From: Henricia sp. BOLD:AAB3569
Lineage: Eukaryota; Echinodermata; Asteroidea; Spinulosida; Echinasteridae
Length of the DNA: 64,000 bases
NCBI GenBank assembly: GCA_037783545.1
Contig: JBBELK010001639.1
Location: forward strand, 62,001 to 126,000
Direction of reading: 5' to 3'
Shown here: positions 1 to 64,000 of the stretch, in pieces
Position numbering within the stretch: the first letter of the stretch is position 1
Layout: each line of letters starts with the position of its first letter
The notes under the pieces: generated by a model
Databases searched by the model: none
Seen by the model: only the letters and a program-made list of their open reading frames with translations
Told to the model about the DNA's origin: nothing
Program-made: the position numbers and the translations under genes

Positions 1-1555
1 ACACCTGTGACGACATCATGACGTCACAATTTTTTGCACAAATTGTTGAACAATATGTTGAACATCAAGTTCTTAAATGTGGCGAAAGAAATCATACCAA
101 TATCTGTTGTAGTTTTCAAGATACAGCATTTTAAAACAATTCAGCTCCAAATTTGCGTAATTTGACACCACATTACGTAACCACCGTCCATGTAATGACG
201 TCACCAATGGTATAGTCAAAAGGTCCACATGTGTGGAAACATTTCGTTCCGTAGAAATATGGTCAAATTCACTACCACTTTGAATATATTTGCATTCAAA
301 ATGCTAAAAAATTGCACATTTTCATGACATCGTATGATTTGTTCGGTTCATTTAGACTTATCATGTTGTGAAAGAATAAGTATCTATTACGGTTCTTGAG
401 ATATGAATTTTGAAAATAATAACCTTTGAATTTTTGTAATTTGACACCTGATGACGTCATGATTACGTCACACTTGATGCCATCATGATACTATACATGC
501 TGGTGAAAGTCTGTCATAGGGCCTATGTCTGTATCTAATTTACTAACGATTCAGCTTGGTTTGATGGGCATTGTTACTGGTAAGTGTAAAAACTGAGATT
601 TCCGTTTTCGTTGAACTTTGACCTCCAATTGACCCCAGAAGGAAGGGTCAGATGACAATGTCCACACAAAGAAAGTTGTAGAACAGAATGTCATCTATAA
701 ACCTGCCAAATACGAAGATCCTGGGTCACGTGGTTTTCGAGACGGAAGCATTTTAAAATATGCATATTTTGGTTTTTTGGGAGGTGTAATTTGATACTTG
801 ATGACGTCACGATGACGTCACGCTTGATGCCATCATAATATTAAACACGCTGGTGAAAGTCTGCTATAGGACCTATGCCTGTACTTAGTTTCTTAAAGAT
901 TCAGCTTGGTTTGATGGGCATTGTTGCTCAATAAGTGCAAAAATTGAGATTTTCGTTTTCGTTGAACTTTGACCTCAGATTGACCCCAGAAGGAAGGGTC
1001 AGATGAAAATGCCTACACAAAGCAAATTGTAGTCCGTGATCTGCTCTATAATGTCTGCTAAATATGAAGACGCTGGGCCATGTGATTTTATAGAGGGAAA
1101 CATTTTACGAAATGCATATTTTGGTAATTTTCATGATAAAAATCCAATTTTGTGCCATTTTAAAATTATTATAATTACGTAATCATTGACGTCATGGTGA
1201 CGTTCTACATGGTGGTGGACGTTTGTGATGGGGCCCATGCCTGTACCTAGTTTTATGAAAATCAAGCATGGTTGAATAGCTAATATTGCTTCATAAGTAC
1301 AAACAAATACAAAAAATGTGATTTTTGAATTGGCTGAACTTTGACCTTCAATTGACCCAGGAAGGAAGGGTCAGATGAAAATGCCTACACTAAGAACATT
1401 GTAGGCTAGGATCTGATCTATATGTCTGTCAAATATGAAGACCCTGCGTCACGCGGTTTTGGCAAGGGAATCATTTTAAAATATGCATATTTTTGTCATT
1501 TTCGGCTTTTTAGGCATTTTTAAACTATTGTAATGACGTCACTGATGACGTCACA
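1..1555 (+). repeat. Family A composite satellite, outer part of left arm
   Basis: Related monomers of about 350-370 bp, judged from the spacing of TGAACTTTGACCT at 612, 963 and 1,335. Each monomer carries in order TGAACTTTGACCT, a GGAAGGAAGGGTCAGATGAAAATG-like segment, a GGTCACGTGG-like segment, ATGCATATTT and one or two TGACGTCA boxes. Bases 1-790 have inverted counterparts near 55,200-56,100 and again at 63,330-64,000. No coding sequence is visible; the short ORFs change between copies. Confidence 0.85.
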
Positions 1556-1760
1556 ATGAAGCCATTCTTGGGTGCGCACCTCCTTTACTATGTCTTTGAT
1601 GTGACCAAGTTTGGTTAAGATCAATGTTTGGGAACAACCTTAAAAAGCGCCGACAACGCCTATGCGCTTTGTCTATGGGAAAAAAATCAGAAGAAGAAGA
1701 AGAAGAAACTAGAGCTACGTCTGTTCTATGAACAGAGCGTAGGGCTTTTTCTAATTTTTT
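1556..1760 (+). repeat. Family A cassette ending in a hairpin
   Basis: A conserved segment (GTGACCAAGTTTGGTTAAGATC-like, then GCGCTTTGTCTATGGGA) is followed by an A-rich AGAAGAAGAA tract and a hairpin at 1,715-1,742, where CTACGTCTGTTC pairs with GAACAGAGCGTAG around a TAT loop with one bulge. The same cassette recurs at 4,690-4,870 on + and in reverse at 37,020-37,160, 40,808-41,010, 44,424-44,480, 45,480-45,610 and 52,075-52,260. Confidence 0.8.
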
Positions 1761-1859
1761 TAACTTCAAAAATGAGCATGCTTAGCTTGCAAAAAGTATA
1801 TAAAGTATTTAATTTAAATTTTTTTTACCTTTAATGTGTTACCTTTAAAGGATTGATGA

Positions 1860-2350
1860 CGTAATCAATGTTTTAACAATACAGACATGTTTGGTGGTCG
1901 ACGCACTCTATATTCGCCACTATTGGGCTAATTTGCGCAAACACTGCTATCAAAGGGTCATTTTAAGACTTTTTAATTTTGCCGCTAGAGGGCACCCTTT
2001 TATGGAATGACGTAGAAACTTACATTTTTGGAAACCCTATTTACCTTAGACACTAACACTACCAACCGCATCTCGGCAGCTTTCCCCACTTTTACAAAAT
2101 AGGTTCATTTAACTGCACTTCCGGTTTCTACCGGAAGTGAGCAAGGTCACAGCGATATGTTTTTGGATACCCCACCCTAGTCGAACTCAAACACCTTTGA
2201 CCCCATCCAAATACCTCTTACCAGTTTCAAATGGAAAGGCAAAGTCTGTTTGACCAATAGGGAATTAGGTCAAATGTGAAGGCATGGGGGCATCTGAAAG
2301 ACCTTTATTAATGATCGTATATGCCGAAAGATTCAAGATCGTAGGTCAAA
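1860..2350 (+). repeat. Family A long module with CTCF-like and paired ETS sites
   Basis: The module holds a CTCF-like CCGCTAGAGGGCAC at 1,982-1,995 and an inverted pair of ETS-type sites at 2,116-2,139 (CACTTCCGGT, 4 bp, ACCGGAAGTG). It is inverted-repeated at 51,480-51,970 and 54,470-54,960. Its order of blocks resembles the family B unit (CTCF-like site, 'gactaacac' block, 'gaccaatagg' block, 'gccgaaag' block), so A and B probably share an ancestor. Confidence 0.75.
2116..2139. promoter_or_regulatory. Inverted pair of ETS-type motifs
   Basis: CACTTCCGGT and ACCGGAAGTG face each other across 4 bp in a perfect 10-bp inverted repeat. ACCGGAAGT is the known high-affinity ETS-family motif; binding here is inference. 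Copies lie at 44,048-44,071, 51,678-51,701, 54,660-54,683 (one arm mutated), 55,749-55,770 and 63,865-63,886. Confidence 0.5.
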
Positions 2351-2394
2351 CGGTAGATTTTTTTATGAATTTTTGCATATGGAAACATTAAATT

Positions 2395-2620
2395 TCATGC
2401 CCCTTTAAACTTACACCTGATGACGTCATGATGACGCCATTGTTGGGTGCACACCTCTTCTACTGTGTCTTTGATGTTACCAAGTTTGTTTAAGAACAAC
2501 CTCAAGTTTGGGAACAACCTCAAAAAGTGCCGACAACGCCCATGCGTTATGTCAATGGGGAAAACATCAGAAGAAGAAGAAATAAACGGAAAAACCAAAA
2601 GTTAACGACCTTTGCTTTGC
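2395..2620 (+). repeat. Family A cassette, second version
   Basis: It starts with a TGACGTCATGATGACG box, then 'gggtgcacacctc', 'ttgggaacaacctcaaaaag' and a 'catcagaagaagaagaaat' tract. It lacks the CTACGTCTGTTC hairpin of the first cassette. Inverted copies are at 51,200-51,420 and 54,160-54,380. Confidence 0.7.
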
Positions 2621-2869
2621 TAGTGATCGTATATGGGAAGGAATCAAGGTTGTAGCTCGCATTTGTTAATATTTCATATTTATAATATTTGTATCACCTT
2701 TAATCTGACACGTGATTACGTCATTATGGGATCATCAGTTAAATACCTTTGTTAATTACCGTATATGGCGCAGGAATCACGATCATAGGTGAATCGGCTG
2801 ATTTGTTACGAATGATTGAATATGGAAAACATTAAATTGTATGCTCATTTAATCTTATACCTGATAATG

Positions 2870-3490
2870 AACAGTTTTTGAGTTGTGTCAGTTTGCCTGA
2901 GTGTACTGCTATACAGATCTGCCACTTCCAAGTGTTTGATGAACTGTGAGATACCAAGTCATGGCGCAGGTAAAAACTTTTGATTACTTAATTAGCTCCT
3001 TGAGGAGTATCATAACATGTATGTTCAGGATTCATACTAAGAGAGTATTGGGCCAAATTTCATATAAAACAAAATAACATGTACATTATGTAAACAGTAC
3101 AGTTACCTTCATCGATTGAGAAAAGATTTATTTAGATTTGAAAATATGGCAATTTTCAGTTTTTGCACTTTTAAAAACATCAATTAATTAAGTTACTGTA
3201 AAATTAGTACTATTTGTAATAATGTCACATGGCGTTATAAATTAAATATTTAAAAAGATTATCCTGAAAACTCAGTTTAGAGGCAAGTTTGTTCACATTT
3301 GGGATGGAAACGCGATGTTTACTCGAAATACTGATACACATATATTAGTCATCAAAGGCAGAAATCAGAGCACATAATTAGTTAAGATTGAATAAGAGTT
3401 TGGCCAAGGAGGACAATTTCGTAATTAGATTTTTAAAAGATGGTTCAATAAAATCCAGACAATGACTTAATTATTTCAGGCCTATATTAA
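2870..3490 (+). repeat. Non-coding block shared by both arms
   Basis: AT-rich sequence with no ORF of note. It is inverted-repeated at about 50,290-50,960, and its end (3,330-3,490, 'catcaaaggcagaaatcaga' to 'aggcctatattaagc') is also found at 6,740-6,900, 40,255-40,450, 42,165-42,370 and 53,720-53,930. Confidence 0.7.
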
Positions 3491-3494
3491 GCTT

Positions 3495-3720
3495 TTGTTT
3501 TTAAATGGGACGTGCACTGCATGTTCGCGCAACTTACAACAAGTACATGTACTATACATGTTTACACGTACTGCGCATTCTCTCTTTAGCTATACATGTA
3601 TAACTATGAGGGCGCTATATCACTTTCACGGTAGCAAAACGCGAGTGCATGGCCTGGGGCGCGGCGGGGTGGCTTATGCATGGTTTTACGCAAATTACGA
3701 CTTGGCTGAACTTTGGCCTT
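3495..3720 (+). repeat. Block shared by both arms
   Basis: This segment, with several ACATGTA words and 'gagggcgctatatcac', is inverted-repeated at 50,085-50,290. The 93-codon ORF covering it has no recognisable domain and reads into the neighbouring satellite, so it is not called as a gene. Confidence 0.65.
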
Positions 3721-4730
3721 CAATTGACCCAGGACGGAAGGGTCAGATGAAAATGCCTACACAAAGAACATTGTAGTCCATGATCTGATATATAATGTCT
3801 GCTAAATATGAAAACCCTGGGCCATGTGGTTTTATAGAGGGAAACATTTTACGAAATGCATTTGGGGTCATTTTCATGACGAAAATCCACCTTTTTGCCA
3901 TTTTTAAATTATCATCATTACGTAATCATTGACGTCATGGTGATGTTCTACATGGTGGTGGAAGTTTGTGATGGGGCCCATGCCTGTACCTAGTTTTATA
4001 AAGATCAAGCGTTGTTTAATAGCTAATATTGCTTCATAAGTACAAAAACATACAAACAATGTGATTTTTGAATTGGCTGAACTTTGACCTTCGATTGACC
4101 CAGGAAAGAAAAGTCAGATGAAAATGCCTACACAAAGCAAATTGTAGTCCGTGATCTGATCTATAATGTCTGCTAAATATAAAGACGCTGGGCCATGTGG
4201 TTTTATAGAGGGAAACATTTTACCAAATGCATTTTTAGGTCATTTTCATGACGAAAATCCATTTTTTTGCCATTTTTAAATTATTATAATTACGTAATCA
4301 TTGACGTCATGGTGATGTTCTACATGGTGGTGGAAGTTTGTGATGGGGCCCATGCCTGTACCTAGTTTTATAAAGATCAAGCGTAGCTTAATGGGAAATA
4401 TTGCTTCATAAGTACAAACAAATACAAAAAATTAGATTTTTGAATTGGCTGAACTTTGACCTTCGATTGACCCAGGAAGGAAGGGTCAGATGAAAATGCC
4501 TACACTAAGAACATTGAAGCTCATGATCTGATCTAAATGTTTGCCAAATATGAAAACCCTGGGTCATGTGGTTTGGGCAAGGGAACCATTTAAAAAAGTG
4601 CATATTTCGGCAATTTTCCGCTTTTTAGGCATTTTTAAAGTGTTATAATGACGTAACTGATGACGTCACAATGAAGCCATTCTTGGGTGCACACCTCTTA
4701 TACTATGTCTTTGATGTGACCAAGTTTGGT
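3720..4730 (+). repeat. Family A monomers, tandem
   Basis: Three monomers of about 370 bp with the usual block order. TGAACTTTGACCT boxes lie near 4,078 and 4,450, and there is a diverged TGAACTTTGGCCT near 3,708. TTACGTAATCATTGACGTCA occurs twice, and TGATGACGTCACAATGAAG closes the array before the next cassette. Confidence 0.85.
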
Positions 4731-5385
4731 TAAGATCAATGTTTGGGAACAACCTGAAAAAGCGCCGACAACGCCTATGCGCTTTGTCTATGGGAAAAAA
4801 ATCAGAAGAAATAAACGGAAACAAAAAAAACTAGAGCTACGTCTGTTCTATGAACAGGGCGTAGGGCTTTTTCACATTTTTTTACTTGAAAAATTAGCAT
4901 GCTTACCTTGTAAAATTAGATGTTGTTAACATATCAACTATTTAACCTAAAATATTAACCTTTAATGCGTTACCTTTAAAGGACTGATGACGTAATCAAT
5001 GTTTTAACTACAGACATGTTTGGTGGTCGACGTACTCTATAAGCACCACTATGGGCTAATTTGCGCAAACATTGCTATGAAAGGGTAATTTTAAGATTTG
5101 TTAATTTCGCCGCTAGAGGGCGCATTTTTTGGAAAGCATTTACCTTAAACACTAACACTGCCAACCCGATCTCGGCATCGTTGACCACTTTTACAAAATA
5201 GGTTTATTTAAATGCACTTCCGGTAGAGCAAGGTCAAAGGTCAACACCATAGTTTTGAATACCCTACCCTAGTTGAACCATAACACAGTAGACTAGCTCT
5301 GAACACGTTCAAACTACAAGCAGAGTCTATTTGACCAATAGGTCAAACAGTCAAAGGTCAAAGCATGTGGGCATCTGAATAATAG
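4730..5385 (+). repeat. Family A cassette with hairpin, then CTCF-like module
   Basis: A hairpin at 4,837-4,864 (CTACGTCTGTTC / GAACAGGGCGTAG) is followed by 'ggactgatgacgtaatcaat' and a CTCF-like CCGCTAGAGGGCGC at 5,110-5,123. The ETS site is only half preserved (CACTTCCGGTAG near 5,215). The right-arm counterpart is 43,900-44,470. Confidence 0.75.
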
Positions 5386-5695
5386 TGATGAGATTTATAT
5401 AGCGCACATATCCACCCAGCAGGGTGCTCAAGGCGCTGTTACCATTATTACCGCTGCCATCAGGGAATCACCAGAACCATTTCGCTTCAACTAGGTGGCT
5501 GCTGGTCAGGCGCACAACACTATCAGCAGTTATATTGTGGCATTCCCCTTAACAGCTTCCCATATATCGCTTGGGTTTACGAGGCAACTGGGATTAAGTG
5601 CCTTGCCCAGGGACACAGACACGTTGGTCGAAGTGGGGTTCGAACCTCCAACCTCTGATTGGGAGTCCCGCCTCATATCCACTAGACCACACGCG
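5385..5695 (-). mobile_element. tRNA-derived SINE with L2-type tail (left-arm copy)
   Basis: Reading the minus strand: a tRNA-like head with a B box (GGTTCGAAC-type, near 5,636), a body with 'gtgtccctgggcaaggcact', and a 3' end with 'gagcaccctgctgggtgg' and 'gcgctatataaatctcatc', which resembles L2-clade LINE tails. The same SINE at the matching inverted position lies at 43,595-43,896, so it was present before the arms were duplicated. The tRNA part is diverged and is not a working tRNA gene. Confidence 0.75.
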
Positions 5696-5699
5696 TAAG

Positions 5700-7440
5700 A
5701 TGTAGACGTTTGCCCGCCACATTGAAACAGGAGGAATTGCTCCTTTTTGCAAAGGTTCCCGAAGTTACCCGAATGCACGTCCGGACGTTATCGTTAATCG
5801 TCGGGTATGATTCGTCATTGTTTCGAGAATTTGAGTTGACGTCGCGTGCACTATGCGTGCCGCTGCGTGTGTATTTGGTGATGCAACGGATTCAGAACTA
5901 CTACGCAGTGGCTATAGTTACGGTAACCGTAAAGCGATAATGAATGGCTATATAGTTACGGGATTACAACAGCAGATTAAAAGTACAATATGGAGCTCAG
6001 CTGGGTGATGCAGACAAGGTTTGAATTTGCTTTTAGATGCTAGGCCTACATGTATATTAAAATGGCATGTGTAATATATTAATTGTTTATGAATTTTTAT
6101 TATTATTTTTAGAAGTAGTTTGGAAGCATGACAATTAATCCTCGTGCGCGCTGTCAGTCCGCTTTGCGAGCGTCGTGCGTCCATCGCCCATACTTCATAG
6201 GAACGCGTACAATACACACGGCGTACGCGCGTTTTGGAATAGCCGTAAGCGCTTTAAACCCGCGCTGTTAGCTCATGCAGCCCATTGTGTCGTCATTTGC
6301 CCATACTTTTCCAAGTCACGATTTTCAATGCACGATCGTTGGTCTATAGGTTTATAGGTCTGTGCATCACCGTAATTTATGAATGACGCCCTCTGCCGGT
6401 CACGTACAGAAGTCGACATTTGGTGGCTTATGCATTGTTTTACTCAAATTTTGACTTGGCTGAACTTTGGCCTTTAATTGACCCAGGACGGAGGAATCAT
6501 ATGAAAATGACTCCACCAAGCAAATTGTAGCCCATGATCTGATATATAATGTCTGCTAAATATGAAGACCTTGGATTATGTGGTTTTATAGAGGGAAACA
6601 TTTTAAAAGTGCATATTTTGGTAATTTTCATCTGCTGTCTCACGATGTAGTCAGCGAAAAAATATTGTTAAATTTTAGTTTGTTTTGTTCACATTTGGGA
6701 TGGAAATCCGATGTTTACTCGAAAAACTGATATAGGCCTACATATATTAGTCATCAAAGGCAGAAATCAGAGCACATAATTTGTTAAGATTGAAAAGAAT
6801 TTGGCCAAGAAGGAACATTTTCTTAATTATATTTGTTGAAGATGGTTCAATAAAATCCAGACAATGACTTAATGATATCAGGCCTTTATTAAGCTTTGCA
6901 CCTTACTAAACCTAAAAGGAAGAAAACAAACATTGGAATGAATGCTTCACGGCAAAACTACGACATTCCCTCAATAACATACAATTACTTTCTTGTAGAG
7001 AGTGGACTCTCTTAAATAAGACTGAAATAACATAAAAGATTGTATCCTACTCACATGTCCTTTTGTTAAACCATCTTCTGTAGAATTACACGTCCGTGGT
7101 AGATACAGTTAAAAGTTACCGTGTCACCGTCTCGGTCGACGCCGTGTCACACAGGGCACACGGAATTGACAGCTACGGTAAAGATTTATTTGTACGACGT
7201 TTGCTCGCATTGAGAACGGTCAAATCTAAAACTAGGCCCCTTGCATAACACTGGTCACTGCTCAGTCAACCAAAAACATAATGACATGATCATGGTGTCA
7301 TTTTGAAGAGGAGATTCGACCCTAACAGATGATAACTCCCGTTCATTCATACGCGCCCTACTTTAGTTACAATTAGCAATAATATCTCGGTTTCGTTTTT
7401 TTCAATCCACCCTGTAAATACGGAAATGTTGACTTGGCTA
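5700..7440 (+). repeat. Long module shared by both arms, no gene
   Basis: Mostly non-satellite sequence with inverted counterparts at 42,560-43,575 (for 5,700-6,480) and 41,600-42,560 (for 6,480-7,440). It contains 'gacgccctctgccggtcacg' near 6,386, a CTCF-like motif on the minus strand. The ORFs do not match a known family and differ between the two arms. Confidence 0.7.
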
Positions 7441-8490
7441 AACTTTGGCCTTCAATTGACCCAGGAAGGAAGGGTCAGATGAAAATGAGTACACAAAGCA
7501 AATTGTAGCGCAGGATCTGATATATAATGTCTGCTATTTATGAAGACCCTGGGTCATGTGGTTTCATAGAGGGAAACATTTTACGAAATGCATTTTTGGC
7601 TAATTTTTATGACGAAAATCCACTTTTTGGCCAATTTTAAATAATTATAATTACGTAATCATTGACGTCATGGTGATGTTCAACATGTTGGTGGAAGTTT
7701 GTGATGGGGCCCATGCCTGTACCTAGTTTTATGAAAATCAAGCGTACTTTAATAGCTAAAATTGCTTCATAAGTACACAAAAACACAACAAATGTGAATT
7801 TTGAAATGGCTGAACTTTGACCTTCGATTGACCCAGGAAGGAAGGGTCAGATGAAAATGCCTACACAAAGAACATTGTAGCCCATGATCTGATCTATAAT
7901 GTCTGCTAAATATTAAGACCCTGGGTCATGTGGTTTTATAGAGGGAAACATTTTACGAAATGCATTTTTGGCTATTTTTTATGACGAAAATCCACTTTTT
8001 GGCCAATTTTAAATAATTATAATTACGTAATCATTGACGTCATGGTGATGTTCTACATGGTGGTGGAAGTTTGTGATGGGGCCCATGCCTGTACCTAGTT
8101 TTATAAAGATCAAGCGTAGTTTAATAGGTAATATTGCTTCATAAGTACAAAAAATACAAACAATGTGATTTTTGAATTGGCTGAACTTTGACCCTTTCAT
8201 TCGGAAGGGTCAGATGAAAATGCCTACACTAAGAACATTGTAGGCTAGGATCTGATCTATATGTCTGCTAAATATGAAGACCCTGCGTCACGCGGTTTTG
8301 GCAAGGGAATCATTTTAAAATGTGCATATTTTGGTAATTTTCGGCTTTTTAGGCATTTTTTAACTATTGTAATGACGTCACTGATGACGTCACAATGAAG
8401 CCATTCTTGGGTGCACACCTCCTATACTATGTCTTTGATGTGACCAAGTTTGGTTAAGATCAATGTTTGGGAACAACCTTAAAAAGCGCT
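7440..8490 (+). repeat. Family A monomers and cassette, inner copy
   Basis: Three monomers, one with the DR1-like box truncated at 8,186, then the 'gtgaccaagtttggttaaga' cassette shortened to 'aaaaagcgctttgtctatggg'. It matches inverted sequence at 40,880-41,600. Confidence 0.8.
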
Positions 8491-8529
8491 TTGTCTATGG
8501 GAAAAAAATCAGAAGAAGAAATAAACGGA

Positions 8530-8740
8530 AAACTAGAAGTATATGTCTGTTGATAACAGAGCATATGGCTTTCCGCTTTTCTTTTTTTGTATGTTTGTAT
8601 GCATGTAAAACTGCATGCTGTATAATACTACATGTACACTTTGTACAATGTAAATACATACGTACATGTACACTTTGTACAATGTAAATACATACGTACA
8701 TGTACATGTACATGCACAGTGACAACATTCCAAAATTCAT
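8530..8740 (+). repeat. Hairpin and ACATGTAC-rich tandem duplication
   Basis: The hairpin at 8,541-8,566 pairs ATATGTCTGTT with AACAGAGCATAT around GAT. A unit of about 36 bp ('acatgtacactttgtacaat' onward) then repeats twice at 8,631-8,705 and ends in a short ACATGT run. A nearly identical hairpin and flank occur at 10,736-10,870. Confidence 0.75.
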
Positions 8741-11700
8741 AATAAATCAACAAATCACGCATGTCATATGCCTGTTAATGACCAGGTCCAGTCACCTGCT
8801 AGGTTTCAAGGTCATACGACCAATGGAAGAAGTAAACAACCTAGGTTAATGTATACTTGAGGAACTTTTATTTAATTACGTCATCGTGACATCACAATAT
8901 TTAGCTGATAATACACATTGCACCAAGTCAAACAACCTTGGCTAATGTATGCTGCACAAGCGCGCTTTTTTGATGACGTCATCGTAACGCCACCAAATGT
9001 TGCTGACAATAAGCATTAGAGCAAGTCACAACAAGCCTAAAACACAAAATTTTACCCCCATCGGTCTTTTCGTTCTCTAGATATAGCCGTTAGAAGAACG
9101 CATGTTCAACCGAGTGTAATTTGACACCTGGTGACGTCATCAAACTTTTGAAGGTATGGGCATGTTTACTGACCCTCAGTGAACATATGCACCAATTTTG
9201 GGCCAATTTGCAAAAACTTCGCCACAGACATCTCTTAAAAACGCGTTTTGACAATTTTTCAACTTGCCGCTAGAGGGCGCTCTTTTGTGTGACGACCTAA
9301 CTTTTGGTATTTTTTTGATGCCCAAGGGGTCCTGAGACTAACACTTTTGACCCGATCTCGGTATCTGCTACCAGTTTTAAATGACAGGGCAGCCTCGATT
9401 TCGACCAATAGGAAGCAAGATTCAAGGTCAATGTCTCTGTATGAAATTTAGACCTTCGATAGTCATGACCATTGCCGAAAGAATAAAGTTTGTATCTCAA
9501 ACGGTTGAATTTTTACAAATTGTTGAATGTTTAAGTCATTAAATTTCAGACACATGTAATCTGACACCTGGTGACGTCATCAAGATGTAACCTCTTTGGT
9601 ATAGTACTTTACTATGGGTTCCTTATTGTGACCAAGTTTGATGATGATCCAAGCTTTGCAAGCGACCCTTCTAGCAGCGAGACAGACTGTGTGCTTTGTC
9701 TATGGGATATGGGGGAAGTGCAGAGATGTATGCATATTGTACATGCTTATGTACACTCGTATATACTGCACTGTGTGTATGCTGTGGTATAAGTTGCCAG
9801 ATTCAAAAATTCATAACAAATCAACAAATGACGTCACACTAATGTAACTTGGTATGTTATATGTTAATGACCAAGTCTACGTCCCTGCTAGGTTTCAAGG
9901 TCATACGCCCAATAGAGGAAGTGAACGACCTTGGCTAATGTATGCTGCACAAACGGGCTTATTTGATGACGTCATCGTTACGCCACCAAATTTTGCTGCT
10001 AATATGCATTAGACCAAGTCACAACAAACCTAAAACACACAAGTTGACCTCCATCGGCCTTTTCGTTCTCTAGATATAACCGTTATAAGAACGCATGTTC
10101 AACTGAGTGTAATTTGACACCTGGTGACGTCATCAAACCTTTGAAGGTATGGGCGTGTTCACTGACCCTCAGTCAACATATGCACCAATTTTGGGCCAAT
10201 TTGCAAAAACTTCGCCACAGACATCTGTTCAAAACGCGTTTTGGCCATTTTTCAACTTGCCGCTAGAGGGCGCTCTTTCGTGTCACGACTTAACTTTTGG
10301 TAATGTTTGAATGCCCAAGGGGTCTTGAGACTAACACCGTTGATTCCATCTTGGTATCTGCTACCAGTTTTAAATGACAAGCCAGCCTCGTTTTCGACCA
10401 ATAGGAAGCAAGATTCAAGGTCAATGTCTGTGTACGAAAGTTAGACCTTGGATAGTCATGAACATTGCCGAAGGAATAAAGTTTGTATCTCAAACGGTTG
10501 AATTTTTACAGATGTTTCAATATTGAAGGCCATATATTTCAAACGCTTGTAATCTGACACCTGGTGACGTCATCAAGATGTAAACACATTTCTGCAGTAC
10601 TTCACTATGAGGTGATTGTTGTGACCAAGTTTGATGATGATCCGAGCTTTGCAAGTGACCATTTTGCCAGGCCGAAAGACCATGCGCTTTGTCTATGGGG
10701 TTTTGACGGAAGAATAAAAAAAGCTAAACTAGAGGTATGTCTGTTGATAACAGAGCATATGGCTTTCCGCTTTTCTTTTTTTGTATGTTTGTATGCATGT
10801 AAAACTGCATGCTGTATAATACTACATGTACACTTTGTACAATATAAATACATACTGTACATATACATGTACAATATGCACAGTGACAAGATTCAAAAAT
10901 TCATAATAAATCAACAAATCATGCATGTCATACTAATGTAACTTGGTATGTTACATGTTAATGACCAGGTCCAGGCACCTGATAGTTTTCAAGGTCATAC
11001 GACCAATGGAGAAAGTAAACGACCTTGGTTAATGTATACTTGAGGAACTCTTATTTGATTACGTCATCGTGACGTCACAATATTTAGCTGATAATATACA
11101 TTTGACCAATTCAAAATACGTTTTGGTTTTTTTCAACTCGTCACTAGAGGGGGCTGTTTCGTGTGACGACTTAACTTTTTGTATTTTTTGAATGCCCAAG
11201 GGGTCCTGAGACTAACACCGTTGACACGATCTCGGCATCGCTTACCAGTTTTAAATGACAAGGCAGCTTCGTTTTCGACCAATAGGAAACAAGATTCAAG
11301 GTCAATGTCTCTGCATGAAATTTAGACCTTGGATAGTCATGACCAGTGCCGAAAGAATAAAGATTGTATCTCAAACGGTTCAATTTTTACAGATTTTTCA
11401 ATTTGCAAGGCATTAAATTTCAGACACATGTAATCTGACACCTGGTGACGTCATCAAGATCTAACCTCTTTGGTATAGTACTTTACTATGGGTTCCTTAT
11501 TGTGACTAAGTTTGATGATGATCCAAGCTTTGCAAGCGACTCTTCTAGCACCGAGACAGACTGTGTGCTTTGTCTATGGGATAGTGCAGATGTATGCATA
11601 TTGTACATGCTTATGTACACTCGTATACATGTATATACTGCACTGTGTGTATGCTGTAGTATAGGTTGCCAGATTCAAAAATTCATAACAAATCAACAAA

Positions 11701-13600
11701 TGACGTCACACTAATGTAACTTGGTATGTTATATGTTAATGACCAAGTCTACGTCCCTGCTTGGTTTCAAGGTCATACGACCATTAGAGGAAGTGAACGA
11801 CCTTGGCTAATGTATGCTGTACAAACGGGCTTATTTGATGACATCATCGTTACGCCACCAAATTTTGCTGCTAATATGCGTTAGACCAAGTCACAACAAA
11901 CCTGAAACAAAATATTTGACCTTCATCGGCCGTTTCGTTCTCTAGATATAGCTGTTAAAAGGATGCACGTTCAAGCGAGTGTAATTTGACACCTGGTGAC
12001 GTCATCAAACTTTTGAAAGTATGGGCGTATTCACTGACCCTCAGTGAACATATGCACCAATTTTGGGCCAATTTGCAAAAACTTCGCCACAGACATCTCT
12101 TCAAAATGCGTTTTGGCCATTTTTCAACTTGCCGCTAGAGGGCGCTGTTTCGTGTGACGACTTAACTTTTGGTATTTTTGTAATGCCCAAGGGGTCCCGA
12201 GACTAACAACGTTGACCCAATTTCGGTATCGGCTACCAGTTTTAAATGACAACGCAGCCTCGTTTTCGACCAATAGGAAGCAAGATTCAAGGTCATTGTC
12301 TCTGCATGAAATTTAGACATTGGATAGTCATGACCATTGCCGAAACAAAAATGTTTGTATCTCAAACGGTTGAATTTTTACAAATTTTTTTATTTTTAAG
12401 GCATTAAATTTCAGACACATGTAATCTGACCCCTGGTGACGTCATCAAGATGTAACCTCTTTGGTATAGTACTTTAGTATGGGTTCCTTATTGTGACCAA
12501 GTTTGATGATGATCCAAGCTTTGCAAGCGACCCTTCTAGCAGCGAGATAGACTATGTGCTTTGTCGATGGGAAATGGGGTAGTGCAGATGTATGGCGATT
12601 GTTCATGCTTATGTACACCCGTATATACTGCACTGTGTGTATGCTGTGGTATAGGTTGCCAGATTCAAAAATTCATAACAAATCAACAAAGGACGTCACA
12701 CTAATGTAACTTGGTATGTTATATGTTAATGACCACGTCTACGTCCCTGCTAGGTTTCAAGGTCATACGCCCATTAGAGGAAGTGAACGACCTTGGCAAA
12801 TGTATGCTGCACAAACGGGCTTATTTGATGACGTCATCGTTACGCCACCAAATGTTGCTGCTAATATGCATTAGACCAAGTCACAACAAACCTAAAACAC
12901 AAAATTTGACCTCCATCGGCCTTTTCGTTCTCTATATATAACCGTTAGAAGAACGCATGTTCAACTGAGTGTAATTTGACACCTGGTGACGTCATCAAAC
13001 TTTTGAAGGTATGGGCATGTTCACTGACTCTCAGTGAACATATGCACCAATTTTGGGCCAATTTGCAAAAACTTCGCCACAGACATCTCTTCAAAATAGG
13101 TTTTGGCCATTTTTCAACTTGCCGCTAGAGGGCGCTCTTTCGTGTCACGACTTAACTTTGGGTATTTTTGGAATGCCCAAGAGGTCTTGAGACTAACACT
13201 TTTGACCCGATCTCTGTATCTGCTACCAGTTTTAAATGACAGGGCAGCCTCGTTTTCGACCAATAGGAAGCAAGATTCAAGGTCAATGTCTGTGTATGAA
13301 ATTTAGACCTTGGATAGTCATGACCATTGCCGAAAGAATAAAGTTTGTATCTCAAACGGTTGAATTTTTACAGAAGTTTTTATTTGAAGGCCATATATTT
13401 CAAACGCTTGTAATCTGACACCTGATGACGTCATCAAAATGTAAACACATTTGTGCAGTACTTCATTATGAGGTGATTGTTGTGACCAAGTTTGATGATG
13501 ATCCGAGCTTTGCAAGTGACCATTTTGCCAGGCCGAAAGACCATGCGCTTTGTCTATGAGGTTTTGGGAGAAGAATAAAAAAAGCGGAAAGCCAAAAAAA
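8740..13600 (+). repeat. Family B composite satellite, main array
   Basis: Units of about 0.95-1.0 kb, with one shortened unit near 11,110. Landmarks recur in fixed order: 'gatgacgtcatcgt', 'ttttcgttctctagatata', 'gacacctggtgacgtcatca', a CTCF-like CCGCTAGAGGGCGC, 'ccaataggaagcaagattca', 'gccgaaagaataaagtttg', a second 'gacacctggtgacgtcatca', and 'gtgaccaagtttgatgatga' to 'gctttgtctatggg'. CTCF-like sites lie at 9,267, 10,260, 11,141 (variant), 12,132 and 13,122. I saw no clear family B counterpart in the right arm. Confidence 0.85.
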
Positions 13601-14155
13601 CTAGAAATGTGGTGTTTGTTAGAAACAAACACGCTGTTTCGGACATTTTTTATTATCTGGTTTTCAGCTTTAAAAAAAGTGTAAAACTGTTTGAAAAATA
13701 TTCACGATACTGTCTACATGTATACCCTTCATAAATTTTAGGTCATACATGTACTTATAAATACTGTATTTAAAATACAAAAGCACCGTAATGAATACTG
13801 TGTGACGTCATTACGTTTCAGGTTTGTTGCTACTTTCGGGTATGAAGTTATCAAATACCTATATATGGGGAGTTGTGTTGGAATGAATAGTTTATTAAAT
13901 AGTGGTTGTTGGAATAATTTATGTACAGAGTGGAATTTATTCCCGTCAACAGGTGTTTGTTTTATTTTACCAAACATGTTAGAAAAAGCATATAAAATAA
14001 ATAAGGAATATATTAAGAGTTTGTAACGTGTTTACATGTTTAAGTAGGGCAGGTGTTAAAAATAGTTATATCTGTTAACTTTAAAACTAATATCTACATG
14101 TGTTAGAAAAAGTATATACATGTAAATAAATAATGAGTATGAGTTTGTTGTCAAT
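13601..14155 (+). other. Hairpin followed by unassigned sequence inside family B
   Basis: A hairpin at 13,612-13,632 pairs GTGTTTGTT with AACAAACAC around AGA. About 500 bp of AT-rich sequence follow that do not match the B unit and show no recognisable gene. A 74-codon ORF at 13,802-14,026 has no identifiable domain. Confidence 0.5.
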
Positions 14156-15915
14156 ACAACATACGACCAATAGAGAAAGTAAACGACCTTGGCTAATGTT
14201 TGCTTAAAAACTCGCTCATTTCATGACGTCATCTTGACGTCACAACATTTTGCTGATAATATACATTAGACCAAGTCACAATAAACATAAAACAGAAAAT
14301 TTGACCTTGATCGGCCTTTTCGTTCTGTACATATAGCTGCTTGAAGAATGAATGTTCAACTGAGTGTAATTTGACACCTGTTGACATCATTAACATTTTG
14401 AAGGTATGGGCATGTTCACTGACCCTCGGTGACCATTAGCGGCAATTTTGGGCCAATTTGCAAAAACTTCGCCACAGACATTTGTTCAAAATGCGTTTTG
14501 GCCATTTTTCAACTCGCCGCTAGAGAGCGCTATTTTGTGTGACGGCTTAACTTTTGGTATTTTTTAAATGCCCAAGGGGTCCTAAGACTAACAAAGAGGA
14601 CTGCATTCCAATACCTACTACCATTTTTAAATGGCGAGCCAGCCTCGTTTTCGACCAAAAGGAAGCGAAATGCAAGGTCAATGTATAGAAACAAAATGTA
14701 GTACTTAATGAATTAAGGTCAAACCCGAAGAAATTTTGTCCTTATCTCAAACAGTTGATTTTTTACAGATTTTTGAATATTATAATTACCGACTTTCGAC
14801 TGCCTGTAATCCGACACCTGGTCACGTGACCATGAATCCACGGAATGGTGGTACACCTTCAGGGTATGTACTAACTATCTGCCAAGTTTGACTGGAATCG
14901 GACGTGTAGAAGTGTGTGAATTGCCTCTTAGAAAAACACGTGCATTGTCTATGGGATTTCGTCAAGTTCAGATAATGACTGCAATGTGTGTATTTGTTGC
15001 AATATTAAAAAATTCATAACAAGTCAACAAATGACGTCATACTAATGTAACTTGGTACGTCATATGTCAATGACCAGGTCTAGGAACCTACTAAGTTTCA
15101 AGGTCATATAACCCATACAGGAAGTGAACGACCTTGGCAAACGTTTGCTTAACAAACTCGCTTATTTGATGACGTCATAGTGACGTCACAACATTTTTCT
15201 GGTAATATGCATTAGACCAAGTCAAAACAAACCTAAAACACAAAATTCGACCTCCATCGGTCTTTTCGTTCTCTAGATATAGCCGTTAGAAGAACGCATG
15301 TTCAACCGAGTGTAATTTGACACCTGGTGACGTCATCAAACTTTTGAAGGTGTGGGCATGTTCACTGACCCTTAGTGAACATATGCACCAATTTTGGGCC
15401 AATTTGCAAAAACTTCGCCACAGACATCTCTTCAAAATAGGTTTTGGCCATTTTTCAACTTGCCGCTAGAGGGCGCTCTTTCGTGTCACGACTTAACTTT
15501 TTGTATTTTTGGAATGCCCAAGAGGTCTTGAGACTAACACTTTTGACCCGATCTCTGTATCTGCTACCAGTTTTAAATGACAGGGCAGCCTCGTTTTCGA
15601 CCAATAGGAAGCAAGATTCAAGGTCAATGTCTGTGTACGAAATTTAGACCTTGGATAGTCATGACCATTGCCGAAAGAATAAAGTTTGTATCTCAAACGG
15701 TTGAATTTTTACAGAAGTTTCAATTTGAAGGCCATATATTTCAAACGCTTGTAATCTGACACCTGATGACGTCATCAAAATGTAAACACATTTGTGCAGT
15801 ACTTCATTATGAGGTGATTGTTGTGACCAAGTTTCATGATGATCCGAGCTTTGCAAGTGGCCATTTTGCCAGGCCGAAAGACCATGCGCTTTGTCTATGG
15901 GGTTTTGGGAGAAGA
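14156..15915 (+). repeat. Family B composite satellite, end of array
   Basis: Two further B units. The first (to about 15,000) is the most diverged, with CCGCTAGAGAGCGC at 14,517-14,530 and CACCTGGTCACGTGACC replacing the usual CRE box. The second is close to the 12,700-13,600 unit and has its CTCF-like site at 15,463-15,476. Confidence 0.8.
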
Positions 15916-15953
15916 ATAAAAAAAGCTAAAAAAAAAATCAGAACAGTTTCAAA

Positions 15954-16388
15954 GGCTTTCCGCAGAAGTGCGGAAAGCCAAAAAGAAAAAAAATCAGAAC
16001 GAAAACAATAGCTGTTTCGGCCCTACCGAAACAGCTAAAAATCAGAACGAAAACAATAGCTGTTTCGGCCCTACCGAAACAGCTAAAAAAAAAAAAAAAA
16101 TCAGAACAGTTTCAAAGGCTTTCCGCAGGAGTGCGGAAAGCCAAAAAAAAAAAAAAAAAAAAAAATCCAAACGAAAACAAAGGCTTTTTCGTCCTAAACG
16201 AAAAAGCCAAAAAAAATCAAAACGAAAACAAAGGCTTTTTCGTCCTAAACGAAAAAGCCAATAAACGGAAAAAACAATATCAAAACGAAAACAAAGGCTT
16301 TTTCGCCGCAAAGCGAAAAAGCCAATAAACGAAAAAAAAAAAATCAAAACGAAAACAAAGGCTTTTTCGCCGCAAAGCCAAAAAAGCC
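15954..16388 (+). repeat. Array of eight A-tract plus hairpin cassettes
   Basis: Stems lie at 15,954-15,979 and 16,117-16,142 (GGCTTTCCGC/GCGGAAAGCC), 16,010-16,036 and 16,058-16,084 (AGCTGTTTCGG/CCGAAACAGCT), 16,182-16,208 and 16,233-16,259 (GGCTTTTTCG/CGAAAAAGCC), 16,296-16,323 (GGCTTTTTCGC/GCGAAAAAGCC) and 16,360-16,388 (imperfect). Most are preceded by an A-run and ATCARAACGAAAACAA. On the minus strand each hairpin is followed by a T-run, much like an intrinsic or Pol III terminator, though nothing shows that it works as one. Confidence 0.85.
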
Positions 16389-16414
16389 AAAAAAATAAAT
16401 CGTACGAGAGTAAT

Positions 16415-16443
16415 AGGTGATCGGGCTGTTGGCCCGATCACCT
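16415..16443 (+). repeat. Terminal hairpin of left arm
   Basis: A perfect 12-bp stem AGGTGATCGGGC/GCCCGATCACCT with loop TGTTG, preceded by ATCGTACGAGAGTAAT. The same hairpin with its flank occurs inverted at 36,775-36,803, exactly where the right arm begins, and again at 62,687-62,715 and 62,811-62,839. Confidence 0.85.
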
Positions 16444-16496
16444 AATAACACATGCATTTGTAAAGCGCCATCTACATGTATCTATGTAAACATATT

Positions 16497-17619
16497 CTTA
16501 TTTTTTATTACACGAGTTCTGAGACTATGGCAAAGAAATTGTTAAAATTCTCATAGAAATGTATTTCTTTTCACGGTGTTACCTAACTTAGTCATCTACC
16601 GGGCTGATTTTAAATGGTAATTTTAATTAATTAATTTTTAATTAATTTTAATTAATGAGGAGTCTCCATTTTTTACCCCAAAAGTGCCAAAAACTTAAAA
16701 GAAAACGTACACCACATAGTTTTAAAAATTAGCATTTGTATTACATACTAGTAATCCATTTAATCCGTTCATGGGGCAGATCAAATTTTGGAGGAAGCCA
16801 AATCGGTACACTAATTAGTGCTCAATTAAAGGGATAATAAGGAGTCTGGTTTCCACTAAAAAAGTGCCGAAAACTTAATACTGCTGACAAAATGTCCCTT
16901 TAAAATAAAATGTACACCACATAGTTTGAAAAATTTGCATTTTTATTACATAATCCGTTTGAAACTATGTAGTGTACATTTTCTTTTAAAGGGACCATTT
17001 TGTCAGCAGTATTCAGTTTTCGGCACTTTTGGGGTGGGAAATGGAGACTTCTCATTAGCCCTTTAATTAAGCACTAATTTGTGGACCGATTTGGCTTCCT
17101 CCAAAATTTGATCTGCCCCATGGACGGAACAAACGGAATATGTAATAAAAATGCAAAATTTTCAAACTATGTGGTGTACATTTACTTTTAAAGGGACATT
17201 TTGTCAGCAGTATTAAGTTTTCGACACTTTTATAGTGGAAACCAGACTCCTTATTAGCCATTTAATTAAGCACTAATTTGTGGACCGATTTGGCTTCATC
17301 CAAAATTTGATGTGCCCCATTGACGGATCAAACAGATTATGTAATAAAAATGCTAATTTTTGAAACTATGTGGTGTACATTTTCTTTTAAAGGGACCATT
17401 TTGTCGGCAGTATTAAGTTTTCGGCACTTTTGGGGTGGAAAATGGAGACTCCTCATTAATTAAAATTAATTAAAAATTAATTAATTAAAATTACCATTTA
17501 AAATTTAATCAGCCCGGTAGATGACTGAGTTAGGTAACACCGTGAAAAGAAATACATTTCTATGAGAATTTTAACAATTTCATTGCCAGAGTCTCAGAAC
17601 TCGTGTAATAAAAAATAAG
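16497..17619. mobile_element. Foldback element of about 1.1 kb
   Basis: The ends are long inverted repeats: CTTATTTTTTATTACACGAG at 16,497 and its complement ending at 17,619, extending about 150 bp inward with few mismatches. Inside, a subrepeat of about 220 bp ('gtgtacattttcttttaaag', 'ggcagatcaaattttggagg' and similar) occurs in both orientations. ATT on both sides may be a 3-bp target duplication. No transposase is encoded, so it is non-autonomous. Confidence 0.8.
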
Positions 17620-17639
17620 ATTTTATCACCTTTTAATAC

Positions 17640-17920
17640 ATCCGTTTGAGATTTTAAGACCGCGGCTGGATTTTGGGCCCAATACGCGGCTAGGTTTAGT
17701 CGGGTAATGAACCTGGAATTTCCCGCGCGCGCGCTGAAGGCTGTGCCGTGGCGTTCGATGAGCTGTACACATAAATACCTTTGTTGCCATGGTCTGCCGG
17801 ACTGTTCACACTACGAACGAGCACCCCCTATGACTCGATGATAGCTAATTGAACGCACCCATTGCTCTCGCAACGTTACTGGATTATAATAAACGTTCAT
17901 TTATGAAGCGTGTTTTTCAT
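17640..17920. other. Stretch without recognised features
   Basis: Single-copy-looking sequence with a short GC-rich part (17,660-17,760, 'cgcgcgcgcgctgaagg'). No gene or repeat is recognised. Confidence 0.4.
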
Positions 17921-18430
17921 GGTTTACAAACCCTTCAATTTTTCGTCAATGATCGTATTTTGAGATGTACCGAGTGCATAATACTTCTTATTTTATCGAT
18001 AGTCAACCTTTACAAACGACAGAAACGTGTATAAAGCTTTAATTTCCTCTGTTTGTAAACCATGACATTTTGCGACACACTAACTAGTCCATTTTCATTA
18101 TTTACAAACCCTTAAATTTTTCGTCAATGATCGTATTTTGAGATGTACCGAGTGCATAATACTTCTTATTTTATCGATAGTCAACCTTTACAAACGACAG
18201 AAACGTGTATAAAGCTTTAATTTCCTCTGTTTGTAAACCATGAAATTTTGCGACAGACTAACTAGTCCATTTTCATTATTTACAAACCCTTCAATTTTTC
18301 GTCAATGATCGTATTTTGAGATGTACTTCTTATTTTATCGATAGTCAACCTTTACAAACGACAGACAAGTGTATAAAGCTTTATTTTTTTCTGTTTGTAA
18401 ACCATGAAATTTTGCGACACACTAACTAGT
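17921..18430 (+). repeat. 178-bp tandem repeat, three copies
   Basis: TTTCGTCAATGATCG recurs at 17,941, 18,119 and 18,297, so the period is 178 bp; the third copy has an internal deletion. Each unit contains TATTTACAAACC and TGTTTGTAAACCATGA, linking it to the shorter-period array that follows. Confidence 0.85.
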
Positions 18431-18990
18431 TCATTTTCATTATTTATAAACCATGAAATTGTGAGCCAACGATCACTTTCAATTATTTACAAACCATCAA
18501 AATGCACGCCTATTGACTATTTGTAATTGTTTACAAACCACAGAATCCACAAAATTGATTAGAACGGCGCAGTTTAGATTGTTTATAAACCATGGAATTG
18601 TACGTCCACTAACCAATTTTCATTATTTATAAACCATAGAAAATCAGACCCCGGTGCAAGTTTCTTGGTTTATAAACCATGTAATTGCGCACTGGATAGT
18701 TTTGTATTATTTGTAAACCAGAAAAACGTGCAGCAATGTGCAGTATTCATTATTTATAAACCATGGAATTGTCTATGAACGATACAATTCTCTTGTTTGT
18801 AAACCATTGAAATGTACACTGGTCGGTTTCATTAATAAAGTATGGAACGCCGAGGTAATTTTCATTATTTGTAAATAATGAATTTGCACAGCTACAAGTA
18901 TATTTCCTGTTTTGTAAAGAATCGAGTTGTTTGTAAACCATAAACGGCCTTTGACACAAATGCATTATTTACACAGAATTAAGATAAACC
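18430..18990 (+). repeat. Array of about 45-bp units with a FOX-like core
   Basis: About a dozen copies of a 20-bp core, roughly TTATTTATAAACCATGGAAT, at 40-50 bp spacing with almost unrelated sequence between. Most cores fit the forkhead consensus TRTTTRY (TATTTAT, TATTTAC, TGTTTAC, TGTTTGT, TATTTGT). The later copies (from about 18,830) decay. Regular spacing with unlike spacers superficially resembles CRISPR, but this is an eukaryotic degenerate tandem repeat. Confidence 0.7.
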
Positions 18991-18999
18991 ATGAAAAAA

Positions 19000-19700
19000 A
19001 CATGCTATAATTCGCCTAAATAATTAGTTGACGAACGGCGCCCCATAACTCTCTCACCTTCCGTTAACCGTAGCAATACGGGAGTGCATGGCATCTTTCC
19101 ATTGTGTCTTGCTTTTAATGAATTTAGGTACTCGTGTTGCACGTGCATTGCATTCAGCATGATTGTGCGTGCCTGTGACAGCTGCACATAATTTTTTGAG
19201 TTTTGTTAATTGTTTTTATATTGGGAACACGGATGAGATTCAAACCCAACCTTAGTGACAAAATTATGTTTGGCCCTTAGTATTATTATTACCTGCATTA
19301 CATCATAATTACACTAAATCTGTTCTGCGTTTCTAAAGTGTGTCAGTATACATATACAGTGTAATGCTAAATTGCACCAACATAAAATCTGGGTGAGACA
19401 TCCTCATGCCCGTTTTTAGTTCTGAATCATCCTGTACAACATCACAAGATTCATTAAACATCAACACGCCACAATAAGGTGAACAAAACCAACAGCACAA
19501 CGAGAGATAATATACATGGAACCGCGGCCATGGCTAAACAATAAGTTTTTGAAAAACAGCAGCACAACAATGAATAATTATGTATGTGGTACTGAAATGT
19601 ACGCTAATTACGGAAAAGTGGGGGAATTACCTTCCGACTCCCAGATGAACATTCAATGTTAAGGCGACCAAATCACATGACTCTAGTCAGTGGGTACTAA
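19000..19700. other. Stretch without a recognised gene
   Basis: AT-rich sequence. The only feature seen is 'catggaaccgcggccatggc' at about 19,515, which recurs at 25,434 in the P450 intron. Confidence 0.4.
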
Positions 19701-19898
19701 GAAAATGTGCAGACATCCACTATAGGGGGTAGGACCTGTCGTTTTTAGACTTATTTCAAGTCTGAGATCGCCAATTATGGGAAGAACCCTATGTGTAATT
19801 GGTACATTATACACGAAGTCAGACTTGAAATAAGTCTTAAAACGACAGGACCTACCACGCCCCCACCCCCCCCCCCCCAGGTGAATGTCTGCAAATTT
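19701..19898. mobile_element. MITE-like hairpin with C-tract expansion
   Basis: Arms at 19,729-19,765 and 19,819-19,855 are near-perfect inverted repeats (GTAGGACCTGTCGTTTTTAG...). The homology continues outward to GAAAATGTGCAGACAT at 19,701 and its inverted match near 19,898. The right arm has gained a run of about 14 C residues, so the arms differ in length. Confidence 0.75.
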
Positions 19899-20087
19899 TC
19901 ATACTGGTGCCCCAGCGTGGCCCCTGCTCTAGAGATACATAACTATAGCTGTCGCCCGTTTAGAAGATTTGTTTCATGGTTCAGGACTACCGCTTGAAGG
20001 CTCGTTGATGATATCGAGCAACTTCCCCAAAAGTTCTACCTTTGTGTGTTCAACAATTGCTTCCTCTTAACCGACATACATTTCTAG

Positions 20088-20324
20088 GCCATAGTATACG
20101 AGCATCTGGCGACCTTTGACCCTCAGCACATCCGCGACGTCATTGATCTCTTCTTCTGTGAGGTTCAGCACATGAATGGCTTCGCAGACTCCAAATTCCC
20201 CTTTGTAGAAACGGACGTGGAGAGATTACTCCTTGACCTGTTTGGAGCAGGAACGGACACATCTGCGAATATGATGATGTGGATGTTTCTGTTGATGACG
20301 CAATATCCAGAGGTCCAGAAGAAG
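20088..20324 (+). CDS. Cytochrome P450 (CYP2-clan), I-helix exon
   Basis: An internal coding exon of 79 codons in phase 0, bounded by TTTCTAG before and GTAGGT after. It encodes HLATFDPQHIRDVIDLFF, the segment before the I helix typical of CYP2-type P450s, then the I-helix oxygen-activation motif LFGAGTDTSANMMMW (A/G-G-x-D-T) and a run ending YPEVQKK. P450s are haem monooxygenases, in this clan usually held in the ER by an N-terminal helix. The N-terminal half (about 240 residues) is not recognisable upstream, so either its exons lie outside the window or the gene is 5'-truncated. The reading frame continues without a break into the exons at 28,695 and 32,050. The exact CYP subfamily is not determined. 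Confidence 0.88.
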
Positions 20325-20404
20325 GTAGGTGTAGGTTTTCAGGAATTAAGGGGCGTGGTCTTGGTAGCTTTAGAGTTGTTGTTTTATGATTATGTTTTCC
20401 CGGG

Positions 20405-20705
20405 CAATTTTGGAAAGTGTGCACATTTGTTAGTAAAAGAAGTATTCGTTTAAGTGCGAAATAGAATGAACGTTCGCAATACCCTTTTCAATTTAACAAA
20501 TGATAATGCTATTTTCTTGAACGTACATGTACATTCAGTCGTAAAAAAATCAACATACGATTTCCCGAATGTGCGTGAATTTAATTTTAGCTCGAAATCG
20601 AAGGCACATCTGTAATCCTGTATTCCTTTTAATTTATCATCGATCTACTTCGCTAATAATCATCAGATTTCCCGCGCAGTGTTATATTTAACGTATGCCT
20701 GGTCA
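20405..20705 (+). repeat. Dispersed repeat, copy 1
   Basis: About 300 bp ('acatttgttagtaaaagaag' to 'cagtgttatatttaacg') similar to 25,478-25,788 in the same orientation and same intron. The ends are not defined and nothing is encoded. Confidence 0.7.
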
Positions 20706-20970
20706 AGCATTGGAATTAATGTATGTGTTAACAAGAGTAACATATGAGGAATGTTTGATTGATTGGTGAAACGTTTGAATACTCATGCTGATTGAACTAA
20801 ACCAAGCTGTGTGGTATTTTGAAACATACCAACTGCTGTAATAGATCCTATAAAAACCTAAGCTGCATGAACAAAATCGTTCTTATTTTGCTCAGCAGTT
20901 GCCATGCATAATAGCCACAGTTCACATACTTTTAGTCACATTTCACATAGGCCTCCTAAAATATCGAATA

Positions 20971-21497
20971 ATGGCTGCAAGAGGGAGATACAGACGAATC
21001 TCGGAAGTGGACCGAAATCGCCTCATCGATGCATTTGAGGCTGACGACGCTGACTATCTGCAGGTAGCAGATACGCCGGGAATCAAGCACTCAACGGCCA
21101 GATCAATCGTTGGCATATATCTCCGAGATGGTCGTCGTAACAAGCTGCCTAAAGGAGGACCCAAACCAGAAGATTGACGACGACATGATAGATGCCCTTC
21201 AACGATATGTAGATGACAACCCCCTTTAAACTTTGCGTCAACTCAATGCTCGACTGCGAACTGAGCTTCCCAATAAGCCCTTCGTGACCACGAGTAGCAT
21301 CGCTAGATGGTATGCTTATAACTCTTAAACTTGCGGAAGATGTTCAAGAGCAGACGAATTCGCCACGCATATTAGATGCACGAGTTAGATTTGCAAATTG
21401 GTGTCTACAGGTTGGACACACTGTGTTAATTGACGAGACTGGGTACAATATATGGACCTGTCGGTTTTATGTTCGCGCTCCTCGTGGAGAGCCGTAG
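20971..21497 (+). pseudogene. Tc1/mariner-IS630-like transposase, broken
   Basis: The first open part (20,971-21,176) encodes a helix-turn-helix-like N-terminus (MAARGRYRRISEVDRNRLID..., then KHSTARSIVGIYLRDGRRNK and KGGPKPED), typical of IS630/Tc1 DNA-binding regions. It stops early. Other frames continue with LRQLNARLRTELP and, at 21,312-21,497, with VLIDETGYNIWT and YVRAPRGEP, which match the segment around the second catalytic Asp of the DDE/D fold. Stops and frameshifts rule out activity, and the C-terminal catalytic acid is not found. No TIRs were recognised. It lies in the P450 intron and reads the same way as the P450. Confidence 0.75.
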
Positions 21498-21559
21498 TCT
21501 TTCGGAAAGACTGCCTTTTTGCGCGCAATACACGATGTAGATAGACTATTCACCATTGG

Positions 21560-21573
21560 CCGCCAGAGGGCGC
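21560..21573 (+). promoter_or_regulatory. CTCF-like motif in P450 intron
   Basis: CCGCCAGAGGGCGC closely fits the core CCASYAGRKGGCRS known for CTCF. It lies outside the satellite arms. Binding is inference. Confidence 0.4.
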
Positions 21574-21979
21574 ACCTGAAATACAGTCGAAAAGACAGTC
21601 TTTCATATTCCGTATAAATCGCTCGCAAAATACTGAGCGAATTCCTGGCATACCTTTGTGTGACACGTTGAAATGCGTGACGTCATCTAATTTCCATAAA
21701 TCACAACAGCTCTGGTCTGTCTGGTACCCAGAGTACACACTGGACAGGACAGTGCATACAAATGTCGCTGCTTTTCCAGTCGCTGATCGATCGATCGATC
21801 AGCAGTCAGCAGGCAAACATGAAATGAGGTAAACACGTTGTCCACGGACAAAGCTATCTTGCGCGTTGCACTCAGTGGCTCGCCTGTACCGTCGCGTCCG
21901 GGCCTTGCCGCTTGCCGGCCTGCGTTGCCCGTACGGTCGGGTTAGACCCGTGAACGGGTCTACGGTCGGGTGTGATGAT

Positions 21980-22150
21980 TGGGCGGCCAGTGAAGACGAA
22001 GCATTTCGTTCCAAGTTGGGAATCGAAAAGTTCAAAGGCTATCAAAGACTGGCATTTAGAGATTTTCTTAGGGCATTTTCTGCTTGGTCACGATTTGTTT
22101 TTATCGCTTACGCATGGAGGAAGAAAACGACTGGGATTGTTTTCTTCTCC
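21980..22150 (+). pseudogene. RecQ-like helicase fragment with frameshift
   Basis: One frame (22,013-22,069) reads KLGIEKFKGYQRLAFRDFL and a second frame (22,080-22,140) continues LLGHDLFLSLTHGGRKRLG. Together they resemble the start of a RecQ-family helicase domain: the FRGYQ-type motif 0 followed by the Walker A region, normally SLPTGGGKSL. Here Walker A is altered (THGGRKRL), and a frameshift separates the two parts near 22,075. No later helicase motifs are seen. It is probably a decayed insertion or captured exon in the P450 intron. The match rests on short motifs only. Confidence 0.45.
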
Positions 22151-22199
22151 TCTATACTATGGCATGCTTTTCATATTATTGGCTTCGGTAAAAGGTGCT

Positions 22200-22930
22200 A
22201 AACGATTTCAGAGAAGTTATCCACTACTATTTTTCCCTAAAATGACTTGCAAGCATCAGTTAGTTCAGATATGATAGAAAAAAAAACGAAATTTAGGAGT
22301 GAATTAATCTGAGTGAAGAACCACCCACTTTCTTAAAAACTACTAATTTCACTCACTATCACATGCTTTGTACACAATGTTTGAAGTATTGGGCAGCTTT
22401 TTAAAAATTTCAAAATGCCCTTATTAAATTTTTGTAAGTTTAATGTTGAAAGGAGTCTCTTAAAGCCACATGGTTTTACAAAAGTAATTGTACATTTTCT
22501 AAAGTCAAATATGACCCATTTGATTTTCATTTAGGCCAACAAAAAATAAGGCAAATTGTTGTGACCCAAGGATCGACCTTTTACGGCCTATTTAAAACAA
22601 TACTTTTTTTCTGATTCTTCGTGCATGTTTTTGTTTTTACAGCAAGCAGAATTGCAGAAAATTAATTAGAGCAACTTGCTTGCATAAGCCTCCGAAAATA
22701 TACTGGAATAACGTTTAATGGAACAAATTTAAATTTGATGTTTATTAGTTTACTAAATGTTTAAAATTTCACCCTTTTCAGTGCTTTGAGGAGAATGCTT
22801 TGAGAAGGCCCATTAATTTTGTGGATATGAAGCTGTTTTTACGAATTCCAGGGAACAACAGCAAACTACTTTGTAGATAGGACAGAAGCCCTTGAAGGAA
22901 ATTTGCACAGTTTGGTTAACTTAAAAAAAA
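22200..22930. other. Intronic stretch without recognised features
   Basis: AT-rich sequence. No convincing ORF, repeat or RNA gene was seen. Confidence 0.4.
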
Positions 22931-22931
22931 A

Positions 22932-24615
22932 TGGAAATGTTCGTCAACATTGTCTGATTCATTAGTTCAATATTTGACTTCAAGTGCAGAAATAATTTGA
23001 ATTTTGAGGTTGAATTCAATATCCGACCACTATAAACGTCTTTATTCTGTAAATGAAAAATAAACAATGCATGTTAGAACAAGTTTGATGATAAAAATGA
23101 GAAATAAAATTATGACATGTCTGATTTTAGGCCCCCAGCCTGGATTTCCATTGTTATAAAACCATGTAAAATGTTATTTTAGTTGTAAAAACCATGGTGT
23201 AAAAACTAAGAGAGAGAAATTTTCATGATTTTTAAATTTTTTCCTACTGCTGTCCAACATTGTCCAAGGAAATGTTCGTCAACATTGTCTGATTCATTAG
23301 TTCAATATTTCACTTCAAGTGCACAAATAATTTGAATTTTTAGGTTGAATTCCATATCCGACCACTATAAACGTCTTTATTTTATATTAAATGAAAAATA
23401 ACAATGCATGTTAGAACAAGTTTGATGATAAAAATGAGAAATACAATTATGACATGTCTGATTTTAGGCCCCCAGCCTGGATTTCCATTGTTATAAAACC
23501 ATGTAAAATGTTAGTTTAGTTGTAAAAACCATGGTGTAAGAACTAAGAAAGAGAAATTTTCATGAATTTTTAATGTTTTCCCACTGCTGTCCAACATTGT
23601 CCAAGGAAATGTTCGTCAACATTGTCTGATTCATTAGTTCAATATTTCACTTCAAGTGCAGAAATAATTTGAATTTTTAGGTTGAATTCCATATCCGACC
23701 ACTATAAACGTCTTTATTTTATATTAAATGAAAAATAAACAATGCATGTTAGAACAAGTTTGATGATAAAAATGAGAAATACAATTATGACATGTCTGAT
23801 TTTAGGCCCCCAGCCTGGATTTCCATTGTTATAAAACCATGTAAAATGTTAGTTTAGTTGTAAAAACCATGGTGTAAGAACTAAGAAAGAGAAATTTTCA
23901 TGAATTTTTAATGTTTTCCCACTGCTGTCCAACATTGTCCAAGGAAATGTTCGTCAACATTGTCTGATTCATTAGTTCAATATTTCACTTCAAGTGCAGA
24001 AATAATTTGAATTTTTAGGTGGAATTCCATATCCGACCACTATAAACGTCTTTATTTTGTATTAAATAAAAAATAAACAATGCATGTTAGAACAAGTTTG
24101 ATGATAAAAATGAGAAATACAATTCTGTTGTGTCTGATTTTGGGCCCCAGCCTGGATTTCCATTGCTATAAAACCATGTAAAATGTTAGTTTGGTTGTAA
24201 AAACCATGGTGTGAAAAATAATAGAGAAATTTTCATGATTTTTAAATTTGTCCCACTTCTGTCCAACATTGTCCAAAGAAATGTTCGTCAACATTGTCTG
24301 ATTCATTAGTTCAATATTTCACTTCAAGTGCAGAAATAATTTGAATTTTTAGGTTGAATTCCATATCCGACCACTATAAACGTCTTTATTTTGTATTAAA
24401 TGAAAAAGAAACAATGCATGTTAGAACAAGTTTGATGATAAAAATGAGAAATACAATTATGACATTGTCTGATTTTAGGCCCCAAGCCTGGATTTCCATT
24501 GTTATAAAACCATGTAAAATTTTAGTTTAGTTGTAAAAACCATGGTGTAAAAACTAAGAGAGAGACATTTTCATGATTTTTAGATTTGTTCCCACTGTTG
24601 TCCAACATTGTTCAA
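22932..24615 (+). repeat. Tandem array of five copies of about 336 bp
   Basis: GGAAATGTTCGTCAACATTG recurs at 22,933, 23,268, 23,605, 23,943 and (variant) 24,277, with spacings of 334-338 bp. The units are highly similar, the middle ones nearly identical. Each contains 'ccaccagcctggatttcc'-like, 'ttataaaaccatgtaaaa' and 'tgtaaaaaccatggtgta' segments. No coding sequence is present. Confidence 0.9.
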
Positions 24616-24616
24616 T

Positions 24617-25010
24617 GTTTTGGCCATGGCATTGGGTCTTAATCTACACGGACAGGCACCCCCGGCCGGGGACAGGAAGTCACCGGGCTGGGCTGGGCGC
24701 GCACTCGTACCGAGAAATGCCGCTTCTCGGCAGGCCATGCACCACGGTCACTGCACGAAAACGGCCCAATATCATTTTCGCGCGGCACGGTGAATCACTG
24801 CACACGTACAAATGTACACGGCAAGTTACCATCCCACATGACCTATTTATGGAGGCATCGCTTTCTCTTCTACGCAGGCGCCCATAATTTTTGACATTGC
24901 TGTTTAATTATTCATGTGCTTCCATAAAGGTTATCGAACTTTTTTCTTACGGAGTAATCAAGACCGAGTTTTCGAGTTCACGTTGTAAGTGTAGGTACGC
25001 CCTCTGGCGG
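24617..25010. other. GC-rich island inside the intron
   Basis: From 24,640 to 24,860 the sequence becomes GC-rich with many CpG ('cgcgcactcgtaccgagaaa', 'cacgaaaacggcccaatatc'), unlike the AT-rich surroundings. The 104-codon ORF over it has no recognisable domain. A CTCF-like CCGCCAGAGGGCG lies on the minus strand at 24,998-25,010. It could be a promoter or a recent insertion; neither is proven. Confidence 0.35.
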
Positions 25011-25227
25011 CTAAAATGAACAATGTGGGGATCGCGAACTCTAACAGTAAATTCGGTCTTGCATCAAGACTAGGAGAGCCGGCGAGGAGTGTCGTCCATG
25101 GCCAGACAGGCAAGCAAGTCAATATCACGTGTGCCATTTCTGGTGAGGTTTGACTCGTGGCTTACAGAATATCGTCAGAAACTGTGACGAAGGCGACTTT
25201 TGCGGAGTTATTTGCGACAATGAAACG

Positions 25228-25392
25228 ATAATGCACATTCATTTATTTGAATTACACCAAATGAAATCAAATGCTGGTTATACTGCAAAAATGAAACCGG
25301 GATATACGTAATTCTCCAAATCGGCGCGAAATTGAATTTATGTTTTACAAATTTAAATGCGCATTTTCCAAAATTGTCCGGGAAAACCTATA
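25228..25392 (+). repeat. Dispersed repeat, first of a direct pair
   Basis: About 165 bp ('tgcacattcatttatttgaa' to 'aaaattgtccgggaaaacct') repeated directly at 27,058-27,216 with about 90 % identity by eye. Confidence 0.75.
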
Positions 25393-25477
25393 GTAAGTCT
25401 GTGAAAACCTGGCAATTGGTATTCTCTTTTTGCATGGAACCGCGGCCATGGCTAAACAACTACATGTAACATGCAAT

Positions 25478-25788
25478 AACAAATTTGGAAAAAATTGTAC
25501 ATTTGTTAGTAAAAGAAGAATTCGTTTTCGTGCGAAATAGAATGGACGTTTAAAATCCCTGTTTCTATTTAACAAATGATAATTCTATTCCCATAAAGGT
25601 ACATTCGGTCGTAAAAAGTCAGCACACGATTTCCCGAATGTGCGTGAATTTAGCCTAATGCCATTTCATTTTAGCTCGAAATCGAAGGCACGTCCGCATT
25701 CCTGTATTCCTTTTAATTTATCATCAATCTATTTCGCTAATGAGCATCCGATTTCGCGTGCAGTGTTATTTAACGTCTGCCTTGCACA
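25478..25788 (+). repeat. Dispersed repeat, copy 2
   Basis: Matches 20,405-20,705. The preceding 'ggaaccgcggccatggctaa' at 25,436 also matches 19,517, so the ancestral element was longer and the first copy is split around the P450 I-helix exon. Confidence 0.65.
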
Positions 25789-25799
25789 ACCATTCTCAG

Positions 25800-27055
25800 A
25801 CATACATGTATGCCTTGGTACCGAGACAGGCCATTTGGAGGATAACCGTTGGTTAACAACTGGACAAAATATCTCCCACACTAATGGACAACATTTGTTG
25901 CAGTGGTAACTAAAATCCTATGTCAAAATGATCTATTGAGATGCCAATGTTCTATTGTCGGAAAACATCAATTTACACACACTTTACGTATATAAACATC
26001 TTGAATACAGCATTGCTTGTATACGTACAGCGATCATTTAAAAAAGTTTCTCTCGATGTCAAACTTGCAAAAACTTAATTTAAATAATGTTCCAGTTAGA
26101 GGTATTATAGCAAAATAGGTAAATCGGGGTTATTTCGGGAAAGTGAAAACTACTGCTTCCTCGATGTTGGATGTTTGAGACTAACCCTCTTAGTTTTACC
26201 TGAGGATTCTTCCAAAATCCTTTGACCAGTAGCCATTATCACTTGCCCTCAAACCATGTTGTATTTTATATAGAGGAGTATGCATGTACGAATGTGTACT
26301 ACATTATATGCACATACAGTACATTACTGTCGCAGATCAGTGCAACCGGTCGCCAGCTGCAAAACAGTGATGCACTCTTTACAAATCCCAAAACCTACTC
26401 TTCAAAACGTTATCACTGCTATCCCTGACATGTATTGAAAATCAAAATTGGGGCTTGAAATACCATCCAAAATGCGGCTTTTTAACACAACACGTTTTTG
26501 CACGTGAATTCTGCTACATGATGTACTTTGTTGGTAAACTTAGTGCGCTTTTTCAAAGCCAATATATCCAATGTTCGGCATCTCACCCCAAGGCATGGTC
26601 AAATTTACCCAGAACAATATCCACTCATTTCTTGGTTAATATATGCTCATTTCGTGTCTACAAATCTAACATGAGCAACAGTTGGCTAGAAAAATAAAGG
26701 CTAACAAAATGAGGGAATCCGTTTACCCAACGATTCATTTGCCCAATATTTTTTACAAGATAATTTTGATTCATTTGATGAATATAAGAACACACGCATT
26801 GATGCTCATTTAGCCTACAATACATTGGTTAATTAATCAATCAAAGTTGTACATGTATTATGATATGTACATAGGCATGTATACTTTATTTAAATTGAAT
26901 GAATAATATGCGAATTTATAACAAATGAAAAGGATTATTCAATTCAGCCCGTGTCGCAATAACAACTTATTTTTCTGCGAATTGGATTGCACATTCGTAA
27001 TAATTGGCAACGTATACTGAAACCGAAAACCTAATAACGTATTTGTAATCCTTTA
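25800..27055. other. Intronic stretch without recognised features
   Basis: Several ORFs of 65-90 codons lack domains, splice context or similarity. No repeat was recognised. Confidence 0.4.
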
Positions 27056-27057
27056 AA

Positions 27058-27216
27058 CGTTATGCACATTCATTTATTTGAATGACGCAAAATGAAATCA
27101 AATGCTAGTTATTGCGAAAATGACACCGGGATATGCGTCATTCTCCAAATCGGCGCGAAATTGAATATGTTTTACAAATTTAAATGCGCATTTTCCAAAA
27201 TTGTCCGGGAAACCTA
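27058..27216 (+). repeat. Dispersed repeat, second of a direct pair
   Basis: Matches 25,228-25,392. It is followed within 20 bp by the hairpin MITE at 27,237. Confidence 0.75.
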
Positions 27217-27236
27217 TATTTACTCGGTCCCGTCGT

Positions 27237-27384
27237 ATAGACCGTATCGAATAGCCGCCATTTCGTGGGGCAGTTTCTTTGTTCCTTGAGGACATGCATG
27301 GTTGCACATATTGTGCTTCCATTGTTGAACGGTTTAAGTAACAAAAAGTGCCCCACGAAATTGCGGCTATTCGATACGGTCTAT
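27237..27384. mobile_element. MITE-like hairpin, 36-bp arms
   Basis: ATAGACCGTATCGAATAGCC... at 27,237-27,272 is inverted-repeated at 27,349-27,384 with one or two mismatches around a 76-bp loop. It encodes nothing. Both arms contain the same stretch of the apparent reading frames on either strand, so the longer ORFs here are artefacts. Confidence 0.8.
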
Positions 27385-27645
27385 TGACCTTTGCTCTGAA
27401 GTTGGCTTTACATAACAAAATAAACCGTAAGCAGTCAATCTGAGAGTGAACATTTTCACCACACAGAAGCTTTTGTGTGTCATGCATAATGAAGCTGTTA
27501 CGTGAATATTTCAATGCCAACTTAATTATATAAAAAAAGTTTGTCAAATTTTGATTTATTTTGTTGCTCGGTATACATCCATTGAAAAACGACGCATGTG
27601 ACAAGTATCTCCTTTTGAATGCCATCCGGCAAGAATTCTTTTAGA

Positions 27646-27998
27646 ATGAATCCTTTTAGGATGAATCCTTTTAGGATGAATCCTTTTAGGATGAATCCTT
27701 TTAGGATGAATCCTTTTAGGATGAATCCTTTTAGGATGAATCCTTTTAGGATGAATCCTTTTAGGATGAATCCTTTTAGGATGAATCCTTTTAGGATGAA
27801 TCCTTTTAGGATGAATCCTTTTAGGATGAATCCTTTTAGGATGAATCCTTTTAGGATGAATCCTTTTAGGATGAATCCTTTTAGGATGAATCCTTTTAGG
27901 ATGAATCCTTTTAGGATGAATCCTTTTAGGATGAATCCTTTTAGGATGAATCCTTTTAGGATGAATCCTTTTAGGATGAATCCTTTTAGGATGAATCC
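27646..27998 (+). repeat. 15-bp minisatellite, 23 perfect copies plus one partial
   Basis: ATGAATCCTTTTAGG repeats without a single change from 27,646 to 27,990, with a partial unit to 27,998. Because 15 is divisible by 3 and no frame has a stop, three frames stay open as pentapeptide repeats (NPFRM, FILKG, HPKRI). They are not evidence of a protein. Perfect identity points to recent expansion or strong homogenisation. Confidence 0.95.
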
Positions 27999-28269
27999 AA
28001 GGTAATATGTAGTTTGCCTTGACAACCTTCACGCTGTTTGAGGAAATGTTCGGGAGCCCGCGATAAACGTATAGTTTGCGTCATTGCCGTTAAGAAAGAA
28101 AACAAATGAAAATTTTGAACCCTTAAATATAGTATACATGATTGGTAAACTGTTACAAATAGTTTGATCCCCTGTGTGATTGAAGATATGCATGATTAAA
28201 ACCAACCTGAGCAAAAACCAGCTCTTTACTTCGTCTAACGTTTGAGAAAACAGTAAAAAAACGTTTGCA

Positions 28270-28480
28270 GTCATTTCGCCCTAAAACCACTTCGCCCCTA
28301 CCACTTCCCCATGAACCACTTCGCCCTGAACCACGGCCTGTGCACGATTGTTTTAGGGCGAAGTGTCATTTGGACAAGGTAATGTTTGGACGAAGTGGTT
28401 TGGGGGAAAATGGCACTTGGGCGACGTGGTTGGGGGCGAAATGGCACTTTGACGAAATGGTTTTGGGGCGAATTGAATTT
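28270..28480. repeat. Short GGCGAAGTGGTTTT-type repeat
   Basis: Variants of TTCGCCCTAAAACCACTTCG run in one orientation up to about 28,335, then appear as the complement (GGCGAAGTGTCATT, GGACGAAGTGGTTTGG, GGCGAAATGGCAC) to 28,470. The result is an imperfect inverted arrangement of units of about 25 bp. Confidence 0.7.
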
Positions 28481-28694
28481 ACGTCTCGCGAGACGAACAA
28501 TAATTGTTTTGCTCATTTCTCAAAGACTATAATAGCACTTCAGACAAAACCATTTCAGGGTATGTTTTCTGCCGTCATCATGTTTATATCGTGTATGTTA
28601 TGTGTAAATCTGTGAGCATTTCTGATTCTTCGAGATACCAATCATGTGTACTGCCTTTAACGATTATGTGTTTTTCTCTCTGAACTACAAATAG

Positions 28695-29028
28695 ATCCAC
28701 GAGGAGTTGGATAGCGTAGTGGGCGGCGGGCGCCAGCCGGCTTGGACTGACAAGTATTGTCTCCCGTACTGCGAGGCCGTCATGCTAGAGCTGCTTCGCT
28801 ACCGACCAACGGGCGCACTCGCCGTGCCACACGTGTCTCAAGAAGACGCCCAACTGTTGGGGCACAGCATTCCAAAAGACTGCACGGTGCTGGTAAACAT
28901 CTACGCGGCTCACCATGACCCGGCATACTGGGACGAGCCAGAGTCATTCCGACCCGAACGATTCCTATCGACTGACGGGAAGGTGGTTGTCAAGCCTTCG
29001 CATGCCTCTTATTTTCCGTTTGGCGTTG
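28695..29028 (+). CDS. Cytochrome P450, K-helix to haem-loop exon
   Basis: The second recognised P450 exon, 111 codons plus one base, from ATAG|ATC to GTTG|GTGAGT. It carries the K-helix ExxR as ELLR in CEAVMLELLRYRP, the IPKDCTVLVNIYAAHHDP segment, the meander motif FRPERF, and the first half of the haem loop, FPFGVG. The intron splits the glycine codon before RR, and that phase-1 position matches the last intron of vertebrate CYP2 genes. Two exons that are separate in vertebrate CYP2 genes are fused here. ExxR and FRPERF are intact, so nothing marks this part as a pseudogene. Confidence 0.92.
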
Positions 29029-29384
29029 GTGAGTTTTGGAAGGGAATACATTACAACAAGAATCTCCCGTAACAACAGTTAACATTGGGCAAAACACAGG
29101 AAAAATGCAAACTACATGTATATATTTGGTCCAAGCGTGGTTAAAGAAAAATCGTGAGAAATTTCACTTTTTTTGTTCAGTGATTTCTGCAGAAAGGCTA
29201 ATACTATCCTACCCGCAATATCTCCTGTGTGCGAGAAATTGCCACCTGAAGATGGTTTTAATCCTTTAGAGGAGCGTGTCTAGATTTTCTCGAAATTTGA
29301 TTTAGATGTAACTTAACAATTATATAAAATACCACCCAAAAATACTATTCATGACAAGAAAACAAAAATGTTTGTACAAATATG

Positions 29385-29523
29385 AAAGGCACGGGCTCGT
29401 CAGAAATGCGCGCGCGCCAAATTCGTGCCACGAAATACGAAGCTCCATGCCTTTGCTATGGAGCTGCGTATTCCTTGGCACGAATTTGGCGCGCGCACAT
29501 TGCTGACGAGCCTGTGCCTTTAA
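29385..29523. mobile_element. Foldback repeat with arms of about 62 bp
   Basis: AAAGGCACGGGCTCGTCAG... at 29,385-29,447 is inverted-repeated at 29,460-29,523. Both arms contain GCGCGCGC and AATTCGTGCCA. The loop is about 12 bp, so a near-complete hairpin is possible. Confidence 0.8.
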
Positions 29524-29684
29524 GGTAAAATTTTTTAGAGTTAAGTTAAGGACTTGACCGTTAATAGTGACACAACCCGCAATCGCGCTGTTTCGCTTCC
29601 ATACCAGAATTCAAAATCGGACTGAAGTTTGCTTTTCCGACTATATTTCATAATGCTAATAGCTGTAGCATAATTTTTACTCAC

Positions 29685-29903
29685 ATTGGAACCTCCATGC
29701 GAAATATCCAAATGCACAGGATCAGTACTTCGAAAGAAAAAGACTTTATTAATAATTAATGACCCATTTTTGAACTGACATTTACAAATATAACGAACTC
29801 GTCCGGCGCCGTCCGGACATGGAAAAGATCCATTCATATACTGTGTCACACTGCGCTGAGCTCCTAGGAACCCGACCGAGATCGCGGCGAGTAGCGCCAC
29901 CAT
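29685..29903 (-). CDS. Possible first coding exon of a secreted protein
   Basis: On the minus strand an ATG in fair context (gactcATGG) opens MVALLAAISVGFLGAQRS, a convincing signal peptide with a hydrophobic core and small residues before the likely cut. About 50 further residues follow, including CPDG, CKCQFKNGS and DPVHLDISHGGSN. The frame then meets a strong donor, AAT|GTGAGTAA, giving a phase-0 exon of exactly 73 codons. Three cysteines and an N-glycosylation site (NGS) fit an extracellular domain, perhaps Ig-like, but no family is recognised. No following exon was found on this strand within the window. It lies inside the last P450 intron, so if real it is a nested antisense gene. It may be a chance ORF. 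Confidence 0.4.
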
Positions 29904-30189
29904 GAGTCACAAAATGTGCTGTGTAGCGTTTGACGTAAATGAAGCCTGGGTACTAGGGACAAACCGTACTAGTAACAAACACGCACCATCCCCAATTTGT
30001 TTATGCAGACGCATATGTGGCGGTGTGTTCAACAGGGCTGCTGTCGATCATGTCCATAAATTAGTTTACAAAATCCTCGGAAATATGCGGCCTAGTAGAA
30101 GCGCGGGAGTTTCAGATTCGTAATGAGAAAAATTCTTGGGACCCATGTTGTAAGTATGGGAGAAAAAAATGTGATCTTGTCACGCTCCT

Positions 30190-30270
30190 TTAAAGGCACA
30201 GGCTCGTGAGCAATGCGCGCGCGCTAAATTCGTGCCACGAAATACGCGGCTCCATAGCAGTGCTTTGCGC
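30190..30270 (+). repeat. Half copy of the 29,385 foldback repeat
   Basis: AAAGGCACAGGCTCGTGAGC, GCGCGCGCTAAATTCGTGCC and 'gaaatacgcggctcca' match one arm of the foldback element 800 bp upstream. The second arm is missing. Confidence 0.75.
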
Positions 30271-30274
30271 GCGC

Positions 30275-31910
30275 CACTTTAGTTTTCCCGCTTCAACCAC
30301 TGCTAAACTTCGCCGCATATCCTGCGAAGCCAATCAGCACACCGCTTACAAAATCGTTAGGATTGTTGCACGCATAGCCAATCACAATCGGGTATCGCGC
30401 CGCGCCTCCTAACGTCATGCATATGCATATATACAGCCGGTCCGCAGCGCTTGCAAAAAAAGACGATGAAACACACCCCAAAAATCGGCAAATATTTCCC
30501 ACTGCTAATAACAGTCCATGTTTCCCTTCTACACAAAAAATATGTAATATTCTACCCATAAATAATGAACATTCTACGTACATTTGTCTAGTCCAGTCGG
30601 GATCCAACGAAATCTAACGGCATTCCGAAAATAACAGAAATCAAAAATTACCGCCGTGGCGCCGTATGGTTTTCCGTAGTCTGATTGGCTAACGATGACG
30701 TCATTGCTCGTTCCAGAATAGACTGCTTTACGGTCCACCTATTTTGCGTTGGTTAAGTTGTACGCAGAGAGCTTTATTGAATCGCCCCGAATTCAAGTAC
30801 ACATACCTTATTTTTTTAAATATCTATATTTCTCTTCTTTGAACAGTATTATTAAGCCCCACTAAATCAAAACCAGTAAGCTATTAAAACTAAAAGCATA
30901 GCCAATAAGCCAGGCGTGTATTTAATCAAGTTTTGATAAGTTTTTCCTTAAAATCACTTAGCAAGGATTTGCAAGTTCAAATTTAAATCTGAAGATTTTA
31001 CTTTTTTGTACACAAGATTTAAGTAAAGGTCAGTTACTCTATTTCCCAATCTTCTGTTTCCTTGCTTTATGTTTACATCTGCCCAAATAAATTTAAATAA
31101 ACAGCCAAACTCACTTTTGTTTTTGTGACACAGAAACACATCATGACATAAAATGATAGACTGTTAACGGTTTTCTTTATTTATTCACTGTCACACAACT
31201 TTACACACTACACAACTGATAAATAAATATGTTAAAACATGTATTATATAGATACGACGTGGTGGATTTCAAAAACGTAAATATTGCCAAAAATGTAACC
31301 CAAAATACACTGTACATGCAAAACCATCTGCTGAATAAATAGTCACATCAATTAAAAAGTTTTGCTGTTGCAGAGAGTACATCATGAAGAAATAATTATT
31401 AATTAAACTCCTTAACAGCATTGTTCAATTCCAACTTTTTTAGGATACTGAAAATAAAGAATACTCTCTGACAATATTTATTAAAAATATTTAAATTGGA
31501 ACACAGCAAGATGTTTGTTTGACGGTGGGATTTCTGGTCCAAAAGGGGTAGTTTGTGTTGCGAAACAGACTTGTGAAACCAGCGACAGTTTGGGGAGATT
31601 GTTGTCTGTGTTTGTGCAAAATTTTAGTGTAAAAACCATGCCCTGTTTGTTTGTTTTAGCACACAAAAATGATTATCAGTTCCTCTTCGTGAGCTTCGTC
31701 GAGTGCGTAGTTTTCATTCCAGGCGTAAATGTGTGCTATTACATTAACAACGTCGTTGCGTGCCCCTGCACATGATATATTGGGCCTTTAATGAGTGGAA
31801 TTTTTACAAAATAAAGTGCTAACATTAACGAAGTCTCGAGGTATTACTTTCAGACTTCGTATACTGTAATCCGAGCAATATTTAGTGAGCCCGCCCTCTT
31901 GTGGTTTTTC
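30275..31910. other. Intronic stretch without recognised genes
   Basis: Single-copy-looking sequence. 'ccgccctcttgtgg' at 31,891-31,904 is a CTCF-like core on the minus strand. ORFs up to 104 codons have no recognisable features. Confidence 0.4.
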
Positions 31911-31917
31911 CATTGTT

Positions 31918-31973
31918 ACTGCGGTGTATGCCAATTGTGACGTCACGTAAACGCGTTGGAGATACACCGCAGT
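31918..31973. promoter_or_regulatory. Hairpin enclosing CCAAT and CRE motifs
   Basis: ACTGCGGTGTAT and ATACACCGCAGT form a perfect 12-bp inverted repeat with a 32-bp loop holding CCAAT and TGACGTCA. It lies 76 bp before the last P450 exon. It may be a small MITE or a regulatory hairpin. Confidence 0.45.
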
Positions 31974-32049
31974 TTTCGTTTATCGGATTAGTCTATACTG
32001 ATGGCTGAAGTAAAACATATACTTCCTACTTTATTTGTTGCTTTCTCAG

Positions 32050-32234
32050 GTCGGCGCGTGTGTGCGGGTGAACAGCTAGCCCGAATGGAGTTTTTTCTGT
32101 TCATGGTCAGTCTTCTGCAGCGATTCAAGTTCACCTTACCCGAGGGCGACTCGCACCCCGACATGGATGGCATATTCCAGGTCACGCTGTCCCCAGCTCC
32201 TTACCGTGTTTGTGCCACACCCAGACATTGTTAA
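32050..32234 (+). CDS. Cytochrome P450, haem-binding last exon with stop
   Basis: The last coding exon starts after CTTTCTCAG and completes the glycine codon of the haem loop, giving FGVGRRVCAGEQLAR with the axial cysteine in place. It continues with the L helix and the C-terminal strands (MEFFLFMVSLLQRFKFTLPE, PAPYRVCATPRHC) and ends at TAA, 32,232-32,234. Length and C-terminus are normal for the CYP2 clan. With the two upstream exons it gives about 252 residues, the C-terminal half of a P450 of roughly 490. All catalytic landmarks visible here are intact. A hydrophobic core and a near-standard Cys-ligand loop support an active enzyme; the substrate cannot be told. Confidence 0.93.
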
Positions 32235-32434
32235 AATGTAGCCCTTTCCTGAACGATGGGCTTCAATTTAAAGCCAATGTTCACGGCTATTTCACGATCA
32301 GGTGTACCATTAAGCAGCCAAAATTTGTGAAAAATTAACTTGCTTAAATCGAGTTATCAAACATATCAGCTGATTGCTACATGTCTGGAGTATATTCAGC
32401 TGAAATGTTTTCGCAAAAACTGCATTCCTTCCAA

Positions 32435-32440
32435 AATAAA
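32435..32440 (+). terminator. Possible polyadenylation signal of the P450
   Basis: AATAAA, 200 bp after the stop codon. It is the first canonical signal downstream; a cleavage site cannot be seen from sequence. Confidence 0.4.
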
Positions 32441-32469
32441 TGTCAGTTTTGTATTTCATGCTGTAGAGT

Positions 32470-33325
32470 GGGGGGTACGGGCACTACAGTTTTTGCCTGT
32501 AGGCCAATACAATTTCTGTGTACCCACTTTGAGGCACTCTGTTATACACACCTATAAATAACAGTAGCCATGTGATCACCAACAACATTAAAACTAAGCA
32601 AAATTACCACTATGTATTATGTATAGTGTACATTTACATGTAAGGTAAGCATTAAATATAATGTAGTGTGGGCGGTCGGGTTGGCGTACGGGTTCTTTCC
32701 TCGCCTTTCACCTCTGGCGTCCCGGGTTCGAATCCGGAGTGTGTATGTGGGTTGGGTTTGCAGTCCCCACTTGACCGCGTGGGTTTTCCCCTGGGGCATT
32801 TCTCTGGGGGTTTTCCTCCCACTTCTAAAACTGCAACTCCTTCTTCGTCATCTCAAGTTGATAATATAGTATTATAGTTAAAGCTAAAACCGTATAGTTG
32901 ATGGCATAAAGGGCCTTAGTTGCCGAAGATGCCATAAAATATACAACAACAACATATAATGTAGTGTCCGTACCCCTGTTTTAGGTACATGTACAATGTA
33001 TGTGTTGGAACAATCTTGTACAATGATTCTGGGAGGTTAATCTTTATTTACACCTTTAACACTCTTATGATATTAAAAAAAAAAATCCTGCAGTGAAATC
33101 CTATGCATTGTACACAATGATGTGATTTATAACATGATGGTACGGAGACTACAGAGGCCGGGGTACGGACACTACATTTGATAGAATATTGTGCTGTATT
33201 TTTTAAATAACTTAACAATATTGAACAAATAAATACCACATTATTGTATGAAAAATGCCCCACATGAGTTCGATGACTTAAAGTACATAACATGAAGAAA
33301 ATTGCAAGTAGGGGTACGGACACTA
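32470..33325. repeat. Recurring GGGGTACGGACACTACA motif
   Basis: Close copies lie near 32,471 (+), 32,962 (-), 33,140 (+, one change), 33,161 (+) and 33,306 (+). The word also begins at the target site of the SINE at 32,670. Diverged words with CCGTAACA occur near 33,525, 33,714 and 33,881. Confidence 0.65.
32670..32953 (+). mobile_element. tRNA-derived SINE with 14-bp target duplication
   Basis: The head has an A-box-like TTGGCGTACGG near 32,681 and a B box GGTTCGAATCC at 32,725-32,735. The middle domain (GGTTTTCCCCTGGGGC, 'gggggttttcctcccac') and a tail ending in CAAC repeats follow. ATATAATGTAGTGT occurs directly at both ends (32,656-32,669 and 32,954-32,967), proving retroposition. It sits 436 bp after the P450 stop. 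A second, inverted copy is at 39,529-39,761. Confidence 0.9.
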
Positions 33326-33334
33326 CAGAATTTT

Positions 33335-35195
33335 CCGGAAAATTATTGGTAAATTTCAAGCTGCCACTTGGAATATATATATACTTTTTAGAGATAGGTA
33401 TAACTTCCTAATTGTGTACAGATTGGTTCTATAATTATTTTAATTGACAAATTATTCTTATTTTGTTGGTGCAATACGAATATAAATTTTCCAGAAAATC
33501 CAACTTGAAATTTCAACAAAAGTCCGTAACACTGTGATTTTTAACGAGATCTCATAAAACCTGTATGAATTATCAAAGTATCCTCAACAGGTGACCTGCA
33601 AAAGTTGAACAACAAGTCAGGTCACTGATTCAAACAGAATATTAGAGGGTGTTTCATCTTTTTACTTGCATATTCTGTCTTGGAAAATGTATAGAAATAA
33701 AAGTGGCTGTTCGTAACAGTGAAAATTGCCCCGTTTTAATGCTTCAAATCCTTGTATTTTTTTGTCAAAAATGCGCCGATTTCCATAATTCTTTTTATTT
33801 TATTTTGCTCAGCGACTGGCACTGCTTTGTACAAGATATGAACAGTAACCGTACCACCTTCAATTTTAATACAAATAGCCCGTAACAACGGACAAATTAA
33901 AATGGTACACCTGATTGTGAAATAGCCGTCAGGATTTGATAACACTACAAACAGGAATGCCAATTGATTATTATTGTTGTTGACTGTAAGAAGATTTTAA
34001 AGGGACATACCGGCTTTGTTGGGCTATTTTGGGCTCGAAATAGACCCATGAATCTGAAAGTCTTTCTGAAATAGATTTCTCGGAACTAGATTCTGTTTTA
34101 TTTCCAGCCGTAGAAACCAGCGAGTTGCTTTTGTCATTCGCGGTTGGTTTCTCTTCTTGTTGGAAAATAATGTCCTACGAACACTATGTACCTACCGTAT
34201 TTTCCAATTTGTACACAAATCTGCCAACAGATTTCATAAGAAGGGTTTCTGGGTGTTGATATGGACGAGAGAATCTCTCAGATTTTCGCGTCTTAGCGGC
34301 GATAAATAATATCCGAAGAAAAAAAAGCATATAGGCTATAGACTGGTTCCCGTCCACATATTCCACATAGGAGAATGTAGGGACAGGTAAAGGGCGCTTT
34401 GAAAAAAATAGTCAATTTATGGTGTTTTCCTTATCGTTGTCTTGTTTTGTGCAAGTAGGCCTACACTGTTTTTGTTTGGTTTTCTCCACGTCGTGAGAAG
34501 GACGACAAGCTTTTTGTTGGTTTCTTCAATGATTTTGAGGCCATTTTTGGCCTCTGGACAACAACGAACTGTGGGAAGCCGCCATTTTGAAAAGGGCCGC
34601 CGCACAGTGGGCCAGAATCATAGAGCTATATATAGGAACTAGAGTGAGTACTTATCACGTGACCTCGTACCCTCAAGGGTGCGTGGACGCCATTTTGTTA
34701 GTGGGCAACAATTACGTGCTAATGTATTGACGATTAATGCTTTCAGCGATAGGGGTGCAGAAAGATGTGGTTGCTAACTACAATCATCATGACTGTCGGA
34801 TCATTGTCCCCCGTTTGTATTTTACTTTAAAAGATTGAAACTTTAGTTAGGCCAAACATGTTTTCTTCGTCCATGGGCCAAACAACATCAAAAATCGTCG
34901 CCCGGGTACTATATAAGATTTGGGAAGTTGATCAGAATTTTTGTTTAATGACTTATCTAGCATTGGAATGTGCAGATTTGATGGACAAACTCTAAATTTG
35001 GAGTGGAAAAGTTTAAGATTTTGTGAGAAAACACTTTGGATTTTTTTTCAGCCTGCCTCATGCATTTTGCACACAAGGTCTGAAGCCACGATCAACTTCC
35101 TAATTCTTTCCTGCTCCGTCCCCCACTGCTCTTTGCGTGTGTAGATAGATCGACTTAATTCGGGTATACTTGTACCTCAGCCACTGACTTGGGGG
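33335..35195. other. Stretch without recognised genes
   Basis: AT-rich, with several ORFs of 60-80 codons lacking domains. Nothing else was recognised. Confidence 0.4.
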
Positions 35196-35200
35196 AAAGT

Positions 35201-35751
35201 AAGGCCCGCTTCAAACGTCGCGCTTATGCCGTGTCGAAATAAATTCAACTTGGCACGACGTCCGTACGACGTTAGTACAGCAGTGGCTTCAAACGTCAAA
35301 CTTAATTGCAAACTCCCAGTCGAGCTTAAATACATCCAACATGGCGGATGAGTATTGTGCACGTCATGGACGTTGTGCACGTGCGTTTTCATTCTGTCCA
35401 TTGTACGTCGCCATTCTATTATTTTGATTGCGCACTTGTTTGTTGGTTATTTCTTTACTCACATACGCGCTGCGAGCATGCGCATTCCTAGTCGGAACAA
35501 AATTGCGGACCAACTTCGAACTGGAATTAAATTCGACACGGCAGAAGCACGACGTTTGAAGCCAAGCCGTGCTTGTGCCGCACTAAATTGAGTTAGCACG
35601 GCAGACCCTGTCGAGCTAAAATCGTCTGCCGTGTCGAACTCATTTTGCCGAGCCAAATGGCTTCAAATGTCGTGCTTGTGCCGTGTCGAATTAAAAAAAT
35701 CAAGTTAAATATAATTCGACATGGCATAAGCGCGACGTTTGAAGCGGGCCT
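35201..35751. mobile_element. MITE-like element with TIRs of about 52 bp
   Basis: AAGGCCCGCTTCAAACGTCG... at 35,201-35,252 is inverted-repeated at 35,700-35,751. The interior holds further variants of the same words (GACACGGCAGAAGCACGACG, 'cgtgcttgtgccg'), so the element looks built from serial copies of its own ends. It has no coding capacity. Confidence 0.75.
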
Positions 35752-35760
35752 AACACCCGT

Positions 35761-36007
35761 TGCATACAGGCGCACCAGAGTCGTTCCGATTAAAATTTTG
35801 TTTCAGACAGGCGTCTTAATGCGAGCCGTGCGCACACTAAAGATCGACGTCTGAAACCAAGTCGCTGTTCAGTCGTTCTGACCGACTGGAACAGTCGATC
35901 TTTCGACTTCTGGCGAACCAAGTCGCTTCAAATTGTTTCATACGTCGAACTTAATTCAAATTTCTGGGATAATTTAGTTCGGCGCGACTGTGGTGCGCCA
36001 GTATGAA
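35761..36007. mobile_element. Second small TIR element, adjacent
   Basis: TGCATACAGGCGCACCAGAG at 35,761 and its near complement ending at 36,007 form TIRs of about 23 bp with two or three mismatches. It starts 9 bp after the previous element. The interior has a second inverted pair around GTTTCAGAC. Confidence 0.65.
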
Positions 36008-36009
36008 AC

Positions 36010-36770
36010 AGGTGCAGGAAAACTACCGTTCACCTTCGCCAGTTCGGCGTTGGGTCCATGCATTAAGTACATGGAGCATGGCATAACCTGTTTTCCAAGA
36101 GAAAAACTGGATATTTTGTCATTTCTAAAATCACGTTTCTAACAAAATTCGCACTTTCTGTGACATTATTATGTCATAATTAGTGGCAGAGGTGTACGAT
36201 ATTTATACCTGCCTAAGTACTATAGGAAAATGTCACTCATGACTGGTGTTAAACAGCCAATAGATCATTTAAAAGCCTATTTATAGCTGCCGCGCCGTTG
36301 ACTGCAGTGGATACATCCGGGTATTTATCAATCATTTTGTCTATTAACAAAATGGCGGACGCGGCCCGCGTAGCGCGCACTGTATAGCGACTGCGCACTC
36401 CAGTTTTCTAAATATAGCTCCATGGCCAGAATCCAGTCAAAGTGTGCCAACATTAAATACTCACTGAAAAGGCTTGATGAAGTTAATGTTAGAAGTTAAT
36501 AAGGGGTTTTCAGACCCATATAATTAAATGGAAGCATTTTCAAATCTGTATGACGTCATATAAATGCCGTCTTCTGATTGGATGAGGCAAACATTTGTTG
36601 TAATACAAGACAGTTTCATTTTACATCAATTACTGGGTCATGTAAGGGGTTTCTGGACCTAACAAAGACAATTAGAGCAATTTTAAGTTTCTATGGCGTC
36701 ATTAAAATAGTGTTTTTTTTAATTGCACTAGGCAAATACTCATTGTAGTATCAAAAAATATTCCTACAAT
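36010..36770. other. Stretch without recognised genes
   Basis: Contains a GC-rich patch with 'aaaatggcggacgcggcccg' at 36,349. No repeat or gene was recognised. Confidence 0.4.
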
Positions 36771-36774
36771 AATT

Positions 36775-37015
36775 AGGTGATCGGGCCAACAGCCCGATCA
36801 CCTATTACTCTCGTACGATTTCTTTGTCTTTTTTAGGTGATCGGAACTTTTTCCGATCACCTATTACTATTGTACGATTTCTTTTTCTTTTTTTTTTGGC
36901 TTTTTGGCTTTGAGCGAAAAAGCCTTTGTTTTCGTTCTGATTTTTGGCTTTTTCGCTTTGCGGCGAAAAAGCCTTTGTTTTCGTTTTGATTTTTTTTTTT
37001 CCGTTTATTTCTTCT
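36775..37015 (-). repeat. Hairpin cluster opening the right arm
   Basis: Four hairpins: 36,775-36,803 (AGGTGATCGGGC stem, loop CCAAC), 36,835-36,862 (AGGTGATCGGAA/TTCCGATCACCT), 36,898-36,924 (imperfect GGCTTTTTGG/CGAAAAAGCC) and 36,946-36,973 (GGCTTTTTCGC/GCGAAAAAGCC). ATTACTCTCGTACGAT follows the first, exactly as in inverted form at the left-arm end. T-runs follow the hairpins on this strand. Confidence 0.85.
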
Positions 37016-37019
37016 GATT

Positions 37020-38520
37020 TTTTTCCCATAGACAAAGCGCATAGGCGTTGTCGGCGCTTTTTAATGTTGTTCCCAAACATTGATCTTAACCAAACTTGGT
37101 CACATCAGAGACATAGTATAAGAGGTGTGCACCCAAGAATGGCTTCATTGTGACGTCATCCGTTACGTCATTATAACACTTTAAAGAGGCACAAAAACGC
37201 AAAAATTAGCAAAAAATGCATTTTTAAAATACTTCCCTTTCCAAAACCACGTGACCCATGATCTTCATATTTGACATGCATACAGATCAGACCATGCCCC
37301 ACACTTTTTATCGTGTAGGCATTTTGATCGGACCCTTCCTTCATCGATAAATTAAAGGTCAAAGTTCACCTATTTCACAGATCACAATTTTTCGGGTTTT
37401 TTATACTTATGCAGCAATTTAACCCCTTAAACATTGCTGAATTTTCATGAAATCAGGTACAGGTATAGTTCCCATGTTACACTATGGGCAGCATGAGCAT
37501 CATGATCGTGACGTCAGCGATGACGTAATTATTAACATTTTAAAATGCCGAAAAGTGATTTTTTTTGGCATAAAAATGATTACAATCTGCATTTTTATAA
37601 ATGCATCCCTTTTAAATGCCACGTGACCCATGGTCTTCACACTTAGCATTCATACAGACCAGACCATGCCCTACATTTTTCCTCGTGTAGGCATTTTTAT
37701 TTGACCCTTCCTTCATAGGTCAATTAAAGGTCAAAGTTCACCCTTGTCAAAAATCACAATTTTTCGGCTTTTTATACTTATGCAGCAATTTAACCCCTTA
37801 AACATTGCTGAATTTTCATGAAATCAGGTACAGGTATAGTTCCCATGATACACTATGGGCAGCATGAGCATCATGATCGTGACGTCAGCGATGACGTCAT
37901 TATTAACATTTAAAAATGCCGAAAAGTGATTTTTTTTTGCATAAAAATGATTACAATCTGCATTTTAAAAAATGCATCCCTTTTAAATACCACGTGACCC
38001 ATGGTCTTCACACTTAGCATTCATACAGACAAGACCATGCCCTACATTTTTCCTCGTGTAGGCATTTTTATTTGACCCTTCCTTCATAGGTCAATTAAAG
38101 GTCAAAGTTCACCCTTGTCAAAAATCACCATTTTCCGGCTTTTCGTACTTATGCAGCAATTTCAACCCTTAAACTATGCTGGATTTTTATGAAATCAGGT
38201 AGAGGTTCCCATCCAACACTCTGAGCAACATGTACATCATGATTGTAACGTAATCAGTGACGTCATTGTTTTTATTGAAAAATGGCGCAAAAGTGATTTT
38301 GTTGCATAACAAAGATTACAATCTGCATTTTTAGAAATGCATACCTTTCTAAAACCACGTGCCCCAAAGTCTTCATATTTCGTAGACATATAGACTAGAC
38401 CATACCCTACAACATTTCTAATGTAGGCATTTTCATTTGAACCTTCCTTCATAGGTTAAATAAAGGTCAAAGTTCACCTTTGTCAAAAATCACTATTTGC
38501 CGCCTTTTTTTGTACTCATG
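37020..38520 (-). repeat. Family A cassette and a related monomer array
   Basis: The inverted 'ctttgtctatggg' to 'gtgaccaagtttgg' cassette (37,020-37,160) is followed by about three units of 365-370 bp. These share the CRE pair, AGGTCAAAGTTCA (DR1-like, minus orientation of family A) and CCACGTGACCCATG, but differ from family A elsewhere, so they form a subfamily. Confidence 0.8.
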
Positions 38521-39515
38521 CAGCATCCGTACGTTACCGGCAGAGGGCGCTATGCAAAGTTTACGGTCAAAAAACGTACTTCACTCGTTCCCACCGCCCA
38601 AACTGGGAAGTAACGTACACATATTATAACTAGGTCTTTGACCGTAGCTATGAATGTCGCCCTCAGCTTGTCTCGTACGAAAGTCGAAATTTAGTGCGTT
38701 TAATACGCTGACCAAGAGTCGTGAATTAACCAACGACAAACTTTGATTTGATTTTATTTAGCTAGGGACCATCTTTAATACCACCCATAGACAGCCATGT
38801 TGGAGTCCCCCGAGTCTGCCTTATAGTTATAGAGCTAGGGACCATCTTCAGTATCACCCATAAACAGCCATGTTGAAGTATAATGTGAATGCGACCGACC
38901 TTCCCAGATTGCGTGATATAGTTGGATACTATCTTCAATTCTGCCGATGCACAGTTAGATCACTTTTTCTTCCTCAATCTTGTGAAAGGTCGATTACATT
39001 CCAATTTCCGGTTTTAGAGATTACCTGCTAAATAAAGATTGATACCAGATTAAAGTATTACCAATATGTTGGTCCTTTTAATAACATGATACGGGTAGTT
39101 TCAACCAGATTAAACTTTTATAAGTGATGCATACAAATATGCTACCTTTATGATGGTTATATTAACCGACTGCCAAGAAATTTACAATAAATCAAATTAG
39201 ACAGAATATGAAATAAGTTACGGACAAGTTTTTCAGTTGTTAAATTTGTTCTTTGAAAATAAAATTTAAACAAATATATAAATACAGGTAAAAGTGTATG
39301 GGCTGAAATACAAAAATAGGGCAACACTACAACACAAATTCAACTTGTTTTTTTTTAACCCTTACTCCCGGCCTCGAGCCGGTGTGTGTAAAATCATATT
39401 GATTTGGAGCATTGAGGAATGTTAGGGTTAATGTAGCCCCCGAGACATTGTGGATGTACAACGATATAATTATAAACAAGTATAAACAAAGTAGTAGTGA
39501 CTTTTAATGATGAAT
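38521..39515. other. Non-array sequence with a short tandem pair
   Basis: A CTCF-like CCGGCAGAGGGCGC lies at 38,537-38,550 on +. A segment of about 45 bp beginning AGCTAGGGACCATCTT repeats near 38,760 and 38,833. The rest is AT-rich with no gene. Confidence 0.5.
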
Positions 39516-39528
39516 TTGTTGTTGTTGT

Positions 39529-39761
39529 ATATTTTATGGCATCTTCGGCAACTAAGGCCCTTTATGCCATCAACTATATGGTTTTAGCTTTAACTATACT
39601 ATATTTTCAACTTGAGAAAACCCCCAGAGAAATGCCCCAGGGGAAAACCCACGCGGTCAAGTAGGGACTGCAAAGCCAATTCACATACACGCCCCGGATT
39701 CGACCCGGAACCACAGAGGTGAAAAGCGAGGAAAGAACCCGTACGCCAACCCGACCGGCCC
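39529..39761 (-). mobile_element. tRNA-derived SINE, inverted copy
   Basis: The same family as 32,670-32,953 on the opposite strand, with the CAAC tail at the low-coordinate end and a diverged B box (GGTCGAATCC). TGATGAATTTG flanks it directly at 39,518-39,528 and 39,762-39,772, an 11-bp target duplication. Confidence 0.85.
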
Positions 39762-39774
39762 TGATGAATTTGAT

Positions 39775-40240
39775 GACTATAATGCATGTTTTATATGAAT
39801 TAATTGCATTTTTATATGCAGGATATGGGGCCGAGGGTTTCCCTCTCCACACCCCTACCATTGTTCCCCCATTGTGTCTTAAACATCCAAGGAATTCCTT
39901 TTAGTTTTTAGGGGGTATGGGGGTGAGCGGTGTTGGTGCATTAACAAAAAGGAAGTGTGTTGAGGTATAGGGGCGAGTCCTTAGGCCCCATATCGTGCTG
40001 GGTATACTTATTTACATAGTTTATAATTTCAGGAAGTAAGATCAAGTTGAGTGGGCAATCATATAGTCGATATTTATTGCAGTGTTTATAGCCGATGAAT
40101 GGCATGCAAATTATGGTATAAAAACATGAAATTTACAGAAGAAATGAGGCTGAAGTGATAACTAAATTAAATAATTGATTGCAATACTATATGAACCAAA
40201 GGTATGAGTCTTGCAACGTACACATTTGCCATTTAAAAAC
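39775..40240. other. Stretch without recognised features
   Basis: No gene or repeat was recognised between the SINE and the next arm block. Confidence 0.4.
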
Positions 40241-40244
40241 AAAA

Positions 40245-41020
40245 GCTTAAAACAGGCCTGAAATACTTAAGTCATTGTCTGGATTTTATTGAACCATCTT
40301 CAAAAAATATAATTACGAAATTGTCCTCCTTGGCCAAACTCTTTTCAATCTTAACTAATTATGTGCTCTGATTTCTGCCTTTGATGACTAATATATGTAT
40401 ATCAGTATTTCGAGTAAACATCGTGTTTCCATCCCAAATGTGAACAAAACAAACTAAAAATAGTTTAAAGGGGCATGAAATGCGGTTGGTAGTGTTAGTG
40501 TCTAAGGTAAATAGGGTTTCCAAAAATGAAAGTGTCTACGTCATTCCATAAAAGAGCGCCCTCTAGCGGCAAATTAAAAAGTCTTAAAATGACCCTTTGA
40601 TAGCAGTGTTTGCGCAAATTACCCCGATAGTGGTGATTATAGAGAGCGTGGACCACCAAACATGTCTGTGTTGTTAAAACATTGATTACGTCATCAATCT
40701 TTTAAAGGTAACACATTAAAGGTAAACATTTTTTTAATTAAATACTTTATATACTTTTTGCAAGCTAAGCATGCTCATTTTTGAAGTGAAAAAAATTCGA
40801 AAAAGCCCTACGCACTGTTCATAGAACAGACGTAGCTCTAGTTTTTTTTATTTTTTTTTTCCGTTTTCTTCTGATTTTTTCCCCATAGACAAAGCGCATA
40901 GGCGTTGTCGGCGCTTTTTAAGGTTGTTCCCAAGCATTGATCTTAACCAAACTTGGTCACATCAAAGACATAGTATAAGAGGTGTGCACCCAAGAATGGC
41001 TTCATTGTGACGTCATCCGT
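40245..41020 (-). repeat. Right-arm blocks: shared block, CTCF-like module, hairpin cassette
   Basis: 40,245-40,470 matches 3,330-3,490 inverted. A CTCF-like GCGCCCTCTAGCGG lies at 40,556-40,569 (minus). A hairpin at 40,808-40,835 pairs CTACGCACTGTTC with GAACAGACGTAG, and the inverted cassette follows. Confidence 0.8.
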
Positions 41021-42600
41021 TACGTCATTATAACACTTTAAAAATGCCTAAAAAGCCGAAAATGACCAAAATATGCACATTTTAAAACGATTCCCTTGCC
41101 AAAACCGCGTGACGCAGGGTCTTTATATTTGGCAGACATATAGATCAGTTCCTAGCCTACATTGTTCTTAGTGTAGGCATTTTCATCTGACCCTTCCTTC
41201 CTGGGTCAATCGAAGGTCAAAGTTCAGCCAATTCAAAAATTACATTGTTTGTATTTTGTTGTACTTATGAAGCAATATTACCTATTAAACTACGCTTGAT
41301 CTTTATAAAACTAGGTACAGGCATGGGCCCCATCACAAACTTCCACCACCATGTAGAACGTAACCATGACGTCACTGATTACGTAATTATAATAATTTAA
41401 AAATGGCACAAAAGTGGATTTTCGTCATGAAAATGACAAAAAAAATGCATTTTGTAAAATGTTTCCCTCTATAAAACCACATGACCCAGGGTCGTCATAT
41501 TTAGCAGACATTATAGATCAGATCCTGGGCTACAATTTGCTTTGTGTAGTCATTTTCATCTGACCCTTCCTTCCTGGGTCAATTGAAGGCCAAAGTTCAG
41601 CCAAGTCAACATTTCCGTTAATACAGGTTGGATTTTAAAAAAACGAAACCGAGATATTATTGCTAATTGTAACTAAAGTAGGGCGCGTATGAATGAACAG
41701 GAGATATCATCTGTTTGGGTTGAATCTCCTCTTTAAAATGACACCATGATCATGTCATTATGTTTTCGGTTGACTGAGCAGTGACCAGTGTTATGCCAGG
41801 GGCCTAGTTTTATATTTGACCGTTCTCAATGCGAGCAAACGTCGCAGAAATCAATTTTTACCGTAGCTGTCTATTCCGTGTGCCCCGTGTGACACGGCGC
41901 CCACCGAGACGCTGACACGGCAACTACTTGCGTGGAAGCAGTCTTTTAACTGTGTCTACCTCGGACGTGTAATTCTACAGAAGATGGTTTAACAAAAGGA
42001 CAGTAAGTAGGATACAATCTTTTATGTTATTTCAGTCTTATTTAAGAGAGTCCACTCTCTACAAGAAAGTAATTGTATGTTAATTTGAGGGAATGTCGTA
42101 GTTTTGCCGTGAAGCATTCATTCCAATGTTTGTTTTCTTCCTTTTAGGTCTAGTAAGGTGCAAAGCTTAATATAGGTCTGATATCATTAAGTCATTGTCA
42201 GGATTTTAATGAACCATCTTTAACAAATCTAATTAAGAAAGTGTTCCTTCTTGGCCAAACTCTTTTCAATCTTAACAAATTATGTGCTCTGATTTCTGCC
42301 TTTGATGACTAATATATGTAGGCCTATATCAGTTTTTCGAGTAAACATCGGATTTCCATCCCAAATGTGAACAAAACAAAACAATTAACAATCCTTTTTC
42401 GCTGACTGCATCGTGAGACAGCAGATGAAAATTACCAAAATATGCACTTTTTAAAATGTTTCCCTCTATAAAACCACATGATCCAGGGTCTTCATATTTA
42501 GCAGACATTATATATCAGATCATGGGCTACAATTTGCTTGGTGGAGTCATTTTCATATGATTCCTCCGGCCTGGGTCAATTAAAGGCCAAAGTTCAGCCA
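41021..42600 (-). repeat. Right-arm family A monomers and shared module
   Basis: Monomers with AGGTCAAAGTTCA, TGACGTCA and CACGTG-like or CACATG boxes run to 41,600. The module inverted-matching 6,480-7,440 follows, including 'accatgatcatgtcattatg' and 'cttttatgttatttcagtct'. Confidence 0.8.
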
Positions 42601-43590
42601 AGTCAAAATTTGCGTAAAACAATGCATAAGCCACCAAATGTCGACTTCCGTACGTGACCGGCAGAGGGCGCCATTCATAAACTACGGTGATGCACAGACC
42701 TATAAACCTATAGACCAACGATCGTGCATTGAAAATCGTGACTTGGAAAAGTATGGGCAAATGACGACACAATGGGCTGCATGAGCTAACCGCGCAGGTT
42801 TAAAGCGCTCACGGCTATTCCAAAACGCGCGTACGCCGTGTGTATTGTACGCGCTCCTATGAAGTATGGGCGATGGACGCACGACGCTCGCAAAGCGGAC
42901 TGACAGCGCGCACGAGAATTGAAATTGTCATGCTTCCAAACTACTTCTAACAAAAATAATAGTACATATCACCAAGTAACAATATGGTAACATTTCGTGA
43001 AGTGTGGTGAAGTGTGACGTAAGTTACCATGGTAATTGGGTCTAAACGTTCGCTGCTATTCTGAATCGTCCATCGGTAAAGCGTAGGGAAACAGTTCACT
43101 GGTTTAACTGTAGATCCAGTAACCATGGCAACACATAAAGGGTGGCGTTTTTACTTTAGTAGTCTATTCGCTGGCAGAGTGTGACGTCAATTTGCGCGCG
43201 TTAATTCAATAAAAATTCATAAACAATTAATATATTACACATGCCATTTTAATATACATGTAGGCCTAGCATCTAAAAGCAAATTCAAACCTTGTCTGCA
43301 TCACCCAGCTAAGCTCCATATTGTACTTTAAATCTGCTGTTGTAATCCCGTAACTATATAGCCATTAATTATCGCTTTACGGTTACCGTAACTATAGCGA
43401 CTGCGTAATGGTTCTGAATCAGTTGCATTCACCAAATACACACGCAGCGGCACGCATAGTGCACGCGACGTACCCGACGATAACGTCCGGACGTGCATTC
43501 GGGTAACTTCGGGAACCTTTGCAAAAAGGAGCAATCCCTCCTGTTTCAATATGGCGGGCAAACGTGTACATCTTACACGTGTACATCATA
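42600..43590 (-). repeat. Right-arm module matching 5,700-6,480
   Basis: Inverted match to the left-arm module with the same outer sequences, but interrupted by an insertion at 42,961-43,207 that the left copy lacks. A CTCF-like CCGGCAGAGGGCGC lies at 42,659-42,672 on +, opposite in sense to the main arm motifs. Confidence 0.75.
42961..43207 (+). mobile_element. Insertion in right arm, GCCATGGCAA foldback family
   Basis: Present only in the right arm; the left equivalent near 6,100 reads straight through. It contains GTTACCATGGTAATTGG, GTAACCATGGCAAC (43,119-43,132) and 'gcgtagggaaacagttcact', matching the family at 58,160-59,400. AATAA on both sides may be the target duplication. Confidence 0.6.
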
Positions 43591-43594
43591 CGGA

Positions 43595-43896
43595 GCGCGT
43601 GTGGTCTAGTGGGTATGAAGCGGGACTTCCAATCAGAGGTTGGGGGTTCGAACCCCACTTCGACCAGCGTGTCTGTGTCCCTAGGCAAGGCACTTAATCC
43701 CAGTTGCCTCGTAAACCCAAGCGATATATGGGAAGCTGTTAAGGGGAATGCCACGATCTAACTGCTGATAGTGTTGAAGCGAAATGGTTCTGGTGATTCC
43801 CTGATGGCAGCGGTAATAATGGTAACATCACCTTGAGCACCCTGCAGGGTGGATATGTGCGCTATATAAATCTCATCATTATTATGATTATTATTT
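43595..43896 (+). mobile_element. tRNA-derived SINE with L2-type tail (right-arm copy)
   Basis: Head with 'gtgtggtctagtgggtatga' (A-box region) and B box GGTTCGAACCC at 43,645-43,655, body with 'gtgtccctaggcaaggcact', and tail 'gcgctatataaatctcatca' with ATT repeats. It corresponds to 5,385-5,695 in the left arm. Confidence 0.8.
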
Positions 43897-43899
43897 AGA

Positions 43900-44480
43900 T
43901 GCTCACATGCTTTGACCTTTGACCTTATTCCCGATTGGTCAAACAGACTCTGCCTTGTAGTTTGAACGTGTTCAGAGCTAGTCTACTGTGTTATGGTTCA
44001 ACTAGGGTAGGGTATTCAAAAATATGGTGTTGATCTTTGACCTTGCTCACTTCCGGGAGAAACCGGAAGTGCATTTAAATAAACCTATTTTGTAAAAGTG
44101 GTCAACGATGCCGAGATCGGGTTGGCAGTGTTAGTGTCTAAGGTAAATGCTTTCCAAAAAAGTCCCCTCTAGCGGCGAAATTAACAAATCTTAAAATGAC
44201 CCTTTCATAGCAATGTTTGCGCAATTAAGCCCATAGTGGTGATAATAGAGTACGTCGACCACCAAACATGTCTGTGTTGTTAAAACATTGATTACGTCAT
44301 CAGTCCTTTAAAGGTAACGCATTAAAGGTTAATATTTTTTAGGTTAAATAGTTGATATGTTAACATCTAATTTTACAAGGTAAGCATGCTCATTTTTCAA
44401 GTTAAAAAAAATGTGAAAAAGCCCTACGCCCTGTTCATAGAACAGACGTAGCTCTAGTTGTTTTTTTGTTTTTTTTGTCT
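43900..44480 (-). repeat. Right-arm ETS/CTCF-like module and hairpin
   Basis: Paired ETS sites at 44,048-44,071 (CACTTCCGGG / ACCGGAAGTG), a shortened CTCF-like TCCCCTCTAGCGGC at 44,163-44,176 and a hairpin at 44,424-44,451 (CTACGCCCTGTTC / GAACAGACGTAG). Confidence 0.75.
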
Positions 44481-44495
44481 TCTTTTTCCACTCAA

Positions 44496-45300
44496 ACGTT
44501 TCCAGAGCTTTTCTTCAAAACGGTTCAAGCTATCAACTTGAAACTTGGTAGGAACATCAATCCCAATGTGAAGGTGTGCATTGAAGTGTGACGTCATTGT
44601 GACGTCATCGGGTATTAAATTACAACCCAAAAATGACTAAAATATGCATGTTTTAAAATGCTTCCGTCTGGAAAACCACGTGACCCATGATTTTCGTATT
44701 TAGCAGGCTTATAGATAAGATCATGGCCTACAATTTTCTTTGTGTGGGCATTTTCATCTGACCCTTCCTTCTGGGGTCAATCTGAGGTCAAAGTTCAACG
44801 AAAACGAAAATCTCAATTTTTCAACGTTTCCAGAGCTTTTCTTCAAAACGGTTCAAGCTATCAACTTGAAACTTGGTAGGAACATCAATCCCAATGTGAA
44901 GGTGTGCATTGAAGTGTGACGTCATTGTGACGTCATCGGGTATTAAATTACAACCCAAAAATTACTAAAATATGCATGTTTTAAAATGCTTCCGTCTGGA
45001 AAACCACGTGACCCATGATTTTCGTATTTAGCAGGCTTATAGATAAGATCATGGCCTACAATTTTCTTTGTGTGGGCATTTTCATCTGACCCTTCCTTCT
45101 GGGGTCAATCTGAGGTCAAAGTTCAACGAAAACGAAAATCTCAATTTTTGCACTTATTGAGCAACAATGCCCATCAAACCAAGCTGAATCTTTAAGTAAC
45201 TAGGTACAGGCATAAGTCCTATGGTAGACTTTCACCAGCGTGTATAATATTATGATGGCATCAAGCGTGACGTCATCAAGTATCAAATTACACCCCCAAA
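44496..45300 (-). repeat. Near-identical 328-bp tandem duplication of a family A monomer
   Basis: ACGTTTCCAGAGC starts both copies (44,496 and 44,824). I see only one or two differences over about 328 bp (for example AAAAATGACT versus AAAAATTACT), so the duplication is recent. Each unit carries GTGACGTCATTGTGACGTCA, CCACGTGACC and AGGTCAAAGTTCA. Confidence 0.9.
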
Positions 45301-45321
45301 AAACCCAAAATATGCATATTT

Positions 45322-45610
45322 AGGTGATCGGAACTCATTCCGATCACCTATTACTATTGTACGATTTGTTTGTTTGTTGGCTTTTTCGCTTTGCGGCGAA
45401 AAAGCCTTTGTTTTCGTTTTGATTTTTTTTTTCCGTTTATTGGCTTTTTCGTTTGCAGCGAAAAAGCCTTTGTTTTTGTTTTGATTTTTTTCTTCTTCTT
45501 CTTCTTCTGATTTTTTTCCCATAGACAAAGCGCATAGGCGTTGTCGGCGCTTTTTCAGGTTGTTCCCAAACATTGATCTTAACCAAACTTGGTCACATCA
45601 AAGACAGAGT
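45322..45610 (-). repeat. Internal hairpin cluster and cassette
   Basis: Hairpins at 45,322-45,349 (AGGTGATCGGAA/TTCCGATCACCT), 45,379-45,406 and 45,442-45,468 (GGCTTTTTCG-type), then the inverted 'ctttgtctatggg' cassette. This is a complete element end lying inside family A sequence. Confidence 0.8.
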
Positions 45611-46107
45611 ATACATTACGAATTTCTCCCATTTAAACGAATCCGAGTTGGAGCTTTCTAACTAGGAAAGAGCGCATCGCATTCAAAGGTGACAGCTGTC
45701 CCCAGCGGACATAATTGTAATAGCCCCTTGTGGGTCACAGCCAAGGTAGTAATAGCCTATTGACCTCTATAAGTGTACAGTGTGCCACCTGGGTAATGGA
45801 ATTGACTGGTTTTTTTCATCCACTGATGGTAGTTATCAATGGTTGCTGCAATAACCACCAGCTTAATTCATGCGTAGGAATATAAAAATAAGAAAACATG
45901 GAACTTAAGTCATTATCACTAAGTTAAATTTAATAATCTATATGTTAATTTTGTTGGGTCCAAACAACTCGGTCCTGTCTCAGAGTTTGGGTGGAATTTT
46001 TATCACTCAGGCCTACATGTAGCAGGAAAAACACAAAAGTGTGAATTACATGTACGTTGCTTCAAATGGTTTAAGGACTGATTTACAGAGTACACAGGGA
46101 GTCACTC

Positions 46108-46386
46108 GTGCCATTCATACCTGTTAAGCATAATGTATTTGACACAATGTATGGTTTGACCAGGGTAGTAGAAAAGTTGTTGAACCTTGAACTCCAAAAA
46201 AAAAAATTGTCCGAAAGACACAAGGCACAACAACTAAAACAAAGCACACCTTCAATGAAGCAACTTATCGACAATTTAGTTTCAAATATCAATAAAAGGA
46301 GTATCCGACAAGGCAATTTTCAAATTAATTTTAATAAAAGCGGAAAACAAGAACCCATCAGTCTTAGCAAAGATCATGCATTATAA
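46108..46386 (+). pseudogene. Decayed coding segment of the TIR element, N-terminal part
   Basis: An open stretch of 92 codons, lysine- and glutamine-rich (KKKLSERHKAQQLKQSTPSM, RQGNFQINFNKSGKQ), fitting protein more than random AT-rich sequence. After the stop at 46,384 coding-like sequence continues in shifting frames (for example SDVPYFLVFFTD near 46,530 and FHGPRRF/MDHADFPMYVFKLSGW near 46,783). I recognise no domain. It probably belongs to the same gene as the segment at 47,048. Confidence 0.35.
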
Positions 46387-47047
46387 TTAGTCCTGTTCCA
46401 CTTGGGAGAAAAGCGATTTTCCCATGTTATGAAAATGTTGTCCCCAACAAATTGGAACAGCATTTATGTAATGTATGACATTTTAAAGACAGATCCAGAA
46501 CCACAATTGTTACCAGTAAAACTTCAAGGCTCTGACGTTCCGTACTTTCTTGTATTTTTCACAGATTAAACGTCTCTCAATCCAAGAGTTGTTGTCTGTC
46601 CTCTTCCCAATTTATTTGAAGCAAAGGGCCACACATACATATTATATATGGGGGTACAGTACGAAAACAACCTTTTATAGCTCCATGCTTTAAATAAGAA
46701 ACATGCAGAGTGTTTCTATCAATTGCTCTCAGTGTAAGCGTATACCTGGAAAAATATTACCCCGTACAGAACCAGATATTTCATGGACCACGCAGATTTT
46801 CCCATGTACGTTTTTAAACTGAGCGGGTGGAGAGCGCACCTCAACTATATGAGTCGCCGTTATTTTCAACACACGACTAGACATGGTGGCAAAACAAAGA
46901 CCGACCCTTGCTCTACCTCTCTCTATTATCAACCATGTACATGTATAGAAAATAATCATATCAAATCATGTGTTCATCAGAAAGAACAGTTGGAGAAACG
47001 ATCGAAGCATATGACGTGTACATGTTAAGAAACATGTCGCTGCTGGC

Positions 47048-47560
47048 TTGCTTGATACAAGCGGTATTTCGGGGTTATATTACTCCGTCGAAAGTTGTTC
47101 GGAACAAAATATAATCCATCTCTACGTACAAAGAGTGGACAAAGTTGAGGTTGTTGACGAAATCCATTCAATATTACACCCATCAAAAGCAGAGTATCCA
47201 TCAAATAAAAGGCTCTTTGCAGGTGTCACATTTGTTTTAGTTGATGCAGTCCCTAAACAGGCTGGAAATAAATGGACTCATGAGACACTTCAGCAAAAAC
47301 TAGTTTCTCTTCGTGGCAAAGTAAGCAATGCCCTACCAGGCAACACTAAGTGACGGTCAACAAAAATTTACCATATCCCTGTCAATGAGCAAGCAATAAT
47401 CAATTCCAAAAAAATTCCAGATATTGCAAGAGAGGCCATACAACGGAGATATCCGGTTGTAGAATACAAATTCATCTTCGACAGTATTAAAAGCAACACC
47501 CAAATTTGCAAAGACAATTACATGCCGGACCTAATCAAACTACTCGGGAAAAATTAATCA
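47048..47560 (+). pseudogene. Decayed coding segment, possible BRCT-like fold
   Basis: One frame is open from 47,048 to a TGA at 47,351-47,353 and then to a second stop near 47,556, so a single in-frame stop interrupts about 170 codons. NKRLFAGVTFVLVDAVPK, LQQKLVSLRGKVSNA and RYPVVEYKFIFDSI follow the order of a BRCT domain (first strand, glycine-containing loop, last helix), but the usual Trp is Phe. The whole lies inside the TIR element and may be its own gene or a captured host gene. BRCT is a judgement from pattern only. Confidence 0.35.
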
Positions 47561-47756
47561 GCAACCAACACTTCATGACAAACATTTTTGTAAGAAAACC
47601 CGAATGATAAGCCTCATTAAAAAAAGAAAAAAAAGATACATGCATCATGTAAATCAAATCAGTCTGCTAACAATCTCAATGTTGAAAAAAATATTTTGTT
47701 TTATTTTACGCAAACTTAAAAAGAAAGCATAATTTAAGTACTCACAAGCTAGGTTC

Positions 47757-47907
47757 TTTCCCTGAACAAGCAAAGTTATTTGGCGCCTGCAAAGAGTATT
47801 CAGGGCTGTCTGATGTTGAAAAACACAAATATGGAAATGTGGAAAGCGAAAACAGGCCAAGCATCGAACAGAAAAAGCAAAATGCTAACGTGGATGATTT
47901 AATTTAA
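47757..47907 (+). pseudogene. Decayed C-terminal coding segment of the TIR element
   Basis: A different frame is open for about 50 codons to TAA at 47,905-47,907: FPEQAKLFGACKEYSGLSDV, then EKHKYGNVESENRPSIEQKK. Hydrophilic and protein-like, with no domain recognised. Likely the end of the same broken gene. Confidence 0.35.
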
Positions 47908-47909
47908 AA

Positions 47910-48925
47910 TTCGGAACAACGAATAAATTCAGTGTAATTAACATTTGAAATTATGGACGATATTCAGCTGCACATGGTTTGTACAAGTTTGCACATGCAG
48001 ACTTGCATTTTTTTCAAATGAAAATACAAGATTTATTTGTGAATATTCTTTGAGAATTTGTTCTGATAAAAACACAAGACTCGGTGATTTATATTTGCTT
48101 CGGCTTGGAAGTTTTTTGTATCAATTTTCTTATGTAGGGCCTACTTTGTTTCAGAGTACATGTACATGTATCTTCACTACATGTATTAACGTTTCATTTT
48201 ACCAGAAAATCTGGTGATGAATTGTCATATTTTGTCATTTCCACTTCATTGCCCATTTTATGTGCATACGTTTTGAGGTTCTCCATGTTTTGGGCTGCTT
48301 TATTTTTCCCTATTTTTGTAGGTTTTATTTTAGAACTCCATTAGACCTACTGTTAATAAACCTGTGTTAGTTGTTACGTTTTGTGAATTTTTTTGATTTA
48401 TGAAATTGCCTCACAGCACTTCAAACTTGACATTTTGCCAAAGAAAAATCTGAAATGCGGTTGTACATATGTTAGCAAAACTGCTACATGTGCTTGCATA
48501 ATTAAATATGCCGCATCTTTGATTTTGTGTAAAGCTGCGCCAACAGTTTATTTGTTGCAAATAATATTCAACAAACATTCGGTCGCATGGGAACAAAATA
48601 CTTATGTTGTTGTTGTGTTAGCGCTCTAATCAGCTGTACATCATTATTCAAGTTTTATTGAATCAAATCTACATTGTGTGAAAAATGCTGTATCTGCCAT
48701 GACAGGGTTGTTGAGACCTTAGGAAACAATTTACACATTGGCAAGTGAACACGTACCCCTCCCCCTCCCCCCTACAAACACCTTGAATAAAATGGATCAT
48801 TGAAGATTGTAAAAATGGGGACGACAAATAAAAACATTTTGAAAGGAAATGGAGGCATACATGTACCCCTTAATACTTACTTGATGTCGCAAATTTTCAA
48901 GAATTAATTACTTAATTTTTGTTGT
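47910..48925. other. TIR-element interior without recognised features
   Basis: AT-rich with several AATAAA and ACATGTA words. No gene was recognised. Confidence 0.4.
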
Positions 48926-48929
48926 TTAC

Positions 48930-49000
48930 AGCTCCTTGAGCACCCTGCAGGGTGGATATGTGCGCTTTACAAATCTCATTATTATTATTTATTATTATCC
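48930..49000 (+). mobile_element. 5'-truncated SINE tail
   Basis: 'ccttgagcaccctgcagggt', 'gtgcgctttacaaatctcat' and ATT repeats match the 3' end of the SINE at 43,595-43,896. Only the tail is present, as expected from incomplete reverse transcription. Confidence 0.8.
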
Positions 49001-49564
49001 CCACACACAAACAAGTGGGGTGGTGGACTTCCTTCGCCATTCCCTTTGGAAACAACCAATATAAATTAATATTAATTTCACTGTGTTGAAAAACAATCTG
49101 AGGTTTAAACTTTCTCAGCATTTGGGTACGGGTGTGCATAATCTGAATCTAGATTCAGTACTACATGTACAATAGAGGGAACCCTGCATCTAATAACTAC
49201 TTGTACGAACAATTGTGTATGTATGCACAAATCCTACACGATGAGATAGCCTATGTACCTACCTACATGTACAATGTGGGCCACTTATTATAATTTTCCC
49301 CCAAGTTTGTGTGGAAATTCTCAGAGGAGTGCTAATGGATTAAACTTAGTTGACCCAGGGTCAGAGCACCATCAGTTGGGAATTCCCCTGGACCACATGT
49401 TGGTGACGTTTGTAGACTGTTAGCATATCACAATTGGCATGTTTTAGGAGGGGTTGAGTGATTAGACTAATACTTATCCCCAGAGGAGACACGTTCCCAT
49501 TAATCTTCTCTCCGAAAAGGATGTGGGATTTTTAGAGAATTTTAAATGGGAGAAATTCGTAATG

Positions 49565-50290
49565 AAGAGGTGTGCACCCAAGAATGGCGTCATTGTGACG
49601 TCATCCGTTACGTCATTATAACACTTTAAAAATGCCTAAAAAGCCGAAAATGACCAAAATATGCACATTTTAAAATGATTCCCTTGCCAAAACCGCGTGA
49701 AGCAGGGTCTTCATATTTGGCAGACATATAGATCAGATCCTAGCCTACGATGTTCTTAGTGTAGGCATTTTCATCTGACCCTTCCTTCCTGGGTCAATCG
49801 AAGGTCAAAGTTCAGCCAATTCAAAAATAACATTTGTTGTATGTTTTTGTACTTATGAAGCAATATTAGCTATTAAACAACGCTTGATCTTTATAAAACT
49901 AGGTACAGGCATGGGCCCCATGCCTGAAAATGACCCCAAATGCATTTCGTAAAATGTTTCCCTCTATAAAACCACATGGCCCAGGGTCTTCATATTTAGC
50001 AGACATTATAGATCAGATCATGGACTACAATGTTCTTTGTGTAGGCATTTTCATCTGACCCTTCCGTCCTGGGTCAATTGAAGGCCAAAGTTCAGCCAAG
50101 TCGCAATTTGCGTAAAACCATGCATAAGCCACCCCGCCCCAGGCCATGCACTCGCGTTTTGCTACCGTGAAAGTGATATAGCGCCCTCATAGTTATACAT
50201 GTATAGCTAAAGAGAGAATGCGCAGTACGTGTAAACATATTACGTGTACTTGTTGTAAGTTGCGCGAACATGCAGTGCACGTCCCATTTA
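49565..50290 (-). repeat. Right-arm family A monomers, continued
   Basis: The cassette interrupted at 45,613 resumes at 49,565 with 'aagaggtgtgcacccaagaa'. Two monomers follow, with a deletion near 49,925 that fuses 'ggcatgggccccatgcctga'. The block at 50,085-50,290 matches 3,495-3,720. Confidence 0.8.
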
Positions 50291-51200
50291 AAAACAAAAG
50301 CTTAATATAGGCCTGAAATAATTAAGTCATTGTCTGGATTTTATTGAACCATCTTTTAAAAATCTAATTACGAAATTGTCCTCCTTGGCCAAACTCTTTT
50401 CAATCTTAACTAATTATGTGCTCTGATTTCTGCCTTTGATGACTAATATATGTATATCAGTATTTCGAGTAAACATCGCGTTTCCATCCCAAATGTGAAC
50501 AAAACAAACTAAACATGAACAGTTTAGAATTCGCAAAGGGAAATCAAACTTGCCTCTAAACTGAGTTTTCAGGATAAACTTTTTAAATATTTAATTTATA
50601 ACGCCATGTGACATTATTACAAATAGTACTAATTTTACAGTAACTTAATTGATGTTTTTAAAAGTGCAAAAACTGAAAATTGCCATATTTTCAAATCTAA
50701 ACAAATATTTTCTCAATCGATGAAGGTAACTGTACTGTTTACATAATGTACATGTTATTTTGTTTTATATGAAATTTGGCCCAAGACTCTCTTTAATCCT
50801 GAACATACATGTTATGATACTCCCCAAGGAGCTAATTAAGTAATCAAAAGTTTTTACCTGCGCCATGACTTGGTATCTCACAGTTCATCAAACACTTGGA
50901 AGTGGCAGATCTGTATAGCAGTACACTCAGGCAAACTGACACAACTCAAAAACTGTTCATCATCAGGTATAAGATTAAATGAGCATACAATTTAATGTTT
51001 TCCATATTCAAACATTCGTAACAAATCAGCCGATTCACCTATGATCGTGATTCATGCGCCATATACGGTAATTAACAAAGGTATTTAACTGATGATCTCA
51101 TAATGACGTCATCACGTGTCAGATTAAAGGTGATACAAATATTATAAATATGAAATATTAACAAATGCGAGCTACAACCTTGATTCCTTCCCATATACGA
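50290..51200 (-). repeat. Right-arm block matching 2,620-3,490
   Basis: Inverted match to the left arm throughout, including 'catgacttggtatctcacag' and 'gtttacataatgtacatgtt'. No coding sequence. Confidence 0.75.
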
Positions 51201-52260
51201 TCACTAGCAAAGGTCGTTAACTTTTGGCTTTTCCGTTTATTTCTTCTTCTGATGTTTTCCCCATTGGCATAACGCATGGGCGTTGTCGGCACTTTTTGAG
51301 GTTGTTCCCAAACTTGAGGTTGTTCTTAAACAAACTTGGTAACATCAAAGACATAGTAGAAGAGGTGTGCACCCAACAATGGCGTCATCATGACGTCATC
51401 AGGTGTAAGTTTAAAGGGGATGAATTTTAATGTTTCCATATGCAAAAATTCATAAAAAATCAACCGTTTGACCTACGATCTTGATTCTTTCGGCATATAC
51501 GATCATTAATAAAGGTCTTTCAGATGCCCACATGCCTTCACATTTGACCTCATTCCCTATTGGTCAAACATACTTTGCCTTGCCATTTGAAACTGGTAAG
51601 AGGTATTTGGATGGGGTCAAAGGTGTTTGAGTTCGTCTAGGGTGGGGTATCCAAATAAATATCGCTGTGACCTTGCTCACTTCCGGTAGAAACCGGAAGT
51701 GCATTTAAATGAACCTATTTTGTAAAAGTGGGGAAAGCTGCCGAGATGCGGTTGGTAGTGTTAGTGTCTAAGGTAAATAGGGTTTCCAAAAATGTAAGTT
51801 TCTACGTCATTCCATAAAAGGGTGCCCTCTAGCGGCAAAATTAAAAAGTCTTAAAATGACCCTTTGATAGCAGTGTTTGCGCAAATTAGCCCAATAGTGG
51901 TGAATATAGAGTGCGTCGACCACCAAACATGTCTGTATTGTTAAAACATTGATTACGTCATCAATCCTTTAAAGGTAACACGTTAAAGGTAAACATTTTT
52001 TAAATTAAATACTTTATATACTTTTTGCAAGCTAAGCATGCTCATTTTTGAAGTTAAAAAAATTCGAAATAGCCCTACGATCTGTTCATAGAACAGACGT
52101 AGCTCTAGTTTCTTCTTCTTCTTCTTCTTCTTCTGATTTTTTCCCCATAGACAAAGCGCATAGGCGTTGTCGGCGCTTTTTCAGGTTGTTCCCAAACATT
52201 GATCTTAACCAAACTTGGTCACATCAAAGACATAGTATAAGAGGTGTGCACCCAAGAATG
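51200..52260 (-). repeat. Right-arm cassettes, ETS pair, CTCF-like module
   Basis: Inverted match to 1,556-2,620. ETS pair at 51,678-51,701, CTCF-like GTGCCCTCTAGCGG at 51,822-51,835, and hairpin at 52,075-52,102 followed by a TTC repeat tract and the cassette. Confidence 0.85.
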
Positions 52261-53960
52261 GCTTCATTGTGACGTCATCCGTTACGTCATTATAACACTT
52301 TAAAAATGCCTAAAAAGCGGAAAATTGCCGAAATATTGCACTTTTTAAAATGGTTCCCTTGCCAAAACCACATGACCCAGGGTTTTCATATTTTGCAAAC
52401 ATTTAGATCAGATCATGAGCTTTAATGTTCTTAGTGTAGTCATTTTCATCTGCCCCTTCCTTCCTGGGTCAATCGAAGGTCAAAGTTCAGCCAATTCAAA
52501 AATCACATTTTTGTACTTATGAAGCAATATTAGCTATTCAACCATGCTTGATTTTCATAAAACAAGGTACAGGCATGGGCCCCATCACAAACGTCCACCA
52601 CCATTTAGAACGTTACCATGACGTCAATGATTACGTAATTATAATAATTTTAAAATGGCACAAAAGTGGATTTTTATCATGAAAATTACCAAAATATGCA
52701 TTTCGTAAAACGCTTCCCCGTATGAACCCACATGACCCAGGGTCCTCATATTTGGCAGACATATAGATCAGATCCTAGCCTACCATGTTCTTAGTGTAGG
52801 CATTTTCATCTGACCCTTCCTTCCTGGGTCAATCGAAGGTCAAAGTTCAGCCAATTCAATAATCACATTGTTAGTATTTTGTTGTACTATTAAACTACGC
52901 TTGATCTTTATAAAACTAGGTACAGGCATGGGCCCATCACAAACTTCCACCCCATGTAGAACATCACCATGACGTCAATGATTACGTAATTATAATTATT
53001 TAAAATTGGATTTTCGTCATAAAAATGAGCCAAAAATGCATTTCGTACAATATTTCCCTCTATAAAACCACATGACGCAGGGTCTTCATATTTAGCAGAC
53101 ATTATAGATCAGATCCTGAGCTACAATTTCCTTTGTGTAGTCATTTTCATCTGCCCCTTCCTTCCTGGGTCAATTGAAGGCCAAAGTTCAGCCAAGTCAA
53201 CATTTCTGTATATACCGGGTGGATAAAAAAAACCGAAACCGAGATATTATTGCTATAATTGTAACTAAAGTAGGGCCCGTATGAATGAACAGGAGATATC
53301 ATCTGTTAGGGCTGAATCTCCTCTTTAAAATGACACCATGATCATTCCATGATGTTTTCGGTTTACTGAGCAGTGACCAGTGTTATGCCAGGGGCCTAGT
53401 TTTAGATTTGATCGTTCTCTATGCGAGCAAACTTCGCATAAATCAATTTTTACCGTAGATGTCTATTCCGTGTGCCCTGTGTGACACGGCGCCGGAAGCA
53501 GTCTTTTAACTGTCTACCACGGACGTGTAATTCAACAGAAGATGGTTTAACAAAAGTTCAGTGAGTAGGATACAATCTTTCATGTTATTTCAGTCTTATT
53601 TAGGAGAGTCCACTCTCTACAAGAAAGTAATTGTATGCTATTGAGGAAATGTCATAGTTTTGCCGTAAAGCATTAATTCCAATGTTTGTTTTCTTTCTTT
53701 TTAGGTTTAGTAGGGTGCAAAGCTTAATATAGGCCTGAAATCATTAAGTCATTGTTATGATTTTATTGAACCATCTTCAACAAATCTAATTACGAAATTG
53801 TTCCTTCCTGGCCAAACTCTTTTCAATCTTAACAAATTATGTGCTCTAATTTCTGCCTTTGATGACTAATATATGTATATAAGTTTTTCGAGTAAACACC
53901 GGATTTCCATCCCAAATGTGAACAAAACAAACTAAAAATGAACAGTTTAATTAAATATTT
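52260..53960 (-). repeat. Right-arm monomers and second copy of the long module
   Basis: Monomers to 53,200, then a second copy of the module seen at 41,600-42,400 ('accgaaaccgagatattatt' to 'cgagtaaacaccggatttcc'). The right arm therefore contains an internal duplication relative to the left arm. Confidence 0.75.
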
Positions 53961-55100
53961 AAATTAAAATATATACGATTAAACATTCATAACAAATCAG
54001 GCACCTATGATCGTGATTCCTGCACCATATACGGTCATTAACAAATGTATTTAACTAATGATCTCATAATGACGTCATCACGTGTCAGATTAAAGGTGCA
54101 TACAAATATTTTAAAATGCAAATTACAACATTGATTCCTTCCCATATACGATCACTAGCAAAGGTCGTTAATGTATGGCTTTTCCGTTTATTTCTTCTTC
54201 TGATTTCCCCTTCCCCCCCCCCCCCCCGCCCCCATTTACATAACGCATGGGCGTTGTCGGCACTTTTTGAGGTTGTTCCCAAACTTGAGGTTGTTCTTAA
54301 ACAAACTTGGTCACATGAAAGACACAGTAGAAGAGGTGTACACCCAACAATGGCGTCATCATGACGTCATCAGGTGTAAGTTTAAAGGGCATGAAATTTA
54401 ATGTTTCCATATTAAAACATTCATAAAAAATCATCCGTTTGACCTACGATCTTGATTCTTTCGGCATATACGATCATTAATAAAGGTCTTTCAGATGCCC
54501 ACATGCCTTGACATTTGACCTCATTCCCTATTGGTCAAACAGACTTTGCCTTGCCATTTGAAACTGGTAAGAGGTATTTGGATGGGGTCAAAGGTGTTTG
54601 AGTTCGACTAGGGTGGGGTATCCAAAAAATATCACCATGACCTGCAGTGTAACCTTGCTCACTTTCGGTAGAAACCGGAAGTGCATTTAAATGAACCTAT
54701 TTTGTAAAAGTGGTGAAAGCTGCCGAGATGCGGTTGGTAGTGTCAGTGTCTAAGGTAAATAGGGTTTCCAAAAATGTAAGTTTCTACGTCATTTCATAAA
54801 AGGGCGCCCTCTAGCGTCAAAATTAAAAAGTCTTAAAATGACCCTTTCATAGCAGTGTTTGCGCAAATTAGCCCAATAGTGCTGCTTATAGAGTAAGTCC
54901 ACCACCAAACATGTCTGTGTGGTTAAAACATTGAGACGTCATCAATCCTTTAAAGGTAACACATTAAAGGTAAACTTTTTTAAAGTTAAATAGTTGATAT
55001 GCTAACATCTAATTTTGCAAGGTAAGCATGCTCATTTTTTAAGTTAAAAAAATGTGAAAAAGCCCTACGCTATGTTCATAGAACAGACGTAGCTCTAGTT
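53960..55100 (-). repeat. Second right-arm cassette/ETS/CTCF-like set
   Basis: Repeats the order of 51,000-52,100. A run of about 15 C near 54,212 has expanded inside the cassette. The ETS pair at 54,660-54,683 has one mutated arm, the CTCF-like GCGCCCTCTAGCGT at 54,804-54,817 one changed base, and a hairpin lies at 55,065-55,092. Confidence 0.8.
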
Positions 55101-55114
55101 TGTTTTGTTTTTGT

Positions 55115-56400
55115 TTTTCTTCTTTTTCCACTCAAACGTTTCCAGAGCTTTTCTTCAAAACGGTTCAAGCTATCAACTTGAAACTTTGTAGGAACATCAA
55201 CCCCAATGTGAAGGTGTGCATACAAGTGTGACGTCATTGTGACGTCATTGGGTATCAAATTACAACCCAAAAATGACTAAAATATGCATGTTTTAAAATG
55301 CTTTCGTCTGGAAAACCACGTGAGCCATGATCTTCGTATTTGGCAGGTTTATAGATGACATTCTGTGCTACAATTTTCTTCGTGTGGGCATTTTCATCTG
55401 ACCCTTTCTTCTGGGGTCAATTGGAGGTCAAAGTTCAACGAAACTGAGAATCTCAGTTTTTACACTTACCAGCAACAATGCCCATCAAACCAAGCTGAAT
55501 CGTTAGTAAATTAGATACAGACATAGGCCCTACGGCAGACTTTCACCAGAATGTATAGTATCATGATGGCATCAAGTGTGACGTAATCATGACGTCATCA
55601 GGTGTCAAATTACAAAAATTCAAAGGTTATTATTTCCAAAATTCATATCTCAAGAACCGTATAAGATACTTGAACAATTCTTTCACAACATGATAAGTCT
55701 AAATGAACTGAACAAATCATACGATGTCATGACCCCTGTGTGACGCCTACTTCCGGTCCAAACCGGAAGTTGTTCGAAAATGTGCATTTTTTAAGTGGTA
55801 GTGAATTTGACCATATTTCTACGGAACGAAATGTTTCCACACATGTGGACTTCTTGACTATACCATTGGTGACGTCATCACATGGACGGTAGTTACGTAA
55901 TGTGGTGTCAAAATACGCAAATTTGGAGCTGAATTGTTTAAAAATGCTGTATCTTGAGAACTACAGCAGATATTTGCATATTTCTTTCGCCACATTTAAG
56001 AACATGATGTTTATCAAATTGTTGAACAATTTGTGCACAACATTGTGACGTCATGATATCGTCACAGGTGTCAAATTACAAAAATTAAATGGTTTTTATT
56101 TCAAAAATTCATATCTCAAGAATCATAATACATACTTAAACGATTCTTTCACAGCATGATAGGTCGCAATGAACTGAACAAATCATACAATGGCATGACC
56201 CCTGTGTGACCCAAACCTCCGGTCCAAACCGGAAGAGGTTCGAAAATGTACACTTTTTTAGCATTTTGAATGCAAATAGAGCCAAAGTGGTAGGGAATTT
56301 GACCATAGTTCTACGGAACGAAATGTTCCCTCACATGTGGACTTTATGACTACATATATACCACTGATGACGTCATCACGTGCACGGTGGTTACGTAATG
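55115..56400 (-). repeat. Outer right-arm monomers matching 1-790
   Basis: Begins with the ACGTTTCCAGAGCTT monomer and continues into sequence that is the inverted match of bases 1-790. ETS pairs lie at 55,749-55,770 and (weaker) near 56,215. The match stops at about 56,400, the outer edge of the arm. Confidence 0.85.
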
Positions 56401-56404
56401 TGGA

Positions 56405-57705
56405 GAAATTATTTGTTGGGTCCCTTGATAATTAAGCTAACTCAGTCGTTTGAGGGCGCTATGCCAAGCCTCCACTAATCTGACGATTTGCGCCCATATA
56501 TAGTGCTCGACTTCTAATAATAGAACTTGTATCTAGGCGGCCTGTCTCGGGTCAGAGGTCATAATGTATCTTTTTAGGGAGGATGTCTGGGCCACACGGC
56601 CAATGATATACACGTACGTGCGCGAGTAGTGAATAAGTCAGACAGACGAGAAATAATAAGCAGGGCTTGATTTACAACCGAGAAAATTTGACTTTTGAAG
56701 ATGTAAAACTGCTAGTTTCCGTGGCATCATCGCCAGGAAAGTTGAATAAACACTAGATAGCACAAGGACATTTACTTTTGGTGACTTAGCTGTTGTATCT
56801 TGGGTGTAATTATGTACGGCTAGCCTTAGTCGGCGGACCAGAGTAAATATGTCTTCTCCCCGAAAACTGTGAATGTGTTGGAAATAAAATGGACATGGTG
56901 GACCGCAACTCAAGTTGACTGGAGCGTCAGTTTATTCTAGATGCAATTGAACCCCAACTCCCCACACGGCGATATACTACAGTAATATGATCTCGAATGA
57001 CAAAATCTTTAGAACTGTAATAGATATTGTAAAGATTTTTTCACCACATATAGGCCTAGGCCTATACATGTCAAAACTTGTTCTTCAGTAGATACTTTAA
57101 CAATCTGTGCACACAATAGTAACGTTATGATGAGATTGACAATTATGACGTCATCAGTTTTTCAGTTCGATTGTACGAGACTGAAGCCCTCTGCACACAC
57201 AGCGCACAGCCCGCACCAAAATCTTACTATTTTTCATCTCAAAAATTCATCCACTTTACCTGTCCAAATCTAACGAGCAACAGTTCATTAGAAAGCTTAG
57301 AGTTTCAGTAGCGTTCTTTCGTTTCAAACGGTGCGTAATTTTCTTGTCCAATCAGAATCCCATACACACAGTACTGCTAACCCACTGTGGCCTCATCCAA
57401 TCACAAAAGTATTTTACATGTTATAAATAATGAACGAGCCACTGCACAATGATAGTGTTAAAGCCTCAGACTCAGCGCCGCCCCCGCTGTCTGCTGTTGT
57501 CAATTCCTGGGAATTCCTGAAATGCTCCTGATACAATAGAAGGCGCCGTGCCATGTTCACTGATTTGTAAACAAAATTGAAGCAGGTGCCAAAATCCTTT
57601 TGATATAACGGCCAAATGAAAAGGACAGTGATGGGGTGGCGCACCCGGTGGATTCATTTGTCTTCGTATTACCGAATGACGTTTATTTACTTTTCTCAAA
57701 TTGCT
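56405..57705. other. Stretch without recognised genes
   Basis: Unlike the arms. Minus-strand ORFs of 75-91 codons exist but show no domain, start context or splice support. Confidence 0.4.
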
Positions 57706-57713
57706 GTATGAAC

Positions 57714-57785
57714 GGACATGAATACAAAAAATAAGTCATAAATCTGACTTAGCACAACAATTAAGACTTATTTTTATTCATGTCC
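57714..57785. repeat. Imperfect inverted repeat
   Basis: GGACATGAATACAAAAAATA... (57,714-57,737) pairs with GACTTATTTTTATTCATGTCC-like sequence at 57,765-57,785, leaving a 27-bp loop. Possibly a small MITE. Confidence 0.6.
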
Positions 57786-58159
57786 CTTCTACGCTTCGGT
57801 ACGAATTCATTAAAACTGTGGATATAACTCACAAATCCCGCACATTTTAAAACTTTTTAAATCAAATCCATAACCTGTAACTTCAATTTCGTCCCGAGAC
57901 GCGCAAATGCTTCAATTCTTTTTTCTTTCCAAATGATCAGTGGTCAACCAATTTCAATATTTGTTCATTCAATGTCGTGAGATTTTAATCAAACCAGTCT
58001 CACGTGAAAATCATCCGTGCATCATGTAAAGATTGAATTCGTCTTTGTTCAACCGACTTATGATAATTTGTCGATCAAATTTGTCGGATGGTCAGACTGT
58101 ATTAACGCGTCAGTGACAAATGAAATACATGTGAAATTGATTTCCAATTTTTGCCGACG

Positions 58160-58820
58160 GCTATGATAGTTTAGAGCCAATTGCCATGGCAACACGTCAC
58201 ACTTCGGCTGTCTATAGCGAACCGTGACCTTTTGACCCCATGTACAAGCACCCTATAGACAACCAAAGTATGACGTGGGTCGCCATGGCAATTGGCTGTA
58301 AACTAACATGGCCGTCGGAAAAAAGTACCATTGCAAAAGTACAGGAACATGGTTCAGTGATTTTTTTTAGTTTAAAGATGACGTACTCACTTCGGCAGTC
58401 TATTGCAATAGACTGCCGAAGTAATACGTCATCTTTTGTTGGTTGCCTAGGCAATTGGCTGTAGCCTACACTAAGAATAACTAAACCGTGTCCCTGTTAC
58501 TTTTTCCGACGGACATGATGTTTAAAGCCACGGCAAGCCACGAGAAAAGCCGTCGATGTGATTGCAACAAACTTCGGCCAATTGGAAGGACCCACATTTA
58601 TCAACGAAAAAACGGTTGGGGCAATAGTGCGCCGAAAAGTGACGCATTGCCATGGTAATTGGCTCCAAACACCATGGCTGCCGGATAAAACACTATTTCA
58701 AAAGCGCAGGGAAACGGTGCAGTTATTTGTTTAAAGTGGAGCCACTGCCTAGGAAACTAAAAATAGGGTGACGTTTTCACTTCGACCGTTTATTGTGAAC
58801 AGGTGAATGGACCCGACTGG
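58160..58820. mobile_element. Foldback family GCCATGGCAATTGG, several copies
   Basis: Repeated words are GCCATGGCAATTGGCT, GTCGGAAAAAGTACCATTGC, GCGCAGGGACACGGTTCAGT and ACTTCGGCAGTCTAT. A 63-bp palindrome at 58,374-58,436 is centred on CAGTCTATTGCAATAGACTG, and further copies lie near 58,640-58,800 and 59,240-59,400. The family also inserted at 42,961. Confidence 0.65.
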
Positions 58821-58824
58821 ACAA

Positions 58825-59225
58825 ACCGTCTCATTTACATATCAATGAAACACGACGGTTCAGGCAATTGTAGTGACTGAATAGCCTGACAGTTAGAACC
58901 GTCGCATTTCCATATCAATGAAACACGACGGTTTATGCAATTGTAGTGACTGAATAGCCTGACAGTTAGAACCGTGCATTTCCATATCAATGAAACACGA
59001 CGGTTCGGGCAATTGTAGTGACTGAATAGCCTGACGGTTAGAACCGTCGCATTTCCATATCAATAAAACACGACGGTTCAGGCAATTGTGACGTAATAGC
59101 CTGACGGTTCGAACCGTCGCATTTACATATCAATAAAACACGACGGTTCAGGCAATTGTAGTGACGTAATAGCCTGACGGTTCGAACCGTCTCATTTACA
59201 TATCAACGAAACAAGACGGTTTGGG
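58825..59225 (+). repeat. 73-bp tandem repeat, about 5.5 copies, each with a hairpin
   Basis: ACCGTC/ACCGTG starts units at 58,825, 58,898, 58,971, 59,043, 59,113 and 59,186. Each unit has CATTTMCATATCAATRAAAC, CGACGGTTC and GAACCGTCG; the last two can pair. It is flanked on both sides by the GCCATGGCAATTGG family. Confidence 0.9.
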
Positions 59226-59399
59226 CAATATAGCCGAAGTGTGACGTGTGCCATGGCAATTGGCTCTAAACATCATGACCGTCGGAAAAAGTACCATTGC
59301 AAAAGCGCAGGGACACGGTTCAGTGATTTTAGTGTATTGCCTAGGCAACCAAGAAAAGATGACGTATTCATTTCCGCAGTCTTTTGATTTGATGGATTT

Positions 59400-61780
59400 A
59401 TTTTGGGCTCAACTATCATGCCATAATCACCTGATCATATTTGGTGTTTTTTGTCTCTGCGTCCTAAAACGGCTAAAACGGATTGGTACGTTTCGATAGG
59501 GAGGATGATGAGCTTTCACTTGTATATTGCTTTGCAGCTCGCCAAACTTGTAATGTTTATTGGATTTTTTTGCCCATGAAATTTCATATTTCGCCCACCG
59601 TGTTTTACCTTCTATTAAACGGGCCCGTTTTCGCTATACCATAATAACCAGGACCATGTTTTGACGTAATTACAAAATAACCCAATGGTTGGCTTTGGGC
59701 GTCGGCAACCGAAGCCGTGCATTGGTTTAATCAGTCAGAAAAAATGCTGTCGGTATGTGTGTTCGTACATGTGTGCGTGTGTAAAATTGTAAAATAATGT
59801 TTGTGGTAAGAATTATTGAGACGTTGACTATTTCCCCTTAATTTAAGTCAAGACGACCTATTAGGTATATTAGGTATCAGTAATATTGTGCGGCCACAGT
59901 GCGGGAAATAATCCACATTATAGGTCGACTTGGTGAGATAAATGATCTCGGTAATTAAACAAGTAGGATACCACTCACAGTGCGCTGCGTTTTTTTCTTT
60001 TAAATAAGGGAATTGCGACGTCGGAATGTTCTCTAAGCTGGTTGAATGAAAATGAAATAAAAATAATCTGGAATCTTGTTCAATTTTGTTAAACAAGTGA
60101 ACCAGCCCCCATGTTGCACCTAAATTTCAAGACAATGGTGCTCAGTGATTTTTGACACTAGGAAAGTAACCAAGGTACCATTGAAAAGCACATACTCTCT
60201 GCTCTAAGACGGTATATGGTACTTTTTACGAAAATAATTTTTGTAAATGACTGTTAAGTTGTCCTATAAGTTTAGTGCTTAAGAACTTATGTGACGTCCG
60301 ACTTATAAATTATTTCCATTTGTATTGCCAAGTATAGTCTAATCAAAACAACCTTTCGAATTTGGATTATCGTTGTTAAAACACTTAGTAGTAATTAAGA
60401 GAGCACTATGGCAATAATAGTTTACCGCGCAGCATTGCAATGCATTCCGCATTGAAAAAGACCGCTGTGGGTCCAGATATCTCATTTGAATTTTTTGAAT
60501 GCAAACGCTTCATGAATAATAATAATTGTAGCAGCAGGTGGTCGATGGCGACTCGTACGACTGATTGGCATGATGTAGGCGGGACCTACAACGTGTGCAT
60601 TCTTCTGATTGGATGGTTCACGCCGTACGGTTTTTTACGTACAATCAACCGTCGAAACGAAAGAACGCTAGTCATTCACTAACGTACATAAAACAGCCGT
60701 CGGAGGTATGACCGACAGCCCAGGCTTTTATGAATGAACTACTCTCGCCCCGACCAGCTTTTCCCGAAGCGTTGCGATCGCGAGTATTCGGCCCATAAAA
60801 ATTGCCGCTCGGCTGGGCGCGCATGCACTTCGGGTGCTTTCCGCGGATCCGAATACTTGTGACGTACATGAAAAGGGTTTCCCTGAATAGCTGAAGGGGT
60901 ACTGTACACGTCATTGCGTCCTCGTTATCGGTAGGTGGTCTACAACCGAAGTTACGAAAAAGGGAAAAGTAAACTCAATTTCTTGAGGTGAAATCTTCAT
61001 TTTGAAAGGTAGGAGGTTTCACTGAATGAATTTTACATGTCTTAACAATTATTTGTGCGAGTTTGGAATGTTAAATGTGTTTATTTTTTTATGGAGAGCG
61101 TATTTTCTATACCCTTTCAAAAGCTCTTTTGATAGAAACGAACGCCTACATGTGCGTGTGTGTGTTGGCCTATTGAATGGGGCACTCGCCCGTGAAAGCA
61201 CGGCGTGATGCATGGCGTGACCCCGGTCGTTGGAATCTGGTTGTGTCAACCACTAAGTCTTAAAATCATGCTGTTTTGGTAATTTTATAACAAAATACAC
61301 ATCTCACATATATGCAGGATATATTTCTAGGGACGTCAGAATTACAATTAGCCGATTTGTTTAGGCCTCCTGTCCGTTCAATTTTGAAAGGAAGGTATAA
61401 CCCTCCCCATATTTAAAAAAAATGGTACAATCGTAGTTCGTACATAGGATGCACAATGCCTTTTTTTGGGCAATACCATTATTACTACAGGTATGTTTTT
61501 TTCGCATTCCTGGAGGGGCAGATCTAAGTAATCAAAATTCAAATTGAATTTTTTTTTTGGTTGTCGAATTGATATGTTTTATTTTGTTCACTATATCAGC
61601 TGTAAATACAATTAAAACAATAAATACAAACCAAACTTTAAGTATTAAAGAGAATAGGCCTACAACTTACAAGTTTTTAAAAGTCATACTCATAGCCGCC
61701 CTAATTGTTTCAGTCAGGTCATTAAAAAAAGAAAAGGAAAAAAAAAAGGAGAAAGTTAACTAAATCCTAAGTGAGGGCAT
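59400..61780. other. Stretch without recognised genes
   Basis: Mixed composition, with a CpG-richer part at 60,740-60,860. The ORFs are short and unlike known families. Confidence 0.4.
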
Positions 61781-61785
61781 GGTAT

Positions 61786-61840
61786 AATAAACTATCCTGT
61801 TGTCTCTACTTAATAAACTATCCTGTTGTCTCTACTTCCA
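61786..61840 (+). repeat. Tandem duplication of 27 bp before a possible splice acceptor
   Basis: AATAAACTATCCTGTTGTCT (27-bp unit) occurs twice and ends in CTCTACTTCCAG. The sequence behind it has an ATG in good context at 61,858 (tATGG) opening MAEPEENQENPPPRS..., which stops after about 27 codons. No exon can be proven. Confidence 0.5.
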
Positions 61841-62089
61841 GTATCAAGATTAAAGACTATGGCCGAGCCAGAAGAAAACCAGGAAAACCCTCCACCTCGG
61901 AGTATCACACTAGCATCCGCATCCTCCACTTCTTTAAATTGACTTTTGACCTTGAAGATGAGTAATACAATACCTCAAATAATGTTACTGGCCTTTATTT
62001 ATCACTTGTTCAGCTATATCATTGCCAGTAACTGTTATTTCATCTGAAGTTTGTGGAGACGTCAAATTATATTGTTTTCTTTGGAGAAA

Positions 62090-62170
62090 ATGTGCTTGTT
62101 TCCATGGCAACCATTAATTTTATTAAAATAAAATGCTTGTTTCCATGGCAACCATTCATTTTATTAAAAT
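62090..62170 (+). promoter_or_regulatory. Tandem pair of RFX-type X-boxes
   Basis: GTTTCCATGGCAAC occurs at 62,098-62,111 and 62,139-62,152, in a 41-bp direct duplication. It fits the RFX X-box consensus (GTYNCC AT RGNAAC). RFX factors control ciliary genes in animals; a target gene is not identified here. Confidence 0.5.
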
Positions 62171-62680
62171 AATTTATACTTTTTCTGAAAGACCATACCA
62201 CATTACCCTTATGCAGAAAGTTTTATGAGAATACTTCAATTATAGCAGAGGTTATACTGATTTATGTTACTAAAATCATTCAAATTATGTCGTTTTGGGG
62301 CCATTGTGGGGTATACGCAGTGAATGTATGGTCCGGCTTCATCGAATGATAGATATTTTAATACATATAACAGGATATCTCAAAAAGTACTTGTCCGATT
62401 TTCTTCATTTAAAGAGCATTGTATTTCTGTCATCAAGACCTTTCATTTGATATATAGTTTGGGTGTTTGGGGCAAGGAATAAATTTTGGCCTGAAAACCT
62501 AGTAGTACAATTTTAGCGTTGAATAGTCAGAGTCATGTCTTAAGAATTCCAATACTTTTTCAACATCAAACAACTCAAGTTTTCAAACAATCTCAAAACT
62601 GTGTCGTCATCATCATTTCAATGTTTATGTCACCCGATCACCTTGCGTATGTAAAAAACACAAACGCGAAGCTCTAGTTT
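62170..62680. other. Stretch without recognised features
   Basis: AT-rich, no gene recognised. It ends 'gcgaagctctagtttctttt' at the hairpin cluster. Confidence 0.4.
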
Positions 62681-62686
62681 CTTTTT

Positions 62687-62852
62687 AGGTGATCGGGCCA
62701 ACAGCCCGATCACCTATTACTCTCGTACGATTTCTTTGTTTGTTTGTTTTTTTAGGTGATCGGGCTCAACCCAATCACCTATTGATATCGTACGATTTCT
62801 TTGTCTTTTTAGGTGATCGGGCCAACAGCCCGATCACCTATTACTCTCGTAC

Positions 62853-62883
<31 letters not shown>
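62687..62883 (-). repeat. Three terminal hairpins and a long T-tract
   Basis: Hairpins at 62,687-62,715 and 62,811-62,839 are perfect (AGGTGATCGGGC/GCCCGATCACCT). The middle one (62,754-62,780) has a mismatched right arm. Each is followed by an ATT...CGTACGATTT segment, and a run of about 30 T ends the cluster. Confidence 0.85.
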
Positions 62884-62884
<1 letters not shown>

Positions 62885-64000
62885 CTTTTTCAACTCAAAC
62901 GTTTCCAGAGCTTTTCTTCAAAACGGTTCAAGCTATCAACTTAAAACTTGGTAGGAACATCAACCCCAATGTGAAGATGTGCATACAAGCGTAACGTCAT
63001 TGTGACGTCATCAGGTATCAAATTACAAACCAAAAATGACCAAAATATGCATGTTTTAAAATGCTTCCGTCTGGAAAACCACGTGACCCATGATCTTCGT
63101 ATTTGACAGGCTTATATATCAGATCATGGCCTACAATTTTCTTCGTGTGGGCATTTTCATCTGACCCTTCCTTATGGGGTCAATCTGAGGTCAAAGTTCA
63201 ACGAAAACGAAAATCGCAATTTTTGCACTTATTGAGCAACAATGCCCATCAAACCAAGCTGAATCTTTAAGAAACTAAGTACAGGCATAGGTCCTATGGC
63301 AGACTTTCACCAGCGTGTTTAATATTATGATGGCATCAAGCGTGACGTCATCGTGACGTCATCAAGTATCAAATTACACCTCCTAAAAAAACAAAATATG
63401 CATATTTTAAAATGCTTCCGTCTCGAAAACCACGTGACCCAGGATCTTCGTATTTGGCAGGTTTATAGATGACATTCTGTTCTACAACTTTCTTTGTGTG
63501 GGCATTGTCATCTGACCCTTCCTTCTGGGGTCAATTGGAGGTCAAAGTTCAACGAAAACGGAAATCTTAGTTTTTACACTTACCAGTAACAATGCCCATC
63601 AAACCAAACTGAATCGGTAGTAAATTAGATACAGACATATAGGCCCTATGACAGACTTTCACCAGCATGTATAGTATTATGATGGCATCAAGTGTGACGT
63701 AATCATGACGTCATCAGATGTCAAATTACAAAAATTCAAAGGTTATTATTTTCAAAATTCATATCTCAAGAACCGTAATAGATACTTGAACAATTCTTTC
63801 ACAACATGATAAGTCTAAATGAACTGAACAAATCATACGATGTCATGACCCCTGTGTGACGCCTACTTCCGGTCCAAACCGGAAGTTGTTCGAAAATGTG
63901 CAATTTTTTAGCATTTTGAATGCAAATATATTCAAAGTGGTAGTGAATTTGACCATATTTCTACGGAAAGAAATGTTTCCACACATGTGGACCTTTTGAC
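62884..64000 (-). repeat. Next family A array, running out of the window
   Basis: Starts with AACGTTTCCAGAGCTT and matches both 55,120-56,000 and, inverted, 220-1,120. An ETS pair lies at 63,865-63,886, with CRE pairs near 62,994 and 63,344. The array is cut by the window end. Confidence 0.85.

Follow-up and report, generated by a model that had tools for sequence, protein, structure and literature searches.

The hairpin array and its surroundings

The window, a stretch of 64,000 nucleotides from contig C1639 of the asteroid Henricia sp., carries at 15937-16444 a row of nine units that each consist of a leader and a hairpin, are spaced at 48-65 bp, and read A B B A C C C C D when ordered by stem (A, GGCTTTCCGC; B, TAGCTGTTTCGG; C, GGCTTTTTCG; D, TAGGTGATCGGGC). 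The nine-hairpin array claimed by the first-pass annotation of this DNA is real: the interval 15936-16450 contains eight perfect stems 9 bp or longer, and 196 of 200 dinucleotide shuffles of the same stretch contain none. On the minus strand (strand here always means the one on which the elements described below read 5′ to 3′), the units are assigned as 5′ ends of family A at 15937-15979, of family B at 15993-16037 and, as a tandem twin (48-bp period, 100% match), at 16041-16085, of family A again at 16100-16142, of family C at 16165-16208 and 16216-16259 (both with the loop TCCTAAA), 16279-16323 (loop CCGCAAAG) and 16343-16388 (a decayed copy, the ninth unit, with a single mismatch in the right arm), and of family D at 16399-16444. 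The leader described as common to all units holds for six of the nine, where it is ATCARAACGAAAACAA-like (with one change in one of them), but not for the two A units (ATCAGAACAGTTTCAA) or the D unit (ATCGTACGAGAGTAA). The further stems placed at the equivalent site of other units, CTACGTCTGTTC, ATATGTCTGTT and GTGTTTGTT, are instead palindromes of the opposite element end. Four stacks of this kind lie inside the window when both strands are counted, and 55 matches to similar arrays were listed across the genome, the array itself being included in both counts.

A second array of nests occupies 36774-64000 in the opposite orientation (plus strand) and continues to +66268. The intervening DNA holds a cytochrome P450 exon on the plus strand at 28707-29069, which is the sole Pfam match among the 10 of 48 open reading frames scanned, as well as a 15-bp minisatellite (GAATCCTTTTAGGAT, 24 copies, 99% match) at 27633-27998 and a 338-bp tandem repeat (five copies, 94%) at 22933-24615.

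Anatomy of the element ends

In the following, tail denotes a 5′ hairpin end and head a 3′ end bearing ACTAGA. Read on the plus strand, the 3′ module consists of ACTAGA, a palindrome, and one of four signatures (A-D), with the signature starting 33-36 nt past the start of ACTAGA in the 28 heads of the set (a 29th row was dropped as not being a head). The 5′ end, read on the minus strand, consists of a T, a signature of 9-11 bp folded on its complement, and a T-rich microsatellite. A complete element thus runs, 5′ to 3′, as T, signature, loop, complement, leader, T-rich microsatellite, body, signature complement, palindrome, and CTCTAGT, the bases before CTAG differing in some heads. In each of the four families one signature is common to the 5′ hairpin and the 3′ copy, and the families differ jointly at three places: the 5′ arm, the inner arm and the 3′ copy. 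Bodies contain tandem repeats of 328-372 bp, and a GAA/A-rich tract separates their ends from the heads or hairpins that follow. Body ends fall into three kinds (a, c and x), located by a motif scan that allowed up to six mismatches and also matched inside some bodies.

The base outside the 5′ end is T in 67 of 67 units and the base outside the 3′ end is T in 27 of 28 heads, a context at both outer junctions that fits a TT target. The 30 nt beside the 28 heads hold a mean of 18.25 A on the plus strand, against a background of 9.0. Exact C heads number 731 genome-wide, compared with none for reversed controls. A search of viral contigs with a 17-base head motif returned 14 exact-match stretches, none with the palindrome by eye, and these were taken as chance.

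The bodies carry further recurrent motifs. TGACGTCA, which we take to be the CREB/ATF palindrome, has 75 occurrences in the window, where a first-order Markov model predicts 0.82, and 71 of these sites lie within the 43.7 kb of element arrays (1-16444 and 36774-64000); through these elements, many such sites would be spread over the genome. Within bodies, ACTTCCGG and CCGGAAGT, presumably an ETS-like motif, form recurrent hairpins at 2116-2139, 44048-44071, 51678-51701, 55749-55770 and 63865-63886, and all six window copies of each of the two sequences lie inside the arrays.

A proposed model of serial insertion

The hairpin row is most probably a stack of 5′ termini of non-autonomous transposons of the Helitron2/Helentron type (HINEs), belonging to four related families that were nested serially. 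Each hairpin would form the 5′ end of a minus-strand rolling-circle transposon, whose 5′ signature would fold on the complementary inner arm and recur beside the 3′ palindrome. The T-rich microsatellite just inside the 5′ hairpin would at the same time offer T|T, the insertion target. Since an element carries such a tract, new copies of the same or another family would be able to insert there in the same orientation. Insertion would place the guest body between the host body and the host 5′ hairpin, so that 5′ hairpins would become stacked in the reverse order of the 3′ ends, and a stack would constitute a last-in, first-out record of invasions.

Nest 1 and its empty site

The array forms the closing-bracket side of a nest of such putative copies (nest 1; minus strand, 1-16444) that extends to -356 outside the window and spans 16.8 kb (contig 61644-78444). 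Its heads begin with family D at -356 and continue with two of family C (1708-1752, with the 3′ signature GGCTTTTTC, and 4830-4874), two of family A (8532-8576, with GGCTTTCCGC, and 10728-10770) and one of family B (13600-13642, with GCTGTTTCGG); a half A hairpin, comprising the single arm GCGGAAAGCC, lies at 13584-13593 between an A body end and the B head. The 3′ ends matching the families of the array thus lie up to 17 kb upstream. Heads in the order D-C-C-A-A-B face tails in the order A-B-B-A-C-C-C-C-D, with the A unit at 15937-15979 as the innermost closing bracket and the D unit at 16399-16444 as the outermost, which marks the nest boundary. The bracket fit is loose: the innermost tail is A and the last head is B; four tails (one A, one B, two C) lack a matching head; and in a strict one-by-one parse the five host bodies predict only two of five next tails. 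Nest 1 fits the bracket order only if some tails are skipped.

Nest 1 is hosted in one arm of a large inverted-repeat (foldback-like) element (16496-18730 together with contig 60501-61633). The interrupted arm lies to the right of the nest at 16496-16961, with its left part outside the window at contig 60501-61633, and the uninterrupted sister arm at 17130-18730 (contig 79130-80730) represents the empty site. A single unbroken stretch of the sister arm aligns both with the left flank of the outer D head (contig 61144-61643; 94% identity) and with the right flank of the last D hairpin (base 52 of that flank onward; 87% identity), and the intervening 16.8 kb are therefore extra relative to that arm. 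The joined flanks hold 62 bp that are absent from the sister arm. The junction, which reads T|T on the element strand, falls within these 62 bp and for this reason the exact insertion base is not proved; no target-site duplication was seen at this single sister-arm site.

Bracket order in other nests

The second array of the window has heads in the order D D D C C C C and tails in three stacks, D D D / C C D / C C D D. Its features on the plus strand, running down, include a D head with the variant palindrome GCGTTTGT-GTTTTTT-ACATACGC at 62634-62678, a C head at 55055-55099, and further C heads that begin at 52109, 44458 and 40842; the stacks comprise three D ends (62686-62857), the series C C D (45321-45485) and the series C C D D (36774-36990).

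Of the 28 heads, 19 lie directly behind a body end, three behind a tail and six behind neither in the motif scan, although one of the six (8532) is seen behind a C body on reading the sequence. Most copies therefore lie inside one another and not head to tail. Wherever a body end lies at most 90 nt from a hairpin, the two agree in type (14 of 14: a with A in four cases, c with C in eight, x with D in two); no body end was recognized by the motif scan at the locus on C806. The type of the host body likewise predicts that of the next closing hairpin in 11 of 11 cases from unambiguous nests (permutation p 0.00047; pairs entered by hand, nest 1 left out), and a twelfth pair absent from that count, involving the outer c body on C745, also agrees. 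A typed, nested order is seen in most of the nests read.

The order of heads and tails was compared in nine stacks with fetched heads, covering 22 of 28 heads and 46 of 67 tails; left out were five minus-strand heads on C64 that no stack follows within reach, the head at L005, and the L004, L005 and L007 stacks, whose upstream heads were not fetched, and the half A hairpin was not counted. Strict matching by position gave 17 of 22, against a mean of 11.7 for shuffles within stacks (212 of 20,000 as high), 7.5 for pooled shuffles (none as high), 6.3 for swapped stacks (6 of 20,000) and 8 for reversed order. A subsequence score of 21 of 22 (19.3 in within-stack shuffles) was equalled in 2045 of 20,000 of these shuffles and an innermost-match score of 8 of 9 in 1302 of 20,000; shuffles reach both scores so often that they add little beyond composition. 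Clear single cases are C745, with heads C D D and tails D D C C C C D, and C46, with four exact C heads and tails C C C C D D. An all-pairs junction test for empty sites, in which 108 of 159 head-tail pairs gave a spanning match, was dropped as non-discriminating because A-runs and leaders are alike everywhere.

A survey of 16 stacks with 87 units, found with the array at 15937-16444 as the query and hence biased as a sample, showed up to 12 ends per stack, mostly ordered A/B, C, D. Outward changes of type were C to D in ten instances, A to C in three, A to B and B to A in two each, and D to C in one. Eleven of the 15 multi-unit stacks end in D, and subfamily order differs in all 15. Provided that the outer copy is the older one, the succession of families runs from D through C to A and B, C745 being the one reversal.

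Covariation of the stems

The first-pass annotation had read stem changes with pairing kept as the mark of selection on structure. Covariation was evaluated in 15 rows picked by hand, one per subfamily and with decayed copies left out. Both sides changed in nine of 12 stem pairs and one side only in none, and 95% of the 180 cells (15 rows by 12 pairs) were paired. The covariation score was 0.719, compared with 0.221 in shuffles (none of 500 as high) and 0.000-0.163 in slid versions; further pair types were not raised (11 versus 12.2). Paired change with pairing kept implies that the structure is constrained, so that this part of the claim stands, with the constraint belonging to transposon ends and not to the array at 15937-16444. 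The 3′ signature differs between families in step with the hairpin, and the three copies change together.

Such changes occur between families and between apical subfamilies; in the basal stem, paired change is absent among members of one family. The left arm is the same in 41 of 41 C units, and among the 67 units, a set from which units with more than two left-arm changes would escape detection, 61 are perfectly paired over the basal stem and six have one unpaired position. Covariation between families together with single mismatches within them indicates that pairing persists from one transposing lineage to another and is eroded once a copy has inserted, a pattern that would fit the expectation for transposon ends. 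The expectation that covariation would exceed the copying of whole hairpins was mostly not borne out: the signal in the array comes chiefly from whole hairpins copied from four families, which is near to what the annotation itself had named as its refutation.

Alternative explanations

Covariation between families would also be expected of a structured RNA, or of regulatory hairpins under selection at the array locus. This explanation is highly improbable: an Rfam covariance-model scan of the window gave no match above the gathering threshold, no one-sided (G-U type) change occurs among the 180 cells, a lack of intermediates that fits DNA hairpins rather than RNA, and the basal stem shows no paired change within a family. 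Moreover, the signature of every unit family recurs at a transposon 3′ end, and the 3′ end of one family has the 731 exact copies noted above. More improbable still is that the row represents the 3′ tails of 5′-truncated LINE-like retrotransposons that inserted in each other's A-rich tails. The A-rich junctions and the uniform orientation are compatible with target-primed reverse transcription, but copies have a constant start, composed of ACTAGA, the palindrome, and a signature that is the inverted repeat of the other end, which is the mark of asymmetric terminal inverted repeats, and no reverse transcriptase was found in the 10 of 48 window open reading frames scanned. The LINE-tail reading was rejected on this end anatomy.

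A more substantial rival is local tandem amplification, or rolling-circle read-through, that multiplies 5′ ends only and leaves truncated copies with one 3′ end, with no serial insertion. The fully read contig C1639 has 19 tails and 13 heads, and since 5′ ends outnumber 3′ ends, simple nesting is not the whole story. The B twin is an exact 48-bp repeat, and C139, where the stretch fetched holds only two A heads, has nine consecutive A tails besides two C tails and one D tail; a head sits immediately behind a tail in three of 28 cases overall and in one of two at C139. For plants, the available part of PMC12628747 also describes arrays that combine many 5′ ends with one 3′ end. At C64, the tails are A A B A C C C D and the stretch fetched has two A heads on the strand concerned; exact C heads are found some 38-40 kb off, at 895.9 and 898.3 kb. 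Amplification of 5′ ends as the whole explanation is nevertheless unlikely, given that families are mixed within stacks in a fairly consistent order, with the subfamily order different in every multi-unit stack, that the closing hairpin follows the host body in type, and that C heads and C tails are equal in number at C46. The concatemer reading was rejected as the main cause on the finding that most heads lie behind a body end and few behind a tail. Under serial nesting, some surplus tails may belong to unfetched or decayed heads, some may be local twins, as in family B, and some may be parts of composites with several 5′ ends, of the kind proposed for Fusarium (PMC5148889). The surplus suggests that stacks also move as units, some having perhaps been mobilized whole at a later time.

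Relationship to known rolling-circle elements

Helitron2 elements, as described in the available part of Bao and Jurka (2013; PMC3627910), have a 5′ inverted repeat of 8-15 bp located 0-2 bp from the 5′ end in a 5′ hairpin, and a 3′ inverted repeat 20-30 bp from the 3′ end, immediately upstream of the 3′ hairpin. The elements in Henricia share the asymmetric 5′ inverted repeat within a hairpin, the complement just upstream of the 3′ hairpin, and the 5′ T. Their signatures of 9-11 bp lie at the 5′ end (compared by eye) and adjoin the palindrome in all 28 heads, although the distance of the 3′ inverted repeat, 33-36 bp from the 3′ end, is slightly above the range described. Chlamydomonas examples in the same account use a TTTT target, and for one pair of related elements the account likewise notes compensatory changes; stacking of 5′ ends in deep, ordered series, as seen here, goes without mention in the available part of that paper. 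By comparison, canonical Helitron1 elements have a 5′ TC, a 3′ CTRR and no 5′ hairpin, whereas here a 5′ hairpin is present, there is no 5′ TC, and the 3′ end reads CTAG|T.

Resemblance extends to the non-autonomous Helentrons known as HINEs (DINE-1, PMC4067079; oyster Cg_HINE, PMC7492417), for which the available parts of these papers describe palindromic subTIRs, a microsatellite by the 5′ end, central tandem repeats, a 3′ palindrome, and a TT target with no target-site duplication. The T-rich TT insertion context, the microsatellite near the 5′ end and the central tandem repeats are all found in the elements described here, which differ from HINEs as described there in that four signature families nest in one another at the host microsatellite. 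The FoHeli elements of Fusarium (PMC5148889) likewise have several 5′ termini and fewer 3′ termini, with self-insertion as the proposed cause; the available part of that report concerns short repeats of the 5′ end of one family, in contrast to the stacks of up to 12 ends and up to three or four families seen here, whose order can be read against 3′ ends. Plant centromeric Helitron arrays (Xiong et al. 2016, as cited in the available part of PMC12628747) combine multiple 5′ ends with a single 3′ end, but that account attributes them to a single truncated element amplified by rolling circle, as opposed to different families inserting serially. The kind of element, the TT target, the microsatellite, the presence of several 5′ ends and self-insertion have all been published before. 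Ordered, typed and deep stacks look new, and no report of typed, ordered stacks read against 3′ ends was found in the titles and abstract starts of the open-licence papers retrieved.

Candidate sources of transposase

The anatomy of the ends suggests that the elements are moved by rolling-circle transposition with the help of a RepHel partner. Genome-wide, Helitron_like_N gives 150 matches, compared with none in 14 control genomes. Many of the 150, dozens in all, lie in open frames of about 3000-4000 aa (as on C657, C1685 and C43), so that large, apparently intact rolling-circle elements are common. Places were listed for 100 of the 731 exact C heads, completely for contigs C1-C78, and on those contigs two of nine Rep places (11 matches), both on C43, lie at most 16 kb from an exact C head. 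C1685, where a Rep match lies 13 kb from an array, was considered as an autonomous copy and rejected: the 2.5 kb read contain a C body end and a longest open frame of 79 codons. Among the Rep places checked on C1-C78 and C1685, no RepHel element with A-D ends was identified.

Implications for element evolution and genome analysis

A speculative extension, to which we give less than even weight, is that the signatures act as a specificity code. A new family would arise only through joint change of all three copies (5′ arm, inner arm and 3′ copy), thereby escaping cross-termination with older families. As each element brings along a T-rich landing pad next to its 5′ hairpin, successive families would pile into earlier ones, and a stack would become a locus-by-locus chronicle (D, then C, then A/B). 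Whole stacks would also move as composites, with a D start and the 3′ end of a younger family; if this is true, the outermost 5′ signature and the 3′ signature could differ.

A striking hairpin array is explained here without inventing an RNA, and apparent RNA-like covariation can stem from transposon ends, which scans for conserved structure should accordingly mask. The unequal numbers of 5′ and 3′ ends provide a natural test of how Helitron2 elements choose where to start and stop, an open mechanistic question, and bracket order could date insertions relative to one another at single loci without a molecular clock.
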